Assembly: GCA_938050045.1 (NCBI GenBank)
Contig: CALLJS010000007.1
Span: forward strand, 1 to 62,021
Reading direction: 5' to 3'
From: an uncultured Sphingomonadaceae bacterium
Lineage (GTDB): Bacteria > Pseudomonadota > Alphaproteobacteria > Sphingomonadales > Sphingomonadaceae
Length of the DNA: 62,021 bases
The position numbers were made by a program, and so were the translations under genes. This document shows positions 1 through 62,021 of the stretch, piece by piece. The first letter of the stretch is position 1. Every line of letters starts with the position of its first letter. The notes below the pieces were generated by a model. That model worked only from the letters and a program-made list of their open reading frames with translations. It was not told the origin of the DNA and did no database searches.

Positions 1-49
1 AATTTCGGAGACTGGTTCGCTTGCGACTGACACCAGGGGCGGTTCACTC

Positions 50-1480
50 TCACCTCCTCATAAAGCCTACATCAGATCCGGAGAAACTTGCCAGATTTGG
101 CAACGCCGCCGTAAGCTCGGCATCATTCAAGCCGAACCAGCGGCCCAATGTTGCAGCATATTGCTCGACTGACGTTGACGGAATCAATCTACCACGACTT
201 GGCATAAAGTCTGGTCCGGATGGAATTGGTGCCGGCAGATCACCATAAATCCGCCCGCCACGTACACTTCCCCCCATTACAAAATGATGTCCTCCCCAAC
301 CGTGATCGCTACCATCTCCATTGTCCGTCATTGATCGTCCGAAATCAGACGCCGTAAAGACTGCCACCTGTTCCCACAAACCACGATCAATCATAGTTTG
401 GCGAAATATCGACATGGCTTCGGACAACTCAGCATGAAGGCTAGGCAGTGTTGCGGCCTGATCGCTATGTGTGTCCCAACCGCCTACGGACACATAGAAG
501 ACCTGACGATTGACATTCAAGCCTCCTCGAATGTCAATCGTCTGTGCCACGGCATTCAACTGCTGACCCATACTCGTGGCTGGGAAAGAAGCTGGCGCGT
601 TCGTTGTCAGCCCGGCTGCCCGCTCGAAGTCTCGTGCATTCACAACGCCATCGCTCTTGACGCGAGCTAGATCGCGCTCGAACAGATTGCCGCTTTCAAA
701 ATCAGCTTGCTCGAAATAGTCGGCCATGAGTCCACGGGTAGTATCAAAACGTCTATCATTACCCAAAATACTACTGTCACGCGTCACGTTCACACGCAAA
801 GGGCCCCCCTCCGTGGGAACGCGGTATTGCCTCGCCGCATTGCCGACAAGGAAGACGTCATTCCCGTTAGCAGCTATCGCTGCATATATCGGGTTGGAAG
901 ACGGATCAGATGCTATGGCAGCATCCGCAAACCGTCCACCCCAACCAAATTGAGCACCTTCTGCATCAAGCGATTGCCAAGTCGAGCGCTGGTCATTATG
1001 GGAGAACAACTTACTGGGCAAGCGTGCCACATCATTCTCGATATCCTGCCGGCTCGTCGGCTCCAAGAGAGGGCCGACATTCCCGACAACGGCCAGATCG
1101 CCAGCGCGATAAGCATCGGCCAAGCCGGACAGTTCTCGCGGCAGCGCAAATTTCCGAGATCCAAATCGCGTGTCCCCCGGGGGGAGCGGCAATGCAACGA
1201 GATTGTCGATGTGCCGCGACGATGAGCTGTCTGTGGAATTATACGCAGCAAATATTCCCTGACGTTCGTTTCTGAGCAAATCATAAGATGCTCGATCAGC
1301 TGGAAGGATAGTATCATGACAATCCATCCCACCATTCAGGAAAATGCAAACGAGTGCTTTGTAGCCTCCGGTATCTGCGGCCCATGCTTTATTCTGGAGT
1401 ATCCCACCTAGTGCCCCGGACGCGCCTGCAAATGTGGCTGCTGATCCAGCGAGGAAGGCTCTTCGACTTAATTTGGTCAT
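50..1480 (-). CDS. DUF1501 family protein, Tat-exported
   Basis: Protein of 476 residues of the DUF1501 family, whose biochemical role is not settled; the fold is related to the alkaline phosphatase/sulfatase group. The N-terminus has a twin-arginine signal (SRRAFLAG, residues 5-12) followed by an Ala/Gly-rich hydrophobic stretch and a likely cleavage site after AWA near residue 34, so export as a folded protein is expected. Family landmarks are LNGGMDCHD near residue 50 and a His/Asp/Gly-rich segment (GDGSDHGWGGHHF, about 388-400) that could bind metal. It starts 17 bp after the DUF1800 gene stops, with the purine-rich AGGGA as ribosome binding site, so the two are surely cotranscribed. DUF1501 and DUF1800 genes commonly occur as such a pair. 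The family call is firm; the function is unknown. Confidence 0.9.
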   Translation of the reverse strand: MTKLSRRAFLAGSAATFAGASGALGGILQNKAWAADTGGYKALVCIFLNGGMDCHDTILPADRASYDLLRNERQGIFAAYNSTDSSSSRHIDNLVALPLPPGDTRFGSRKFALPRELSGLADAYRAGDLAVVGNVGPLLEPTSRQDIENDVARLPSKLFSHNDQRSTWQSLDAEGAQFGWGGRFADAAIASDPSSNPIYAAIAANGNDVFLVGNAARQYRVPTEGGPLRVNVTRDSSILGNDRRFDTTRGLMADYFEQADFESGNLFERDLARVKSDGVVNARDFERAAGLTTNAPASFPATSMGQQLNAVAQTIDIRGGLNVNRQVFYVSVGGWDTHSDQAATLPSLHAELSEAMSIFRQTMIDRGLWEQVAVFTASDFGRSMTDNGDGSDHGWGGHHFVMGGSVRGGRIYGDLPAPIPSGPDFMPSRGRLIPSTSVEQYAATLGRWFGLNDAELTAALPNLASFSGSDVGFMRR

Positions 1481-1497
1481 TTTGTCTGTCCCTAATT

Positions 1498-4400
1498 CTA
1501 ACGTATCACAGCGAAAGATGGTGAATTCATAATCATGAGCACTGCCATCTGCACTCTCCGAAGCCGGTCCTCTTCAGCGCTCCCGCTTGCAATGTCGACC
1601 GATGAAACAGCCGCGACAATCTCCTCGCGTTCCATATCGATCATTTGTTCCGCAGTTAGAAGAAGGTCCAAATATGCTACAAGCTGTTCCGGGTCATCCG
1701 CCAGAGCGACTGCTTCAGAATAATCCGGTATAAAGCCGGTCAGCCTGTCTTTCGACACACCTCTAACGAATACAAAGTCCGTAATATAATTGAGGAAGTT
1801 CAGACTTGTACTTCCTGTTATCAACTGAAGTTCAGGTCCTGTCAGGCCAGCCGGACCGCTCTCGGAGCCAGGAGCAACATATCCTGGGCGGTAGAAGTTG
1901 AAGACAGAGGTCGGTGCAAAAGGCGCCTGTCCAATACCACTGGTTGCAGCCTTTATCTTTAACCTGTCTACACGATTAGAGAAAACTCCCTCAAGCTCGA
2001 ATGCCCTTGCCCAATGGGCAAATTTTAGAATGGGTTCACGTATCTTTCCGCGGGAACTCTCTCTAACATCAGTCGGCTGGTGCACTGTCTCATCAAGCAG
2101 AATTGCGGCCATCGTTGCCTGCAAATCACCGCGTTGCCCAGTGCCAAAACTTGTACCGTTCACTGACACATAGCGACCCGCTGCAAAAGCATCCGCAACA
2201 CGGCGAACATATCTTGGACGCGGGTGTGATGATGTGAAGCGCTGTATGAGCTGGCGCGCAATAAAGGGCGCGGTATTGTCATGGTCTGCCAGCGTATCAA
2301 GCGCAATCCTTAGAGTCTCTGGTCCTGACGTTCCAGCGGGAATATTTGCCGATAGAAACACCTTTTCCTCAGGCGAGTGAAGGTCCGGATAATGCTGCAG
2401 TGGCACATATTGCGCCCGCGCAGTTCTTTTAGAATAACGACACTTCGTACCTTCTGCACCCCAGCCGGTAAAGACCCGCGCCATACCCTCAATGTCTTCA
2501 TTTCCATATGTTTCTATCGTATTGCCAGATGCGTCCAAGCGTTCTGTACCGTCTGGATTCAGCTCCAGTAAGCCGATCGAAAAGAGCTGCATAATTTCAC
2601 GAGCATAGTTCTCATCCGGCATGCTGCCCGTTTCAGGATTGGCTTTCTCGTTACAGTTATATGTAAGATATGATGCCATAGCCACGGATAGCGTGACGTC
2701 CTCCAAAAGCCCCCGATAATTACCGAAAGCATTGTCCTGTAGCAAGTCCACATAGTGAGTCATGTGGATATTGTTTGAATTGGTAAGCCCTCGGGTACTT
2801 ACGACAAATATCTGGGACAATGCGAAAACCATTCTCTGCCGCAACGAATCATCGCCTGCGAGCATCTCATCCCAAAGCGGACCGACAAAAACATCTCGAA
2901 AGACATTATCTCCTGCTTCAAATTGAGCAACAACCGGCGAAAGAATGTCTGGTCCCGGCTTGGCGAACTCTGCCTCTAACCACTGGGCTGCATCAGTTCC
3001 AACAAGCGACTTGATAGTGTCCATATCTGTACCCATGGATGCCTGTATAAGAAATCTCGCAACCTCTGCTTCTGTTTCGAGCATAGTTGCCGGGACAGAA
3101 GGCGGTGGCGGTGGCGGTGGCGTCGGCGAAGGCGTTGGCGTTGGCGTCGGCGTTGGCGTTGGCGTCGGCGTTGGCGTTGGCGTTGGCGTCGGCGTTGGCG
3201 TTGGCGTTGGCGTCGGCGTTGGCGTTGGCGTTGGCGAAGGCGTTGGCGTTGGCGAAGGCGTTGGCGTCGGCGTTGGCGTTGGCGTTGGCGAAGGCGTTGG
3301 CGTTGGCGTTGGCGAAGGCGTTGGCGAAGGCGTTGGCGAAGGCGTTGGCGAAGGCGTTGGCGAAGGCGTTGGCGTTGGCGAAGGCGTCGGCGAAGGCGTT
3401 GGCGAAGGCGTTGGCGTCGGCGTTGGCGTTGGCGTTGGCGTTGGCGTTGGCGTTGGCGAAGGCGTTGGCGTTGGCGTTGGCGTTGGCGAAGGCGGAGCCG
3501 CGCTCATAACCACAAAATTTACGGCGAGCGACGCAGAGTTGCCAGTTGGATCATAAGCCGTAGTGATGGCCTGGAAGTTACCCTCTTGCTCTGTCGTCCC
3601 AGATAGCACGCCATCTCGACTAAGCGTCAACCCCACCGGCAATCCAGCCGCCAAATATATCAGCTCTGTCGAATCCGCATCTTGGAAAGCGTTCAAACGA
3701 TTGAAGTCCAAATTAACTTCGTCGCCAAGGTCAAATATCATGGCAGATAGCGGCAAACCATTAACGGTTGGCGCAACGCCAGACATGTCAGAAGAACGAA
3801 GCAGCGGAGCAACAAGGCCCGTCACATCACGGCCTGTGCGATTATTTCCACTCAGTTCAAAATTAGCCGCACCCTGATATAGCATATCAGTTGTTTCGGC
3901 GTTATGGACCTCTGGATCAGAGAACAGATCCTCCACCAGCATACTGATAATGTCATCATTATTACCCGCACCTGAGAGAGCCGCTAGCCACAGACCGTAT
4001 GCTTGTTCCGCCGAAGGGGAAAACTCCGCATCCAGTTCCGTGGAAACCTTAGGTGTTGTCGCAAGGACATCGAGACCCTCGACGTTTACCAAGCCCTCAA
4101 CATCTTCAATTACTTGCTCGATCAAAGTTTGGTTCGCTGGTGAACCAGCCTCCATTTTGCGTTCCAACAAAGCCGTTGCGACACTTGTTAACGGAGTAAT
4201 ATTAGCCGTTATCGAAACCTCATACCCCACTGCACGTCCGGCAGGGGCTTCAAGCGAAGAAGACAAATCACCGTCCAAAACCCAAAAAACCGATGACATT
4301 GCAGCGTCCTCAACGAGATCGCCAGATGTTTCATCAACATACGAACAACCAGTTGCCCGGATCATGGCAGCCCCTGAAAAATCTTGTATCTCCGTGGAAT

Positions 4401-4644
4401 ACCGCCCTTGCGCATTGGAACGTGTAGACGACAATACTGTCGAATTCCGTAAGTCTGAAATTTCAATATCGCACTGAGCCAAACCAGCGACAACGCTACC
4501 CTGAACCGACGAAATGGTCGCTGGCACCGAGGGCGTCTGTCCATCAGTCAATATTCCTGAACTATTATTTAGATCAAGATCACATCCTGAAATCGAAATT
4601 GCCAGAAACGGCAACAAGGCAAATTGATAATCTCGTATGCTCAT
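1498..4644 (-). CDS. DUF1800 lipoprotein with long Pro-Thr/Ser linker
   Basis: Protein of 1048 residues. A lipoprotein signal ends in ISGC (Cys21), and the next residue is Asp, as in Klebsiella pullulanase, a lipoprotein secreted by a T2SS. Residues 22-300 form an N-terminal region of no recognised family. A putative Ig/cadherin-like module (about 300-380, with GLPVGLTLSRDGVLSGT typical of He_PIG) follows. Then comes a linker of about 130 residues made only of Pro-Thr and Pro-Ser pairs, and from about 525 to the end a DUF1800 domain. Start chosen at the ATG preceded by TAGGAG. It lies downstream of gspN in the same direction and upstream of DUF1501. Such linkers usually space a catalytic domain away from a membrane or substrate anchor; that reading, and any enzymatic role, is inference. 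Confidence 0.9.
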   Translation of the reverse strand: MSIRDYQFALLPFLAISISGCDLDLNNSSGILTDGQTPSVPATISSVQGSVVAGLAQCDIEISDLRNSTVLSSTRSNAQGRYSTEIQDFSGAAMIRATGCSYVDETSGDLVEDAAMSSVFWVLDGDLSSSLEAPAGRAVGYEVSITANITPLTSVATALLERKMEAGSPANQTLIEQVIEDVEGLVNVEGLDVLATTPKVSTELDAEFSPSAEQAYGLWLAALSGAGNNDDIISMLVEDLFSDPEVHNAETTDMLYQGAANFELSGNNRTGRDVTGLVAPLLRSSDMSGVAPTVNGLPLSAMIFDLGDEVNLDFNRLNAFQDADSTELIYLAAGLPVGLTLSRDGVLSGTTEQEGNFQAITTAYDPTGNSASLAVNFVVMSAAPPSPTPTPTPTPSPTPTPTPTPTPTPTPTPSPTPSPTPSPTPTPSPTPSPTPSPTPSPTPSPTPTPTPSPTPTPTPTPTPSPTPTPSPTPTPTPTPTPTPTPTPTPTPTPTPTPTPTPTPTPSPTPPPPPPPSVPATMLETEAEVARFLIQASMGTDMDTIKSLVGTDAAQWLEAEFAKPGPDILSPVVAQFEAGDNVFRDVFVGPLWDEMLAGDDSLRQRMVFALSQIFVVSTRGLTNSNNIHMTHYVDLLQDNAFGNYRGLLEDVTLSVAMASYLTYNCNEKANPETGSMPDENYAREIMQLFSIGLLELNPDGTERLDASGNTIETYGNEDIEGMARVFTGWGAEGTKCRYSKRTARAQYVPLQHYPDLHSPEEKVFLSANIPAGTSGPETLRIALDTLADHDNTAPFIARQLIQRFTSSHPRPRYVRRVADAFAAGRYVSVNGTSFGTGQRGDLQATMAAILLDETVHQPTDVRESSRGKIREPILKFAHWARAFELEGVFSNRVDRLKIKAATSGIGQAPFAPTSVFNFYRPGYVAPGSESGPAGLTGPELQLITGSTSLNFLNYITDFVFVRGVSKDRLTGFIPDYSEAVALADDPEQLVAYLDLLLTAEQMIDMEREEIVAAVSSVDIASGSAEEDRLRRVQMAVLMIMNSPSFAVIR
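3101..3495 (-). repeat. Hexanucleotide array coding the Pro-Thr/Ser linker
   Basis: Nearly 400 bp built of GGCGTT, GGCGTC and GGCGAA hexamers on the plus strand (GGCGGT at the left edge), read on the minus strand as Pro-Thr, Pro-Thr/Asp-free variants and Pro-Ser dipeptides inside the DUF1800 gene. Because the unit is six bases, gain or loss of units keeps the reading frame. The array also leaves other frames open, which makes long antisense Val-Gly and Ala-Leu reading frames that should not be annotated. Confidence 0.95.
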
Positions 4645-5183
4645 CTCGATACTACTCCTAGGCGGAAAAAGGCATTAGCACCCTGAGCAATACCCATAAG
4701 TCTTTCAAACTTACTTAGGTTCTGACCAGATAAGCACCACACATGGTTGGATTAGAGTAGAAAAGGAAATTTCAAGTTAAAATACTGATTGAATTTCAAA
4801 CGAAACTCAAATTAATCAGCAGGTAGATAAAAAAGGTCCGTCGATGTCGGATATGCTGACAGAGAAACTTTGTACAGTTAATGCGATTACAGCACTCTAC
4901 AAATTGCAGAAGTCGCGACCTGAGCTAACATTGCCCTCATATCCTTGGAAAGGAATGAGAACAGCCCGCCTGCGCCATATCGCCGGCACCCAATGGAGCA
5001 CAGGCAAATACATGAACATGGAGCCCCTACGCGGCATGAAACCTCAACCAAACGGAGCTGCCTTAGCACAATCAAAATCAGGAAAGATTTTGGACACTAC
5101 CTGGCTTTCCGTTTTGGTGGTGGTGCAAACCCAATCTATTACTCCCATAAGAGTAGAGGGTTTCGAACTTAAGCGATTTGTAC
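4645..5183. other. Gene-poor gap between gspN and DUF1800
   Basis: About 540 bp without a gene that I recognise. The last 100 bp before the DUF1800 start (4645-4800) are A+T-rich and probably hold its promoter. Short open frames exist on both strands (for example plus 4844-5191, preceded by AAGGT), but their translations show no family, signal peptide or membrane segment I can name. The stretch could also be a decayed gene or encode a small RNA. Confidence 0.4.
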
Positions 5184-5933
5184 CTATCTAAAAAAATCGA
5201 CCTGTTCGCGAAATACATAAGTCCCGGCCTCAGATAGAAAACCTATATTCAGGAGCTGTTCCGCAACAATTTCTGTCGTCGTGTGCACACGGATTTCAAC
5301 GTCAGACAACTCCTGCCAGCCCAAACGCATATTTACAGTCACGCGATCACTGAGTTCAAACGCACCTTCCATAGTCAGCAACAACTTTTCCTCATCGCAT
5401 ACCAGTGAGCCCGCCAGTTCACCCGCATTCAGCCCCACCTGCATCTCGACAATCTTCGTCAAAAGGTCACTGCTAATAGTACCGGAAGCCGTCACACAGA
5501 TATTATCTCGAAACCCAATGTTCACATCCTGCAAGTTCACTTTCGCGTCCGTCTCGCGTATTTCCGGAACTACATCAACGAGCCCCTGAACGCTAATCAT
5601 CGCAGCGAATCCATCCAGAGATACCAATTTGGAATTGAACGCGACAAGCCCTTCAGCGGTTACCCCAGGCCCGTCAAGTTTTACATCATATGCAATCGCC
5701 TTCCTCGACAGCGAGTTCAAACTAGCCCGCAGGTCAACATCGCCTATCGGTTGGTTGCCATACGACAGCCCGAAAGCCTTTCCCTTGAATATGGACCCCT
5801 GCATTCGTTCCCATCTTAGTCCCGCTTGGCCCAGCCCAGCTTTATCAAAAGCCCAACTCAGCGGCATCATCATCAAAACGGAGACAGAAAATGCCACGAT
5901 GAAGAGCATCGTCCACGCAGCAAATTGCTTCAT
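5184..5933 (-). CDS. gspN: Type II secretion system protein N
   Basis: 249 residues; T2SS_N family. One N-terminal membrane helix (about residues 8-28) followed by a beta-rich periplasmic domain, the usual layout of this inner-membrane accessory component, which is absent from some T2SSs and not essential in several. It overlaps gspM by 4 bp (ATGA), so it is the last gene of the translationally coupled run gspE-gspN. The family call is based on size, topology, the conserved KAFGLSYG stretch near residue 53 and position. Confidence 0.85.
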   Translation of the reverse strand: MKQFAAWTMLFIVAFSVSVLMMMPLSWAFDKAGLGQAGLRWERMQGSIFKGKAFGLSYGNQPIGDVDLRASLNSLSRKAIAYDVKLDGPGVTAEGLVAFNSKLVSLDGFAAMISVQGLVDVVPEIRETDAKVNLQDVNIGFRDNICVTASGTISSDLLTKIVEMQVGLNAGELAGSLVCDEEKLLLTMEGAFELSDRVTVNMRLGWQELSDVEIRVHTTTEIVAEQLLNIGFLSEAGTYVFREQVDFFR

Positions 5934-6406
5934 GGCTGTGTGCCCTGCAATTCAATTACCGCTTCGACGCGACCTTCCCGCCCGGTCATCGTTGCGGTAA
6001 GAACCTGCCCACCAGGCAAACCCGAAATATCCTGTAACCAACCAAAAATATCGATGGGAGAGGAATCGGAAAAAACGAAAAGCAAACTACCTTCTTCGCC
6101 ATTTTGCAATCTGGTGATCTCCAACCCCCGCCCCTGAGCAGTTTTTGTCACCTCTGCGCGAAACGTATCTTCATCTTGGGCTGCCGCCCCGGATGTTAGG
6201 CCAGATTGAACAATAGCAGAAACAGTCTGATCTGCCAGCGCCCGGTCTTGATATGCCCGATCCAGAGAGCGTCGAGCTTCTGCCTTCGCCTCGACTTGAG
6301 GCAAAATGATCACAAAGAGCAGCAATAGGCTTATGGTCAAAACACCAGCACTGCCGACCAAATATTTTTCTCTTAGTGAAAACTCATTCCATATACTGAC
6401 AATCAT
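5930..6406 (-). CDS. gspM: Type II secretion system protein M
   Basis: 158 residues, typical for GspM. A short cytoplasmic N-terminus (FSLREKYLVG) leads into one membrane helix at about 17-37 (GVLTISLLLLFVIIL), then a coiled-coil-prone segment rich in Glu/Ala/Arg and a small ferredoxin-like periplasmic domain. GspM dimerises and joins GspL in the inner-membrane assembly platform. Overlaps gspL at the 5' side and gspN at the 3' side by 4 bp each. Confidence 0.88.
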   Translation of the reverse strand: MIVSIWNEFSLREKYLVGSAGVLTISLLLLFVIILPQVEAKAEARRSLDRAYQDRALADQTVSAIVQSGLTSGAAAQDEDTFRAEVTKTAQGRGLEITRLQNGEEGSLLFVFSDSSPIDIFGWLQDISGLPGGQVLTATMTGREGRVEAVIELQGTQP

Positions 6407-7506
6407 GGTTCTGTCCCCAGTATCACATCGCCAACGACGCGATTACCCTCCTGACGTGCCGCCCCCAGACTCGCACTCACCCCAGCCTCCCCCAGTACTG
6501 ATTTGAGCACGATATCATCCCCGAAATCGGCATAAGAAATCCGAGCTATGAGCCCTCCATGTGCACGATCAAAACTCAGAGATCGAAGTTCCATCCCGGG
6601 CAATTTTTCCAACGCGTTGTATAGCGTGGCACTTGATGAGCGGAAATCCGTTTGTGTTTTGCTGATCCGGTCATTTGTAGCACGGGTAAGCGCCCTCATA
6701 TAATCATTCGTTACCGGAGCATTCGGATAGAGTTCGAGATAAATCTCCCTAATTTCTTCATCAATCATCTCAGCTTCACGGTTCATCCCATATGTTTGCA
6801 GAAAATTCATGGCAAACCAACCAATGAACAGAAGGCAAGCCAAAGCACCACAGAGCCGCCATTGCTTGAATGACTGCAATCTCTTGCCTTTCTCAGCTTT
6901 GAACACGCCTTGTCGCAAATCAAGCAATTCGGAGAGGGGTTCATCTCGCTCTGCCAGCTTTTGCAGGAGCTCCGACCTCGAGACCAATTGAGCTTGCTGC
7001 CCATTTAGAAGTACATCCAGCATTTTAGCCGGCATCGCCGCCTCAACAGAAAAAATCTTGTCTGCCATGTTTGCCATGACCCGCCCATCCGTCTCAAATA
7101 CATCACCAGGCCTAAGAACCGACGGGGTTGCAACCAAGATGGCCTGTGCAAGCATAGGCATAGTGGATAAGTAGTCAGTCCATACCCTCATAGTCTCCTT
7201 TGCTATGATGTGCACTTGGCGTGGCATCTGCAGATCCTCTCCTGCAGAGCCAATGGCGAAATGTGTATCCTCTATGGCCACGGCAATTTCATCTTCGAGA
7301 GCGTAAGCTGCAGCGTGTCGCGCCTCGTTGTCGTTACGAACGGGAAGTTTTGCCGAAAAAATGCCTACATCCATTCCTGGGACGAATAGAATGACAACAT
7401 CCTTCACGGATACAGATGCCAAAGCAACAGACGTGCTGTCTGAAGTGATCAGAGCGCCATTTTCATTGATAATATCTGTCAGAAAACCATAAAGACGTCT
7501 AGACAT
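6403..7506 (-). CDS. gspL: Type II secretion system protein L
   Basis: 367 residues from the ATG at 7506; a GTG three bases upstream is an alternative. The N-terminal half is the actin-like cytoplasmic domain that binds the GspE ATPase. One membrane helix sits near residues 216-235 (GALACLLFIGWFAMNFLQ), and the C-terminal periplasmic domain pairs with GspM. The start codon overlaps the gspK stop (TGATG), indicating translational coupling within the operon. Confidence 0.9.
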   Translation of the reverse strand: MSRRLYGFLTDIINENGALITSDSTSVALASVSVKDVVILFVPGMDVGIFSAKLPVRNDNEARHAAAYALEDEIAVAIEDTHFAIGSAGEDLQMPRQVHIIAKETMRVWTDYLSTMPMLAQAILVATPSVLRPGDVFETDGRVMANMADKIFSVEAAMPAKMLDVLLNGQQAQLVSRSELLQKLAERDEPLSELLDLRQGVFKAEKGKRLQSFKQWRLCGALACLLFIGWFAMNFLQTYGMNREAEMIDEEIREIYLELYPNAPVTNDYMRALTRATNDRISKTQTDFRSSSATLYNALEKLPGMELRSLSFDRAHGGLIARISYADFGDDIVLKSVLGEAGVSASLGAARQEGNRVVGDVILGTEP

Positions 7507-8486
7507 CACGAGGCTCCATAGGTGCGGCGCGTAACACGTATTGGCTGGTTGGATGATGCCAAATAGCGTGTTACAAACTGGGTCTTGTGGTCTTGCATTG
7601 TTACATGCCCAAGCAGGCGGAAATGACTTGACCGTATCGAAATAGCATCCAGATACCGAAGCTCCGGCGCAATGCGCGCTACAGCATCGGTTTCCAGGAA
7701 CTCTTCAACGGAAGCCCAGCCACCAATCGGCCGCTCAGACAAAACACGATCAGCAGCATCAACTTCAAGAAGCCCTGATAAGACCATTGACAAGAGCGGC
7801 GCCTGCTCAGGTTTCAACGTGTTGACATTCAAAATTGCCGCGTCTGGACTTTCGCGTACACAAACCAAAGGTGATAATTGGTTGTAGACCTGCTGGGAGT
7901 AGCCACGCACAGCACGAAGTTCCGAGACACTCACCATTGCCATCCCTGACGCCCGATAAGCTGGACGCAAGCTCGCATAATAGCCTGTTTCTGCACCATT
8001 CAAACGGGCCGTTGAGTCAGCATCCAGCCAATCTATGAGGCTGGCGATCAAGATACGGACATCATTGTCCGGAATATCCAAGCTTAGTAGAAGCGCTTGA
8101 TATTGCTTGATTGTACTACCACTTGGAGCTTCGGCATTTTCACGTGGACGCATCGCATTCAGATTGAAGCAATTGCTATCATCTTCCAGTATAGCCGACA
8201 CCTGCGCGCCATTTAACTCAGAAATAAACGGGACACCAAGATTGGCAGTTCGATCAGTGACCGCGCCATTGGTAGCAGTCATTATCCCCTCTAACCCAAT
8301 CAAACCCACCTCTTCCACTCCGGCGATTTGCCAGGAAATTTGTGCTCTCGCATCGCCCAAACGGGCACGCTCTAGAGAGTTTAGCGTACTTTCAAGCATC
8401 GCAAGCGCCGCGATCGACATAATTGCGACAAGAAGAAGAACCGAAAGCAAGGCAGCGCCGCGTTCACTGGAAGATGAAACAATCAT
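7506..8486 (-). CDS. gspK: Type II secretion minor pseudopilin K
   Basis: 326 residues, the largest pseudopilin. The prepilin cleavage site is SERG|AALLSVLLL. As in other GspK proteins the mature position 5 is not Glu, which fits its place at the tip of the pseudopilus complex with GspI and GspJ. After the hydrophobic helix comes the large alpha-helical insert (about residues 105-245) characteristic of the family. Overlaps gspJ by 4 bp and gspL by 1-4 bp. Confidence 0.92.
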   Translation of the reverse strand: MIVSSSSERGAALLSVLLLVAIMSIAALAMLESTLNSLERARLGDARAQISWQIAGVEEVGLIGLEGIMTATNGAVTDRTANLGVPFISELNGAQVSAILEDDSNCFNLNAMRPRENAEAPSGSTIKQYQALLLSLDIPDNDVRILIASLIDWLDADSTARLNGAETGYYASLRPAYRASGMAMVSVSELRAVRGYSQQVYNQLSPLVCVRESPDAAILNVNTLKPEQAPLLSMVLSGLLEVDAADRVLSERPIGGWASVEEFLETDAVARIAPELRYLDAISIRSSHFRLLGHVTMQDHKTQFVTRYLASSNQPIRVTRRTYGAS

Positions 8487-9109
8487 GATTGCCGACCACC
8501 GACGAGAAAACTTTGCGATAGGGTTTCTCCAGTTACAAAATGCAGATCAAAAATTACCGCATCCGGGAGTAGAGGATAGTCAGTATCGAGCACGAGATCC
8601 CATTGGTCTGACACGCCCCCCCCGGCACTAAACCGCACCGTTACCGTTTCCAGGCCTTCTATTAGCACTTCGTCAAACTTCGGAGTTTGGCGCGTCGCAT
8701 CCGGGCGCATCAAAAGGCGGCGCACCAAAGCGCCCCCATCGAACCGATATTCGACGACCAACAGCTCGCTACGGTCTTCAACTGCATCTAAATTGGTCCA
8801 GCCACCATGCACAAGCCCCAATATGACACGCTCGCGATTTGGCTGCCCACCAAAGAAACTTTGGAAACCGGACCCCGCAAATTCTCCCTCGATCAAACGC
8901 GGGACGGCATTTGCCAGATCTGTTTCCAAATATGCAGATACAAGCTCCATAGCTTGCAGGCGTTCAAGGCGCATATCAAGCAATCGCTTGCTCTCCAATG
9001 TCGCCAAGAGTACACGTCCCCCTGCCCCCATCAGCAAGGCCAACGCAAACACCGCAACAAGCATCTCGATCAATGTAAATCCAGCATCATTGGTGCGCGA
9101 ACCGATCAC
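8483..9109 (-). CDS. gspJ: Type II secretion minor pseudopilin J
   Basis: 208 residues starting with GTG at 9109 that overlaps the gspI stop (TAGTG). Class III prepilin signal NDAG|FTLIEMLVAV with the conserved Glu at mature position 5, needed for assembly. The rest is a beta-rich globular domain as in GspJ. It forms the tip complex with GspI and GspK that caps the pseudopilus. Confidence 0.9.
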   Translation of the reverse strand: MIGSRTNDAGFTLIEMLVAVFALALLMGAGGRVLLATLESKRLLDMRLERLQAMELVSAYLETDLANAVPRLIEGEFAGSGFQSFFGGQPNRERVILGLVHGGWTNLDAVEDRSELLVVEYRFDGGALVRRLLMRPDATRQTPKFDEVLIEGLETVTVRFSAGGGVSDQWDLVLDTDYPLLPDAVIFDLHFVTGETLSQSFLVGGRQS

Positions 9110-9483
9110 TAGCGCCGCCCCCTCAGCGTCGTAATTTGAGCCATCAGAGTCCCGCTATTTACCTCACTGACCAGGACATCAATCGACAAAATCCCCGCAC
9201 GGTCGGTATGCTCAATTGTGCGCTCCCAGGCAAAGCTACGTCCCATCTGCACGAGCTCACCTTGGACCACACCAATTTCCATAGGGGTGACCTGACTGAA
9301 GGTTTCAACCAGTTTAGCGTCAGCGATTGTTCTGGCCAAATAGTGCGATTCAAGCTGCTTCACCCCTGCAATACTACCGCGGGCAAGTGAACTGAGACTA
9401 AGCACCGCAGTCGACAAGATGCCCAAAGCGACAATCACCTCAATTAGGCTGAACCCCTGGTCCCGTTCGATTGGAATCTTCAT
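9109..9483 (-). CDS. gspI: Type II secretion minor pseudopilin I
   Basis: 124 residues, normal for GspI. Prepilin signal RDQG|FSLIEVIVALG with Glu5; the following sequence contains ARTIADAKLVE, a segment typical of GspI. Initiates pseudopilus tip formation with GspJ and GspK. Overlaps gspH by 4 bp and abuts gspJ. Confidence 0.9.
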   Translation of the reverse strand: MKIPIERDQGFSLIEVIVALGILSTAVLSLSSLARGSIAGVKQLESHYLARTIADAKLVETFSQVTPMEIGVVQGELVQMGRSFAWERTIEHTDRAGILSIDVLVSEVNSGTLMAQITTLRGRR

Positions 9484-9929
9484 CTCTCAAGTGCTCGACT
9501 GGCTTGGTGGCTGACATCTCGGCGTTCGTTCTTGCCGATAAGAATCACACGTACAGGATCCGGCACGCCAGCTGGGTAGAACAGGAAGCGCCATCCTGTC
9601 TCTCCCATTTTCTGGTCTGGAACATCCGCAACGACAGCTGGGGGGAAATCATGCGTTAGGTTTGCTGCAGGCACCCATTCTCCAGCTTGCCGACGCATCA
9701 CCTGATAGCTGGTCTCATTCAGGTCCAGCGCATAAACATATCCGGTCAAAACGGCACGCTTTTGTATTTGTTTAAAATTGGTTTCCAAGCCGATAACTTC
9801 TGCCTGCAAACCACTTGCACGTTCCGGCAATGACATCACGATAAATCCTGACGTCAGTCCCAGGATAAAAACCACCACAAGAACTTCCAGAAGCGTGAAG
9901 CCGGATTCAGAAGCATTTGTGCTTATCAC
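9480..9929 (-). CDS. gspH: Type II secretion minor pseudopilin H
   Basis: 149 residues with a GTG start at 9929, just 3 bp after the gspG stop. Prepilin signal SESG|FTLLEVLVVVFILG with Glu5, then a beta-rich head. GspH lies between the major pseudopilin GspG and the I-J-K tip. Confidence 0.88.
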   Translation of the reverse strand: MISTNASESGFTLLEVLVVVFILGLTSGFIVMSLPERASGLQAEVIGLETNFKQIQKRAVLTGYVYALDLNETSYQVMRRQAGEWVPAANLTHDFPPAVVADVPDQKMGETGWRFLFYPAGVPDPVRVILIGKNERRDVSHQASRALER

Positions 9930-9932
9930 CTG

Positions 9933-10373
9933 CTAATTCCAATTTCCGATATCAGCGTTTTCTTCTTCACCGCCAACTTCTCCGTCGGCACCGAATGAGA
10001 AAACGTCATAAGCCGCACGAGAGCGCTCCGCTGGAAAGACATATTGATAAGGCCGCCCCCATGGGTCATTCGGCAATTGCTGAATAAACCCCCCTCGCGG
10101 ATAGAGCGCGCCATTGCTCAAGTCCCCTGGTGCCTCAATCAATGCCTGAAGTCCCTGCTCCTCAGTTGGGTAAGTATATAGCTGCAAACTGTAGCGTTCC
10201 AGACTTTGCGAGAGCGCAGAGATATTTGCTCTTGCTGTTTTCGTTTGCGCATCGGTTCGAGCGCCGAGAACATTTACCAACACAACAGTAGACAGGAGTC
10301 CAATAATGAAAACCACAACCATGATCTCTGTGAGAGTAAAGCCTGCCTCGGATTTCCGGGTCTTCTTATGCAT
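9933..10373 (-). CDS. gspG: Type II secretion major pseudopilin G
   Basis: 146 residues from the ATG at 10373, chosen because GGGGAAG precedes it; an in-frame ATG 18 bp upstream lacks such a site. Prepilin signal SEAG|FTLTEIMVVVFIIGLL with Glu5. The head carries the GspG hallmarks PTEEQGLQALIEAP, NDPWGRPYQY and an Asp/Glu-rich calcium-binding loop near the end (FSFGADGEVGGEEENADIGNW). It is the main subunit of the pseudopilus piston. Confidence 0.96.
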   Translation of the reverse strand: MHKKTRKSEAGFTLTEIMVVVFIIGLLSTVVLVNVLGARTDAQTKTARANISALSQSLERYSLQLYTYPTEEQGLQALIEAPGDLSNGALYPRGGFIQQLPNDPWGRPYQYVFPAERSRAAYDVFSFGADGEVGGEEENADIGNWN

Positions 10374-10390
10374 AGTCTTCCCCTTATTCA

Positions 10391-11602
10391 TTAACCAAAT
10401 GCAAGCGTATTAAGCTGCATAATTGGCAGCATAATAGATAGCACAATCAACGCGACAATCGTTCCCAATGCAAGTATGATGAAGGGCTCCAAAAGCCCCA
10501 GAACCAAAGCCGAGGCACTGTCAAATTCATCCTCAAGATAACCAGCCCCCTTGTCCATTAAGCCTGCCAAATTATCGCTTGCCGTGCCGCTCGCCATCAA
10601 GCTGGTTAGCATCGGCGGAAATACCTTTGATGCCGCCAGTGCCCGTGCTGGCTGGGCGCCCTCGCGAACAGCAATAATGGCTTCTCCCAAAGCGTTCACA
10701 AAAACTAGGTTTGCGAGCGAGCCCCGTGCAGCCGTTAGACTTTCCACAACGGGCGTACCGCTCCCGACCAGCATGGCAAATGTTCTTGCAAACCGGGCAC
10801 TATTTACGGTGCGCACCAACTTACCAACAATCGGCAACTTCAGCACCATCGTATCTAGCCGTAGCCTTATCGCAGGTCGTCGCAACAGCCGTTTCAGACC
10901 GATCAATCCAAGCAAACAAACTACCCCAAGCCCTAAGCCATAGGTCTGCAGTCCTTCTGACAGTGCAATCACAATACGGGTTAAAAGTGGCAGCTCCTGT
11001 CCGAAATTGGTAAACTGATCAACGACACGCGGGACAACAAAAACCATCAACAAGCCGACCACCGTCATCGCCACAACACCCAGAACGGCAGGATAGATCA
11101 ACGCTGTCCGGACCTTACGATTGGTTTTCTGGATTTTTTCCAAATGGTCTGCCAGATTTTCAAGAACAGTCGGCAAAGCACCAGACAGCTCACCTGCCGC
11201 CGTAGCCGCAATGTAGAGCTTTGAGTAAGATGTCGGAAAATCACCCAGCGCTTCGGAGAATTTGTACCCTTCAGAAACTTTGTCCCGCATCTGGGCAAAT
11301 ATCCTGCGTGCCGTTGGTTTTTCCGCCTGCAAAGAAATCGCACCGAGCGCCTGTTCTACTGGTGCCCCAGTGCCAATCATAATTGCCATTTGGCGGGTCA
11401 CCAGAACACGCTCGGAAATCGTCAACTTTGGCGTTCGGCGCAAGCCTTTCGTCGAAGCTCTCGGCTTGGCTTCGGCAACTGACATCGGGGTCAGGTTTCT
11501 GAACCGCAATTCGCGGCGAGCCGCGCGAGCATTGTCTGCTGTCACAACACCATTTTCTTTACGGCCATCGGCACCCAGTGCCATATATTCAAAGGTCGGC
11601 AT
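10391..11602 (-). CDS. gspF: Type II secretion inner membrane platform protein F
   Basis: 403 residues from ATG 11602, which has AGAGGG eight bases upstream; a GTG nine bases earlier is possible. Two repeated T2SSF domains (about 65-190 and 270-390) with three membrane segments, near 165-190, 215-240 and at the C-terminus (IALIVLSIMLPIMQL). GspF is the polytopic core that transmits motion of GspE to the pseudopilus. Its start lies inside the end of gspE. Confidence 0.95.
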   Translation of the reverse strand: MPTFEYMALGADGRKENGVVTADNARAARRELRFRNLTPMSVAEAKPRASTKGLRRTPKLTISERVLVTRQMAIMIGTGAPVEQALGAISLQAEKPTARRIFAQMRDKVSEGYKFSEALGDFPTSYSKLYIAATAAGELSGALPTVLENLADHLEKIQKTNRKVRTALIYPAVLGVVAMTVVGLLMVFVVPRVVDQFTNFGQELPLLTRIVIALSEGLQTYGLGLGVVCLLGLIGLKRLLRRPAIRLRLDTMVLKLPIVGKLVRTVNSARFARTFAMLVGSGTPVVESLTAARGSLANLVFVNALGEAIIAVREGAQPARALAASKVFPPMLTSLMASGTASDNLAGLMDKGAGYLEDEFDSASALVLGLLEPFIILALGTIVALIVLSIMLPIMQLNTLAFG

Positions 11603-13082
11603 GTCGCGCACCCTCTTTACGGCTGACCCGGATCACCTCATCCAGGCTGGTCTCCCCTGACAGGACTCGGGCAATCCCGGCCTGAAACAAGGTCGGGTGC
11701 TCCTCAAATGCGGTCTCGGCAAGCACCGCCTCATCAGCATCATCGTGGATAAGGGTCCGAACAGATGACGATATCAACATCAATTCATAGATGCCGACCC
11801 GGCCTGTATACCCGGTGTTGCGACAAGACGCGCAACCTTTGGGGCGATAGAATAAGTGCGCTTCTGATGCTTCCAACTCAGCGGCCTCAAATTCGGCAGC
11901 ACTCGGCACATAACCTTCACGACATCCTAGGCAAAGCCGACGTACAAGGCGCTGGGCCAAAACAGCGCGCAGCGTGGATGATAAGAGATAAGACTCTACT
12001 CCCATATCCCTCAGTCGAGTTATTGCGGCGGCAGCCGAATTTGTATGGATCGTAGATAAAACAAGGCGCCCCGCCAGCGACATTCGCGCTGCTACGCTTG
12101 CCGTTTCGACATCCCGGATCTCTCCCACCATGACAATGTTCGCATCTTGTCGCAAGAATGCACGAAGACCGGAAGCAAATGTCATCCCGACCTTATCATT
12201 AACCTGTGTCTGCCCTATCCCATCAAGACCATACTCAATCGGATCCTCAATTGTGATAATGCTTTTCGTCCCATCATTGAGCAAACTCAGACCGGAATAG
12301 AGTGTCGTGGTCTTTCCCGACCCCGTAGGACCACTGACAAGAATGACCCCATTTGGTTCGGTCAACGCTGCTTTGAAGCGTTCGAGCGTCTCGATCGGCA
12401 TACCCAAATCTTCGAGACTCATAAGAGCCTTGGCCTTGTCCAGCAATCGAAGCACCACCCGCTCACCATAGCGCGAAGGCAAAGTCGAAACACGAATATC
12501 AACCGACCGCCCACCGACCGACAGTGCAATTCGGCCATCTTGCGGCACACGGCGTTCGGCGATATCCAAGCGCGCCATGACTTTGATACGTGAAACAAGC
12601 GGCGTAGCCAAACGCCGGGAGGGGTTCAAAACCTTCTGCAGGACACCATCAATACGATAGCGGATTGTGAGTTCATCTTCATTGGGTTCAACGTGAATGT
12701 CCGATGCACCACGATTGATGGCTTCGTAGATCAATCCATTGATGAGACGGATGACAGGAGCATCATCATTGCCATCAAGAAGGTCTGCAGTTTCATGCAG
12801 ACCTTCGGCCAGACTCGCTAAATTGTCATGGCCAGCCAATGCAGCCGCCTCATCTTCCTCGGCAAGATCCGCGCGCGCATAAGACGCCGGCAACTGCCGG
12901 GCGAAATCTTCTGCAGAAAACGTCTCAACCTTGAAAGGACGGCCCAACACCCGTCGAGCCTCCAACAACGCGTACGGATCACTATTCTCCCGAACCGCCA
13001 GCGTTAATGAAGGGCGTCCATCGAGCACCATAACGCCTTTGTCGCGTGCGAAAGCATAAATTAGGGAAGAGTGTGAGCTCAT
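11589..13082 (-). CDS. gspE: Type II secretion traffic ATPase E
   Basis: 497 residues, the usual size. The N-terminal domain (1-100) binds GspL. The ATPase core has Walker A GPTGSGKTTT near residue 252, the Asp box, Walker B in MVGEIRD near 315 and the His box, followed by a four-cysteine zinc module (CLGC ... CASC, about 382-424) and GRVGIYEL. This cytoplasmic hexamer powers pseudopilus assembly. It is the first gene of the coupled E-F-G-H-I-J-K-L-M-N run. The IS630 remnant lies only about 280 bp upstream, so its promoter must lie in 13083-13365, in the IS, or further up. Confidence 0.96.
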   Translation of the reverse strand: MSSHSSLIYAFARDKGVMVLDGRPSLTLAVRENSDPYALLEARRVLGRPFKVETFSAEDFARQLPASYARADLAEEDEAAALAGHDNLASLAEGLHETADLLDGNDDAPVIRLINGLIYEAINRGASDIHVEPNEDELTIRYRIDGVLQKVLNPSRRLATPLVSRIKVMARLDIAERRVPQDGRIALSVGGRSVDIRVSTLPSRYGERVVLRLLDKAKALMSLEDLGMPIETLERFKAALTEPNGVILVSGPTGSGKTTTLYSGLSLLNDGTKSIITIEDPIEYGLDGIGQTQVNDKVGMTFASGLRAFLRQDANIVMVGEIRDVETASVAARMSLAGRLVLSTIHTNSAAAAITRLRDMGVESYLLSSTLRAVLAQRLVRRLCLGCREGYVPSAAEFEAAELEASEAHLFYRPKGCASCRNTGYTGRVGIYELMLISSSVRTLIHDDADEAVLAETAFEEHPTLFQAGIARVLSGETSLDEVIRVSRKEGARHADL

Positions 13083-13364
13083 TTCACCATATCAAGATTA
13101 CCGATACCACCGTGCCGCAATATTTTAGAATGACATTGAACCAAATGCGAGAACTAGCAATTCTGGATCGGCGACACTGCTGATATCACAACCACCCAAA
13201 CTACCAAGCAGGTTAGGCCCGACCAATTAATATTGTCATAACAAATGTCCTCTGTTCGCCGCAGGCAGAACATCACACACCAGCCATTTCCTAATATTGA
13301 GCCCCAACAATAACTCGGAAAGGTGGCGGTAATTTCCGTCTACAAGGTTCGACGCGTGCACCCT
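13083..13364. other. Gap between gspE and IS630 remnant
   Basis: About 280 bp with no convincing gene on either strand. Before the IS arrived it was the spacer between the gspD-linked lipoprotein gene and gspE and may carry a gspE promoter. One frame that is open here is only the out-of-frame tail of the transposase reading frame. Confidence 0.4.
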
Positions 13365-13389
13365 TAAAGCTGGTTGTTGCTTGCATGGA

Positions 13390-14339
13390 TCAGTACCCGG
13401 CTCCTTTGAGGTAGTTTCTGCATTCGTTTGGTGCAAATTGCTTGAGTTGGTTTCCGATTTCTTCCCAGAGGGTTTCGACAGAGCGTTTTGCGGCGCGTCT
13501 GAGGTTTCTTTTGAGCTTTGAGAAGACTTGCTCGATCGGGTTGAGATCGGGGCTGTAAGGGGGCAGGAACAGAAGCTCCGCACCTCTTGCTTCAATCAGC
13601 TCGGAGACATCCTTATTTTTGTGCGAGGACAGATTATCTATGAGTGAAACGGATCAGAAAACGATTGAGTATCGTTTTCCTGTTGAACAATATCGCCAGG
13701 AGCAAACGTCGGGGCCAGGAACTCAGCGACATAGGCGGTGAAGATTTCCCGGTTCATCGGACAATCGATCACCATCGGAGCGATAATTTTATCATGCCTT
13801 AGGCCGGCAACAAAGGTCGAGGTCTTCCAATGCCCAGCGGAGCCCTCGCAATGTACCGTTGACCACGTAGCGCCCAGCCATAACGGCAGGCCATGTTCGT
13901 CGCCGCTCCCATTTCATCAATGAACACAAGCTTTTTGGGATCAAGCTCACCTTGACCGCGCTGCCAGAGCCAACGGGCAAGCGCAACATCGCCACGTAAT
14001 TGTTCAGTCGCAAACAGGCTCCTTTTTTTTGTATGTGACGCCGGCACGTTTGAAGAAGCGTGAGAGGGCCGCCTTGTCGGTGCGCACGCCATGGGCCTCC
14101 TCAAGCCGTGCGGCGATGTCGATCAGGCGCAGCTCCGGTTCGCTTGTGCGCAAATCAATCAACCAATCGGCATGCGCCCAGAGGACCGAGCGGCATTTGC
14201 GCGCGGGCGGATCATTAAGTTCGCCAGTCTCTCGCCAGCGGCGCACCCAGCGGATAGCCGTCGCAGACCGCGCAGAACAACCCGCGTCAACCGCCTCAAT
14301 AACTTTGCGCCGAAACCGCAGATCATATGAAAAACCCAT
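13390..14339 (-). pseudogene. IS630-family transposase, broken
   Basis: Reassembled across frames this is an IS630 DDE transposase. It begins with MGFSYDLRFRRK and a helix-turn-helix that seems to lack about nine residues between CSARSA and TAIRWVRR. Near the A8 run at 14023-14030 the frame must slip by -1 to reach KKRSLFATEQLRGD, possibly a programmed frameshift. The first catalytic Asp is in LVFIDEMGA. At about 13832 one base is missing before the FVAGLRHDKIIAP segment. A 41 bp palindromic insertion with an in-frame stop lies just before IDNLSSHK, which holds the second Asp. The third acidic residue is in PYSPDLNPIEQ, and the end is YLKGAGY. It cannot give an active enzyme. Confidence 0.88.
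13640..13686. repeat. Small palindromic insertion inside the transposase
   Basis: About 41 bp more than the transposase needs, located between the codons for APGDIV and DNLSSHK. Its core is a perfect 9 bp inverted repeat, GAAAACGAT (13657-13665) and ATCGTTTTC (13671-13679), around TGAGT. It shifts the frame and adds a stop. It looks like a miniature mobile palindrome, but I see no second copy in the window. Confidence 0.55.
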
Positions 14340-14415
14340 CTCAAAAAATCCTCCTGAAAAATTACAGAGAATCAGAGTTCGGCCAATTTGTGAATCGCAA
14401 AAGTGACAACTGAAC

Positions 14416-15018
14416 CTAGTTAACCAACCCTCGACGACTCCGACCGCGCCTGCGACCAGTGGGCGGCGTCGGAACACTCTTACTTGCCGGACTTGTCATA
14501 CAGGCACGTGCACCGACAATCGGAACCGTTGCCTTCCAGCCATCAGAATCAGTATAGGAGATATGCCCAGTCGAAATTCTAGCACCATTCACCAAATCCT
14601 CACCCGGCTCATAGTCAATTTCCACGATACGATCATCCTTCTGAACCGCGTAAGTTAGATTCGTCAGAAACTGTCCAAAGATATTCCCACCCGCATCGAT
14701 GAGTGTAGCCGGGGTCTCCATACCTTCAAAAAGAAAGACAGCATCTTCATCACCGGAACGGGTAAAGAACAAGAATTTGGATATGTCAGTTTGACTCCAG
14801 AAAAACAAACCGCATTCGTTTGGACCCAAGGTCTGCGGCGGCAAAGACCCAAGGCCTTCGATAGAGGTTAGTTCGGACACTGCAGTATTTTGGGACTGGA
14901 TGCCAGTTGCTTCAAAGCCGCTCTCTTGACTTGCAGGCACTGACGCACATGCAGCCAAACTCAATGACACCATAAGAACCATTGGGGACGAATCAGAGTA
15001 TTTGAATGAACGAGACAT
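14416..15018 (-). CDS. Lipoprotein encoded between gspD and gspE
   Basis: 200 residues. Lipoprotein signal with LAAC (Cys24) followed by Ala, which in enterobacteria would send it to the outer membrane. The mature part has no family I can name; it contains a conserved-looking core from CGLFFWSQTD (about 69) to VGARACM (about 172) with two cysteines that could form a disulfide, and an Arg-rich tail. It starts 45 bp after gspD ends and is clearly in its transcription unit. Position and type make it a candidate for a secretin-assisting lipoprotein (pilotin-like). The stop codon overlaps the IS630 target site. Confidence 0.8.
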   Translation of the reverse strand: MSRSFKYSDSSPMVLMVSLSLAACASVPASQESGFEATGIQSQNTAVSELTSIEGLGSLPPQTLGPNECGLFFWSQTDISKFLFFTRSGDEDAVFLFEGMETPATLIDAGGNIFGQFLTNLTYAVQKDDRIVEIDYEPGEDLVNGARISTGHISYTDSDGWKATVPIVGARACMTSPASKSVPTPPTGRRRGRSRRGLVN

Positions 15019-15063
15019 TCCTATGGCCTTTATACTTGGTTACGAAAGTTTCCTACGGATGCT

Positions 15064-17007
15064 CTATTCGCTCCGCGGGGGCTCTTGATCGTCAGTCGAG
15101 AAATAATTGGACAGAAGTTCATCGAGACTGGACCCCCCATCTGGATTGGCAAGCATTTGCTGATTGACAATATAATCGAGATTTCTCGTCGTCGCCGAGG
15201 CAGCTCCGGACTTGTCTCGAATGATGGTAGGTCGGATGAATACCATCAGATTTGTGTTCTCCCGAGACGTTTCCTTGTTTTGAAATGCCCGGCCTATACC
15301 CGGGATATCCCCCAGCAATGGCACTTTGTCGATCTCGAACACATCAACGGCCTGAATCAAGCCACCAAGAACAATAAGTTCACCATCATCTGCGATTACG
15401 CTCGTCTCAAGGTTTCTCTGATTAAGGATAAAGTCCGGCGTTGCCGTACCAATCATCTGATCAATGCTTGAGACTTCCTGAGCGATATCAAGCCGGACGG
15501 TATTGTCCCGCCCGACCCGGGGTCTCACAGACAATATGATACCGACTTCGCGTCGCTCTACCGTGCGGAATGGGTTCGCATTTGCATTCCCAAGAACCTC
15601 CCCTGACGTTATCGGAATTTCCTGGCCAACAGAGAAAACTGCTGTGTGATTGTCGAGCGTCATTATGGATGGCGTAGAAAGAATGTTGGATTGCTCATCT
15701 TCCTCAATAGCATTCAACACAACACCAAAGAGCGTACTTCCTGACTGTCCACCAAATCCAAAAGTCCCCCCTTGCAGGCCAAGAAGAGCCGCAGTGGCCG
15801 CCTGTTCAAATAAATTGCTATCAGAGCCTCCAGGAAAAATATCGCCCCCTGAAAGAGCGCCCGCAAGGGACAGAAGATTCGGAGCCGCACTTGAGAAAGT
15901 TGAAGAAGAAAACGGGACATTGCCATCTGTACCCGATACCAGAAACTGAAGACCCAGCTCCCTCTCAACTTCATCAGAAACTTCAACAATAATGGCCTCA
16001 ACAAGAACTTGTGGTCGGCGTGCATCAATCTGCGCAACAACCTCTTCCATCGCCAACAAAGTTTCCGAGTTCGCGCTGACAACAATGGAGTTACTCGGAA
16101 CATGCACGGCCAATCGTGCACCTTCTGCCTCGGCCCCGCTCGGCCCGGCCTGAACTTCCGCAATTTGCCTCAAGACAGGCTCAACCAAGGTAGCATCCGA
16201 ATGATCGAGCGCGAACACCCGCGTATTTGAAGAGGAGACCGATGCATCATCAACTTCAGCCACCAACGTCCGAGCTTTCTGGATCGCTTCAGCTGACCCC
16301 TTGAGTATTATGGAGTTACTCGACGGAGATGCCAGTGCTGTAAACCTTGTACCAGCCTCACCACTTCCAAAGCCAAAGTCTAGTGATGAGAGTATCTCCT
16401 GCACCTCCCCCGCAGGCGCAGCTCGCAAAGCGATCGTAACCGTTTCCGAGGCATCAACATCTATTGCGGTAACAAGCTCGCGCAGTCGCGGCATGTTTGA
16501 TGCATATTCGACGACAATTAGCAGACGGGAAGATGGATTTGCTACGACACGACCGTGAGCGCCCAACAAGGGTTTGATGATCTTTGCTGCCTCGACTGGT
16601 GAAAACTGCAGCAACTCAAACACTTCAGTGACAAAAACACTGTCTGTCCTGGCAGCCAGCACAGCATCCCCGATGGCTAACTCCTCCGGCACAATACGAA
16701 AAATACCCGCAGCATCAGGAATTGCAGAATACCCATTAACCCGGAGTGCAGAAAGAAACACCTCAAACAAATCGTCAGGCGTTAACTTCGCCTTGGAATT
16801 CACCGATACGGTTCCCGAAACATCAGGGTGAACTAAAAATGTGTATCCCGTAATTTCCGATACGTCATCGATGAACAGCAATAGATCTGACTCATTCAAA
16901 TTAATAACATTGAGAGAAACTTCAGATGCTCGGGCAGGCAATGTGAAATTGGCCACAACTAGCAGAAATCCGCTTACAATGACCACCAATCTAAAAACGT
17001 TCTTCAC
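15064..17007 (-). CDS. gspD: Type II secretion outer membrane secretin D
   Basis: 647 residues with a GTG start at 17007 preceded by AGAGGT. Signal peptide (1-28, ending ARASE), then the N0 domain (about 35-105), repeated N1-N3 domains (VVANPSSRLLIVVE, ALASPSSNSIILKG, VHVPSNSIVVSA), and the secretin beta-barrel domain (about 335-600) with VEAIIVEVSDEVERELG and VPLLGDIPGIGRAF. A Ser-rich loop with long Gly/Ser stretches lies near residues 370-425, the part that narrows the channel gate. It forms the outer-membrane exit pore. No long C-terminal S-domain is visible beyond about 40 residues. Confidence 0.96.
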   Translation of the reverse strand: MKNVFRLVVIVSGFLLVVANFTLPARASEVSLNVINLNESDLLLFIDDVSEITGYTFLVHPDVSGTVSVNSKAKLTPDDLFEVFLSALRVNGYSAIPDAAGIFRIVPEELAIGDAVLAARTDSVFVTEVFELLQFSPVEAAKIIKPLLGAHGRVVANPSSRLLIVVEYASNMPRLRELVTAIDVDASETVTIALRAAPAGEVQEILSSLDFGFGSGEAGTRFTALASPSSNSIILKGSAEAIQKARTLVAEVDDASVSSSNTRVFALDHSDATLVEPVLRQIAEVQAGPSGAEAEGARLAVHVPSNSIVVSANSETLLAMEEVVAQIDARRPQVLVEAIIVEVSDEVERELGLQFLVSGTDGNVPFSSSTFSSAAPNLLSLAGALSGGDIFPGGSDSNLFEQAATAALLGLQGGTFGFGGQSGSTLFGVVLNAIEEDEQSNILSTPSIMTLDNHTAVFSVGQEIPITSGEVLGNANANPFRTVERREVGIILSVRPRVGRDNTVRLDIAQEVSSIDQMIGTATPDFILNQRNLETSVIADDGELIVLGGLIQAVDVFEIDKVPLLGDIPGIGRAFQNKETSRENTNLMVFIRPTIIRDKSGAASATTRNLDYIVNQQMLANPDGGSSLDELLSNYFSTDDQEPPRSE

Positions 17008-17343
17008 ACGAATACCTCTGAATTAAGCAGTGAAACTGGGTCACAGCTTAACGTTAACGCCCAAATCGTTAAGATTGTCCTATATGCATCGAGGCGGGAG
17101 TAACAGCACACCACGTGCGCCATATTTAGGTTTACCCACAGCCCCGCAAGGACAAGTGCTTTCCACATAACGCCGCAGTCATTGCCGGACAATGGCCAAG
17201 CCGGTTTAATCAAAATGCGGACAAGCGCGAAGCGCATTCGCGGGAAGCGGGCACCGGCCTTTTTATAAAAATGCGTTTAAAAACAAGAAATTGCGGCACA
17301 TTCGCGATCAAGAGATTTGCGAACGTGCTCTAGAAAGGCCGGC
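17008..17343. other. 336 bp gap between gspC and gspD
   Basis: gspC and gspD usually lie close together; here they are separated by 336 bp. One open frame (minus 17004-17237) overlaps the gspD start, but its translation is without recognisable features. The palindrome TTAACGTTAA (on the minus strand just before gspD, near 17046-17055) could be an operator. A separate gspD promoter in this gap is plausible. Confidence 0.4.
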
Positions 17344-18285
17344 TCAAACCGTCAAATTCAGAACCGTCCCGTCTCTATCTAACGTGACATCGACTGCACC
17401 ATCACCTTCAAAAAGCTGATAAATTTGTATCAGTCCGAGCGCGGCAATTTGCTGACCATTAACCCTGACGAGCACATCACCCTGTTTAAAGCCCAGCTCA
17501 AAAAATCTGCGCATGTTCGATGCCGTACCAATTCTATATCCAACGGATCCATCTTTTTGCTTAACGGGATTAAGCGAAACATGTCGGATAAAGTCCCGCC
17601 GGTCATTGTCTCGATTAGCAAGCACTGTCTCGACCTGAGCCGTGGCAGAGCTTGACATATTTTGATCTAATATAAGTCCCCGAAAAGGCCTCTTTTTGCG
17701 GACAACAGTCCGAAATCCGGTATTCGATAATGAATCTAGCAAAATGCGTTCCGAAATACCCTCGCGGTTTATGATTATCTGGTTTTCCAGTATGGACGCC
17801 ACAAACACCCCCTCAATGACCTCATCCCCTTCGCGGACGAGGCTTTGCTCCCCATCAGGCTTCACGACGATAGCGCCGCCTTTTTCAGCATTCACGAGGT
17901 CAGCCCGCAAACCCAGCAATTTTATGTTTAGTGCCGTGTCCGGCGCATTCCCGGGCACAGCCAGCGATTGTGTCGGCTCAAATCTGGCAAATGGATTGCT
18001 GGTCAAAAGTACTGGAAATTCAACCACCTGATACCCAGTTGATCTGGCTGGACTGCTTGCCGATATTTGAGAGAGATGGCCGCTGGGTTGCACCAGCTCT
18101 GCCGTGCTCCAGAAAACCCGGCCGAGAAACACCGCACAAACAATAATGAGTCCCGCTAGAACAAGCTTTCCGAATACTCCGGACATCAAATGAGAAACGA
18201 AGTGTGCTGCTGTTTGACCACGTCCCAATACTCGTCTAGAAAGACTCTGACGAAGCAATGCCTTATCCTGAAACAGCAACACCAT
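17344..18285 (-). CDS. gspC: Type II secretion inner membrane protein C
   Basis: 313 residues from the ATG at 18285 (MVLLFQDKALL); an upstream start would add 25 residues of unlikely sequence. One membrane helix near 45-65 (LVLAGLIIVCAVFLGRVFW), a periplasmic homology region (about 110-180, LLGLRADLVNAEKGGAIV) that contacts the N0 domain of GspD, and a C-terminal PDZ domain (about 225-313, FKQGDVLVRVNGQQI). GspC links platform and secretin and helps select substrates. Follows gspO by about 80 bp. Confidence 0.92.
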   Translation of the reverse strand: MVLLFQDKALLRQSLSRRVLGRGQTAAHFVSHLMSGVFGKLVLAGLIIVCAVFLGRVFWSTAELVQPSGHLSQISASSPARSTGYQVVEFPVLLTSNPFARFEPTQSLAVPGNAPDTALNIKLLGLRADLVNAEKGGAIVVKPDGEQSLVREGDEVIEGVFVASILENQIIINREGISERILLDSLSNTGFRTVVRKKRPFRGLILDQNMSSSATAQVETVLANRDNDRRDFIRHVSLNPVKQKDGSVGYRIGTASNMRRFFELGFKQGDVLVRVNGQQIAALGLIQIYQLFEGDGAVDVTLDRDGTVLNLTV

Positions 18286-18363
18286 TTTACCCAAATTTTT
18301 GACTATACACATCAACACGCTACACGTTCTCGGTTGATGAAACATAAACGGCGTTCGCAAAAT

Positions 18364-19062
18364 TTACACTCTCAACACGGAAAGACCACCAAATAGCCAA
18401 ATCGACCAAAAACCAATTGCGATGAAAGGGCCGAATGGGAGCCGGTTCCCCGCTTCAATGCGCTGCCTTCCCAATAGGCCCATTCCTCCTATCCAGATTA
18501 GGGCGCCTGCTGAGGCGATTAATGTCACTGTGGGAAGCTCGATCACGCCCAGCCAAGCTCCCGCAGCGGCGAGAAGCTTCGCATCGCCCATCCCGATCCC
18601 GTCCCGCCCCCTCGTCCGCAACCAGTATGCATTGAGCGCCCAAATCACACCAAAACCGACAATTGCACCAACTAGGCGTGATACAAAAAGCGGAGATGGC
18701 TGTACGAGTACGAGCCCCCCCCCAATCAAAATCAAAGGATAAGTGACCCAATTCGGGATACGGTAATGGTCAAAATCAAACCAAATCAAGGCACTCAACG
18801 CGAAAAATAGTGTAGTGGTAAAGAAGATAGGTGGCGTCTCTAACCGCGAGTAAACTGCAAGCCCCCATAGTGAAAGCATGACTAGGCCAAACAACAGGCT
18901 CAACCGAAAGCTGGAAGACAGAGAAGAGGGAGCGTGGTTTGCCACTAGCATCCTGACCAATTCAATTTCAGAGTTGCAATATCTAGCTCCTAGCATGGCA
19001 TTGGCAAGGCAAGCCAGATGGAATGCCGCTCCGACCCACAGATAAGGCAGCCCAATCCCCAT
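18364..19062 (-). CDS. gspO: Prepilin peptidase, short form (A24)
   Basis: 232 residues, polytopic. The two catalytic aspartates of the A24 family are present: in IWFDFDHYRIPNW (about 93-106) and in GIGMGDAKLL (about 157-166). The N-terminal methyltransferase-like domain with its CxxC zinc pairs found in full PilD/GspO is missing, so this is a peptidase-only form or a truncated one. The enzyme would cleave GspG, H, I, J and K after Gly at their prepilin sites. The frame is open upstream for 16 codons and ends in a TAG at 19111-19113, at the edge of the IS5 element. The exact start is uncertain. Confidence 0.85.
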   Translation of the reverse strand: MGIGLPYLWVGAAFHLACLANAMLGARYCNSEIELVRMLVANHAPSSLSSSFRLSLLFGLVMLSLWGLAVYSRLETPPIFFTTTLFFALSALIWFDFDHYRIPNWVTYPLILIGGGLVLVQPSPLFVSRLVGAIVGFGVIWALNAYWLRTRGRDGIGMGDAKLLAAAGAWLGVIELPTVTLIASAGALIWIGGMGLLGRQRIEAGNRLPFGPFIAIGFWSIWLFGGLSVLRV

Positions 19063-19178
19063 TACGGCATTGTCAGCGGAAACGGACCTTGAGGCAAGAA
19101 CTCCGCTACTCTAGGCTCAGGACCTATTGATTTGCATTGCTGGGCGAATAGTGATTCAGGATGGTAAAGGAGTTTGCC

Positions 19179-19547
19179 ATGTCTGATCTGTTTTTGCTTT
19201 CTCGCGCTCAAATGTCGAAGATTGAGCCGTTCTTTCCTTTGTCGCATGGCGTGCCGCGCGTGGATGATCGGCGCGTAGTTTCGGGCATCGTCTATGTGCT
19301 CAAACATGGCCTTCAGTGGAAGGATGCTCCGAAGGCGTATGGTCCGCACAAGACGCTCTACAATCGCTTTCGGCGCTGGACTGATTTGGGTGTTTTCGAC
19401 AAGATATTCAGTCACTTATCTGCCGAAGATGGCCCGCCTGATACGTTGATGATTGATGCCACCCACTTGAAAGCACATCGCACGGCATCCAGCCTGTTAA
19501 AAGGGGGCTTCTACCCCGCCATATCGGGCGCACAAAAGGCGGCCTGA
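19179..19547 (+). CDS. IS5-family transposase, first reading frame
   Basis: N-terminal part of an IS5-type (IS427-like) transposase, starting at MSDLFLLSRAQM; an upstream ATG at 19161 is less likely. It has the DUF4096 module (VSGIVYVLKHGLQWKDAP) and the first catalytic Asp in DTLMIDATHLKAHRTA. The zero frame ends at 19547. A change of frame near the AAAAGGGGGC run (19500-19510) continues into the second part, as in IS5 elements that use programmed frameshifting. Confidence 0.85.
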   Translation: MSDLFLLSRAQMSKIEPFFPLSHGVPRVDDRRVVSGIVYVLKHGLQWKDAPKAYGPHKTLYNRFRRWTDLGVFDKIFSHLSAEDGPPDTLMIDATHLKAHRTASSLLKGGFYPAISGAQKAA

Positions 19548-19939
19548 ACTCCAAATTACATGCCGTTTGTGATGGTGCGGGCCGGCCGGTTGCCATGTGC
19601 CTGACAGCTGGTCAGACCTCGGATCATATTGGGGCAAAGCTTCTCTATCCTGCTTTGCCGAAAGGCCCCGGACGCCTGCTCATCGGCGATAAGGGGTATG
19701 ACTCTGATGAATATCGCGCGGCCTTGAGCGCCAAGGGCATCTCATGCTGCATCCCGCCACGCAAAGGGCGGAAGTCTCCGGCGACTTATTGCAAAACCAC
19801 ATATAAACAACGCCATAAGGTCGAAAACATGTTTGCCAAACTCAAAGACTGGCGGCGCATCGCCACCCGTTATGACCAGTGAGCAGATGTCTTCATGGCC
19901 GCAATCACGCTTGCGGCAATCGTTATATGGTGGATTTAA
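19510..19939 (+). pseudogene. IS5-family transposase, second reading frame, early stop
   Basis: C-terminal part read from the frameshift onward (IGRTKGGLNSKLHAVCDGAGRP...). It contains the second catalytic Asp (LLIGDKGYDSDEYRAAL) and the Y-R-E signature YKQRHKVENMFAKLKDWRRIA. An in-frame TGA at 19880-19882 replaces the Cys codon expected after RYD, but the frame continues with ADVFMAAITLAAIVIWWI to a stop at 19937-19939. The last 20 or so residues are therefore lost unless the stop is read through, so the element is probably inactive. Confidence 0.8.
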
Positions 19940-19956
19940 TCAGTCTAGAGCCTAGA

Positions 19957-20330
19957 TTAAATGCCCAAATATCTATCAATGAAAGCACAGCCAGTGTTGA
20001 ATTTACGCTTCTTGATAAAGACAAAAATTTCAATTTCTATAAAAGCGAAACTTGTCAGCAAAGGTAAAGATTTGAAACTAACGATCGCTGCAGATGAAGG
20101 ACTGGCAAAACGTAACCCCGTCCCCGTATTGATAAGGTTGATTGCTCATGCATTCGCTGCGCAGGATCAAATAGTCCAAAATACTCCCACGGTCATGTTA
20201 TCCGAGTATAGCAAAAGGCATCTCAGGCAGCTCTCCCGCCTTAACTATCAAGCACCGGAATCATTACCGCGAACAAATTGTTTCTGGTCATCAACCATAA
20301 GTATAAAGCGCAGTTAAATATCGGTAATAT
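19957..20330 (+). pseudogene. Serine recombinase, C-terminal remnant
   Basis: Fragments in shifted frames match the C-terminal region of large alphaproteobacterial serine recombinases. There is a strand with SKGKDLKLTIAADEG, a helix with PVPVLIRLIAHAFAAQDQI, then SKRHLRQLSRLNYQAPES. In another frame QIVSGHQP follows, which is the usual continuation of the APEI motif. Frameshifts lie near 20045 and 20265, and stops follow. The catalytic resolvase domain is absent; the IS5 element lies where the rest should be. It is a relic of a mobile element next to tRNA-Phe. Confidence 0.65.
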
Positions 20331-20388
20331 AAAGATAAAATAAGCGAACTTCGCTAATATTTAGCGACGGTAAAATATGAGAAAAAAG

Positions 20389-20464
20389 TGGTGCCCGAGG
20401 ACGGACTTGAACCGCCGACACAGCGATTTTCAGTCGCTTGCTCTACCACCTGAGCTACTCGGGC
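20389..20464 (-). tRNA. tRNA-Phe (GAA)
   Basis: 76 nt cloverleaf with encoded CCA. Acceptor stem GCCCGAG/CTCGGGC, D stem GCTC/GAGC, anticodon stem AGCGA/TCGCT with loop CTGAAAA (anticodon GAA), and T arm GGCGG-TTCAAGT-CCGTC. It is followed on its own strand by CACTTTTTTC. Its 3' end faces the recombinase remnant and the T2SS region, the orientation expected of a tRNA used as an integration site. Confidence 0.98.
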
Positions 20465-20552
20465 AAATTAATTTACCGCTATATTTACAAGCCAGTAAAT
20501 TGTAAGAATGGCAGCCTATAGGCAAGCTAAGCGTCTATTGTCTAGTATTAAA

Positions 20553-20729
20553 TTAAACATCGTCATTATTATTTTTTATAATCGCTTCTTCTGCAGGAGG
20601 ACCCGCAACACGATAACCATCACCTAACCATTTTAATAAATCTCTATCTTTACACCCTGCACTACAAAAAGGGCGAAATTGGGGGGTAGATATTTTTTTA
20701 CATAAAGGGCATTTTTCTTTATTATTCAT
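20553..20729 (-). CDS. yacG: DNA gyrase inhibitor YacG
   Basis: 58 residues from ATG 20729; longer frames upstream only extend into the preceding gene. Zinc-binding signature CPLC (residues 8-11) and FCSAGCKDRDLLKWL (27-31 for the second Cys pair), then the YacG ending GYRVAGPP. The protein binds GyrB and inhibits gyrase in E. coli. Lies 31 bp after the RNase G-like gene in the infA-maf-rng-yacG operon. The acidic, Asn-rich tail (KNNNDDV) is typical of its length class. Confidence 0.92.
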   Translation of the reverse strand: MNNKEKCPLCKKISTPQFRPFCSAGCKDRDLLKWLGDGYRVAGPPAEEAIIKNNNDDV

Positions 20730-20760
20730 TATCTTATCAATCTTACAGTTAACATTAAAG

Positions 20761-21768
20761 TCAAAATATTTCAAAATGCAGTATATCGCCAATTTCTTTT
20801 TCAACCAACTGCCAACTGCGCCCCGTTCGTTTTGATAATATATCCATCCAATCATGACTTGATAATAAATTAAATATTTCTGGATGTAGGGTAATATTCA
20901 TTTGAGATGACATAGATTGACACGCTTCAAACTCGGCATGGCGCAGAACCATCAACGCAACATTAGCTGCGCGATCTCGGCGCAATAACTCTAGCAGAGA
21001 CGGGCGCATAGATTTCATTATAATTTGCATAAAACCAAATCCATTTACACCTGTGCGTTCATAATCTAGCATCATATTATCATCAAATATTTCGGCTATG
21101 CGCGTGCGATCTTTACGCGATTCTATGGTCGGAAAATCAATTCCAACCATAGATTGTAGGTCAAACAATCTAATCACCTTGGCACAGGCCTTGGCCGCCG
21201 CTTTTGCCAAAATAAGCTTATTTTCATCACCATCGACATCTATGATGGTCATAGCGGTGCATTGTTCAACGATGAGCTGTCCATTTGTAAATGGGAAAAG
21301 GCCCTGCTCTGCTTGGTCTAATATTTCATACCACCCATATTGCGCAAAAATATCGCCTTCATGGGGTGCGCAATTTTGAACATGAGTCTGCGAAGCATTT
21401 ATCCTATCCCATAAGGACGGGGCGCGTTGAATATCTCTCTCGCAGGCAATTGCGATTGGCAATTTCTCTCTCGTGCGCTCGCATAACCTCTCTCTAACTA
21501 TTTCAACATTTAAGGATTGTCCTTCGGTCAATGTCAAAGGCCATTTTTTAATGATAGCCGTACCGCCATCATCCAGCAGGATAAATCCACCGTTCCCATG
21601 CTTTTTTTGTAATTTGGCATTTACGATTGCACCATGTTTCGGGCCAGAATATTTCCCAAAACAACGCTCAATCCGTAATGCTATTATTTGGCCATCTTCA
21701 ACCAATATTGCTCGGTTTTCGCCGATACCTTCTTCATATAACCATTTAGGCAACGCTATATCCTGCAT
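20761..21768 (-). CDS. Ribonuclease E/G-like protein
   Basis: 335 residues from ATG 21768 (MQDIALPKWLYEEGIGENRA), overlapping the end of maf by 23 bp. It has the N-terminal S1-like RNA-binding region (RIERCFGKYSGPKHGAIVNAKL) and the RNase E/G catalytic core with IIDVDGD and GIDFPTIESRKDR. The closing part YERTGVNGFGFMQIIMKSMRPSL matches RNase G. It lacks the C-terminal zinc-link cysteines and scaffold of RNase E, making it a short form common in sphingomonads. Likely role is rRNA or mRNA processing. Confidence 0.85.
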   Translation of the reverse strand: MQDIALPKWLYEEGIGENRAILVEDGQIIALRIERCFGKYSGPKHGAIVNAKLQKKHGNGGFILLDDGGTAIIKKWPLTLTEGQSLNVEIVRERLCERTREKLPIAIACERDIQRAPSLWDRINASQTHVQNCAPHEGDIFAQYGWYEILDQAEQGLFPFTNGQLIVEQCTAMTIIDVDGDENKLILAKAAAKACAKVIRLFDLQSMVGIDFPTIESRKDRTRIAEIFDDNMMLDYERTGVNGFGFMQIIMKSMRPSLLELLRRDRAANVALMVLRHAEFEACQSMSSQMNITLHPEIFNLLSSHDWMDILSKRTGRSWQLVEKEIGDILHFEIF

Positions 21769-22321
21769 TATTGAGCAATAGCCGCGTTTCATAGAGCGGT
21801 AATCCAATAACGCCACTATGGCTGCCTTGCATCCAATCAATCAAGGCTTCTGCACGGCCTTGTATCGCATAGCCACCAGCTTTTCCGATACCTTCCCCGC
21901 TGTCTATATAAGCATTAATCTCCGACGCGCTCAAACGCTTAAATCTTATCGACGATATACTTAACTTGCTTTGTAATTTACCCGATGCGTCAATAACGCA
22001 AATGGCACTATAGACATTATGGCGTCGCCCGCTCAATAGCTCCAAAAATCCGCGCTGCATATCAGCATTTGCAGCTTGCGGCAAAATTCTGCGACCAGCA
22101 ACAACACTTGTATCTCCTGCGATGACAATTTCATTTGGCGAACGCACTATTGCCAGAGCCTTTTCTTGTGCCATACGGATAGCGTAATGTCGGCCAATTT
22201 CACCTTTATACGGGTTTTCATCAATATTGGGTGATGCTATCCGATATGGGATGACGCCAATGCGCTCTAATAAATCTTTGCGCCGCGCACTCGAAGAACC
22301 AAGAACCAGATTCAACGCCAT
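21746..22321 (-). CDS. maf: Maf-like nucleoside triphosphate pyrophosphatase
   Basis: 191 residues from ATG 22321 (a TTG precedes it directly). Family motifs: LGSSSARRKDLLERIG at the N-terminus, NIDENP, EKALAIV, VIAGDTSVV with the metal-binding Asp, and SGRRHNVYSAICV. Near the end are GEGIGKAGGYAIQG and GSHSGVIGLPLYET. Hydrolyses non-canonical nucleotides to monophosphates; the exact substrate is not fixed by sequence. Lies 6 bp after infA. Confidence 0.93.
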   Translation of the reverse strand: MALNLVLGSSSARRKDLLERIGVIPYRIASPNIDENPYKGEIGRHYAIRMAQEKALAIVRSPNEIVIAGDTSVVAGRRILPQAANADMQRGFLELLSGRRHNVYSAICVIDASGKLQSKLSISSIRFKRLSASEINAYIDSGEGIGKAGGYAIQGRAEALIDWMQGSHSGVIGLPLYETRLLLNNAGYSVA

Positions 22322-22327
22322 CAATGC

Positions 22328-22546
22328 TTACTTAAAACGATAAGTGATGCGGCCTTTGGTCAGGTCATAAGGCGTCAATTCGACCAAAACATCGTCACCG
22401 ACTAAGACACGAATCCTATTTTTGCGCATCTTTCCTGCGGTATGGCCCAACACTTCATGACCATTTTCCAATTCTACACGAAACATAGCATTGGGCAGCA
22501 ATTCACGAATTGTACCCCGCATTTCCAATAATTCTTCTTTTGCCAT
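22328..22546 (-). CDS. infA: Translation initiation factor IF-1
   Basis: 72 residues, the standard length, with one OB-fold ([31 protein letters not shown]) and the family ending [11 protein letters not shown]. It binds the ribosomal A site during initiation. First gene of the infA-maf-rng-yacG run; its promoter should be in 22547-22690. Confidence 0.97.
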
Positions 22547-22690
22547 TCGGGCCCTTAATCTGATTAAATGAATGATTGAGTGGGCTTTACATATAAATCA
22601 TGCAAAAGAAAAGAACCCTTTAGCAATTCGCTCTATCAGAACCATTTTTGTGACCAAATAACCATGGCTAAAATAGTCATACATAAAAGA

Positions 22691-22720
22691 AAATCCGCCA
22701 GAAGCAATACCAGCGGATTT
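22691..22720 (-). terminator. Rho-independent terminator of the S9 peptidase gene
   Basis: On the minus strand AAATCCGC and GCGGATTT form an 8 bp stem around a 14 nt loop, followed by TCTTTTATG. It begins 12 bp after the peptidase stop and separates that gene from infA. Confidence 0.8.
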
Positions 22721-22731
22721 TTCAATAATAA

Positions 22732-24774
22732 TTAGCGTATTGTTTGGATTTTAACAGGTTTCTCTTGGTCTGGGTCGCTCGCAATATAGGCTGGGTTGAA
22801 TCGATTAGCCCATTTTGCAGATTCTTCTAACCATTCAATATGAACATCTTCATAGGGCAAGTTGTGCGTACCTTTTTTCTGTTCAATATACTTAAAATCG
22901 GTACCCTCAACTTTACCAGAGCCTTTTAGACGAGACACTAATGTGCGCGATTGTTCCAACGGAATCCTTGTATCTCTGGCCGCTGCAACAATTAATATTG
23001 GTGACCAATCACCATCTGTAAATCTAGCAGAAGATGCCTGTACAGGATCTTCTGCAGTAGCAAGATAGCCTGCGGAAAACCCACCTAAAGATCGGTAATC
23101 AAATCCTTTCATTTTTGGCAGATCGTAGACACCTGCTCCAGCCATCGCACATTTCCAAAGATCTGGATCTCTTTGTGCGCCGCGCGCTGTAGCGTAACCG
23201 CCATAAGACCATCCCATGATGCACGCACGATTAGCATCGATCAAGCCTGTACTCGCAAACCACGCTAAGGCATCATTAAGATCGTCTTGCATCTTATTGC
23301 CTAAGCCATCAGGTTTACGGCCCTCTTTAACAAATTCGGTGCCATAACCGCTAGAACCACGATAATTTGGCTGTATAACTACATAGCCTTCTTCAGCCAT
23401 AGACTGAGCCCAACGATCAAACCGCGCTTCATCCTTTACCCCAAATGGTCCGCCATGCGGCATTACGATTACAGGTAAGTTTTTACGATGCGTGCGATGT
23501 CTTGGATATGTCATAATTGCCTGAATTTTCATACCATCTCGAGCGGTGTAATCAACGGCCTCAACAGGGTTTAATTCGGCATTTTTGAGAGTATTGCTTT
23601 GAAAGCCTAACAATCTAAATTCACCTGACATAAGATCATAATAATAAAATGTTGAAAGTTGACTGGGTTTTGATACTGCGATGATGCATTTAGACAAATC
23701 TTCACTACGGGTAATAACTCTAGCATTATTTTTTCCAAATTCATCATCCAGAAACATTTGTATTTTCTGAGATAATTCATCAACATATTCGACATAAGTT
23801 TGACCATTGAATAACACAAATCCCGTCAAATCATTCCCATCATTATTGGAAATTATATCTATTACATCATAACCAGGCGTTTCTTTAATGGTCTCTACAA
23901 ATTCTTGAGTTGCTAAATTCACCTTATAAGCCTTAGCATAGCCTTCATGATTGCTAATCGCATAAGCCATATCAGGTTCATCGAGCAATATAGATGGTAC
24001 CAAAGCACCGCTGCGCGTAAAATCTTTATCCTTAGCTTTGGATATGGTCTTAAATGACCCAGAACCAGAAGAACGATATAACATTTTTTGTGTTCCATTG
24101 CGAGAACCACCAAAACCACCTCGAACTACACCCTTACCATCAGTAAACCAACCACCTACAATCGAATTGCTCCTCTGTACCATAGAATATTTACCATCGC
24201 CTATCGTGACTTTGATAACTTCTGTTTCAAAATCATTAATATTTTGGCGCTGCACAATCATATATTTCTGTTCATGATTGATGTGCAAAATACTCGCGCC
24301 ATCACCAGCCGCTTTTTCCCATGCCAAAGGGCGAGCCTTGGGAGATTTTTCATTAATATCATAGGCCACAAGACGGCTCAAATCACCGAGCTGACCATTG
24401 AAATTCTCACGACCAAATAGAGTGACCACAATAGTATCATTACCAACAAAGCGATAAGCCACAATCTGACGATCACCCCGTTCTTTCACGACATCTGATT
24501 TGGCAATTATCTTAGGCTTATCGCCTTTTACTGTAAGATCAATCCAGGCAAGATATTTGATATCACCTTGGGCTAGCTGATAAACCATCTTATTTCCATC
24601 AGGAGATAGTCGTGGAAACTCAATATCCCATTTTCGTCCAAAAACTTCTGTAGCTATTCGGCCTGTTTTCGCGGCTTCGACAGCATTTGTAGTGCTCTGG
24701 GCTTTAGCTGGGGATATTACGGGCAAGGCTATCATTGCCGATGCGATCAATAACGCGATCATATTTTTATTCAT
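22732..24774 (-). CDS. S9 family peptidase (prolyl oligopeptidase-like), exported
   Basis: 680 residues from ATG 24774, chosen by the signal peptide (MNKNMIALLIASAMIALPVISPAKA) and the two Shine-Dalgarno copies directly upstream. An N-terminal beta-propeller (about 50-400) is followed by an alpha/beta hydrolase domain. Its nucleophile lies in GWSYGGYA (about 530), the Asp in AAARDTRIPLEQS and the His in KGTHNLPYED. HGGPFGVKD is the oxyanion-hole region. It resembles periplasmic dipeptidyl or acylaminoacyl peptidases; the substrate is unknown. Single-gene unit with its own terminator. Confidence 0.9.
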   Translation of the reverse strand: MNKNMIALLIASAMIALPVISPAKAQSTTNAVEAAKTGRIATEVFGRKWDIEFPRLSPDGNKMVYQLAQGDIKYLAWIDLTVKGDKPKIIAKSDVVKERGDRQIVAYRFVGNDTIVVTLFGRENFNGQLGDLSRLVAYDINEKSPKARPLAWEKAAGDGASILHINHEQKYMIVQRQNINDFETEVIKVTIGDGKYSMVQRSNSIVGGWFTDGKGVVRGGFGGSRNGTQKMLYRSSGSGSFKTISKAKDKDFTRSGALVPSILLDEPDMAYAISNHEGYAKAYKVNLATQEFVETIKETPGYDVIDIISNNDGNDLTGFVLFNGQTYVEYVDELSQKIQMFLDDEFGKNNARVITRSEDLSKCIIAVSKPSQLSTFYYYDLMSGEFRLLGFQSNTLKNAELNPVEAVDYTARDGMKIQAIMTYPRHRTHRKNLPVIVMPHGGPFGVKDEARFDRWAQSMAEEGYVVIQPNYRGSSGYGTEFVKEGRKPDGLGNKMQDDLNDALAWFASTGLIDANRACIMGWSYGGYATARGAQRDPDLWKCAMAGAGVYDLPKMKGFDYRSLGGFSAGYLATAEDPVQASSARFTDGDWSPILIVAAARDTRIPLEQSRTLVSRLKGSGKVEGTDFKYIEQKKGTHNLPYEDVHIEWLEESAKWANRFNPAYIASDPDQEKPVKIQTIR

Positions 24775-24778
24775 ATTA

Positions 24779-24802
24779 TGCTCCTGATTATGCTCCTGAT
24801 TA
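24779..24802 (-). promoter_or_regulatory. Tandem Shine-Dalgarno sequence
   Basis: The 12-mer TAATCAGGAGCA (plus strand TGCTCCTGATTA) occurs twice in perfect tandem directly before the S9 peptidase start, giving two AGGAG sites at distances of about 8 and 20 bases from the ATG. Only the nearer one is at normal spacing; the farther may act as a standby site. Confidence 0.8.
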
Positions 24803-24923
24803 GATTTACACAAATAAAGTATCACAAAATATTAAAATGGCAAGTTTTCTATACCTCAGCAACTTTATAGATAAAGTCTATATATAACAATATAATAGAG
24901 ATAATAATAGCAAGCGCATAATT

Positions 24924-24953
24924 AAACCCATCAAAATCGCTTCTGACGGGCTT
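24924..24953 (-). terminator. Likely terminator of hppA
   Basis: On the minus strand AAGCCCGTC and GATGGGTTT pair over 9 bp with two G-U pairs around a 12 nt loop, then TAATTATG. It lies about 50 bp after the hppA stop. Confidence 0.65.
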
Positions 24954-25000
24954 AATCATTTTATAATTTCGCTTAATGTGGTTAAGCTCTAACCAGAGCT

Positions 25001-27112
25001 CTAATGAGCACCAGCCAAAGCAGCGAGCAAGAGCAGCGCGACAATATTGGTTATTTTAATCATTGGGTTGACCGCAGGGCCAGCGGTATCCTTGTAAGGA
25101 TCACCTACCGTATCGCCCGTTACAGCAGCCTTATGGGCTTCTGAACCTTTACCGCCATGATTGCCATCTTCGATATATTTCTTGGCATTATCCCAAGCTC
25201 CGCCACCAGCCGTCATCGACAGAGCAACAAATAAGCCTGACACAATCACACCGAGCAGCAGCGCGCCAAGAGCGGCAAAGCCATTGGCCTGCCCTGCAAC
25301 TAGCATCACAGCGAAATAAACCACAATTGGCGCAAGGACTGGAAGCAAGGAAGGAATAATCATTTCCTTAATCGCTGCCTTTGTCACCAAATCCACGGTA
25401 CGCGCATAATTGGGCCGAGATGTTCCCGCCATAATACCTTTATCTTCGGCAAATTGCGCTCGAACATCTTTTACAACGTCGCCCGCAGCGCGGCCAACCG
25501 CCGTCATCCCCATTGCCCCAAAGAGATAAGGTAATAAAGCACCCAGCAATAAACCAACAATAACATATGGATTTTCAAGGCTGAAATCGACAGTCAGGTT
25601 CGGGAAAAATTCTTTCAAATCGATTGTATAAGCTGAGAATAATACCAAAGCAGCCAAGCCAGCGCTGCCGATGGCATAGCCTTTGGTAACAGCTTTTGTC
25701 GTATTGCCTACAGCATCCAAAGCATCGGTTTTTTCACGAACGCTCTCATCTAGGCCAGCCATTTCGGCAATACCACCAGCATTATCAGTCACTGGGCCAT
25801 AAGCATCGAGCGCGACAACCATACCCGCCAAAGCAAGCATAGCGGTTGCAGCGAACGCGATGCCAATTAGTCCAGCCAATTGGAAAGCTGCGATGATACC
25901 CACAACGATTACCAATGTAGGCAATGCGGTTGATTCTAGACTGATTGCTAAGCCTTGGATAACATTCGTTCCATGGCCCGTTTCCGAAGATTTGGCGATA
26001 GAGCGCACTGGACGATATTCGGTTCCTGTATAATATTCGGTAATCCAAATAATGAGACCCGTTACGGCCAAACCAACCAGCGAACAATAGAATAGAGCGC
26101 GGCCCGTAAAACCACCTTCTCCAGACAGATCGGCACCAATCACAGCATTCATATCGCCCAGAGCATATTGGGTTGCAAACCAAATGGCTGGAATAGACAA
26201 GATCGCCGTCACCAAAAACCCTTTGTACAAAGCACCCATGATTGAACCAGATTTGCCGATACGGACAAAATATGTGCCAATGATGGAAGTTATAATGCAA
26301 GCACCACCAATTAATAGCGGCAAGCTCATCAATGGGGTTAGCAAATCACCTGCACTGCTGCCGAGCAATAGAGCAATTAGCACCATCGTCGCCCCAACGG
26401 TGACAACATAGGTTTCGAACAAATCGGCCGCCATACCAGCGCAATCGCCAACATTATCGCCAACATTATCGGCGATAGTAGCAGGGTTGCGTGGGTCATC
26501 CTCTGGGATGCCCGCTTCCACTTTGCCGACCAAATCGGCCCCAACATCAGCAGCCTTGGTAAAAATACCGCCGCCAAGCCGCGCAAAGATTGAAATGAGC
26601 GATGCCCCAAAAGCCAATGCAACAAGCGCATCAATAACGGGGCGACTATCAGGAGCCGCACCGTCAATTTCGGTTAGATACCAAAAGAAACCAGCGATAG
26701 CCAAAAGTGCCAAACCAGCAACGAGCAAACCCGTCACCGCGCCTGCACGAAACGCTACGGTCAAACCTTGCTGTAACCCCTCGCTTGCAGCTTGCGCCGT
26801 GCGCACATTTGAGCGCACCGAAATATTCATTCCAATATAACCTGCAACGCCCGATAAAACAGCACCTATAACAAAACCGATAGTAGAATTAAGACCCAAA
26901 AATATGAACACCAAAATAGCAACAACAATGCCAACTATGCCGATTGTTCTATATTGACGGCCAAGATAAGCCTGCGCACCTTCTTGTATTGCGCCCGCTA
27001 TTTCTTGCATTTTTTCGTTCCCAGCGGATGCGCCAAGCACCTGCCTACTTGTGACAAAGCCGTATAAAACAGCAATGGCACCGCAAATTATTGCGATTAT
27101 TACCAATGACAT
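25001..27112 (-). CDS. hppA: K+-independent proton-pumping pyrophosphatase
   Basis: 703 residues from ATG 27112 ([13 protein letters not shown]), which has GGGAGGG upstream. An integral membrane protein with about 16 helices. Pyrophosphate-binding motifs are present: [35 protein letters not shown] is split over residues near 205-240 and the [16 protein letters not shown] region near 480. The Lys in [10 protein letters not shown] (Ala in K+-dependent enzymes) marks the K+-independent H+-pumping class. It uses PPi from biosynthesis to energise the inner membrane. Confidence 0.96.
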
Positions 27113-27237
27113 TAAATGTCCCTCCCTTGTTTTTTCTAATACGCTTAAAGTGCGTTTCTCCAAAAATCGCTATAAAGCGGGCTTAACAAGCTTTGCAAGA
27201 TGTAAAGCGGTCTTGAGGATAATTAATTGTTAATAAG

Positions 27238-28149
27238 CTATTCGCTATGTTCATAGCCCAACGAAAAAGGCAGCATTATTCTTTTATCATTATAATTCAA
27301 ACCAAGCCCTTTCCCTTGCGTAAATATACCGATAGCTCTCATATTCATTGGTAATTTTATATCTTTTGGCGCTGCGCATAATAATTGATAATCATCACCC
27401 CAGGTCGCAGCATTAATAATAGAATCAAGATTATCCCCATATTTTTGCCGATAATTTTGACTAAGCGGCAGCGAGTCTAATATTAAACTTATGGCAAGAC
27501 CGCTCGCATCTGCCATGCGCTGGGCATCTATCAGCAACCCATCTGATATATCCATCATTGCATTTACCGATTGTGCTATATTCTGACCCAACTCCACTTG
27601 CGCTTTAGGGCGGTTAAAAGCCATCACCAAAGGATCTTCAATCTCATAACGGCCCGATTTTATCAATTCATAGCCTGCATAAGCATCACCCAATGGCCCA
27701 GAAACATAGAGGATATCGCCATCTTGTGCGCCGCTGCGCGATGGAACATCATGAACGCTCATCCCAATAGCGGTTAGAGAGATAATATGCTGCTGCGAAG
27801 ACACAGTATCGCCGCCAAGCAGTTTAACGCGATAGTGCTTTAGTGCAGCTTCAAATCCTAATAAAAAACTTTTGTCCCAATCATCTTCGCCGAGGGTAAA
27901 GCCCAACATAACACCGATTGGTGAAGCTCCTTTAGCCGCCAAATCCGACAGATTAACCGCCAATAATTTCCATGCCACATCTTGCGGGTCTGAATCGTTG
28001 AAATAATGCACGCCTTGCACCATCATATCTTTGGTAAAGATCAGATATTTATCGCCAATTGGAATGACCGCAGCATCATCACAAAGCCCGCGCGCGCCTG
28101 CATGCAATGGCATTTGTTTCAATAATTCTATAAATTCACGTTCGATCAT
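27238..28149 (-). CDS. thiL: Thiamine-monophosphate kinase
   Basis: 303 residues from ATG 28149 (MIEREFIELLKQMP), 19 bp after nusB stops. ThiL features: GLCDDAAVI near 25 with the metal-binding Asp pair, FTKDMMVQGVHY, the KLLAVNLSDLAAKGASP loop, LLGGDTVSS and MDISDGLLIDAQRMA. Phosphorylates thiamine monophosphate to thiamine diphosphate. The nusB-thiL pair is common in proteobacteria. Confidence 0.93.
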   Translation of the reverse strand: MIEREFIELLKQMPLHAGARGLCDDAAVIPIGDKYLIFTKDMMVQGVHYFNDSDPQDVAWKLLAVNLSDLAAKGASPIGVMLGFTLGEDDWDKSFLLGFEAALKHYRVKLLGGDTVSSQQHIISLTAIGMSVHDVPSRSGAQDGDILYVSGPLGDAYAGYELIKSGRYEIEDPLVMAFNRPKAQVELGQNIAQSVNAMMDISDGLLIDAQRMADASGLAISLILDSLPLSQNYRQKYGDNLDSIINAATWGDDYQLLCAAPKDIKLPMNMRAIGIFTQGKGLGLNYNDKRIMLPFSLGYEHSE

Positions 28150-28168
28150 AATATTCCTAATCGTGAAA

Positions 28169-28615
28169 TTATTTGCGCACCTCTTTGGCAATATTATCTA
28201 ATAACCCGTTGACAAAATACGCTTCTTTATCATCGAAAAAGGCATGCGCCACATCAACATATTCGTTAATAACAGCGGCTTTAGGAACATCTTTGCGCGC
28301 CATTAACTCAAAACAACCACAACGCAATATCTGCAGCATGCTCTTGTCTAACCGTTCAATCTTCCATTTTTCATTGAGTTTAGATGTGATTAAAGCATCA
28401 AATTCTTCGCGTCTTTTATCAACGCCAGATACCAAATCATCAAAAAACACAACATCAGCATCTGCATAGTGCGCATCTTCTATCTCTGCTCCCAACCGGT
28501 GCATGTGAAATTCTGATAACAGCCGCGCAAGCCCAATATTTTCCATGTCCATTTGATATAATGCCTGAACTGCGGCCAATCGAGATGCTGATCTCGCTTG
28601 CGTTTTCATAGTCAT
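28169..28615 (-). CDS. nusB: Transcription antitermination factor NusB
   Basis: 148 residues, all-helical NusB fold: an N-terminal RSASRLAAVQALYQMD Arg-rich RNA-binding segment and the C-terminal RCGCFELMARKDVPKAAVINEYVDVAHAF block with the family's conserved NEYV. With NusE (S10) it binds boxA of rRNA leaders. Start overlaps the hisD stop by 4 bp. Confidence 0.95.
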   Translation of the reverse strand: MTMKTQARSASRLAAVQALYQMDMENIGLARLLSEFHMHRLGAEIEDAHYADADVVFFDDLVSGVDKRREEFDALITSKLNEKWKIERLDKSMLQILRCGCFELMARKDVPKAAVINEYVDVAHAFFDDKEAYFVNGLLDNIAKEVRK

Positions 28616-29904
28616 GATAATCTCTTTCTCACGCTTTGCGCATGCGCTGGCAGGCCTTCGGCTTGCGCTAATCTCATAGCAGCAGGGCCAATAGCAGCAA
28701 AATTATTTTCGTCCATTGCAATAAAACTAGTGCGTTTCATATAATCAAGCACGGATAAGCCCGATGCAAAACGTGCGCGCCGCCCAGTAGGCAATACATG
28801 ATTGGGCCCTGCAATATAATCGCCAATGGCCTCTGGCGTATAACGGCCCAAAAATACAGACGCCGCATGTTTGATTTTAGCAAATAAATCATCTGGATTA
28901 TTGACCGCCAATTCGACATGCTCCGCCGCAAGCTTATTGACCATAGGCATCGCATCATTCAATGTTCGACAAATTATAATTGCGCCATGATCGCGCCAGC
29001 TAGCTCCAGCCGTTTCGCCTGTTGCAAGTTTTGCAAGCAAGCAATCGACTTCGGAAGATACAGACATCGCAAAAGCTTCATCATCGGTAAATAATATCGA
29101 CTGGCTGGTTGGATCATGCTCTGCTTGTGAGAGCAAATCTGCGGCTATCCAGCTCGGATCATTCTGATTATCAGCCACCACAATTATTTCGCTTGGCCCT
29201 GCCACCATATCAATACCGACCATGCCATAAACCTGACGTTTAGCTTCGGCTACCCAAGCATTGCCTGGGCCAGTTACCACATCAACCGCAGCCACAGTAT
29301 CGCACCCATAAGCCAAGGCTGCTATGGCCTGCGCCCCGCCAACGCGGTATATTTCATCAACGCCAGCAATAGCTGCTGCGGCTAATACGGTTTTATTAAT
29401 CTCACCATTGGGCGTAGGCGTGACCATCACCAATCGTTCAACGCCCGCAACTTTGGCGGGAATAGCATTCATCAACACCGATGAAGGATAAGCCGCCCTG
29501 CCGCCCGGCACATAAATACCAGCCGCATCTACGGCGCTCCATTTAGCCCCTAGCCTGATATTGTCAGCATCAACATAATCACGGTCTTTGGGTTTTTGTG
29601 CTTCATGATAGGCGGCAATGCGCGTTGCAGCAAGTTCAAGCGCAGAACGTAATTCAGGATCAAGCGTTTTAAGCGATTCTGTGCATTGTTGCGCGGTGAT
29701 AACCCAGCCATCGGTCGCTAGATCAAAGCCGTCAAATTTTTGCGTTAATTCAATCAACGCTGCATCGCCTTGTTCGCGCACATTTTTGATAATCGCTGAG
29801 ACATCAGCACTAACATCATCATCGCTGCCTCTGCGATTATTAACCAGAGCATCAAAATCTGATTCAAAATCTGTATCGCTATATCTAAGCAGCCGCATCA
29901 TCAT
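28612..29904 (-). CDS. hisD: Histidinol dehydrogenase
   Basis: 430 residues, normal size. Contains the NAD-binding region and the zinc ligands and catalytic residues of His[24 protein letters not shown] (Glu and His), [31 protein letters not shown] (Asp/His) and a closing [11 protein letters not shown]. Catalyses the last two oxidations of histidine synthesis. Start overlaps the hisG end by 20 bp. Confidence 0.97.
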
Positions 29905-30550
29905 TCACCAATGCACGAAACGCATCTACCAATGCGAGAATGATGCTGCTTTGTTTTTTGAAAGCCGCCCGGTTGGCAATAAGACAGGAGGAAATTTCCA
30001 TAATCACTTCATTTTCAACCAAGCCATTTTCTTCTAATGTTTTGCCCGTTTCCACTAAGTCGACAATATGATTGGCAAGACCTAGCGATGGCGCCAATTC
30101 CATCGCTCCGTTTAATTTCACGCATTCGGCCTGTATGCCTTTTGCCGCATAATATCTGCTGGTGAGGTTTGGATATTTAGTAGCCACTCTTATGTGGCTT
30201 GGCCTTATCCCTTTATTTTCGGCGATCAAATCTTTGGGGCAAGCAACCGACAAACGGCATCCGCCTATCCCCAAATCAACGGGTGCATATAATTCGCTAT
30301 AATCAAATTCTTCGATCACATCGCTGCCAACAATGCCGATATGTGCAGCACCATGCGCGACAAAGGTCGCTACATCAAAAGCGCGCACACGAATGATTTT
30401 AATATCAGCACGGTTTGTATCAAATTGCAAAGCGCGGCTGTCTTTGTTAAAAAAATCTGCCTCAGCTTCGATACCCACAGCTTTTAAGAGCGGAATTACA
30501 TCGCTTAAAATTCGTCCTTTGGGGATCGCAAAGATGATAGGATCGGCCAT
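29885..30550 (-). CDS. hisG: ATP phosphoribosyltransferase, short form
   Basis: 221 residues from ATG 30550 ([15 protein letters not shown]). Motifs: [37 protein letters not shown] and the phosphoribosyl-binding [22 protein letters not shown]. The long form's C-terminal regulatory ACT-like domain is missing, so this is the HisG-S type, which needs HisZ for activity and feedback; no hisZ is in this window. First gene of hisG-hisD-nusB-thiL. Confidence 0.94.
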
Positions 30551-30616
30551 AATATTAGCGGCTTTACTCGGCTTAATCGCTCTGCGCAACATACAAGATA
30601 AGGTGGAACAATATTT

Positions 30617-31675
30617 ATGACTATATCATCCAAGCAAAAAGAAAAAATTAGAACAGGGTATCAACAGCAAATCGCTTATTGCACCGCCAATGATGCTCCA
30701 CTGACCGCTTCTATATGCCGCGCAATCATCACGGTAGCAGATGAGAGCACGCGCACTGGATCGCGTATCTTAAATTGGAATGGCGAGGTCATCCCCCAGG
30801 CTCTGCCCTTGCGCAGCGCGGCACCCTTTCATGCTTTGCATCAATCGGGCAAAGCCCCTGCTCTTGCTGCAATATATGAGGGTAAAGCAAATAATCAGGA
30901 ACAAATTAATAGCTTGATTAACGCAGCTTTGCAGGAATTTGATGATATAATTTATCCATGGTTGGACACACCACCGCAAACGAATGAACCAGGAAGATGC
31001 GCAGCCCTCATGTCTGGATTGATGATATTATCACAGCGGCATTCTCTGCCAATTGAGATATTAGAGATTGGTTCTAGTGCTGGATTAAATCTCAATATTC
31101 ATCGCTATTATTTTGATCTTGGCGGCGTAAAAACTGGCCCTAGTGATAGCCATATCCTGATTAAGCCTGAATGGCGCGGGGTCAATACTCCGCCAGCAAT
31201 GCACCCCGATATTATATCAACCAAAGGCGTTGATCTCTATCCCATGGATTGCAAAGATGAACGAACCCGCGCAAGATTGCTCGCCTATGTTTGGCCCGAA
31301 CAAAAATCACGATTAGATCGCACTGCAAAGGCCATAAAAATAGCGCAAGATCATCGCGTTAATTTATCCCAAGGCGATGCTGCCGATTGGTTAGAAACGC
31401 AATTATCGCAACCACAAGATAGCGGCACTATGCGCGTATTGATGCACAGTATAGTCTGGCAATATCTGCCCAAAGCGGGGCAAGAACGCATCGCTATTGC
31501 GATGGAAAAAGCAGGACAAAAAGCCTGTAATGACAAAGCTCTCGCTTGGATTGCGTTAGAAACTAATCAAAGCAAGAAACAACATCAACTCAGCATAAGA
31601 TCATGGCCAAATCACGGCGATACGCAAATTTTGGGCTATGCCCATGCGCATGGATTTTGGGTTAATTGGTTATAG
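30617..31675 (+). CDS. DUF2332 family protein
   Basis: 352 residues, cytoplasmic. DUF2332 landmarks: [15 protein letters not shown] at the N-terminus, [11 protein letters not shown], a glycine-rich [13 protein letters not shown] (about 146-158) resembling motif I of SAM-dependent methyltransferases, and [10 protein letters not shown]. The family function is not established. Divergent from hisG with 66 bp between the starts, and 4 bp from the end of the convergent cupin gene. Confidence 0.85.
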
Positions 31676-31679
31676 ACTA

Positions 31680-32057
31680 TTATAAGCGTATCGGATCAGA
31701 TAGGGTACGCTCATTTTGCTCTATACCCGTGTTCAGTGTGCTCGCGGGCTCTAGCATCAGTACATGACATTCATCGCTCAGCGATTCAGGACGATGCTTA
31801 ACGCCATGCGGCACGATGATCATCTCGCCTTCATCAAGATCAATAGCATGCTTACCATCACCATCGCGCAGTCCCATGCGCAACTTGCCCTTAACTACAA
31901 GAAATAGTTCATCTTCGACGTCATGATGATGCCAATCAAATTGGCCTTTGAATTTGGCAATTTTGACCTGCATATCATTTATATCGCCCGCGATACGCGG
32001 CGACCAAGCCTCTGATATAGTAGCAAAAGCATCGGCAAGATTTACTTTTTTAATCAT
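31680..32057 (-). CDS. Cupin domain protein
   Basis: 125 residues, single small cupin. Metal ligands in motif 1, WHHHDVEDELFLVVKG (about 42-57), and motif 2, PHGVKHRPES. No additional domain shows the substrate; similar proteins are isomerases, dioxygenases or sensors. Overlaps the bolA stop by 4 bp and so belongs to the same unit. Confidence 0.85.
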   Translation of the reverse strand: MIKKVNLADAFATISEAWSPRIAGDINDMQVKIAKFKGQFDWHHHDVEDELFLVVKGKLRMGLRDGDGKHAIDLDEGEMIIVPHGVKHRPESLSDECHVLMLEPASTLNTGIEQNERTLSDPIRL

Positions 32058-32335
32058 GACGGCGCGCTCGCCTTAATCGCCATCGCATGCACTTTTTCAT
32101 CCATCAAATCGCCAAGTGCTGCATTGACCATGCGCTGCATCGCAACGCGGTTTTTACCCGTGAATTGACCGCTTTCTATTTCGATACTGAAATGCGATTC
32201 ACCCGTGCCGTTATCACCGCTATGCCCGCTGTGCATTGCGCTGTCATTGTTGATTATCAATTTGCTAGGCGATAGCCCTGCGATTAATCTTTTTTCGATT
32301 TCGGCCTCAATTGGCCCTTTTGATTCGCTGCTCAT
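32054..32335 (-). CDS. BolA family protein
   Basis: 93 residues. BolA fold with INNDSAMHSGHSGDNGTGESHFSIEI and the conserved VHAMAIKA end. BolA proteins act with monothiol glutaredoxins in iron-sulfur cluster handling. Divergent from the J-domain gene (50 bp between starts), an arrangement often seen in alphaproteobacteria. Confidence 0.9.
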   Translation of the reverse strand: MSSESKGPIEAEIEKRLIAGLSPSKLIINNDSAMHSGHSGDNGTGESHFSIEIESGQFTGKNRVAMQRMVNAALGDLMDEKVHAMAIKASAPS

Positions 32336-32384
32336 ACTGTTTATATAGGCTTTAACCGCAATATTTCGAAACCCTTATCTCCCC

Positions 32385-32987
32385 ATGCCTATTTATAATG
32401 ATAAAAATGATATATTTCGCCATGACCGTTTTCATGGGCGCATGGGAAATGGACAATCGCAATGCGAGGCTGAGGGCTGCCAAGAAGTTGGCGAATTTCG
32501 TGCGCCCAACTTGCAAAGCCAACGCCCGCACGATGGGCCGCCGCCTGCGCATTGGTTTTGCTTAGAGCATATTCGTGAATTTAACGCATCTTATGATTAT
32601 TTCGCAGGGATGAGCGAGGAAGAAATATATGAAGCACAGCACCCTGTAACGGGATGGGATGTCAAAAACCGTTGGCCGATGGGCGATAATCCGCCTCCAC
32701 GGTGGAACGATTTTACCGATCCATTAGATGCTATTGGTGCCAAATATAAAGGCGGTATCGGATCGATGCGCACCGAGACTAAGCCTCGCAATCGCGCCGA
32801 TGAAAAAGCTTTGAAAATTATGGGGTTGGATAAAAATGTATCGCGCAGCGAAATTCGCAAACAATATGGTGCATTATTGCGCCGTTATCACCCCGATCGC
32901 AATGGTGGAGATCGAAGCCATGAAAAAGCGTTGCAAGATGTAATTTCTGCTTATACGCACCTCAAGGCTTCTGATAATTTCAAATGA
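32385..32987 (+). CDS. J-domain protein with N-terminal cysteine module
   Basis: 200 residues. The N-terminal part has Cys and His residues spaced like a small zinc site (CEAEGC near 28-33 and FCLEH near 59-63). The C-terminal 65 residues form a J-domain with the HPD motif (YHPDRNGGD, about 168-176), so it can stimulate a DnaK-type Hsp70. Its place between bolA and cobS is a conserved alphaproteobacterial order. The client is unknown. Confidence 0.9.
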   Translation: MPIYNDKNDIFRHDRFHGRMGNGQSQCEAEGCQEVGEFRAPNLQSQRPHDGPPPAHWFCLEHIREFNASYDYFAGMSEEEIYEAQHPVTGWDVKNRWPMGDNPPPRWNDFTDPLDAIGAKYKGGIGSMRTETKPRNRADEKALKIMGLDKNVSRSEIRKQYGALLRRYHPDRNGGDRSHEKALQDVISAYTHLKASDNFK

Positions 32988-33051
32988 TGCTTTGCCAAAG
33001 CGTAAATAATCTTTAAGCACATGATTAAACAATAAGACTATAGGAAAAATA

Positions 33052-34026
33052 ATGTCTGATGATTTGAATATGAATGCCACCACTGTGATGCAAACACCCG
33101 ATAAAATGGTGAATGCCCGCGCTATATTTGGCATTGATTTGGATATGGAAATCCCAGCGTTTAGCGAAAAGGATGACCGCGTTCCCGATCTTGACCCGTC
33201 CTATGTTTTTGACGAAGAAACGACCGCCGCTATTTTGGCTGGCTTTGCCTTTAACCGCCGCGTCATGGTGCAAGGCTATCATGGCACGGGAAAATCAACG
33301 CATATCGAACAAGTGGCGGCGCGCCTGAATTGGCCCTGTATCAGGATCAACCTTGATGCGCATATCAGCCGGATTGATTTGGTGGGCCGCGATGCGATTG
33401 TTTTGAAAGACGGCAAGCAAGTCACCGAATTTCGCGAGGGGCTTCTTCCTTGGGCCTTGCAAACCCCAACGGCGATTGTGTTTGATGAATATGATGCGGG
33501 CCGTCCCGATGTGATGTTTGTTATTCAGCGTGTTTTGGAAACCGAAGGCAAATTAACCTTGCTCGACCAAAACCGTGTCATTCGCCCCAACCCCTATTTC
33601 CGTTTATTTGCCACGGCCAATACTGTGGGTCTGGGGGATACTAGCGGTCTCTATCATGGCACGCAACAAATCAACCAAGGGCAAATGGATCGCTGGAATA
33701 TTGTGGTTACGCTCAATTATTTGCCCGCCGCGACCGAGGCCAAAGTCATTCTATCCAAAGTCGGCGAAACCGACCCTAGCGTGGTCGATAAAATGATTAT
33801 GGTGGCAGATTTATCGCGCAAAGGCTTTGTTGGCGGCGATATTTCCACCGTGATGAGCCCGCGCACGGTGATAAGCTGGGCGCAAAATGCCGCTATCTTT
33901 AGCGATGTTGGCTTTGCTTTCCGCCTAAGCTTCCTCAACAAATGCGATGATGCCGAACGCATGCTAGTGGCCGAATATTATCAGCGCGTTTTTGGCGAGG
34001 ACTTACCAGAGAGCATCGCGGGATAA
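33052..34026 (+). CDS. cobS: Cobaltochelatase AAA+ subunit CobS
   Basis: 324 residues. MoxR/CobS-type AAA+ ATPase: Walker [10 protein letters not shown] (about 75-83), Walker B AIVFDEYD (about 143-150), sensor 1 in LFATANTVG, and the arginine-containing QMDRWN. With CobT it loads cobalt into hydrogenobyrinate diamide through CobN in aerobic cobalamin synthesis. cobT, normally the next gene, is not present; a lipoprotein gene on the other strand follows. Its codon use looks richer in G+C than its neighbours. Confidence 0.9.
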
Positions 34027-34075
34027 GAGGAAACCCTAACTAATCTGCTAATATTGGAATCAGAGCCATTTTGCT

Positions 34076-34816
34076 CTAATTTGCCTCATCGCTCCACCAG
34101 CCAGATTTTTCAATAAGCATTCTGCCTAATCTATAACTAGGCCCTCGTGATAGGTTTTCATATTTATACATATCATAATGATCTGCTTGTGCTGTTTCAA
34201 AAATCCACTGAATATCATAAAATGATGCACCGCAAGGAAGGTTAGGATATTTAATCCGTTGTTCCGCAAGTCGCTGATTCTCTATCTTCTCTTCCGCACG
34301 GTCTAACTCCATTGCCTCTAGCAATTTTTCTACATCTGCCATTTCATTATCATTCAGAAAAACTTCTTTAGAACGCGCAATATCTCCAGGATCATAACCG
34401 CCAGCTCCACTCATCTCCTTGATGATAAGCTTATGTTTGTTGCCATCACTCTGAATACGAAGAAATATTGACGGATCAAATGAAGGAATATAGCTAAACC
34501 TAGGGCTAAATGCAGCATTCGATGCTAGCTGTGAAAATTTGCAAAGTGACGGTTCACATGCCGCGTTCCATTGCCCAGAATACCATTCCTCTTCTATCTC
34601 CGATAAAAATTCAAACTTACGACCACAATGATCAGGCTCAATTCGTTCGGCAAATTCTTTTGAATAGAATCCGCTTGCATATTCAAGGCTTGCCTCTTTC
34701 CCAGCGCCTAATTGTTTAGGCTGACATAAGCGATCTTCATCTCGAATTGGATCGCAAGCTGCCAACAGAGAAAATAGTATAATCAATTTTATTGAACATA
34801 TATTCTTAAAGCGCAT
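34076..34816 (-). CDS. Hypothetical lipoprotein
   Basis: 246 residues from MRFKNICSIKL; longer starts only add residues before the signal. Lipobox LLAAC followed by Asp, suggesting inner-membrane retention if the enterobacterial rule holds. Six cysteines and many Glu/Asp/Tyr in the mature part, but no family recognised. First of three lipoprotein genes in a row on this strand between cobS and the SDR gene. Confidence 0.65.
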   Translation of the reverse strand: MRFKNICSIKLIILFSLLAACDPIRDEDRLCQPKQLGAGKEASLEYASGFYSKEFAERIEPDHCGRKFEFLSEIEEEWYSGQWNAACEPSLCKFSQLASNAAFSPRFSYIPSFDPSIFLRIQSDGNKHKLIIKEMSGAGGYDPGDIARSKEVFLNDNEMADVEKLLEAMELDRAEEKIENQRLAEQRIKYPNLPCGASFYDIQWIFETAQADHYDMYKYENLSRGPSYRLGRMLIEKSGWWSDEAN

Positions 34817-34884
34817 ATAGGATATATACATATTAATAAGTTCGTGCAATTATGTTATGAAACACAAACTAATAATGAAACTTA

Positions 34885-35529
34885 TTAATCTTTATCGCCC
34901 GTAATCACCAGCAATCCGTTTGAACCATTACCATCAGGGTTTAAGGTAAGCTTATACTCTTGGCCATCTTTGGTTTTGCCCGATACATTTGTTCCGCTTA
35001 ACGTTGCACTGCCGCCATCATTTTTATATTTATTGGCAAAATATTGCGCCACTTTTTTGGGTTTATCGGGGGCAAAAAACTTCAAATTTACAACCGCCAT
35101 AGCCTTAGAAGAACCATAATTATTGCTGCTACTGCTATTAATATCTACGCCTAATATTTTTGACCCAGGGTATAGATCATCGCTTTGCTGGCTTTTCTTC
35201 AATACTGATTTTGGCAAATCAATATTAATATCCACGCCGCTGGCCTTGAGGGAGAATTTACCATCGCCAGTCGATGAACTAGTCGAGGCGCTGCTCGCTA
35301 AACTATTCGAATGACCCGTATTGGTGCTTATTGACGTTGTGCTTTTCCCATTCACCGTGGATGTGGAAACTGATGTACTGCTATTGCCGCCATCACCCAG
35401 TGAAATTTCTAGCGCCACATCTTCCTCTATTGTATCGGGCGCACCATCCTTCGCTTTGCAAGCCAATAATGATATGGACATAGCAGTCACGCTAATGATT
35501 TTAAGAGCTGTGGTAGACATAGATTTCAT
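34885..35529 (-). CDS. Hypothetical lipoprotein, Ser/Thr-rich
   Basis: 214 residues. Lipobox LLAC (Cys24). A Ser/Thr/Asn-rich low-complexity region (about 50-90) precedes a small alpha/beta domain (YPGSKILGVDINS through KKVAQYFANKYKNDGG and a C-terminal LLVITGDKD). The domain recalls small periplasmic modules seen in sphingomonads, but no function is assigned. Confidence 0.65.
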   Translation of the reverse strand: MKSMSTTALKIISVTAMSISLLACKAKDGAPDTIEEDVALEISLGDGGNSSTSVSTSTVNGKSTTSISTNTGHSNSLASSASTSSSTGDGKFSLKASGVDINIDLPKSVLKKSQQSDDLYPGSKILGVDINSSSSNNYGSSKAMAVVNLKFFAPDKPKKVAQYFANKYKNDGGSATLSGTNVSGKTKDGQEYKLTLNPDGNGSNGLLVITGDKD

Positions 35530-35618
35530 GATGCGAGCCTTTTCTGTATTGCTATAATAATACAGTGGTGGTGATCTTGCACATTGTCAAGCATATCGGC
35601 TCATTTATTGCAGTCGCT

Positions 35619-36440
35619 TTATTGAAAAAACTGTTTTGCATCAATCAGTGCCACATCATTGCGCTTTTTCAGAGCTTCTATTATTTTATATTTATGCCAA
35701 GCACCAAAGACAATCAAAACGCGCGTTGGCGGGGTAACTGCAGGTTTCTTTTCAGATTTTAATCGGTTCAATGCATCGCTCATCAAGCTTATGTGGGCAG
35801 CGTTAATAGGCCCCCAACCGCCAGCTCCAATATCCGCATCAAAATATCTCTCATAGGGCGTCTGGGCGGCTTTTACCTCGGAATCATAGCGATCGGTATG
35901 GATATAGAGCGGATCATTGCGATTTTGCCTTTGTATTGTGAAAAGAATATTCCGCGCTGCGATATGTTCCTGCCATTGAGATTGGCGCGCGGGATCATTT
36001 TCAATGCGTTTTAAGACCGCAGCCCTATTTTCGGCCAGTTGGCGAGACCAAGCAGCAGTTGCTGCCAATTCAAACCCCAATTCCTTCTTCAAAGGAAATA
36101 TTACATCGGTTAATTCTGGGAATGCTCGGCTTCTTCTCTCCCTTACTTCTCCAAATTGGTCAAAAGAGGATTGGGCCTGCGCCAAACTAGATGGCGGTAT
36201 TTCAATGAAAATAATATCGGGCTTAAATTTACGAATTGCCGTTGCTAATATCGGCAATGAATAATGTTCATTCGATCTATGCCCACCATGAATTGCGCCA
36301 AATATAGTGAGCTCAAAATCAATATTGTCAGCGTGTGAAGGCTGATGAGATAGTTTTGATTTAGTAGCAATACCAGAAGGTTCGCACGATATTAATAAGA
36401 TTGATGCCGCAATAATGATATATTTTGCAATAATATACAT
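35619..36440 (-). CDS. TraB/TIKI-like lipoprotein, putative
   Basis: 273 residues. Lipobox LLISC (Cys19). The mature region begins with FGAIHGGHRSNEHYS and ends with VFGAWHKYKIIEALKKR. The paired Gly-x-x-His elements at both ends plus the IIFIEIPPSS strand resemble TraB/ChaN/TIKI-type metalloprotease-like proteins. This is a weak similarity recognised by eye. It could act at the periplasmic face of a membrane. Confidence 0.5.
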   Translation of the reverse strand: MYIIAKYIIIAASILLISCEPSGIATKSKLSHQPSHADNIDFELTIFGAIHGGHRSNEHYSLPILATAIRKFKPDIIFIEIPPSSLAQAQSSFDQFGEVRERRSRAFPELTDVIFPLKKELGFELAATAAWSRQLAENRAAVLKRIENDPARQSQWQEHIAARNILFTIQRQNRNDPLYIHTDRYDSEVKAAQTPYERYFDADIGAGGWGPINAAHISLMSDALNRLKSEKKPAVTPPTRVLIVFGAWHKYKIIEALKKRNDVALIDAKQFFQ

Positions 36441-36518
36441 CGACCACCCGCTCTATATAATAAGACATATTAATAATTTATATGATTATGTTGAATGAGT
36501 CTATTTACAAAAATATCA

Positions 36519-36704
36519 TTAGTGGACAGTAGGCTGAATTATTAAGGATAACAGCCAATAGAGTAACAAAATACATGCGAGAGTAAGATATAGTCGCGCC
36601 TTGGTGGTGATGAATATGTGCCAGTATTCCTTTATTCTTACCTTTTTTGGCGGCACGCCCGAGCATTTAATAAGATAAAGCCCGAACGGCAAAAAATAAT
36701 GCAT
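36519..36704 (-). CDS. Possible small membrane protein
   Basis: 61 residues with one or two hydrophobic segments (the clear one is LTLACILLLYWLLSLIIQ near the C-terminus). No good ribosome binding site is seen before the ATG. It may be a truncated membrane protein or chance. Confidence 0.25.
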   Translation of the reverse strand: MHYFLPFGLYLIKCSGVPPKKVRIKEYWHIFITTKARLYLTLACILLLYWLLSLIIQPTVH

Positions 36705-36753
36705 TAGGCAAAAAATAATGACCCCCGCAGCTAAGCAGAGGCCATTATATCAT

Positions 36754-36795
36754 CTGGCGGAACTTTGAGGAGAGAGAGGAGAGAGTCTCCGCCAG
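36754..36795. repeat. Inverted repeat around an AGAG-rich loop
   Basis: CTGGCGGA (36754-36761) and TCCGCCAG (36788-36795) pair perfectly and enclose a purine-rich GAGGAGAGAGAGGAGAGAG stretch. It lies in the 480 bp gap between the lipoprotein gene and the SDR gene. Possible roles are a terminator without U-tract or a mobile palindrome. Confidence 0.5.
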
Positions 36796-36845
36796 GCTTC
36801 GATAATGTTCATCGAATAATCACTGTATGAAGAATCAACGCCTAT

Positions 36846-36904
36846 GTTGCAATTGCGAAAAGATTGACCAAAGTTGCAAAAAACGCAACTTACTCAAGTT
36901 GCAA
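36846..36904. repeat. Cluster of GTTGC repeats
   Basis: Three GTTGCAA copies within 60 bp (from 36846, 36873 and 36898). The middle one forms the perfect inverted repeat AAGTTGC-N7-GCAACTT (36871-36891). It lies just after the SDR stop, so it may end that transcript or be a regulator-binding site. Confidence 0.5.
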
Positions 36905-36921
36905 TAGCTCCACGCAATATT

Positions 36922-37722
36922 TTAGGGCTGAATATTGTTATGCGGAAAAGAAGCATGCACAATACCGCCATCGCAGGCAATCGTCTCGCCAACGATATAA
37001 TCGCCAGCACGGCTCGCTAAATATATAGCAGTACCAGCCATATCCTCTGCGCTGCCAATGCGCGGAAATGGTATGGATTTGCCAACAGCATCGCCAAAAT
37101 CGCGTGCCGCTTTATTCATATCGGATTGAAAAGCTCCGGGCGCAATTCCTGAAACCAAAATATTGTCTTTTACCATACGCGCAGCAACACGCCGCGTTAA
37201 ATGAATAACGGCTGCCTTAGACGCTTGATAGCTATATGTTTCCCATGGATTAATCTTATAACCATCGATAGATGCAATATTTATCACTTTAGCAGGCCGT
37301 TCAAAGCTGCCGCCAGCTTTCAACAAATGTTGCAAATCCCGGGTCAAGAAAAACAGGCTTTTAACATTTAGATCCATTACGCGGTCCCAGCCAGCCTCGG
37401 TAAAGTCATCAAAATCCTCGCCCCAAGCTGCGCCAGCATTATTGACCAAAATGTCGAGCCTATCTTCGCGCGCTGTTATCTGCGCGACCAAGGCTCTAAC
37501 GCCTTCGAGATTAGAAATATCTTGCGGGATACCGATTACTTTGCTGCCCAATTCATCAACCGTTGCTTGTACTTGGTCGGTCTTACGCGCGGTGATATAA
37601 ACGCGCGCGCACCCAGCGGCTAAAAAACCCTCGACGATCATACGGCCTATGCCGCGCGATCCGCCAGTGACCAATGCAATACGTCCTTTGAGCGAGAATA
37701 AATTCCCAAAATCGATGCTCAT
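36922..37722 (-). CDS. SDR family oxidoreductase
   Basis: 266 residues from ATG 37722 (MSIDFGNLFSLKG). Rossmann motif TGGSRGIGR near residue 20, NNAGAAWG near 93, Ser in INIASIDGY and catalytic YQASK (about 165-169), closing with CDGG. Resembles 3-oxoacyl-ACP reductase/RhlG-type SDRs. Starts 13 bp after the acyl-CoA dehydrogenase gene and probably oxidises or reduces a hydroxyacyl intermediate of the same pathway. Confidence 0.88.
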   Translation of the reverse strand: MSIDFGNLFSLKGRIALVTGGSRGIGRMIVEGFLAAGCARVYITARKTDQVQATVDELGSKVIGIPQDISNLEGVRALVAQITAREDRLDILVNNAGAAWGEDFDDFTEAGWDRVMDLNVKSLFFLTRDLQHLLKAGGSFERPAKVINIASIDGYKINPWETYSYQASKAAVIHLTRRVAARMVKDNILVSGIAPGAFQSDMNKAARDFGDAVGKSIPFPRIGSAEDMAGTAIYLASRAGDYIVGETIACDGGIVHASFPHNNIQP

Positions 37723-37735
37723 ATAATATCTCCTC

Positions 37736-38872
37736 TTAATAACCGTAAAGTTGTGCCACGCGATTGGCATGATAGCGCGAATCGCCAAAAAATTCAGATA
37801 ATCCGCGATCCCGCTTCATATAGAGGCCAATATCATATTCATCGGTCATACCAACACCACCATGCATTTGCACGCCCTCGCGCACTGCTAGATTCGAAGC
37901 CACACCCACCTTAGCTTTAGCAGCCGATACTAGAAGCTCGGCCGATTCAACCCCCGCGTCCGCAGCTTCAGCCGCCTTGCGAACAATCGCATCCGCAATT
38001 TCCATTTCCGAATAGAGATGCGCCGCACGGTGCTGCAAACCTTGAAATTCACCAATGCGCTGGCCAAATTGCTTGCGCTCTTTCAAATAATCCAATGTAA
38101 TATTCATCGCCCCCGTGCCCACGCCAACCATCTCTGCTGCGCTTGCAACGCGACCAGCCCGTAACAGACGATCGAGCACCTCTTGGCCTTGATCGACTTC
38201 GCCAATAACTGCATCGGCGGTTAATTCGACATTGTTGAACGTCACATGCGCCGCCACTGCGCTATCCACTAAGCGCACAGCATCCATTTCCATGCCCTTT
38301 GTGTCTTTCTCAACCGCAAATAATGTGAGGCCCTCTATATCCCCTGCACTGCCCGCCGTGCGAGCGGCGACAATCATCATATCGGATGAAATACCATGAA
38401 TGACGCATTGTTTTTTACCATTAAGCTGAAATCCATTGCCCGAACGCTTCGCGGCCATAGCAATGGCCTCTGGACGGTGCTTACTGCTCTCATCAATAGC
38501 AAGGCTAAGAACAGTCTTACCCGCGATGATACCAGGTAAATAACGATCCCGCAAAGCTTTTGATCCGCCATTTAGGGCCTCAACTCCAGCAACCGCCGTG
38601 GTCAAAAAAGGAGAAGGCGCTAGATTTTTGCCAATCTCTTTCATGATGATGCCAGCTTCTTTCAAGCCCATCCCTAAACCGCCATCTTCTTCGCTGGCCA
38701 TGATAGCATTAAAGCCCATCTCACCAAATTGTTCCCACAATTTATGGCTAAACCCATCGGGGCAATTTTTATCTCGAAATTCTCTTAAATGCGCAACGGG
38801 CGCTTCTGTTTTAATAAATTCAGCCGCGCTGTCTTCCAACATGCTCTGATCTTCATCATAAAATAATGGCAT
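37736..38872 (-). CDS. Acyl-CoA dehydrogenase, short type
   Basis: 378 residues. N-terminal helical domain (FYDEDQSMLEDSAAEF), a beta domain and the C-terminal helical domain with KERKQFGQRIGEFQGLQH and VQMHGGVGMTDEYDIGLYMKR. At the place of the catalytic base of classical enzymes there is LSEFFGDSRYHANRVA, with no usual YEGT motif. This resembles the beta-type subunits of heterotetrameric steroid-side-chain dehydrogenases. The next upstream gene could be its partner. Confidence 0.88.
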   Translation of the reverse strand: MPLFYDEDQSMLEDSAAEFIKTEAPVAHLREFRDKNCPDGFSHKLWEQFGEMGFNAIMASEEDGGLGMGLKEAGIIMKEIGKNLAPSPFLTTAVAGVEALNGGSKALRDRYLPGIIAGKTVLSLAIDESSKHRPEAIAMAAKRSGNGFQLNGKKQCVIHGISSDMMIVAARTAGSAGDIEGLTLFAVEKDTKGMEMDAVRLVDSAVAAHVTFNNVELTADAVIGEVDQGQEVLDRLLRAGRVASAAEMVGVGTGAMNITLDYLKERKQFGQRIGEFQGLQHRAAHLYSEMEIADAIVRKAAEAADAGVESAELLVSAAKAKVGVASNLAVREGVQMHGGVGMTDEYDIGLYMKRDRGLSEFFGDSRYHANRVAQLYGY

Positions 38873-39012
38873 AATCTCTCGCTTATCTGGCTATTATTAA
38901 TAGCTCTAATTTAGTCTTCATTTGGGAATTACCAGCCATGGCCTATAAAAAGAACTAGCCTGTTAAAAATCTGTAAAAATAAGCTGTGGCTGGCCAAGTG
39001 ATAAAATTATAA

Positions 39013-40173
39013 TTAAGCGCCTGGGAGTTCCAATATACGCTTAGAAATAACATTGAGCATAACCTCGCTCGTCCCGCCTTCGATTGAATTGGCTTTTGTG
39101 CGCAACCAGTTGCGGGCTTTGGCTCCATTATTGGTTGCCGCGCTCTCCCATTCTAGGGCTTCGCTGCCCCCAGCAGCCATCACCAGCTCATGACGGCGTT
39201 TGTTGAGCTCTGTACCCGCATATTTCATCATATTGGGTTGGGCTGGATGCCCTTTTTTCGCTTTTAATTCATCCATAAATAATTCGCCCATCGCTTTGAA
39301 CGCCAGAGTATCGACATCAAATGCTGCCATCTCTGCGCGCATAATCGGGTCAAGCGCAACGATTTCATTAAAGGCCGCACCAATAGAAGGCATTTCATTG
39401 CTGACACCGCCTCCAGAAATCATTTCGCGCTCATGCCCCAGAAGATATTTTGCCACATCCCACCCACGGTTTAATTGACCAACAATTTGATCCTTGGGAA
39501 CTTTGACATCGTCAAAGAAAGTTTCACAAAATGGCGAATTACCGCTAATCAATTTAATCGGCTTGGTTGTCACCCCTTCGCTTTCCATATCGAACAGTAA
39601 GAAAGATATACCGCGATATTTATCTTCTTTATCGGTGCGCACGAGACAGAAAATCCAATCGGCTTTATCGGCATAGCTCGTCCAGACCTTTTGACCGTTC
39701 ACAACCCAATGATCGCCTTTATCTTCGCCAAAAGTTTGCAAGCTCACCAAATCAGAACCGCTACCAGGCTCTGAATAACCTTGGCACCAGCGGATTTCAC
39801 CGCGCGCAATTTGCGGCAAATAATGCAGTTTTTGCGCTTCTGAACCAAATTGTAACAAAGCAGGGCCAAGCATCCAAATGCCAAAGCTAGAAAGAGGAAT
39901 GCGGCATCCCATGCGGGTCATTTCTTGTTTCAATATTTTTGCTTCAGCAGGATTAAGTCCGCCGCCGCCATATTTAGCAGGCCAATCAGCAACGGTCCAA
40001 CCGCGCGCTGCGTTGACTTCTAACCATTGTTTTTGAGCATCGCTCTGAAATTGGAAATTACGACCACCCCAGCATACATCAGCTTCTGATTTTGCTGGCT
40101 TGCGCATTTCTGCTGGGCAATTTTCTTCTAACCATGCGATCGTTTCTTTGCGGAACGTCTCTAAATCACTCAT
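39013..40173 (-). CDS. Acyl-CoA dehydrogenase
   Basis: 386 residues from ATG 40173, with GCAGGAGAA before it. FAD/substrate motifs WCQGYSEPGSGSDLVSLQT (about 127-145) and VNGQKVWTSYADKADW, and a C-terminal SIEGGTSEVMLNVISKRIL with the Glu at the usual catalytic position. Same strand as the following dehydrogenase and SDR genes (140 bp gap), divergent from the third dehydrogenase. Confidence 0.92.
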   Translation of the reverse strand: MSDLETFRKETIAWLEENCPAEMRKPAKSEADVCWGGRNFQFQSDAQKQWLEVNAARGWTVADWPAKYGGGGLNPAEAKILKQEMTRMGCRIPLSSFGIWMLGPALLQFGSEAQKLHYLPQIARGEIRWCQGYSEPGSGSDLVSLQTFGEDKGDHWVVNGQKVWTSYADKADWIFCLVRTDKEDKYRGISFLLFDMESEGVTTKPIKLISGNSPFCETFFDDVKVPKDQIVGQLNRGWDVAKYLLGHEREMISGGGVSNEMPSIGAAFNEIVALDPIMRAEMAAFDVDTLAFKAMGELFMDELKAKKGHPAQPNMMKYAGTELNKRRHELVMAAGGSEALEWESAATNNGAKARNWLRTKANSIEGGTSEVMLNVISKRILELPGA

Positions 40174-40276
40174 TGTAATTCTCCTGCTGTTTATCTGTAT
40201 ATCACCATTTTTTAATGCTTTACGCAAGCGTCAACTTTTCACAATATATATAATTCTCCTATCATAGCCCAATTCC

Positions 40277-40286
40277 CTAACGTTAG
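40277..40286. promoter_or_regulatory. Palindrome in the divergent dehydrogenase promoter region
   Basis: CTAACGTTAG, a perfect 10 bp palindrome in the 275 bp between the two divergent acyl-CoA dehydrogenase genes. It could be part of an operator for a TetR- or MerR-type regulator of acyl-CoA catabolism; no regulator gene is nearby. Confidence 0.3.
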
Positions 40287-40448
40287 CTGGGATATTCATT
40301 TTTAACTGTTCCATTAAAAATAATAATCAGAAAATAGATTATCCCAGACTGTTGTCGAATCAAGGGAATTTAATAATCAATTTGGAGCTGGCATTGCGGT
40401 TATTATTATGACAGATTAACCAGACAATTAAAAAAGGATGCTTGATTC

Positions 40449-41696
40449 ATGGATTTTGAACTAACGGAAAAACAAGCCTATTGGCGTAACCAAGTGCGCG
40501 AATTTATGCGCAGCAATGTGCGTCCGCGCATGGCCGATTATAAAGCAGACCAAGCCGAAGGTGACCGTTGGAAAGTTATCAACACCATCGAAGAAGAAAA
40601 AGCCAAAGCCAAAGCTGCGGGTATATGGAATTTGTTCATGCCGCCAGCAAACCCAAATCTGACTCATGTTGACGATAGCTTTGAATTTGAAGGCCCTGGC
40701 CTCACCAATTTAGAATATGCATTGTGCGCCGAGGAAATGGGCCGTTTAGAGTGGGCCAGTGAAGTATTTAATTGCAGTGCCCCCGATACTGGTAATATGG
40801 AAGTATTCCACCGATACGGTACACGCGACCAAAAAGATCAGTGGCTCAAACCACTCATGAATGGAGAAATTCGCAGCGCATTTTTAATGACAGAGCCGCG
40901 TGTTGCTTCGTCAGATGCCACCAATATTGAAACTAGCATTAAGCACGAAGGCGATGAATATGTTATCAACGGCCGTAAATGGTGGTCATCTGGCCTCGGT
41001 GATCCGCGCTGTAAAGTCGCTATCGTTATGGGTAAAACCGATTTCGAAGCCAAACGCCACCAGCAACAATCTATGATTATTGTGCCGATGGATGCACCGG
41101 GCGTTACTATTTTGCGGCATTTGCCCGTATTTGGCTATGATGATGCACCGCATGGCCATATGGAAGTGGATTTAGTCGATGTCCGTGTGCCAGCATCTAA
41201 TATGCTATTGGGTCCTGGGCGCGGTTTTGAAATTGCGCAAGGCCGCCTCGGCCCTGGCCGTATTCACCATTGCATGCGCACGATTGGCGTGGCTGAAGAG
41301 GCTATTGAGAAAATGGCAAAACGCCTAAGCTCTCGCGTAGCATTTGGTAAGCGCATCTCAGAACATAGCGTATGGGAACAGCGCATCGCAGAAGCACGAA
41401 TCGATATTGAGCTTAACCGTTTACTCTGCCTTAAAGCCGCCGATATGATGGATAAAGTCGGCAATAAAGTTGCGGCGGCTGAAATCGCTATGATTAAAGT
41501 ATCGGCACCGCGCATGGCGCTGCGTGTCATTGATGATGCCATTCAAGCCCATGGAGGAGGCGGCGTATCCGATGACTTTGGTCTTGCAAAAGCCTATGCA
41601 GGCATTCGCACTTTGCGGTTGGCCGATGGCCCTGATGAAGTGCATAATCGGGCTATAGCGCGCATAGAATTTGGCAAGCATCCTGCCCCAGAATGA
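40449..41696 (+). CDS. Acyl-CoA dehydrogenase, ACAD10/11-like
   Basis: 415 residues. [18 protein letters not shown] and [15 protein letters not shown] in the middle domain, [47 protein letters not shown] and the ending [21 protein letters not shown]. These are the signatures of the subgroup related to the dehydrogenase domain of human ACAD10/11. The phosphotransferase-like kinase that is fused in those proteins is encoded two genes downstream here. Confidence 0.9.
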
Positions 41697-41772
41697 AGCT
41701 AAAAGTAGCCAGTTAAGCGCGTTCAGCTAGGCTTTAGTATAAAAGCCAGAGGATATAGCCAGAGGATATAAT

Positions 41773-42855
41773 ATGAAAGCAGCCCTATTACGCAAAGTTG
41801 GTCAGCCGCTATCCATTGAAACTATAGAGATAGCGCAGCCAGCCTCGCGCGAGGTTCTTATCAAAACAAAGGCCGTTGGTTTATGCAGGTCTGATCTGCA
41901 CTTTCTCGACGGTACCTATCCGCACCCATTGCCCTGTATATTGGGGCATGAAGCATCGGGCGTTGTCGAGGCTATTGGCAGCGATGTTCAGGACGTAAAA
42001 GTCGGCGATCATGTCGTTACTTTCCTTGCTCCTCATTGCGGCTCTTGCGAGCAATGTGATCGCGGTGCGCTGACATTGTGCCAAGATCCATCCACTAAAA
42101 GATCCGCCGATGATGCATCAAGATTATCACAAAATGGCGAAGCTTTGCCAACTTTTCTCAACATATCAGCCTTTGCAGAAAAAATATTGGTGCATGAAAA
42201 TGGCTGCGTTGCTATCGATAAAAATATGCCCTTTGATCGGGCCGCATTGTTGGGATGTGCCGTGATTACAGGCTCTGGTGCTATCATCCGTGAGAGCCAT
42301 GTAAAAAAAGGAGATAGCGTGGCGGTTATCGGCGCTGGGGGCATTGGGCTAAGCGCCATTAATGCTGCCAAAATTGCTGGTGCGCAGACTATTATCGCTA
42401 TTGATCCATTACCGCAAAAGCTAGAGCTTGCCAAAACCATGGGGGCAACCCATTGTTATGATGCTAAGGTTAAGAATTTAGCCAAGATTATAGTCGCCGA
42501 TACAGGCGGCGGCGTGCATCATGCTATCGAAGCTGTGGGTCGCACCGAGACCACCGAATTGGCTTGGAATATAACGCGGCGCGGTGGCCAAGCGACTATA
42601 TTGGGCATGATAGCACCGGGGCAGAGTTTTTCCATCCATGGCCCAACATTATTACAAGCAAAAACAATCAAAGGTTCTTTGATGGGTGGATCGGTTTTCA
42701 AGGAAGATATGCCTGTTTTAGCCGAGCATTATTTATCAGGGAAATTGCATCTTGATGAGGTGATTGCAGAGCGAATAACATTAGAGGAAATCAATGAAGG
42801 CTTTGATAAATTGCGCAATTGTGAAAATGCAAGATCGGTCATTATTTTTGAATAA
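41773..42855 (+). CDS. Zinc-dependent alcohol dehydrogenase
   Basis: 360 residues, MDR superfamily. Catalytic zinc site from Cys37 (GLCRSDLH), GHEASG (His about 59) and a later Cys; the structural zinc loop CGSCEQCDRGALTLC has all four cysteines. NAD(P)-binding VIGAGGIGLSAI near 185. Class III-like by the loop length. Probably oxidises an alcohol or hydroxy intermediate for the neighbouring acyl-CoA pathway. 76 bp after the dehydrogenase gene, 11 bp before the kinase gene. Confidence 0.9.
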   Translation: MKAALLRKVGQPLSIETIEIAQPASREVLIKTKAVGLCRSDLHFLDGTYPHPLPCILGHEASGVVEAIGSDVQDVKVGDHVVTFLAPHCGSCEQCDRGALTLCQDPSTKRSADDASRLSQNGEALPTFLNISAFAEKILVHENGCVAIDKNMPFDRAALLGCAVITGSGAIIRESHVKKGDSVAVIGAGGIGLSAINAAKIAGAQTIIAIDPLPQKLELAKTMGATHCYDAKVKNLAKIIVADTGGGVHHAIEAVGRTETTELAWNITRRGGQATILGMIAPGQSFSIHGPTLLQAKTIKGSLMGGSVFKEDMPVLAEHYLSGKLHLDEVIAERITLEEINEGFDKLRNCENARSVIIFE

Positions 42856-42866
42856 GAGGTAAAATT

Positions 42867-43934
42867 ATGAACCCCCAAGAAGATATGGTCGGCACAACTG
42901 CGCTTACAGACCGTGATACTATTGATGAACAAAAATTGAGCGCATGGATGGAAACTAATGTCGATGCTCATGCCGCTTCGTTGACGCTAAGTAAATTTAA
43001 GGGTGGACAATCAAACCCTACTTATAAAATTGATACGCCCAATCAATCTTATGTATTGCGCCGCAAACCTGTGGGGAATTTGCTGCCTTCGGCCCATGCT
43101 GTCGACCGCGAATTTATGATAATTAGTGCCCTTCATCCAGCCGGTTTTCCAGTCGCAAAACCATTTGGCCTCTGCGAGGATAATGATGTTATAGGATCGA
43201 TATTTTATGTCATGGATATGGTGAAGGGCCGCAGCCTATGGGATGGTACATTGCCAGACACTACCCCCGCAGAGCGCACAGCTATATATAATAATATGGT
43301 CGATACTTTAGCGCAATTACACAGCTATGATATAGATAAAGTGGGTTTATCAAAATTTGGCAAACCCACAGATTATTGCGCCCGACAAATCCATCGCTGG
43401 AGTAAGCAATATAAATTGTCCGAAACAGAGACTATTCCTATGATGGACAAGCTCATCGCATGGCTAGCGCAAACCATCCCTGAACAACAATATAATAGCA
43501 TTGTTCATGGCGATTATCGGCTCGACAATTTGATATTTGCCCAAGATAATTCTGATGTCTTAGCAGTTTTGGATTGGGAATTATCTACACTTGGCGATCC
43601 ACTGGCTGATTTCACTTATTATTTAATGAGTTGGGTCATGCCTCCAGAAGGGCGAAGCGGGATTTATGGCGTTGATTTTGCCTCGCTTGCTATCCCCACA
43701 ATGGAAGAGACAATTTCGCGCTATTCTGAAAAAACTGGTTTTAACGATATGGGTAATATTAACTGGTATTTAGCGTATAATCTATTTCGGATTGCGGCTA
43801 TTTTACAAGGAATTAGAAAACGTGTCGAAGAAGGAACGGCGAACAGCCCCCAGGCTGCTGAGATGAGCAAACGGGTTCTACCCTTAGTCGAATCGGCATG
43901 GATTCAAGCACAAAAAGCAGGAGCTAATCTATGA
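42867..43934 (+). CDS. Aminoglycoside-phosphotransferase-like kinase
   Basis: 355 residues. APH/choline kinase fold: [12 protein letters not shown] nucleotide loop, [21 protein letters not shown], catalytic [13 protein letters not shown] (about 212-224) and the metal-binding [16 protein letters not shown]. Belongs to the ACAD10/11-type kinase subgroup (as LvaA of Pseudomonas putida), which phosphorylates 4-hydroxyacyl-CoA before the dehydrogenase partner removes the phosphate. It is not an antibiotic resistance gene by this context. Overlaps the next gene by 4 bp. Confidence 0.88.
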
Positions 43935-44719
43935 ATGAATTAGAAGGCCGAATAGCCATTGTAACGGGTGCAGGCAGCGGAATTGGCCGCGCAACTAGTC
44001 TGTTATATGCACAGAGTGGCGCAACTGTTATCGCCGCTGATATAAGCGATAATATAGATGAAACAGCGTCCATGCACGATTCTATTCATGCTGCGCGATG
44101 CGATGCTGGCAATGAACAAGCCATAGAAAAATTGGTCAAAGATAGTGTGAATGCGCATGGGAAATTAGATATATTTTATGCCAATGCAGGCATCTCTGGT
44201 GGATGGGATGGATTATTCGATCAAAGCGCAGAGGATTGGGCGGAGATATTGCGCGTCAATCTGATTGGGCCATTTTTAGCAATCAAATATGCGGGTAAAA
44301 TTATGGCGCAATCGGGCAAAGGCTCGATCATTGCTACAGCGAGCGTTGCTGGATTAAATTCAGGTGCTGGCGGCCCAGCTTACAGCGCCTCCAAAGCTGG
44401 TGTGATAAATTTGGTCCGCGTAGGCGCGCAACAATTAAGCGGCAGCAATGTGCGCGTTAATGCGATTTGCCCTGGCCTCATCGAAACGGGCATGACCAAG
44501 CCCGTTTATGATATGGTACGTGCTAGAGGAAAAGAAGATGCTTTGGGTCAATTAAACCCCTTAAAACGCGGAGGTATTCCTGATGAAATTGCGCAAGCAG
44601 CCTTATTTTTAGCATCTGATCGCGCATCCTATGTCAATGGACATGCGATGGTTGTTGATGGGGGCTTGGTCAGCTCTCACCCTGTATCCCGACAAGAATT
44701 TGGCCGTACGGCAGGATAA
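43931..44719 (+). CDS. SDR family oxidoreductase
   Basis: 262 residues. [13 protein letters not shown] near residue 12, [10 protein letters not shown], Ser in [10 protein letters not shown], catalytic YSASKAG (about 153-159), and the ending MVVDGGL. Last gene of the plus-strand dehydrogenase, alcohol dehydrogenase, kinase, SDR operon; the ATGA overlap with the kinase gene indicates coupled translation. Likely a hydroxyacyl-CoA or secondary alcohol dehydrogenase. Confidence 0.9.
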
Positions 44720-44756
44720 TTATTCTGCCCAATATTAGAGAAATAAATTTATAAAA

Positions 44757-44780
44757 ACCGTCAATATAACTCTGGGCGGT
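44757..44780. terminator. Short stem-loop between convergent genes
   Basis: ACCGTC and GGCGGT pair (one G-U) with a 12 nt loop; on the plus strand CTTTATC follows, and on the minus strand TTTTTAT follows, so it could end both convergent transcripts. Confidence 0.55.
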
Positions 44781-44809
44781 CTTTATCGTGATTGACGAGC
44801 GAATGAGAA

Positions 44810-45352
44810 TTAATTCAATTGAATATAGTGCACATAACCATTGGCAACGCCGCATGAAAATGCTGCTGAATTGGGTCCGATTAAATGGCCTTCAACACGC
44901 CAGCCTTGGCCATCGCGCGTTACGCTGCTTATTTGATTAACTTGATATTGGCTGCCAGCACTTTGCAAGGCGGCATTAGAGCAAATATTAACAGCACTGC
45001 CTATATCATTATTGCCAAACCCACTTTGAGAATTATTGCGCTGTTGTGCGTTTTGGGGAGGATAATCATTCCGATTACGTTTCTTTGATTTACTAGCAGC
45101 ATCTGCAATTATTGCGATACCGCCCAAAATAGCTATTCCAGTAAATATATCGCCAGCTCTAACTCTTCCTCTACGATGTTTGCGGCGCCATCTATCGGCA
45201 TTATCTTCGACCCAGAGAGGTGTTTTATCATCAACCGTAGAAAAATTATGCGATGAATCCACATTGATTTCAGCGGCCGTCGCGGTCGCGACAGGGGCAG
45301 CTAGCAATCCAAAAACGACGCTGCCCAAGCTAAATTTCTCTAATATGTTCAT
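44810..45352 (-). CDS. Exported hypothetical protein, paralogue 1
   Basis: 180 residues from ATG 45352 (MNILEKFSLGS), with AGAGGT before it. Signal peptide to about residue 27, a basic HRRGRVRAGD segment, one hydrophobic helix (IFTGIAILGGIAIIADAAS) and a C-terminal domain with two cysteines (VNICSNAALQ and FSCGVANGYV) that probably pair. It shares this layout with the next upstream gene. Such proteins are common in sphingomonads and have no known function. Confidence 0.75.
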   Translation of the reverse strand: MNILEKFSLGSVVFGLLAAPVATATAAEINVDSSHNFSTVDDKTPLWVEDNADRWRRKHRRGRVRAGDIFTGIAILGGIAIIADAASKSKKRNRNDYPPQNAQQRNNSQSGFGNNDIGSAVNICSNAALQSAGSQYQVNQISSVTRDGQGWRVEGHLIGPNSAAFSCGVANGYVHYIQLN

Positions 45353-45425
45353 ATTAACCTCTCTGAAAGATGCGTTATTATATGATATAAATGGCCCAGC
45401 CTGTCTCCAAGCTGAACCATTTTTC

Positions 45426-45932
45426 TTAATAAGCTCGGCCAATACCGCGAATATTAATGTCGCTAAGCCGGCCACCGTCAACATAGCAGGTGAATTTACC
45501 CTTATCGCTATAACGATTATATCCACGTCCATTTGTGACCAAGAGATTACCTTTGATCCGGTATCCATAGCGAGTTCGTTTCACATCTCTAATCTGTGTG
45601 ACATCAGCATAACCATTATAGGATGCTTTTCTTTCAGTACCCCTCACACATTGGTTGATTGCTTGGCGCGCCTCATTATTGCGGTTATACCCACGGTTTT
45701 TTCTATAACGTCGACTATCATAACGATCATATTTGTCATAATGACCCTTCTTATTCGAAGCTAATACCGCTGCCAAGCCACCGAGGATTACAGCTCCTGC
45801 GATAACTTCTCCCGTCGATAAACGGTCTTTATGATGACCATTAGCATAGGCTGGAACGGCAGAGACTGCCATTGCTCCAGCAGTTGTGGTCGCTGCGATG
45901 GTTTTAGCGAATGCTTTATTTAGCAATTTCAT
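45426..45932 (-). CDS. Exported hypothetical protein, paralogue 2
   Basis: 168 residues with GGAGACATGAC before the ATG. Signal peptide (cleavage near AYA-NG, residue 30), a His/Lys-rich stretch, the hydrophobic helix VIAGAVILGGLAAVLASNKK, a Tyr/Arg/Asn-rich basic linker and a C-terminal domain with cysteines in INQCVRG and FTCYVDGG. Parallels the downstream gene in every segment, so the two are tandem paralogues. The basic, Tyr-rich linker suggests binding to cell-wall or nucleic-acid polyanions, as inference only. Confidence 0.75.
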   Translation of the reverse strand: MKLLNKAFAKTIAATTTAGAMAVSAVPAYANGHHKDRLSTGEVIAGAVILGGLAAVLASNKKGHYDKYDRYDSRRYRKNRGYNRNNEARQAINQCVRGTERKASYNGYADVTQIRDVKRTRYGYRIKGNLLVTNGRGYNRYSDKGKFTCYVDGGRLSDINIRGIGRAY

Positions 45933-46098
45933 GTCATGTCTCCTTATTAAACTTCGATTGGCTTTGTGCCTTTCGATGATTAAGGTATAGATGATTCGCT
46001 ATGATCGATTACTGAACTGAGTTGTTAGGTTTTGTTAATGTTAAAAGCTATTTTTATGAACAAGCAAACTGCTATTATTATTAAGAAAATGAAAATTA

Positions 46099-46782
46099 AT
46101 GAAAATTAACATTATATTTTTGCTAAAATTACTGGGCTATTCTCTATTATTTTTATTGGTTGCTGCATTATTTTATGGCGCAGGTGGATGGTATCAAGCA
46201 AGAAATGATGCAGATGGCTTGCGTCAAATAACGCAAGATATGATCGATAGTGGATTAGCTGTTGATGATTTGGGCAACAATCAATCGGGCAGCAACAGAT
46301 CAACCTATATTATTAAAGTCGAAGATCCTAATTTTCTGCACCATAAGGGTGTTGATTTCAGCACGGATGGAGCTGGCGCGACAACAATAACGCAATCCTT
46401 AGCAAAAAGATTAGCATTTACTAATTTCAAACCAGGCTATCAAAAAATTCGGCAAACGGGCTATGCCTTGGGCTTGGAAAGCAAATTAGAGAAGGATGAG
46501 ATATTTATCTTATTTCTTAACACCGCGCCAATGGGTCGATTTCCAACGGGATGGATAGAAGGCTTTCACCGTGCGGCTAAATTACAATATCGCAAAAATA
46601 CCGCCGATCTCACCGATGATGAATTTATCGAACTGATTGCTGTGCTCATTGCCCCCAGCGAATTACGGCTAGACCGAGAGAGCTCAAAACGCGATGAGCG
46701 TGTGTTGCGCATCAAAAAATTGCTTGCGGATGAATGCACACCCGATGGCCATAATGATGTCTGGTTAGAAGGCTGCGCGTAA
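46099..46782 (+). CDS. GT51 transglycosylase domain protein
   Basis: 227 residues. N-terminal membrane helix (8-28), then a GT51 core: VEDPNFLHHKGVD with the first catalytic Glu, GAGATTITQSLAKRL in place of GGSTITQQ, and LESKLEKDEIFILFLNTAPMGR. No penicillin-binding domain. Related to monofunctional MtgA that polymerises lipid II glycan strands in the periplasm. The motifs deviate from consensus, so activity is uncertain. A 10 bp tandem repeat (ATGAAAATTA, 46089-46108) duplicates the start codon; only the second ATG opens the long frame. Confidence 0.8.
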   Translation: MKINIIFLLKLLGYSLLFLLVAALFYGAGGWYQARNDADGLRQITQDMIDSGLAVDDLGNNQSGSNRSTYIIKVEDPNFLHHKGVDFSTDGAGATTITQSLAKRLAFTNFKPGYQKIRQTGYALGLESKLEKDEIFILFLNTAPMGRFPTGWIEGFHRAAKLQYRKNTADLTDDEFIELIAVLIAPSELRLDRESSKRDERVLRIKKLLADECTPDGHNDVWLEGCA

Positions 46783-46791
46783 TTCCAGCAC

Positions 46792-49032
46792 TTACTCTTT
46801 AATGTCTAAACCCGTCCAATGCGCTAAGAATGAATATATATCTGAAAATTCGGCAATCACCTTATCTGTAGGCTTACCGCTACCATGACCAGCTCGGCTC
46901 TCTATTCGAATGATTTTTGGTTTATGCCCTGTTTCAGAGGCTTGTAATGCGCTGATATATTTAAAGCTATGGCCCGGCACAACGCGATCATCGGTATCGG
47001 CCGTGGTCACGATCAAAGCAGGATATTGCACTTCTGATTTGATATTATGATATGGGGAATAATTTAACAAATTTTTGAAATCGGCTTCTTTATTTGGATA
47101 ACCATAGTCATCCACCCAATAGCGTCCCGCCGTAAAGCGATCAAAGCGCAGCATATCCATCACGCCAACCGCTGCATGTCCTGCTGCAAATAAATCAGGT
47201 CTTTGATTTGCCACCGCGCCAACCAACAAACCACCATTGGAACGACCTTCTATGGCGAGCTTACCTTTTGCGCTTATACCTTCTGAAACAAGATATTCAC
47301 CAGCGGCAATAAAATCATCGAAAACATTTTGTTTATTCTGAAGGCGACCAGCATCGTGCCATGCTTTACCATATTCTCCGCCGCCTCTAAGACTTGCCTG
47401 CGCATAAACACCACCAGATTGAAGCCATGCCATGCGCGTTGCCGAATAGCTTGGCGTCAGAGAAATGTTAAACCCGCCATAGCCATATAATAATGTGGGC
47501 GCGCCTTTGCTTAAATCTAAATCTTTATGATGAACTACAAATAGTGGAATTTTCGTACCATCTTTCGAAGGATAGAATTTCTGCGTTGTGACATAGTCTT
47601 TGGGATCAAATACTAATTTCGGTAAAGCGAAAGCAGTGCTCTTACCAGTTGCGGTGTCCAATCGATATATGGCACTGGGCTGCGTGAAGCTTGAAAAACT
47701 ATAGAATGTCTCTGAATTACCTGGTTTCCCAACAAAACCTCTGGCTGTGCCTATTTCAGTAAGATTAATTTCTCCTATTTTATTACCTTCTAAATCAACC
47801 ATAGAGGCCAAAGATTTAGCATCCTCCAAATAGGTCAATACCATATGATCGCCTACTATGCGAGCATCGGATAATGTCGCTTTGCGCTCAGCCACCACAT
47901 CGCTCCAAACGGGTTTATCCCCAGAGAGATTATCCCCAGAGAGATCAGCTTTGCTAACGCGAAGTCGCGGTGCTTTATAATCCGTAACAAAATATAATGT
48001 ATCACCTATTCCATCGATCAACCGCCAATCATTTTCAAAACCACTGATAAGTTTTTGCGGTTTCCAATCTCCCTTACCGATAGGAATGATAGAGATTTCA
48101 TATTTTTCATCCGTACCAGAGGAAGAAGTAATGATAATATAGGCATCGTCATGGGTTGTTTGCGCTCGATGACCCAACTTTGGATTATCAGGCGTAGAAT
48201 AGATGGGAATATCGGCCGATTGCGGCGTTCCCAATTTATGATAATATATGGTTTGATTGAGGTTTAATGATTGAAATGCTCCTCCTGCTTCTGGTTTAGG
48301 AAAACGTGAATAGAGAAATGCATCATTACCAAGCCAAGATATATCGCTAAATTTCACCCACTCAATTTCATCGCTCAATATTGCGCCGCTCTCAACATCC
48401 ATCACCTTTAACGTTCGCCAATCGCTACCGCCATCTTGGATGCTATAGATTAACCTCGTGCCGTCAGCCGATGGCACCCAAGCCGATAATGCCGTTGCCC
48501 CATCTGTCGTCCATGCATTGGGATCAATTAAAATGCGCCCCTCGGCATCAAGACTATCACGAACATAGAGTATTGATTGATTTTGCAAACCGTCATTGCG
48601 GGTGTAAAAATAACGCGAGCCTGCTTTGCGTGGTAATCCAAAGCGTTCATAATTGAATAATTTTTGCATCCGCTTGCTCAAAATATCGCGTCCAGAGAGC
48701 GTGCCCAAATAAGCATTGGTTGTGACATTTTGTTGCTCGACCCATTTTGCAACGTCTTCATTGACCCTTACATCATCTTCTAACCATCGATAAGGATCAG
48801 CAATATCGACACCAAATTGTATATCTATGACATCAACCGTTGCCGTGCTAGGATAGACGATGCTGACGCTTTCACTATCATCTTTAGTACCGTCACTGCG
48901 GACACCGCCATTGTGCGTATGGCTATTCAGCACATCGTCATTCTTTTGAGTCTCTTGCGCGCTCGCAATGCTTGTACAAGAAACCAATAGCGTTGCAGCT
49001 AATATTCTCGCAATCGAATTAAATATCATCAT
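46792..49032 (-). CDS. Prolyl oligopeptidase (S9A), exported
   Basis: 746 residues. Signal region with LLVSC, possibly a lipobox, or cleavage at ASA-QE. A seven-bladed propeller spans about 130-450. The catalytic domain has Ser in IEGRSNGGLLVGA (about 596), Asp in TTADTDDRVVPGHS (about 681) and His in SRAGHGSGKPTDK (about 714). YGYGGFNISLTPSYS is typical of S9A. Cleaves short peptides after proline. Two ATGs lie side by side; AGGAG fits the second better. Converges on the GT51 gene with 9 bp between. Confidence 0.93.
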   Translation of the reverse strand: MMIFNSIARILAATLLVSCTSIASAQETQKNDDVLNSHTHNGGVRSDGTKDDSESVSIVYPSTATVDVIDIQFGVDIADPYRWLEDDVRVNEDVAKWVEQQNVTTNAYLGTLSGRDILSKRMQKLFNYERFGLPRKAGSRYFYTRNDGLQNQSILYVRDSLDAEGRILIDPNAWTTDGATALSAWVPSADGTRLIYSIQDGGSDWRTLKVMDVESGAILSDEIEWVKFSDISWLGNDAFLYSRFPKPEAGGAFQSLNLNQTIYYHKLGTPQSADIPIYSTPDNPKLGHRAQTTHDDAYIIITSSSGTDEKYEISIIPIGKGDWKPQKLISGFENDWRLIDGIGDTLYFVTDYKAPRLRVSKADLSGDNLSGDKPVWSDVVAERKATLSDARIVGDHMVLTYLEDAKSLASMVDLEGNKIGEINLTEIGTARGFVGKPGNSETFYSFSSFTQPSAIYRLDTATGKSTAFALPKLVFDPKDYVTTQKFYPSKDGTKIPLFVVHHKDLDLSKGAPTLLYGYGGFNISLTPSYSATRMAWLQSGGVYAQASLRGGGEYGKAWHDAGRLQNKQNVFDDFIAAGEYLVSEGISAKGKLAIEGRSNGGLLVGAVANQRPDLFAAGHAAVGVMDMLRFDRFTAGRYWVDDYGYPNKEADFKNLLNYSPYHNIKSEVQYPALIVTTADTDDRVVPGHSFKYISALQASETGHKPKIIRIESRAGHGSGKPTDKVIAEFSDIYSFLAHWTGLDIKE

Positions 49033-49059
49033 ATTCTCCTAATTGACGCATAGAAACAA

Positions 49060-49092
49060 AATAGGCCAGAAGCGTATCGCCTCCAGCCTATT
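49060..49092 (-). terminator. Terminator of the ribosomal protein cluster
   Basis: On the minus strand AATAGGC...GCCTATT plus an inner GGAGGCG/CGCTTCT stem form a long hairpin with a 3 nt loop, followed by TTGTTTC. It lies 40 bp after rplQ and 27 bp before the prolyl oligopeptidase gene. Confidence 0.85.
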
Positions 49093-49131
49093 AATCAAAT
49101 AAAAATTTCAATAATGAGAAATTAAATTAGC

Positions 49132-49545
49132 TTATACCGCGTCTTCATCGCTCTCAACTAACCCGCTATCTTGACCCTTAGCACTCTCATCACGATCCAC
49201 CAATTCAATAACGGCCATTGCCGCAGCATCGCTAGCGCGATAGCCTGCTTTAATGACGCGGGCATAACCGCCTTGACGATCCGCATAACGTTCCGCCAAT
49301 ATATCGAATAATTTTTTAACCTGTGCCTCATCCATAACGCGGCTCATAGCGAGGCGGCGATTTGAAAGCCCCCCTTTTTTAGCAAGAGTAATCAATTTCT
49401 CAATATAAGGGCGCAATTCTTTCGCCTTAGATACGGTGGTTTTGATTTGTTCATGCTTAATCAAAGAAGCTGACATGTTGCGCAATAATGCCGCGCGATG
49501 CGAGCTGGTTCTTTGTAATTTTCTTTGGCCCATTTTATGGCGCAT
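49132..49545 (-). CDS. rplQ: 50S ribosomal protein L17
   Basis: 137 residues from ATG 49545 ([20 protein letters not shown]); longer frames start in the rpoA-rplQ gap. Slightly longer than the E. coli protein owing to an acidic Ser/Asp/Glu tail. Last gene of the cluster, about 100 bp after rpoA. Confidence 0.97.
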
Positions 49546-49643
49546 AATCTTTATCCTTCGTTCGGATCGCGTCCGTATAATGCACATTGCATTGGTTACG
49601 CGATACTGGCGGTGAAGATAGGGTCACCGCCTTACCCTTCATT

Positions 49644-50699
49644 CTACCCTAATAGCTCTTGTTCAAGCTTCTTGGCCATTTCTTCTATGTTTTCGGGCGG
49701 CCATCCTGGGATGTCCATACCTAAACGCAGACCCATGGATGATAATACTTCTTTTATTTCATTCAACGATTTGCGACCAAAATTAGGTGTACGTAACATT
49801 TCTGCTTCGGTTTTTTGTACCAAATCGCCAATATAGATAATATTGTCGTTCTTGAGGCAATTTGCGCTGCGAACAGAAAGCTCCAATTCGTCTACTTTCT
49901 TCAGCAAATAACGGTTCAATTGATTTGCATCTGATTCCTCTGCTTCGGCGACGGTCTGACCAATCGGCCCAGAAGAAGCAGCCATAGATTCTTCGAAATA
50001 TACAAATATTTGAAGCTGGTCTTGCAAAATGCGAGCTGCATAAGCGACAGCATCTTCGGGCGTTACCGTGCCATCGGTTTCAATGGTCAAAGATAATTTA
50101 TCATAGTCAAGTTCTTGACCTACGCGCGCATTGTCAACTTTATAAGCAACCTGCCGAACAGGAGAATAAAGCGAATCGACTGGGATTAAACCAATGGGAG
50201 CATCCGCTGGGCGGTTCGCAACTGCTGGAACATAACCTTTACCAATATCAGCGGTAATTTCCATATTCAGAGTAGCATCTTCATCCAGATGACAAATAAC
50301 CAAATCAGGGTTCATTACCTCAATATCACCGCTAACAGCAATATCGCCTGCCTTAACAGGGCCAGGGCCAGTTGCAGAAAGCTGCAAACGACGTGGGCCT
50401 TCGCCTTCCATTTTTAATGAGACTTGTTTGATGTTCAAGACAACATCCGTAATATCTTCGCGAACGCCAGCAAGCGATGAAAATTCATGCAAAACATTTT
50501 CGATTTTAATCGAGGTAATTGCTGCACCTTGCAAAGATGAGAGCAAAACGCGGCGGAGCGCATTACCCAAAGTCAAACCATATCCACGCTCAAGAGGTTC
50601 TGCAACAAATGTTGCCTTACGTGTTGGATCGCCGCCCGCTTTTAATTCAAGCGAATTTGGCTTTTTTAATTCCTGCCAGTTCTTCATGTTGACTGTCAT
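49644..50699 (-). CDS. rpoA: RNA polymerase alpha subunit
   Basis: 351 residues. The N-terminal domain (to about 235) carries [22 protein letters not shown] and dimerises. After a linker, the C-terminal domain (about 265-330) has [15 protein letters not shown] and [23 protein letters not shown] for UP-element and activator contact. The extension past the C-terminal domain ([18 protein letters not shown]) is usual in alphaproteobacteria. Preceded by AGGGGAAG. Confidence 0.98.
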
Positions 50700-50797
50700 G
50701 GACTTCCCCTATGTATTTGGCGGAACTGAAAATTGGCGCCATTCAGATCGGCCGGTAAAAACAAATATGGCCGCCAAGCCATATCGTGTGATTCAGC

Positions 50798-51187
50798 TTA
50801 AACGCGACGTCTTTTCGACGGGCGCACACCGTTGTGCGGTATAGGTGTTACATCACGAATAGATGTAATCGTAAAGCCAACTGCTTGAAGAGCGCGTAGC
50901 GCAGACTCGCGGCCAGAGCCGGGGCCTTTCACTTCTACTTCCAAAGTGCGTACACCATGGTCGGCTGCTTTTTTGCCAGCATCTTCTGCAGCAACCTGCG
51001 CTGCATAAGGTGTTGATTTACGAGATCCTTTGAAACCCATATGCCCAGCAGAGGACCAGCTAATTGCATTGCCCTGTGCATCGGTGATTGTGACCATCGT
51101 ATTGTTAAAGGTGGCGTTCACATGTGCGACGCCTGATGATATATTTTTACGCTCTCGCCGCTTAATGCGTTGTGGTTCGCGTGCCAT
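50798..51187 (-). CDS. rpsK: 30S ribosomal protein S11
   Basis: 129 residues, same length as in E. coli. [22 protein letters not shown] and the ending [16 protein letters not shown] are diagnostic. Lines the platform of the small subunit at the mRNA exit. 63 bp after rpsM. Confidence 0.98.
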
Positions 51188-51250
51188 TGTTAAATTCCTA
51201 CTATAAAAATCTGGAAATATACTCGATCGGACAATATCCGGCGAGCAAGA

Positions 51251-51619
51251 TTATTTCTTCTTACCAGCGATTGGTTTTGCTTTACCTTTGCGAGTACGCG
51301 CATTGGTATGCGTGCGCTGTCCACGAACAGGAAGGCCTTTACGGTGGCGCAGGCCACGGTAACAAGCTAGATCCATAAGACGCTTGATGTTCATTGCTGT
51401 ATTACGGCGCAAATCGCCCTCTACAGTATGATCTTCATCAATGGCTTCACGAATTTGCAAAACTTCTTGATCGGTCAAATCTTGAACGCGGCGGCTATGA
51501 TCAATGCCAACCTTATCCGCAATTTCAAGGGCCTTAGTACGGCCGATTCCATGAATATATGTAAGCGATATTATTACCCGCTTATTTGTAGGGATATTGA
51601 CCCCAGCGATACGTGCCAC
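51251..51619 (-). CDS. rpsM: 30S ribosomal protein S13
   Basis: 122 residues. [25 protein letters not shown] at the N-terminus, [28 protein letters not shown] at the C-terminus. Contacts the head of 16S rRNA and tRNA. First gene after the 247 bp gap that follows the SRPBCC-like gene, so a promoter may lie just upstream. Confidence 0.98.
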
Positions 51620-51662
51620 TTAATTATAACTCCTGCTCCACAAAATAGACGGAATTGACTAT

Positions 51663-51699
51663 TTTATCTCAACGCTTTGTATTTATCTCAACGCTTTGT
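51663..51699. repeat. 18 bp tandem duplication upstream of rpsM
   Basis: TTTATCTCAACGCTTTGT occurs at 51663-51680 and again at 51682-51699, one base apart, in the rpsM leader 44 bp before the start codon. On the minus strand it reads ACAAAGCGTTGAGATAAA twice. It may duplicate a promoter or leader element. Confidence 0.8.
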
Positions 51700-51866
51700 C
51701 GGTTCAAAATGCACAAAACCAGCTTACGCAAAAAGAGCGTTGCTGGTTGTATGATTGCTGAATATAGCAGCCCTTAAGCTGAGTCGCCTTTACTGTCAAG
51801 ACAACTATTAAGATTCGTTAATAATCATGCAAAATCTAAAAAGAATAGAAGCATTATAATCGAATT

Positions 51867-52601
51867 TTACCTTTCTCTTCTAATCTCACCATCCTCACTT
51901 TTATTATCTTCCGTGCCTATCTCGTCAGCATCTGATGATAGTTCAACTATGCCTTTATCAACAACCAATAATTCTGATTTGTCACTATCAGTCGAAACAG
52001 TATCAGCCGACTCTAAGACAGGGCCTATTAATTTTACTAAATTGCCAAATTGCTCGCCCATTACAGCATCAATCGAAGGGGCAATTTTGGTAACCTCAAA
52101 GCGCATATAACCGCCGACTACATATAAAAAACTAAGCTTGCTTGTTCCATCTCCATTAGCTTTGATAGCAATGGTAAAAGTTCCGTTTACGGCTTCGGAT
52201 TGCAAAGGGCCAAGTGCCCCTAACATCCGCAAGCTTCTGGCGCGATCAATATGAATGATCCGCATATGCTCTACTGCACCCGCATCATTTATCTCGCCAT
52301 TTTTTTCTGTTTTCAACAGCTCACAAAAACATCCATCTATTTTTGCTTCAAGATAGAAATTCTCAGCATTGCCAGACCAGCTATGATCGCTGCTCCACCA
52401 GCGATTGGGCACGATTAATTTACGCCATATTTCCTCTGGCTCGGCTGCAACATCAGCAATATGAAATACAGCAAATCCAGTATCGGATTGAGAACTAACC
52501 TTTGCCACGGCCGCATTGGGCGATAAAAACAACACCGCTAACATAATATAGACGGGACAATATAGCTTGGTAAGTGAATGAGTTTTATTAAATATAGACA
52601 T
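51867..52601 (-). CDS. Exported SRPBCC-like protein in the ribosomal cluster
   Basis: 244 residues. Signal peptide (hydrophobic 15-31, end near AVA-KV). The mature part resembles an SRPBCC/START-type domain: AAEPEEIWRKLIVPNRWWSSDHSW, FYLEAKIDGCFCELL, MRIIHIDRARSLRMLG and a closing amphipathic helix, followed by an acidic Ser/Asp/Glu tail of about 45 residues. Such domains bind hydrophobic ligands. It lies between adk and rpsM, where no ribosomal gene is missing, and looks like an inserted gene on the same strand. Confidence 0.75.
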   Translation of the reverse strand: MSIFNKTHSLTKLYCPVYIMLAVLFLSPNAAVAKVSSQSDTGFAVFHIADVAAEPEEIWRKLIVPNRWWSSDHSWSGNAENFYLEAKIDGCFCELLKTEKNGEINDAGAVEHMRIIHIDRARSLRMLGALGPLQSEAVNGTFTIAIKANGDGTSKLSFLYVVGGYMRFEVTKIAPSIDAVMGEQFGNLVKLIGPVLESADTVSTDSDKSELLVVDKGIVELSSDADEIGTEDNKSEDGEIRRER

Positions 52602-52662
52602 GAGACAATCTTAGCGCATTATAATTGGTAACGCCAGATACAGGATAAAATAACTTTATGAA

Positions 52663-53307
52663 TTACGATAATATAGCATTCAACGCATCAGCGACTTCAT
52701 TTATATCGCCCATGCCATCAACGCGCGATACGATATTACGATCTTCATATATCGGTAATATAGGCGCTGTTTTACCCCGATATTCCTCCATACGGGTACG
52801 CACCGTTTCTTCATTATCATCGGGACGACGCTTAAACGCGCTATTGCCACATATATCACAGACGCCTTCTTTTGAGGGTTTTTTGTGACGATCATGATAG
52901 CCTTCATTACAACTTGTGCATGCATAGCGGCCCGTAATGCGGTCAACCAATGCATCTTCATCCACCGATAATTCGATCACATGGTTCAATGTACGACCAC
53001 GCTTTGATAAAATTTCATCTAATGAATGAGCCTGCGCTGCTGTGCGGGGATAGCCGTCAAAAATAATGCCTTTATTAGGCCCTAATTCATCCAAACGATC
53101 CCCAATAATTCCAGAGACTATCTCATCGGACACAAGCTCTCCTGCATCCATAACGGCTTTCGCTTTTTTGCCGACCTCTGTTTGTGCTTTAACAGCAGCA
53201 CGCAGCATATCACCCGTAGAGAGTTGAGCCATATCAAACTTATCTTCCAGCAAACCTGCCTGCGTTCCCTTGCCCGCTCCGGGAGGCCCTAAAAGAATGA
53301 TGTTCAT
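52663..53307 (-). CDS. adk: Adenylate kinase
   Basis: 214 residues. P-loop GPPGAGKGTQ (residues 7-16), DGYPRT and the long LID domain. The LID holds four cysteines, CTSC near 130 and CDIC near 150, forming the zinc-binding type of LID that many bacteria have and E. coli lacks. Interconverts AMP, ATP and ADP. Follows secY by 41 bp, the usual order. Confidence 0.96.
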   Translation of the reverse strand: MNIILLGPPGAGKGTQAGLLEDKFDMAQLSTGDMLRAAVKAQTEVGKKAKAVMDAGELVSDEIVSGIIGDRLDELGPNKGIIFDGYPRTAAQAHSLDEILSKRGRTLNHVIELSVDEDALVDRITGRYACTSCNEGYHDRHKKPSKEGVCDICGNSAFKRRPDDNEETVRTRMEEYRGKTAPILPIYEDRNIVSRVDGMGDINEVADALNAILS

Positions 53308-53348
53308 ATCAACCCCTAAATAATTATATTTTAACAGCTAGTGCCCGT

Positions 53349-54728
53349 TTAGTTGCGCGATTTCTTGCCGCGCAGCTTAGATTTTTTCATTAAATCACCA
53401 TATTGGTGTGCTAATAAATGGCTTTGAATTTGCGAAACGGTATCGATGGTAACGTTGACCACAATCAGCAAGCTGGTACCGCCGAGTACAAAGAATTGGC
53501 TCTGCCCTGTGGTGCCCATCACATAATCGGGCAACAAACATACGAATGTTAAATAGGCTGCGCCCAGAACTGTGATTCGGGTAAGAACATAATCAAGATA
53601 TGTTTCGGTATTTTTACCGGGACGAATACCAGGAACAAAACCACCCGCTTTTTTCAGATTATCGGATGTTTCCTCTGGGTTAAATACAACCGCTGTATAA
53701 AAGAAACAGAAGAAGATAATACCAAGCCCATAAAGTAACAAATAAACAGGCTGCCCATGCTGCAGATATTGGTTGAGTGTAATGACAAAATCACCAGCAC
53801 TATTATCGCCAGCGACATTTTGACCACCAAGCTGTGTCAAAGTGATAGGAAGCAACAATAATGATGACGCAAAAATCGGTGGGATAACGCCCGCTGTGTT
53901 AATTTTGAGCGGCAGATGCGAGCGATCGGCTTGCATAACACCGCGCTGCGTTGCGCGTTTTGGATATTGAATCAACACGCGGCGCTGCGCGCGTTCCATA
54001 TAACAAATGAGCAAGATTAAGCATATGAACATCACCAAAAAGCCCATAGCGAACAGGCCGCTAATAGAGCCTTTAGCAGTACCATCAAGCATAGTGCCAA
54101 CCAAACGCGGCATTTGTGCGACGATGCCTGCCATAATGATAAGCGATATACCATTACCAATGCCGCGCGCTGTAATTTGCTCACCCAGCCACATGAGGAA
54201 TAATGTGCCGCCAATCAGGCTAATCGTTGCGACTATTCGGAACAATAGTCCTGGCTCTACAACGGCCTGAATACCGCTCGAAGCTACCAAAGATTCTAAT
54301 CCAGCAGCCAAGAAATAACCTTGGATAGCGGTCAAAAACACTGTGCCATAGCGCGTATATTGATTTAGTTTTTTACGGCCAGATTCGCCTTCTTTTTTAA
54401 TCGCTGCCAATGTTGGGTTAAGCGACGCAGCCAATTGAATAACAATCGAGGCCGTAATATAAGGCATAACGCCAAGCGCGATTAAACTCATCCGTTCAAG
54501 GCTTCCGCCAGAAAATGTGTTCAAATAGTCTAGCACGCCGCCCGATCCAGCTTGCTGATAGAGCAAGGCTTGTGCAACGGGATCAACCCCAGGAAGCGGC
54601 ACAAAGCTCAATAGACGGAAAATTATCAAAGCACCCAAAGTAAACCAGATGCGGTTTTTCAAATCCGTAGCTTTTCCAAAATTTGAAAAGCTAACACCAG
54701 CAGCCATTTTCTCGGCATTAGAAGCCAT
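53349..54728 (-). CDS. secY: Protein translocase subunit SecY
   Basis: 459 residues from ATG 54728 (MASNAEKMAAGVSFSNFGKAT). Ten membrane helices. Helix 2 region GGSLERMSLIALGVMPYITASIVIQL and the ending YGDLMKKSKLRGKKSRN are typical. It forms the SecYEG channel. Start separated from rplO by more than 200 bp that contain a stem-loop. Confidence 0.96.
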   Translation of the reverse strand: MASNAEKMAAGVSFSNFGKATDLKNRIWFTLGALIIFRLLSFVPLPGVDPVAQALLYQQAGSGGVLDYLNTFSGGSLERMSLIALGVMPYITASIVIQLAASLNPTLAAIKKEGESGRKKLNQYTRYGTVFLTAIQGYFLAAGLESLVASSGIQAVVEPGLLFRIVATISLIGGTLFLMWLGEQITARGIGNGISLIIMAGIVAQMPRLVGTMLDGTAKGSISGLFAMGFLVMFICLILLICYMERAQRRVLIQYPKRATQRGVMQADRSHLPLKINTAGVIPPIFASSLLLLPITLTQLGGQNVAGDNSAGDFVITLNQYLQHGQPVYLLLYGLGIIFFCFFYTAVVFNPEETSDNLKKAGGFVPGIRPGKNTETYLDYVLTRITVLGAAYLTFVCLLPDYVMGTTGQSQFFVLGGTSLLIVVNVTIDTVSQIQSHLLAHQYGDLMKKSKLRGKKSRN

Positions 54729-54853
54729 CGTGTCTAAATCCTTCTTCTTAACTCTATCCAAACAGATAATTGCTTAGAACTTATAGTCTCTTAATCGCAT
54801 TGGGCATCTATGCCAAATATTATTATGGCCTAACATAGGCTGCTCTCATAACA

Positions 54854-54885
54854 AACCCCGCAAGCCCTATATGGGTAGCGGGGTT
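54854..54885 (-). terminator. Stem-loop between rplO and secY
   Basis: AACCCCGC and GCGGGGTT pair over 8 bp, with further pairing in the 16 nt interior (CCC...GGG). On the minus strand TTTGTTATG follows. It may partially terminate the upstream ribosomal transcript or protect its 3' end. Confidence 0.6.
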
Positions 54886-54954
54886 GATATGACAAGTTAT
54901 AAATCTTGCCCAAACATTAAATGACGCCGCTTAGCCGCCGTATAATGCTTTTAT

Positions 54955-55497
54955 TTATTTTTTAGTCGTTTTCGCAGCGCGCTTTTTGGCCATTGCTTCT
55001 TTTTTAGCAGCATTTACTCCTGCCGCTTTGGCCGAAGCTTTGCTCACTATTTCCACTGCGCCACCCGCTTTTTCAACGGCCGCTACCGCAGCTTTTGAAG
55101 CACCAGCTACGCTGATATTGAGCTTGGATGTGACTTCGCCTTTAGCCAGCAAACGTACGCCATCTTTACCGCCGCGTGTTAAACCAACAGCGTTTAATGC
55201 TGCTTGGTCAATTGCTTTTTTGGCATCCAATTTTTTCGCATCGATGAATTTTTGGATCATCCCCAAATTCACTTCAGCATAATCTTTGCCAAAAGGATTA
55301 TTAAAACCGCGCTTCGGAATACGCATATGAAGGGGCATTTGACCGCCTTCAAAGCCTTTAATGGCTACACCGCTACGGCTCTTTTGGCCTTTTTGACCAC
55401 GACCAGATGTTTTGCCTTTACCCGAACCAATGCCACGTCCAACGCGCATTTTACGGTGACGCGCGCCTTCATTATCTTTAATTTCATTCAATTTCAT
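54955..55497 (-). CDS. rplO: 50S ribosomal protein L15
   Basis: 180 residues against 144 in E. coli. Conserved N-terminus [22 protein letters not shown] and [15 protein letters not shown]. The last 35 residues form a Lys/Ala tail. Lies 76 bp after rpmD. Confidence 0.97.
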
Positions 55498-55573
55498 TCT
55501 GCACTCGCTTTCGCTTTTTTCGCGCTAATATCGCATTTTATTTGAAAATGGGAACAATATGTCCCCATCTTTA

Positions 55574-55750
55574 TCACTCTACCACCTGCACCATATGACG
55601 GACTTTTTGGATCATACCACGGACTTCCGCCGTATCTTCCAATTCTACCACACGGTGCATTTTATTAAGGCCCAAACCAATCAAAGTTTTTTGTTGGCGT
55701 TCAGGACGACGAATGGGTGACCCCGTTTGTTTAATCTTAATCTTGGCCAT
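55574..55750 (-). CDS. rpmD: 50S ribosomal protein L30
   Basis: 58 residues, translated by hand from ATG 55750: it begins [15 protein letters not shown], contains [15 protein letters not shown] and ends VRHMVQVVE. Almost the E. coli length (59). Its start lies 5 bp after rpsE stops, in the standard rpsE-rpmD-rplO order. Small size makes it easy to miss. Confidence 0.96.
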
Positions 55751-55755
55751 TATGA

Positions 55756-56466
55756 TTACTCCGTAACCGCGTCAGCATCAGCTTGCACTTCGGCTTTTGA
55801 CGCTCCATCAGAACCACGACCCAGCAAGTCAGCAATTTTTTTACCGCGACGCTGCGCCACAGATTTTGGACTTGTTTGATTGTCAAGCGCATCAAATGTA
55901 GCGCGGATCATGTTATAAGGATTTGATGTACCGACCGATTTAGTAACAACATCAGCAACACCCAATGATTCAAATACAGCACGCATTGGTCCACCAGCAA
56001 TAATACCAGTACCAGCGGGTGCGCTGCGCAATGTTACTTTACCCGCACCAAAACGGCCGTTACCATCATGATGGAGCGTGCGGCCTTCTTTCAGAGGAAC
56101 GCGGATCATTTTCTTTTTCGCAGCAGCAGTAGCCTTATTGATAGCTTCTGGAACTTCGCGCGCTTTACCATGGCCAAAACCTGCACGCCCTTGACCATCG
56201 CCAACAACGACCAAAGCAGCAAAACCAAAGCGTTTACCGCCTTTCACCGTTTTGGAAACACGGTTAATGTGCACCAATTTTTCAATCAGCTCATCGCCTT
56301 CCTCTTCGCGAGGTTTACGATCATTACGGCGACCACGGCCACGGCCTTTGCCGTCATTATTGCCGCGATTTCCACCGCGCCCTTCTTTTTTGCCTTCTGA
56401 AGCAGGCGCTGCGGGTGCAGCTTCTGGAGCAGCTTCGGCTTCTGTTTTATTTTCTTCTGCCATCAT
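55756..56466 (-). CDS. rpsE: 30S ribosomal protein S5
   Basis: 236 residues against 167 in E. coli. The extra length is an N-terminal Ala/Glu-rich then Gly/Arg/Asn-rich region (about 50 residues) and a short acidic C-terminal tail. Core motifs [24 protein letters not shown] and [18 protein letters not shown] are intact. Contributes to decoding accuracy. Start abuts the end of rplR. Confidence 0.97.
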
Positions 56467-56816
56467 TAAAACTCCAATCCGCCTTCTCTAGCAGCATCCG
56501 CTAACGCTTTTACACGTCCGTGAAAGAGAAATCCTCCACGGTCAAATACGACGCTCGTAATACCAGCTTTTTTTGCAGCCGCAGCAACGCGCTTGCCAAC
56601 TTCGGCAGCCGCTTTGCTATCGGCGCCCAAACCAGTGACATCTTTGTCATTAGAAGATGCAGAAGCCAGCGTACGGCCCTGAACATCATCAATAATTTGA
56701 GCATAAATATGTTGACCTGTACGGTGTACAGATAAGCGAGGACGTCCAGCGACCTGCGCGCGCAATTTAGAGCGCACACGTTGGCGGCGACGTTCAAAGA
56801 GAGATAGTTTCGCCAT
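56466..56816 (-). CDS. rplR: 50S ribosomal protein L18
   Basis: 116 residues, as in E. coli. [25 protein letters not shown] start and [26 protein letters not shown] end. Binds 5S rRNA. Two bases separate it from rplF. Confidence 0.97.
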
Positions 56817-56819
56817 GGC

Positions 56820-57353
56820 TTACTTCTTCTTCCCTTCTTTACGGAATATATATTCACCACGATATTTGATACCTTTGCCTTTATAAGGCTCTGGTTTTCT
56901 CCACTGGCGAATTTCGGCAGCAACCTGCCCTACTTTTTGTTTATCCATTCCACTAATTTCAATCGTGGTTTGGTCCGGCGTTTTAATGTCAATGCCTGCT
57001 GGAATATCAAAATTAACATCATGGCTGAAACCAAGCTGTAGATTTAATATTTTACCGTTCACCTTTGCCCGATAACCAACACCATTAATCTCAAGAACTT
57101 TGGAAAAACCCTCTGTCACACCGACAATAAGATTTTCGACCAATGTTCTTTGCATACCCCAAAAGGATATTGCCTTTTTGGTTTTGTTCGCAGGTACAAC
57201 AACAAGCTGCCCATCTTCGAGCGTGTATGTCACTGCCTCAGAAGCGGGCATCGTCATTTCACCCTTTGGCCCTTTTACGCTCACCAAACCATCGGCAACA
57301 CTAGCCGTTACACCCGCTGGAATAGCAATGGGTTTTTTCCCGATGCGGCTCAT
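56820..57353 (-). CDS. rplF: 50S ribosomal protein L6
   Basis: 177 residues, the same as E. coli. SRIGKKPIAIPAGV at the start, GVGYRAKVNGK, IEISGMDKQKVGQVAAEIR and KPEPYKGKGIKYRGE. Overlaps the rpsH stop by 1 bp. Confidence 0.97.
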   Translation of the reverse strand: MSRIGKKPIAIPAGVTASVADGLVSVKGPKGEMTMPASEAVTYTLEDGQLVVVPANKTKKAISFWGMQRTLVENLIVGVTEGFSKVLEINGVGYRAKVNGKILNLQLGFSHDVNFDIPAGIDIKTPDQTTIEISGMDKQKVGQVAAEIRQWRKPEPYKGKGIKYRGEYIFRKEGKKK

Positions 57354-57757
57354 CAGAACACCTCCGCTAAAATTTCGCCACCAACATTAGATTCGCGTGC
57401 TTCTGAATCAGATAGCACACCGCGCGGTGTTGATACGATGGTTATACCCAGGCCGTTGCGGATAACCGGCAGTTCTTTAGAACCCGAATATACGCGGCGA
57501 CCAGGCTTTGAAACACGCGCTAAATGCTGGATAGCGGGCGCGCCTTCAAAATATTTTAATTCAATGCGTAAACCGTCATGCTGACCTTTTGAACCAAAAG
57601 CTTCTTCGCTATAACCACGAATATAACCTTCACGTTGCAAAACATCTAAAACACGAGCGCGAAGCTTCGAGGCAGGCGAGACAACTGAGTCTTTCTTTGC
57701 CCGTTGACCGTTACGAATGCGGGTGAGTAAATCACCCAAAGGATCTGTCAATGCCAT
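57353..57757 (-). CDS. rpsH: 30S ribosomal protein S8
   Basis: 134 residues. [19 protein letters not shown] start, [33 protein letters not shown] end. Binds central 16S rRNA and in E. coli also represses its own operon; whether a mimic site exists here was not determined. Confidence 0.97.
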
Positions 57758-57769
57758 GATCTAATATCC

Positions 57770-58075
57770 TTACCAGCTTGACTTAGTGATGCCAGGGATA
57801 AGGCCTTTGTTGGCCATATCACGAAGCTCGATCCGGCATAACCGGAATTTACGATAATAACCGCGCGGACGACCGGTGGTCGAACAACGGTTGCGAACCC
57901 GCGTTGGGTTTCCATTACGAGGAATTTCGGCCATCTTGAGACGCGCGATCAAACGCTCGCTCTCGTCCAGACTTTCGTCTTTCGCCATTGCTTTGAGCTT
58001 TGCATATTGGCCAGAAAATTTCTTTACTAGCTTCTTGCGACGCTCATTTTTATTTACAGAACTCAGTTTCGCCAT
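57770..58075 (-). CDS. rpsN: 30S ribosomal protein S14
   Basis: 101 residues, the long, zinc-free form (no CxxC pairs). [28 protein letters not shown] and the end [11 protein letters not shown] are conserved. Confidence 0.97.
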
Positions 58076-58110
58076 GACTTAAGCCCTCATCCTTTCCGTT
58101 AAAGACAACA

Positions 58111-58692
58111 TTATGCTGCTGCCTTTTCATCATTTTGCTCTATTGGAAAAGGGAATCCGAAAAGACGTAATAATTCACGCGCTTCATCATCCGTTTTTGC
58201 CGAAGTGGTTACAATCACATCCATACCGCGCACCACGTCGATGGCGTCATAGCTGATCTCTGGGAAAATAATTTGCTCTTTCAAGCCCATGGCAAAGTTA
58301 CCACGGCCATCAAAGCTTTTTGGGTTCAAACCGCGAAAATCGCGAATACGCGGCATTGCGATCGTCACTAAACGCTCGATAAATTCAAACATTTGTGTAC
58401 GGCGCAAAGTAACCTTAACGCCAATCGGCATGCCTTCGCGAAGCTTAAACGTAGCGATTGATTTTTTCGCGCGCGTTATCACAGCTTTTTGACCAGCGAT
58501 AAGTTCCATTTCAGCTAAGGCTGTTGTTACTTTTTTCTTGTCTTGCGACCCTTCACCAACGCCCATGTTGAGCGTGATTTTCTCAATCTTAGGGACTGAC
58601 ATATGATTTTTGTAACCGAATTTTTCGGTCATCGCTTTCACAATTTCATCGTTATAGCGCGATTTCATGCGCGGGACATAAATATTAGCCAT
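58111..58692 (-). CDS. rplE: 50S ribosomal protein L5
   Basis: 193 residues. [20 protein letters not shown] and [30 protein letters not shown] are typical. Slightly longer than the E. coli protein because of a C-terminal extension (EQNDEKAAA). Overlaps rplX by 8 bp. Confidence 0.97.
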
Positions 58693-59005
58693 CGATCATT
58701 TCCCCTGATTTAACAGCAATACGCACTTTTTTGCCGTCTTTTTCTTCAAAACGAACGCGCGTTGCTTTGCCATCTTTTGGATCCGCTAGAGCTACATTAG
58801 AAATATCCATAGCGGCTTCGATTTTATCGATATCGCCTTGCGGGTTTTCTTGACTAGGCTTGCGGTGGCGCGTTGCAATATTCATTCCCGCAACAATAAC
58901 CTTACCGTCTTTAGGCATAACTTTCGAAACTTCGCCAGATTTACCTTTATCTTTACCTACCAAAATGACGACATTATCGCCTTTTTTTATCTTAGCACTT
59001 GCCAT
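58685..59005 (-). CDS. rplX: 50S ribosomal protein L24
   Basis: 106 residues. KOW motif [20 protein letters not shown] at the N-terminus. An early assembly protein at the tunnel exit. Two bases after rplN. Confidence 0.97.
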
Positions 59006-59007
59006 GA

Positions 59008-59376
59008 TTATAGTACCTCCGGTGCAAGCGATATGATTTTCATATGCTTCTTTGCACGCAGTTCACGAACCACTGGCCCAAAAATACGAGTTCCAATTGG
59101 CTCTTTATTAGCATTGACCAAAACAGCGGCACTGCTGTCGAAACGAATCACAGTTCCATCAGCACGGCGAATGTCCTTTGCGGTGCGCACAATCACGGCA
59201 CGGTGAACATCACCTTTTTTAACTTTACCCCGTGGCGCAGCTTCTTTCACTGATACTACTATGATGTCGCCCACACCGGCGAAACGCCGTTTTGAACCGC
59301 CCAATACTTTGATGCATTGGACGCGCTTGGCACCGCTATTATCAGCGACTTCAAGATTTGACTGCATCTGGATCAT
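59008..59376 (-). CDS. rplN: 50S ribosomal protein L14
   Basis: 122 residues, family standard. [27 protein letters not shown] and [28 protein letters not shown]. About 80 bp from rpsQ, the largest gap in this part of the operon. Confidence 0.98.
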
Positions 59377-59455
59377 GGATCCAATTCCTTTCGTCTGGCT
59401 TGCCGAAATACTGCGTTGACACCATATATTCCGATAGTTCCGTTAAAATTAACTT

Positions 59456-59710
59456 TTACTCGGCTGCTTTGCTCTCGCTTGAACGTCCCAAAGCCACCCA
59501 TGTTTTATTTTTGGAGATTGGCTTTGTTTCTTCGATACGAACTGTCTCACCAGCCTTAAATTCATTAGCTTCGTCATGCGCATGATATTTTTTCGAACGA
59601 CGAATAATTTTACCATAAAGAGGGTGCTTCACTTTACGTTCAACGCGGACAGTAATTGTCTTATCATTGACGTCGGATACCACCGTTCCGGTTAAGATGC
59701 GTTTTGGCAT
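59456..59710 (-). CDS. rpsQ: 30S ribosomal protein S17
   Basis: 84 residues, as in E. coli. [41 protein letters not shown]. 11 bp after rpmC. Confidence 0.97.
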
Positions 59711-59721
59711 ATTAAAATTCC

Positions 59722-59928
59722 TTAAACCGACTTGGCGGCACTTGCGCGCTCACCCATTAATGTTTTGATACGCGCAATGTCGCGGCGGACTATGCGCACG
59801 CGCGCTGGCTTTTCAAGCTGGCCCGTTGCTGTTTGAAAACGTAAATTGAACTGCTCTTTTTTCAGCTCATTGAGCTGGGTTGCCAATTCATCATCGGTTT
59901 TCACTCGAAAATCTGCTGTCTTAGTCAT
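59722..59928 (-). CDS. rpmC: 50S ribosomal protein L29
   Basis: 68 residues. Helical hairpin with [22 protein letters not shown] and [16 protein letters not shown]. Start shares one base with the rplP stop. Confidence 0.96.
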
Positions 59929-60362
59929 TATTTCGCCCCCAGATGAGAAGTATCACCCAAACGAGCGACTACTTTGGTTCTGATAGGAAGCTTCATAGCA
60001 GCGCGCTCAAAAGCAACCGCCGCCAATGGGCCTGGCACACCGTCTAGTTCGAACAAAATGCGCCCTGGCTTCACACGCGCCGCCCAATATTCAACGCTAC
60101 CCTTACCTTTACCTTGGCGAACTTCGGCAGGTTTTTTGGAAACAGGAACATCAGGAAATACACGGATCCACAAACGCCCCTGACGTTTAATATGCCGCGT
60201 AATCGCACGACGAGCAGCCTCAATTTGGCGCGCTGTGATACGCTCAGGCTCTAGAGCTTTCAGGCCATAAGAACCAAAGTTCAAATCTGTCCCGCCCTTG
60301 GCATTTCCGTGAATACGACCTTTGAAGGTTTTACGGAATTTATGTTTCTTCGGTTGTAGCAT
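59928..60362 (-). CDS. rplP: 50S ribosomal protein L16
   Basis: 144 residues. [39 protein letters not shown] and [21 protein letters not shown], which positions the A-site tRNA. The conserved Arg of RGKG-type motif reads RQGKGKGS here, as usual. Confidence 0.97.
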
Positions 60363-60393
60363 GATGCTTCGCCCTTATCTTTCTAAATTTTTA

Positions 60394-61089
60394 TCAACGA
60401 GCCGGACGGACGCCAGAAGTTTGCGCATCCATCATCAACCGGTCAGTTGCCATAGGATCATGACCCAAAATCTCACCTTTGAAGATCCAGACCTTAATCC
60501 CGATAATACCATATGCAGTCAGAGCTTCTGATTCTGCATAATCAACATTCGCACGCAAAGTATGCAAAGGAACACGTCCTTCACGATACCATTCAACGCG
60601 CGCAATCTCTGCACCGCCCAAACGGCCGCCGCATGTGATTTTGATACCCTCTGCACCCAAACGAAGCGCAGATTGCACAGCACGTTTCATAGCACGGCGA
60701 AAAGCGATACGGCGAATAAGCTGATCACCAACGCCCTGCGCCACCAATTTCGCGTCTATCTCTGGCTTACGAATTTCAACAATATTGAGCGCAACATCGC
60801 TATCCGTAAATGCCTTTAATTTTTGACGAAGCTTTTCAATGTCAGCACCTTTTTTACCGATGATAACGCCAGGACGCGCTGCATAAATTGAAACACGGCA
60901 TGTTTTTGCGGGACGCTCGATAACAACTTTTGAGACCGCCGCTTGCGGAACGGTGTCAAAAATAAATTTGCGCATTTTAATGTCTTCGACCAATTGCTTG
61001 CCATAGTCATGACCTTCGGCGAACCAGCGGCTATCCCAAGTGCGATTAATTTGAAGGCGAAGCCCGATAGGATTACTTTTCTGACCCAT
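60394..61089 (-). CDS. rpsC: 30S ribosomal protein S3
   Basis: 231 residues. [25 protein letters not shown] domain with [15 protein letters not shown], and [26 protein letters not shown]. Forms part of the mRNA entry channel. Start shares one base with the rplV stop. Confidence 0.98.
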
Positions 61090-61475
61090 TATTTAGCCTC
61101 TTCTTCTTCTTGTTCACGAACAACAATCCGCAAACGGCTGAATGGTTTAATGATTTGGTTGCCACGGCCGCGTGCGCGAGCACGAAAACGCTTCATCGTT
61201 AATGCCTTACCAACACTAGCTTCTTGAACCACCAATGAATCAACATCCAGATTGTGATTATTTTCCGCATTAGCAATCGCGCTGTTCAAAACAGATTTAA
61301 CATCACGCGCCATTGCTTTTTTTGAAAAGCTTAGAACATTTAATGCATCTTCTACTTTGCGACCACGAATAAGCTGTGCCACCAAGTTCAGCTTTTGCGC
61401 AGAGCCACGGATAGATGTCCCCGTCGCCAATGCTTCATTATCGCCTACACGGCGAGGAGATTTTGCCTTGCCCAT
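61089..61475 (-). CDS. rplV: 50S ribosomal protein L22
   Basis: 128 residues against 110 in E. coli, due to an N-terminal extension of about 15 residues ([18 protein letters not shown]) and an acidic C-terminal tail. [24 protein letters not shown] is the conserved helix. The tunnel loop ([19 protein letters not shown]) is intact. Shares one base with rpsS. Confidence 0.97.
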
Positions 61476-61750
61476 TAGCGTTTACCCTTCTTGTCTGCGC
61501 CATGACCGTAATAGTTACGGGTAGGGGCAAATTCACCAAGCTTATGGCCAACCATATCTTCGTTTACAGACACAGGAATAAATTTCTGGCCATTATAAAC
61601 ATTAAAGGTCAAGCCAACGAATTGCGGAAGAACCGTTGAACGACGCGACCAAGTCTTAATCGGAGCACGAGCACCGCTTTCTTGCGCATCTTCAGCTTTC
61701 TTGAGCAAATATAGGTCAACAAAAGGACCTTTCCAAACAGAACGAGCCAT
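61475..61750 (-). CDS. rpsS: 30S ribosomal protein S19
   Basis: 91 residues. [39 protein letters not shown] and [18 protein letters not shown]. Located 3 bp after rplB. Confidence 0.98.
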
Positions 61751-61753
61751 TAT

Positions 61754-62021
61754 TTACCTCTTCTTCTTCGCGTGACGAGAACGAATAATCATACGATCTG
61801 TCTGCTTATTCTTACGAGTGCGAGCACCTTTAGTAGGCTTACCCCAAGGCGTAACAGGGTGGCGGCCACCCGATGTACGACCTTCACCACCACCATGCGG
61901 GTGATCGACAGGGTTTTTGGCAACACCACGTGTCAGGGGACGCTTGCCTGCCCAACGGTTTCGCCCTGCTTTAGCCAATGTTTGATTCGAATTATCTGGA
62001 TTAGAAACAGCACCAACCGTT
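61754..62021 (-). CDS. rplB: 50S ribosomal protein L2, C-terminal part
   Basis: About 89 C-terminal residues; the gene continues beyond the window end at 62021 in an open frame ([23 protein letters not shown]). It has [30 protein letters not shown] with the conserved His of the peptidyl transferase centre region, and the Lys/Arg-rich end. Confidence 0.97.

Follow-up and report, generated by a model that had tools for sequence, protein, structure and literature searches.

A DUF1800/DUF1501 gene pair behind a type II secretion gene set: probably a self-contained exported unit

The DUF1800 and DUF1501 genes found behind a type II secretion system (T2SS) gene set in a contig of an uncultured Sphingomonadaceae bacterium are best explained as a self-contained envelope or surface unit, in which a Tat-exported DUF1501 protein of the alkaline phosphatase superfamily is joined by a DUF1800 partner. 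Such a unit would occur in many neighbourhoods, its adjacency to the T2SS being derived; a probability of about 0.6 is given to this reading. The window, i.e., the stretch of DNA analysed, is the whole contig of 62,021 nt. Its minus strand carries the T2SS set (gspO, then gspC to gspN), followed by DUF1800 and then DUF1501. The placement of the pair behind T2SS genes on the same strand, described in an earlier note on this sequence, was confirmed by Pfam matches.

Results

The T2SS gene set

GspC, GspD (with its N0 domain), GspE, GspF, GspG, GspI to GspN and the prepilin peptidase all scored over the Pfam cut-offs and are encoded in one cluster. On the minus strand, these are gspO (prepilin peptidase, 18364–19062; PF01478, E 2.8e-17), gspC (17344–18360; PF11356, E 3.2e-16), the secretin gene gspD (15064–17007; PF00263, PF21305), gspE (11589–13082; PF00437, E 3e-139), gspF (10391–11611; PF00482, E 8.7e-53), gspG (9933–10391; PF08334, E 1.9e-34), gspI (9109–9483; PF02501, E 2.8e-10), gspJ (8483–9109; PF11612, E 6.9e-20), gspK (7506–8486; PF21687, E 7.6e-29, and PF03934), gspL (6403–7509; PF12693, PF05134), gspM (5930–6406; PF04612, E 3.9e-17) and gspN (5184–5933; PF01203, E 3.8e-12). 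The minus-strand gene at 9480–9929 shows an N-methylation motif only (PF07963, E 7e-6) and was named gspH by position; its matches occupy the same place in the T2SS loci of relatives.

The T2SS genes continue to 19062, and do not end at 13082 as the earlier note had it. Its description of a full operon holds for the gene set, which is complete, but not for the run, which is broken: gspD and gspE are separated by the gene for a T2SS-associated lipoprotein (Lpp200; 14416–15018, minus strand) and by an IS630-family transposase remnant (13799–14477, minus strand). The Lpp200 protein matched no Pfam or NCBIfam family, and its gene is displaced from the place usual in other T2SS loci, the 3′ end of the operon. 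Within the remnant, 14004–14477 matches NF033545 (E 3.1e-11, below the curated cut-off) and the frame at 13799–14104 has no Pfam match. The gsp genes themselves stay open. Between gspN and DUF1800 is a gap of about 540 bp (4645–5183), from which it had been suggested that the pair may have its own promoter. The gap is as described, but promoter- and terminator-like sites within it showed no excess over shuffled sequences.

The DUF1501 protein

The DUF1501 gene (50–1480, minus strand) encodes a protein of 476 aa with the N-terminus MTKLSRRAFLAG and matches PF07394 (E 3.1e-32; 112.7 bits, above the curated cut-off of 27). The Tat signal reported for it is present: the twin-arginine motif SRRAFL precedes a hydrophobic stretch, as in Tat substrates, and in an alignment of 43 rows Arg7 is invariant and Arg6 is conserved in at least 90%. 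Because the twin-arginine is conserved, DUF1501 probably folds in the cytoplasm and exits via Tat.

Invariant columns of the same alignment include D53, H161, D336, H338, D392 and H393, which we take to resemble the metal ligands of the alkaline phosphatase superfamily; a nucleophile was also sought, and none of the invariant columns is Ser, Thr or Cys. The predicted structure has the overall fold of that superfamily. A sequence-profile search of the PDB gave no match at E ≤ 1, and comparison with nucleotide pyrophosphatase/phosphodiesterases and choline sulfatase gave about 10–13% identity and low Foldseek TM-scores (about 0.3). Since the modelled fold and the conserved Asp and His residues would suit such an enzyme, DUF1501 may be a metal-dependent phospho- or sulfo-ester hydrolase.

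The DUF1800 protein and its signals

The DUF1800 gene (1498–4644, minus strand) encodes a lipoprotein of 1048 aa, consisting of a lipobox, an N-terminal region without a Pfam family, a Pro-Thr-rich linker and, on the C-terminal side, the DUF1800 domain (residues 530–1045; PF08811, E 1.9e-75; 255 bits, above the curated cut-off of 26.1). A search of the PDB with DUF1800 gave no match.

Klebsiella pullulanase is a T2SS surface lipoprotein with Asp at +2, as cited in the available part of PMC2996285. The DUF1800 protein is likewise a lipoprotein encoded beside a T2SS, and its lipobox, ISGC, is followed by Asp-Leu, giving Asp directly after the lipidated Cys; it differs from pullulanase in its domain. 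Pullulanase has Asn at +3, where DUF1800 of the window has Leu. The earlier note had drawn its sorting argument from Asp at +2. The lipoprotein and its Asp are real, but this residue is not kept in relatives: among 67 lipobox rows, position +2 is Gly in 48, Ser in 12 and Asp in 2, and Asp at +2 as a kept sorting signal was rejected. The second row with Asp belongs to a genome (G022, 86% complete) in which neither T2SSC nor T2SSK was found.

Some DUF1800 proteins lack a signal altogether. Among 160 classified rows, 24 fall in the class without a signal and have at most 30 codons open before the domain (e.g., L061, L065, L070 and L074). Their DUF1501 neighbours have a twin-arginine start in most loci viewed (e.g., MLNRRYF in L104 and MTLNRRD in L074), with Arg-Lys in L274 and L275.

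Linkage and co-occurrence

Across 296 genomes of the order, DUF1501 and T2SSC were both found in 17, DUF1501 only in 23, T2SSC only in 111 and neither in 145, with no association between them (odds ratio 0.97, p = 1). T2SSC was absent from 23 of the 40 genomes with this DUF1501, and 22 of those 23 also had no T2SSK match, although the two models can miss divergent systems, and T2SSK misses that of G270. The same test in 105 Hyphomonadaceae found no association either (44/3/51/7, p = 0.51). In the order survey, the pair was linked to a T2SS (within 20 kb) only in the window and, as a separate case, in G270. The genome of Caulobacter vibrioides, which served as a control, gave matches to DUF1800, DUF1501 and T2SSC.

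The DUF1800–DUF1501 unit occurs in many different genomic neighbourhoods. A Gsp protein is nearby in 2 of 57 named loci, and all eight loci fetched for the closest relatives of the pair lack linkage to a T2SS. Within the genus to which the window belongs, the corresponding pair, of the long type, lies beside a VirB type IV cluster (14/14 fetched loci). The chance of a pair falling within 20 kb of gspC is about 1.2–1.7% in one genome, and the window was chosen for the adjacency, so that adjacency alone is weak evidence.

The picture is different in one subtype of Gemmatimonadota, where gsp genes adjoin the pair in six of seven resolvable loci and T2SSG occurs in 8/8 genomes versus 14/111 others (p 4e-7, uncorrected for kinship). 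Tat-type signals, judged by eye, were seen there on DUF1501 in 8/8 and on DUF1800 in 7/8. Without that subtype, DUF1800 and T2SSG still co-occur in the Gemmatimonadota sample (12/34 vs 11/77; p 0.02, uncorrected for kinship). The genomic association of pair and T2SS proposed earlier is thus present in Gemmatimonadota, but none beyond chance was found in the order or in the Hyphomonadaceae.

Composition and ancestry

The block carrying the T2SS and the pair has a GC content of 0.512 versus 0.448, and its tetranucleotide composition correlates with that of the remaining genome at 0.45, versus 0.83 and 0.85 for the two other parts of the contig. The pair and the gspE–N part are also unlike each other (0.28). 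At the edge of the block are IS5-family transposase frames (19161–19882, plus strand), the first of which (19161–19547) matches NF033580 slightly below the cut-off (E 4.7e-29) and the second of which spans 19595–19882; a copy with 65% identity is found elsewhere in the same genome (L134). At the other side, the contig ends 49 bases from the end of DUF1501. In tree reconstructions, GspE and DUF1501 each group with Hyphomonadaceae rather than with the genus to which the genome belongs. The arrangement of T2SS and pair in the window looks derived.

Discussion

The accessible part of PMC5122149 describes a DUF1800/DUF1501 gene pair next to chitin synthase genes and notes that DUF1501 bears a Tat motif. 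The adjacency of the two families and the Tat motif are shared with the window, which differs in its T2SS neighbour and its much longer DUF1800. Available portions of the literature naming either family gave no function for DUF1800 or DUF1501. As a self-contained unit, DUF1800 would act as the partner of DUF1501, a role suggested by the constancy of the gene pairing, and in the window the lipoprotein would use a long flexible linker to hold a domain that is largely helical. The pair would work in the envelope or at the cell surface. The T2SS would in general be dispensable for persistence of the unit, but may carry it outward in some lineages; here, the unit would have come to lie behind a T2SS of Hyphomonadaceae type, within DNA whose composition is odd. 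The strong T2SS link in the Gemmatimonadota subtype and the linkage in G270 argue against so independent a unit, as does the co-occurrence with T2SSG that persists when the subtype is removed.

The earlier note had read the pair as an exported two-protein system and as cargo of the adjacent T2SS. Export and joint conservation are supported, but the T2SS argument is weak for the pair of the window, because of the rarity of Asp at +2, the lack of association with T2SSC, the few loci with Gsp proteins and the derived look of the arrangement. As cargo, the lipoprotein DUF1800 would wait in the inner membrane, DUF1501 would fold and then exit via Tat, and both would reach the surface through GspD. 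We consider this rather unlikely, but retain it because of the Gemmatimonadota subtype, with its linkage and Tat-type signals on both proteins, and G270; same-strand adjacency and the shared grouping of T2SS and pair with Hyphomonadaceae also favour it. With most of the relatives examined unlinked, and many of them in bacteria without a T2SS, cargo status is treated as possible. An alphaproteobacterial surface lipoprotein from a T2SS-bearing bacterium, ElpS of Caulobacter, offers a contrary case by its published description: according to its authors, in the part of PMC2996285 available, this extracellular lipoprotein does not need the T2SS to cross the outer membrane, and a protein secreted by the T2SS is required for its release.

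The adjacency could also be accidental, insertion-sequence activity or a chimeric contig end having joined a T2SS and a pair that are both foreign, with no functional relation. The odd composition of the block, the disparity between the pair and the gspE–N part, the IS630 remnant, the IS5 frames, the displaced Lpp200 gene and the contig end beside DUF1501 all point this way, but a working set of such composition could have been transferred as a whole, the gsp genes are still open and the Gemmatimonadota subtype retains its T2SS link; we regard an accident as possible, if doubtful. It is compatible with a self-contained unit. The two proteins might, alternatively, be folded and exported as one complex, in which the Tat signal of DUF1501 serves a hitch-hiking, signal-less DUF1800 and later sorting depends on the lineage. 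Such co-export is suggested by signal-less DUF1800 adjoining Tat-bearing DUF1501, but signal-less DUF1800 might remain cytoplasmic and that of the window bears its own lipoprotein signal, so it is judged somewhat unlikely. This, too, is compatible with a self-contained unit. An extension in which the Tat-exported complex then takes the outer-membrane route of its lineage (a lipid anchor in many Proteobacteria; the T2SS in a single subtype of Gemmatimonadota, and perhaps also in the bacterium of the window) would be an unlikely scheme.

If the T2SS link does not hold, the window illustrates how a striking adjacency in one genome can mislead, the pair of its own genus adjoining a type IV secretion cluster. 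If it holds, the Gemmatimonadota subtype would have a dedicated T2SS substrate pair, which would open a first way to the function of two families of wide distribution, and a Tat-exported complex taken onward by the T2SS in some lineages would provide a defined experimental entry into both.

The secretion locus and the two exported proteins

The source genome is 2.42 Mb in size, and the window comprises one entire contig of it (C7). On the minus strand, gspO, gspC and gspD and then gspE–N precede a gap of about 540 bp and the genes for a DUF1800 protein (nt 1498–4644) and a DUF1501 protein (nt 50–1480), confirming the earlier note's description of two exported proteins encoded behind T2SS genes on the same strand. 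A genome-wide search found these two genes to be the sole matches to their families in the source genome. In the DUF1800 protein a lipobox (ISGC, then Asp-Leu) precedes an N-terminal region that matches no Pfam family, and a Pro-Thr-rich linker leads from there to the DUF1800 domain (residues 530–1045). At 1048 aa it is much longer than related proteins (mean 615 aa in 53 loci), owing to the N-terminal region and the linker. The DUF1501 protein starts MTKLSRRAFLAG and carries a twin-arginine signal. The stretch between gspN and the DUF1800 gene contains no more promoter- or terminator-like sites than shuffled sequence does.

The gsp genes are interrupted between gspD and gspE by a lipoprotein gene (Lpp200, nt 14416–15018) and an IS630 remnant. 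Fifteen fetched loci (L129, L179, L180, L182–L186, L188–L192, L228 and L235) have a homologue of Lpp200 at the 3′ end of their T2SS operon, and in L221 a homologue adjoins gspN; no match was seen in 19 fetched T2SS loci of the window genus (L110–L128). In the window this gene is displaced and the pair lies near the position it would occupy, which suggests a local rearrangement. The window lipoprotein was aligned with 13 of its T2SS-locus homologues. The family recurs in many T2SS operons of Alphaproteobacteria, at their 3′ end, and shows a CGLFLW-like motif and, close to the C-terminus, a conserved Cys. Neither the window copy nor that of L182 matches a Pfam or NCBIfam family. A role as a pilotin-like accessory is conceivable.

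Composition and ancestry of the block

Positions 1–19100 have a GC content of 0.512, compared to 0.448 elsewhere, and their tetranucleotide correlation with 15 sampled genome stretches is 0.45, compared to 0.83 and 0.85 for the two other parts of the contig. Of these 15 stretches, 14 correlate with the others at 0.70–0.88, and L140, which carries conjugation-type genes, at 0.37. The block boundary is marked by an IS5-family element. The window falls within a 13-row set with Hyphomonadaceae (support 99) in a DUF1501 tree (110 rows, quick method, SH-aLRT only), and with five Hyphomonadaceae rows (100/98) in a GspE tree (40 rows); in both it is a long branch, separate from its own genus. Joint arrival of the T2SS and the pair is possible, but is not evident from composition (correlation of 0.28 between the pair and gspE–N). 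No gsp gene was found in eight fetched Hyphomonadaceae loci (L003, L222–L225, L227, L231 and L232) with the pairs nearest to that of the window (type A). The contig end is possibly chimeric. A window-like pair also occurs in L031, on a short contig that was assigned, possibly through a binning error, to Ilumatobacter (Actinomycetota).

Linkage and co-occurrence in Alphaproteobacteria

Among named genomes, a relative is encoded at 57 loci, and DUF1800 is also present at 49 of these by single-sequence search and at three more (L050, L056 and L059) by profile. Gsp proteins appear at two of the 57, L048 (Gemmatimonadota) and L059 (Jannaschia), several of the loci being short or ended by a contig edge. 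The T2SSC marker profile matched in 22 of 28 genomes with such loci or pairs, so most carriers in that set, which is dominated by groups where T2SSs are common, own a T2SS somewhere.

In 61 genomes of relatives, DUF1800 was found in 29, T2SSC in 39 and both in 24. The two share a contig in six of the 24: the window has them 16 kb apart, and the remaining five have them 198 kb to 1.48 Mb apart. The other genomes have them on different contigs. None of 20 fetched pair loci of relatives contains a T2SS operon, and none of 20 fetched T2SS loci contains the pair, with a query that can miss short-type pairs.

Across 296 genomes of the order, DUF1501 (E ≤ 1e-20) was present in 40 and T2SSC in 128 (both 17, DUF1501 only 23, T2SSC only 111, neither 145), which shows no association (odds ratio 0.97, p = 1). 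A match to T2SSK, a model that also misses the T2SS-bearing genome G270, was absent from 22 of the 23 genomes with DUF1501 only and below the cut-off in one. Where both occur, they lie within 20 kb in two genomes (the window and G270), on the same contig at 135 kb to 1.6 Mb in seven, and on different contigs in eight. Association was likewise absent in 105 Hyphomonadaceae genomes (both 44, DUF1501 only 3, T2SSC only 51, neither 7; p = 0.51). Six related genomes carry a paralogous pair 16.6–18.6 kb from gspC; in one, G326, other genes intervene and the pair is on the opposite strand. G270 is a separate linked case, with gspE, gspF, two open frames, DUF1800 and DUF1501 in that order, 2.0 kb after gspF.

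Other neighbourhoods of the pair

In the window genus, a VirB-type type IV cluster adjoins the long-type pair at all 14 fetched loci (L090–L103). Its genes encode a transglycosylase and VirB2, B3, B4, B6, B9, B10 and B11 (families checked in L090); VirB4 is present at 13 loci, and L094, ended by a contig edge, shows the first two cluster genes. No VirB cluster was seen at the five short-type loci fetched from this genus (L104–L107 and L109). A cluster also lies by the pair in G167, of another genus, and is absent from 11 other examined loci of its family (L201–L204 and L288–L294). The VirB-adjacent long-type pairs (L090–L103, L165 and L287) occur in several orientations. Co-location with chitin synthase is described for enterobacteria and others (PMC5122149). 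Three loci (L004, L198 and L233) have two DUF1800-DUF1501 pairs in tandem. In others, including L060–L076 and L271–L275, a DUF1800 without room for a signal peptide lies next to a Tat-bearing DUF1501; Tat hitch-hiking of the signal-less protein is possible.

Is the pair T2SS cargo?

The earlier note had proposed the pair as T2SS cargo, partly from Asp at position +2 of the DUF1800 lipoprotein. That residue is present in the window, but is rare among relatives: the 67 DUF1800 proteins with a recognised lipobox (a count that leaves aside 41 rows truncated at a locus edge and 33 with no recognised lipobox) have Gly (48), Ser (12), Asn (2), Asp (2), Thr (1), Gln (1) or Lys (1). The second Asp row is L103, in whose genome (G022, 86% complete) neither T2SSC nor T2SSK was found. 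For Caulobacter ElpS, PMC2996285 describes the outer membrane as crossed independently of the T2SS without such a +2 signal.

The cargo proposal is supported in part. The pair is exported, and linkage is seen in G270 and in a Gemmatimonadota subtype, but the alphaproteobacterial surveys gave no association. Taken over the surveyed Alphaproteobacteria as a whole, the pair forms an exported unit with no dependence on a T2SS; in the window it is possible, though less likely than not, that it is cargo of the adjacent T2SS. Because two of the rival readings can hold alongside the favoured explanation, the confidences given to the rivals overlap.

The Gemmatimonadota subtype

The genome survey that the earlier note had called for, negative for DUF1501 and T2SSC in the order and in Hyphomonadaceae, was positive for DUF1800 and T2SSG in the class of the L048 genome, taken as Gemmatimonadota: of 119 genomes, 42 have DUF1800, 31 T2SSG and 20 both (p = 1.5e-4). 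L048 represents a distinct subtype: among the 45 of 53 DUF1800 matches that were examined, eight match its own protein at E ≤ 1.8e-131 and all the others at E ≥ 3.9e-78. Strong T2SSG matches occur in 8/8 subtype genomes versus 14/111 others (p = 4e-7, kinship ignored); without these eight the association is weaker (12/34 versus 11/77, p = 0.02). The T2SSG match is next to the pair in only three subtype genomes (G349, G522 and G569); the distance is 15 kb in G571 and more than 1 Mb in G492 and G543, while G510 and G516 have it on a different contig from the pair.

Genes of the gsp type adjoin the subtype in six of seven resolvable loci (L048, L267–L270 and L277, not L276; L278 is cut off by the end of its contig). 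They follow directly downstream in four loci, are divergent in L267 and lie about 5 kb off in L269. Tat-type signals were recognised by eye in 7/8 DUF1800 (L267 is ambiguous) and 8/8 DUF1501 proteins. At L048, T2SSC found no match and the GspD N0 match fell below the cut-off; GspE carries an MshEN domain, and there are PilN- and PilX-like parts. This system is therefore T2SS-like rather than a textbook T2SS. This subtype is the better testing ground for the T2SS-cargo idea.
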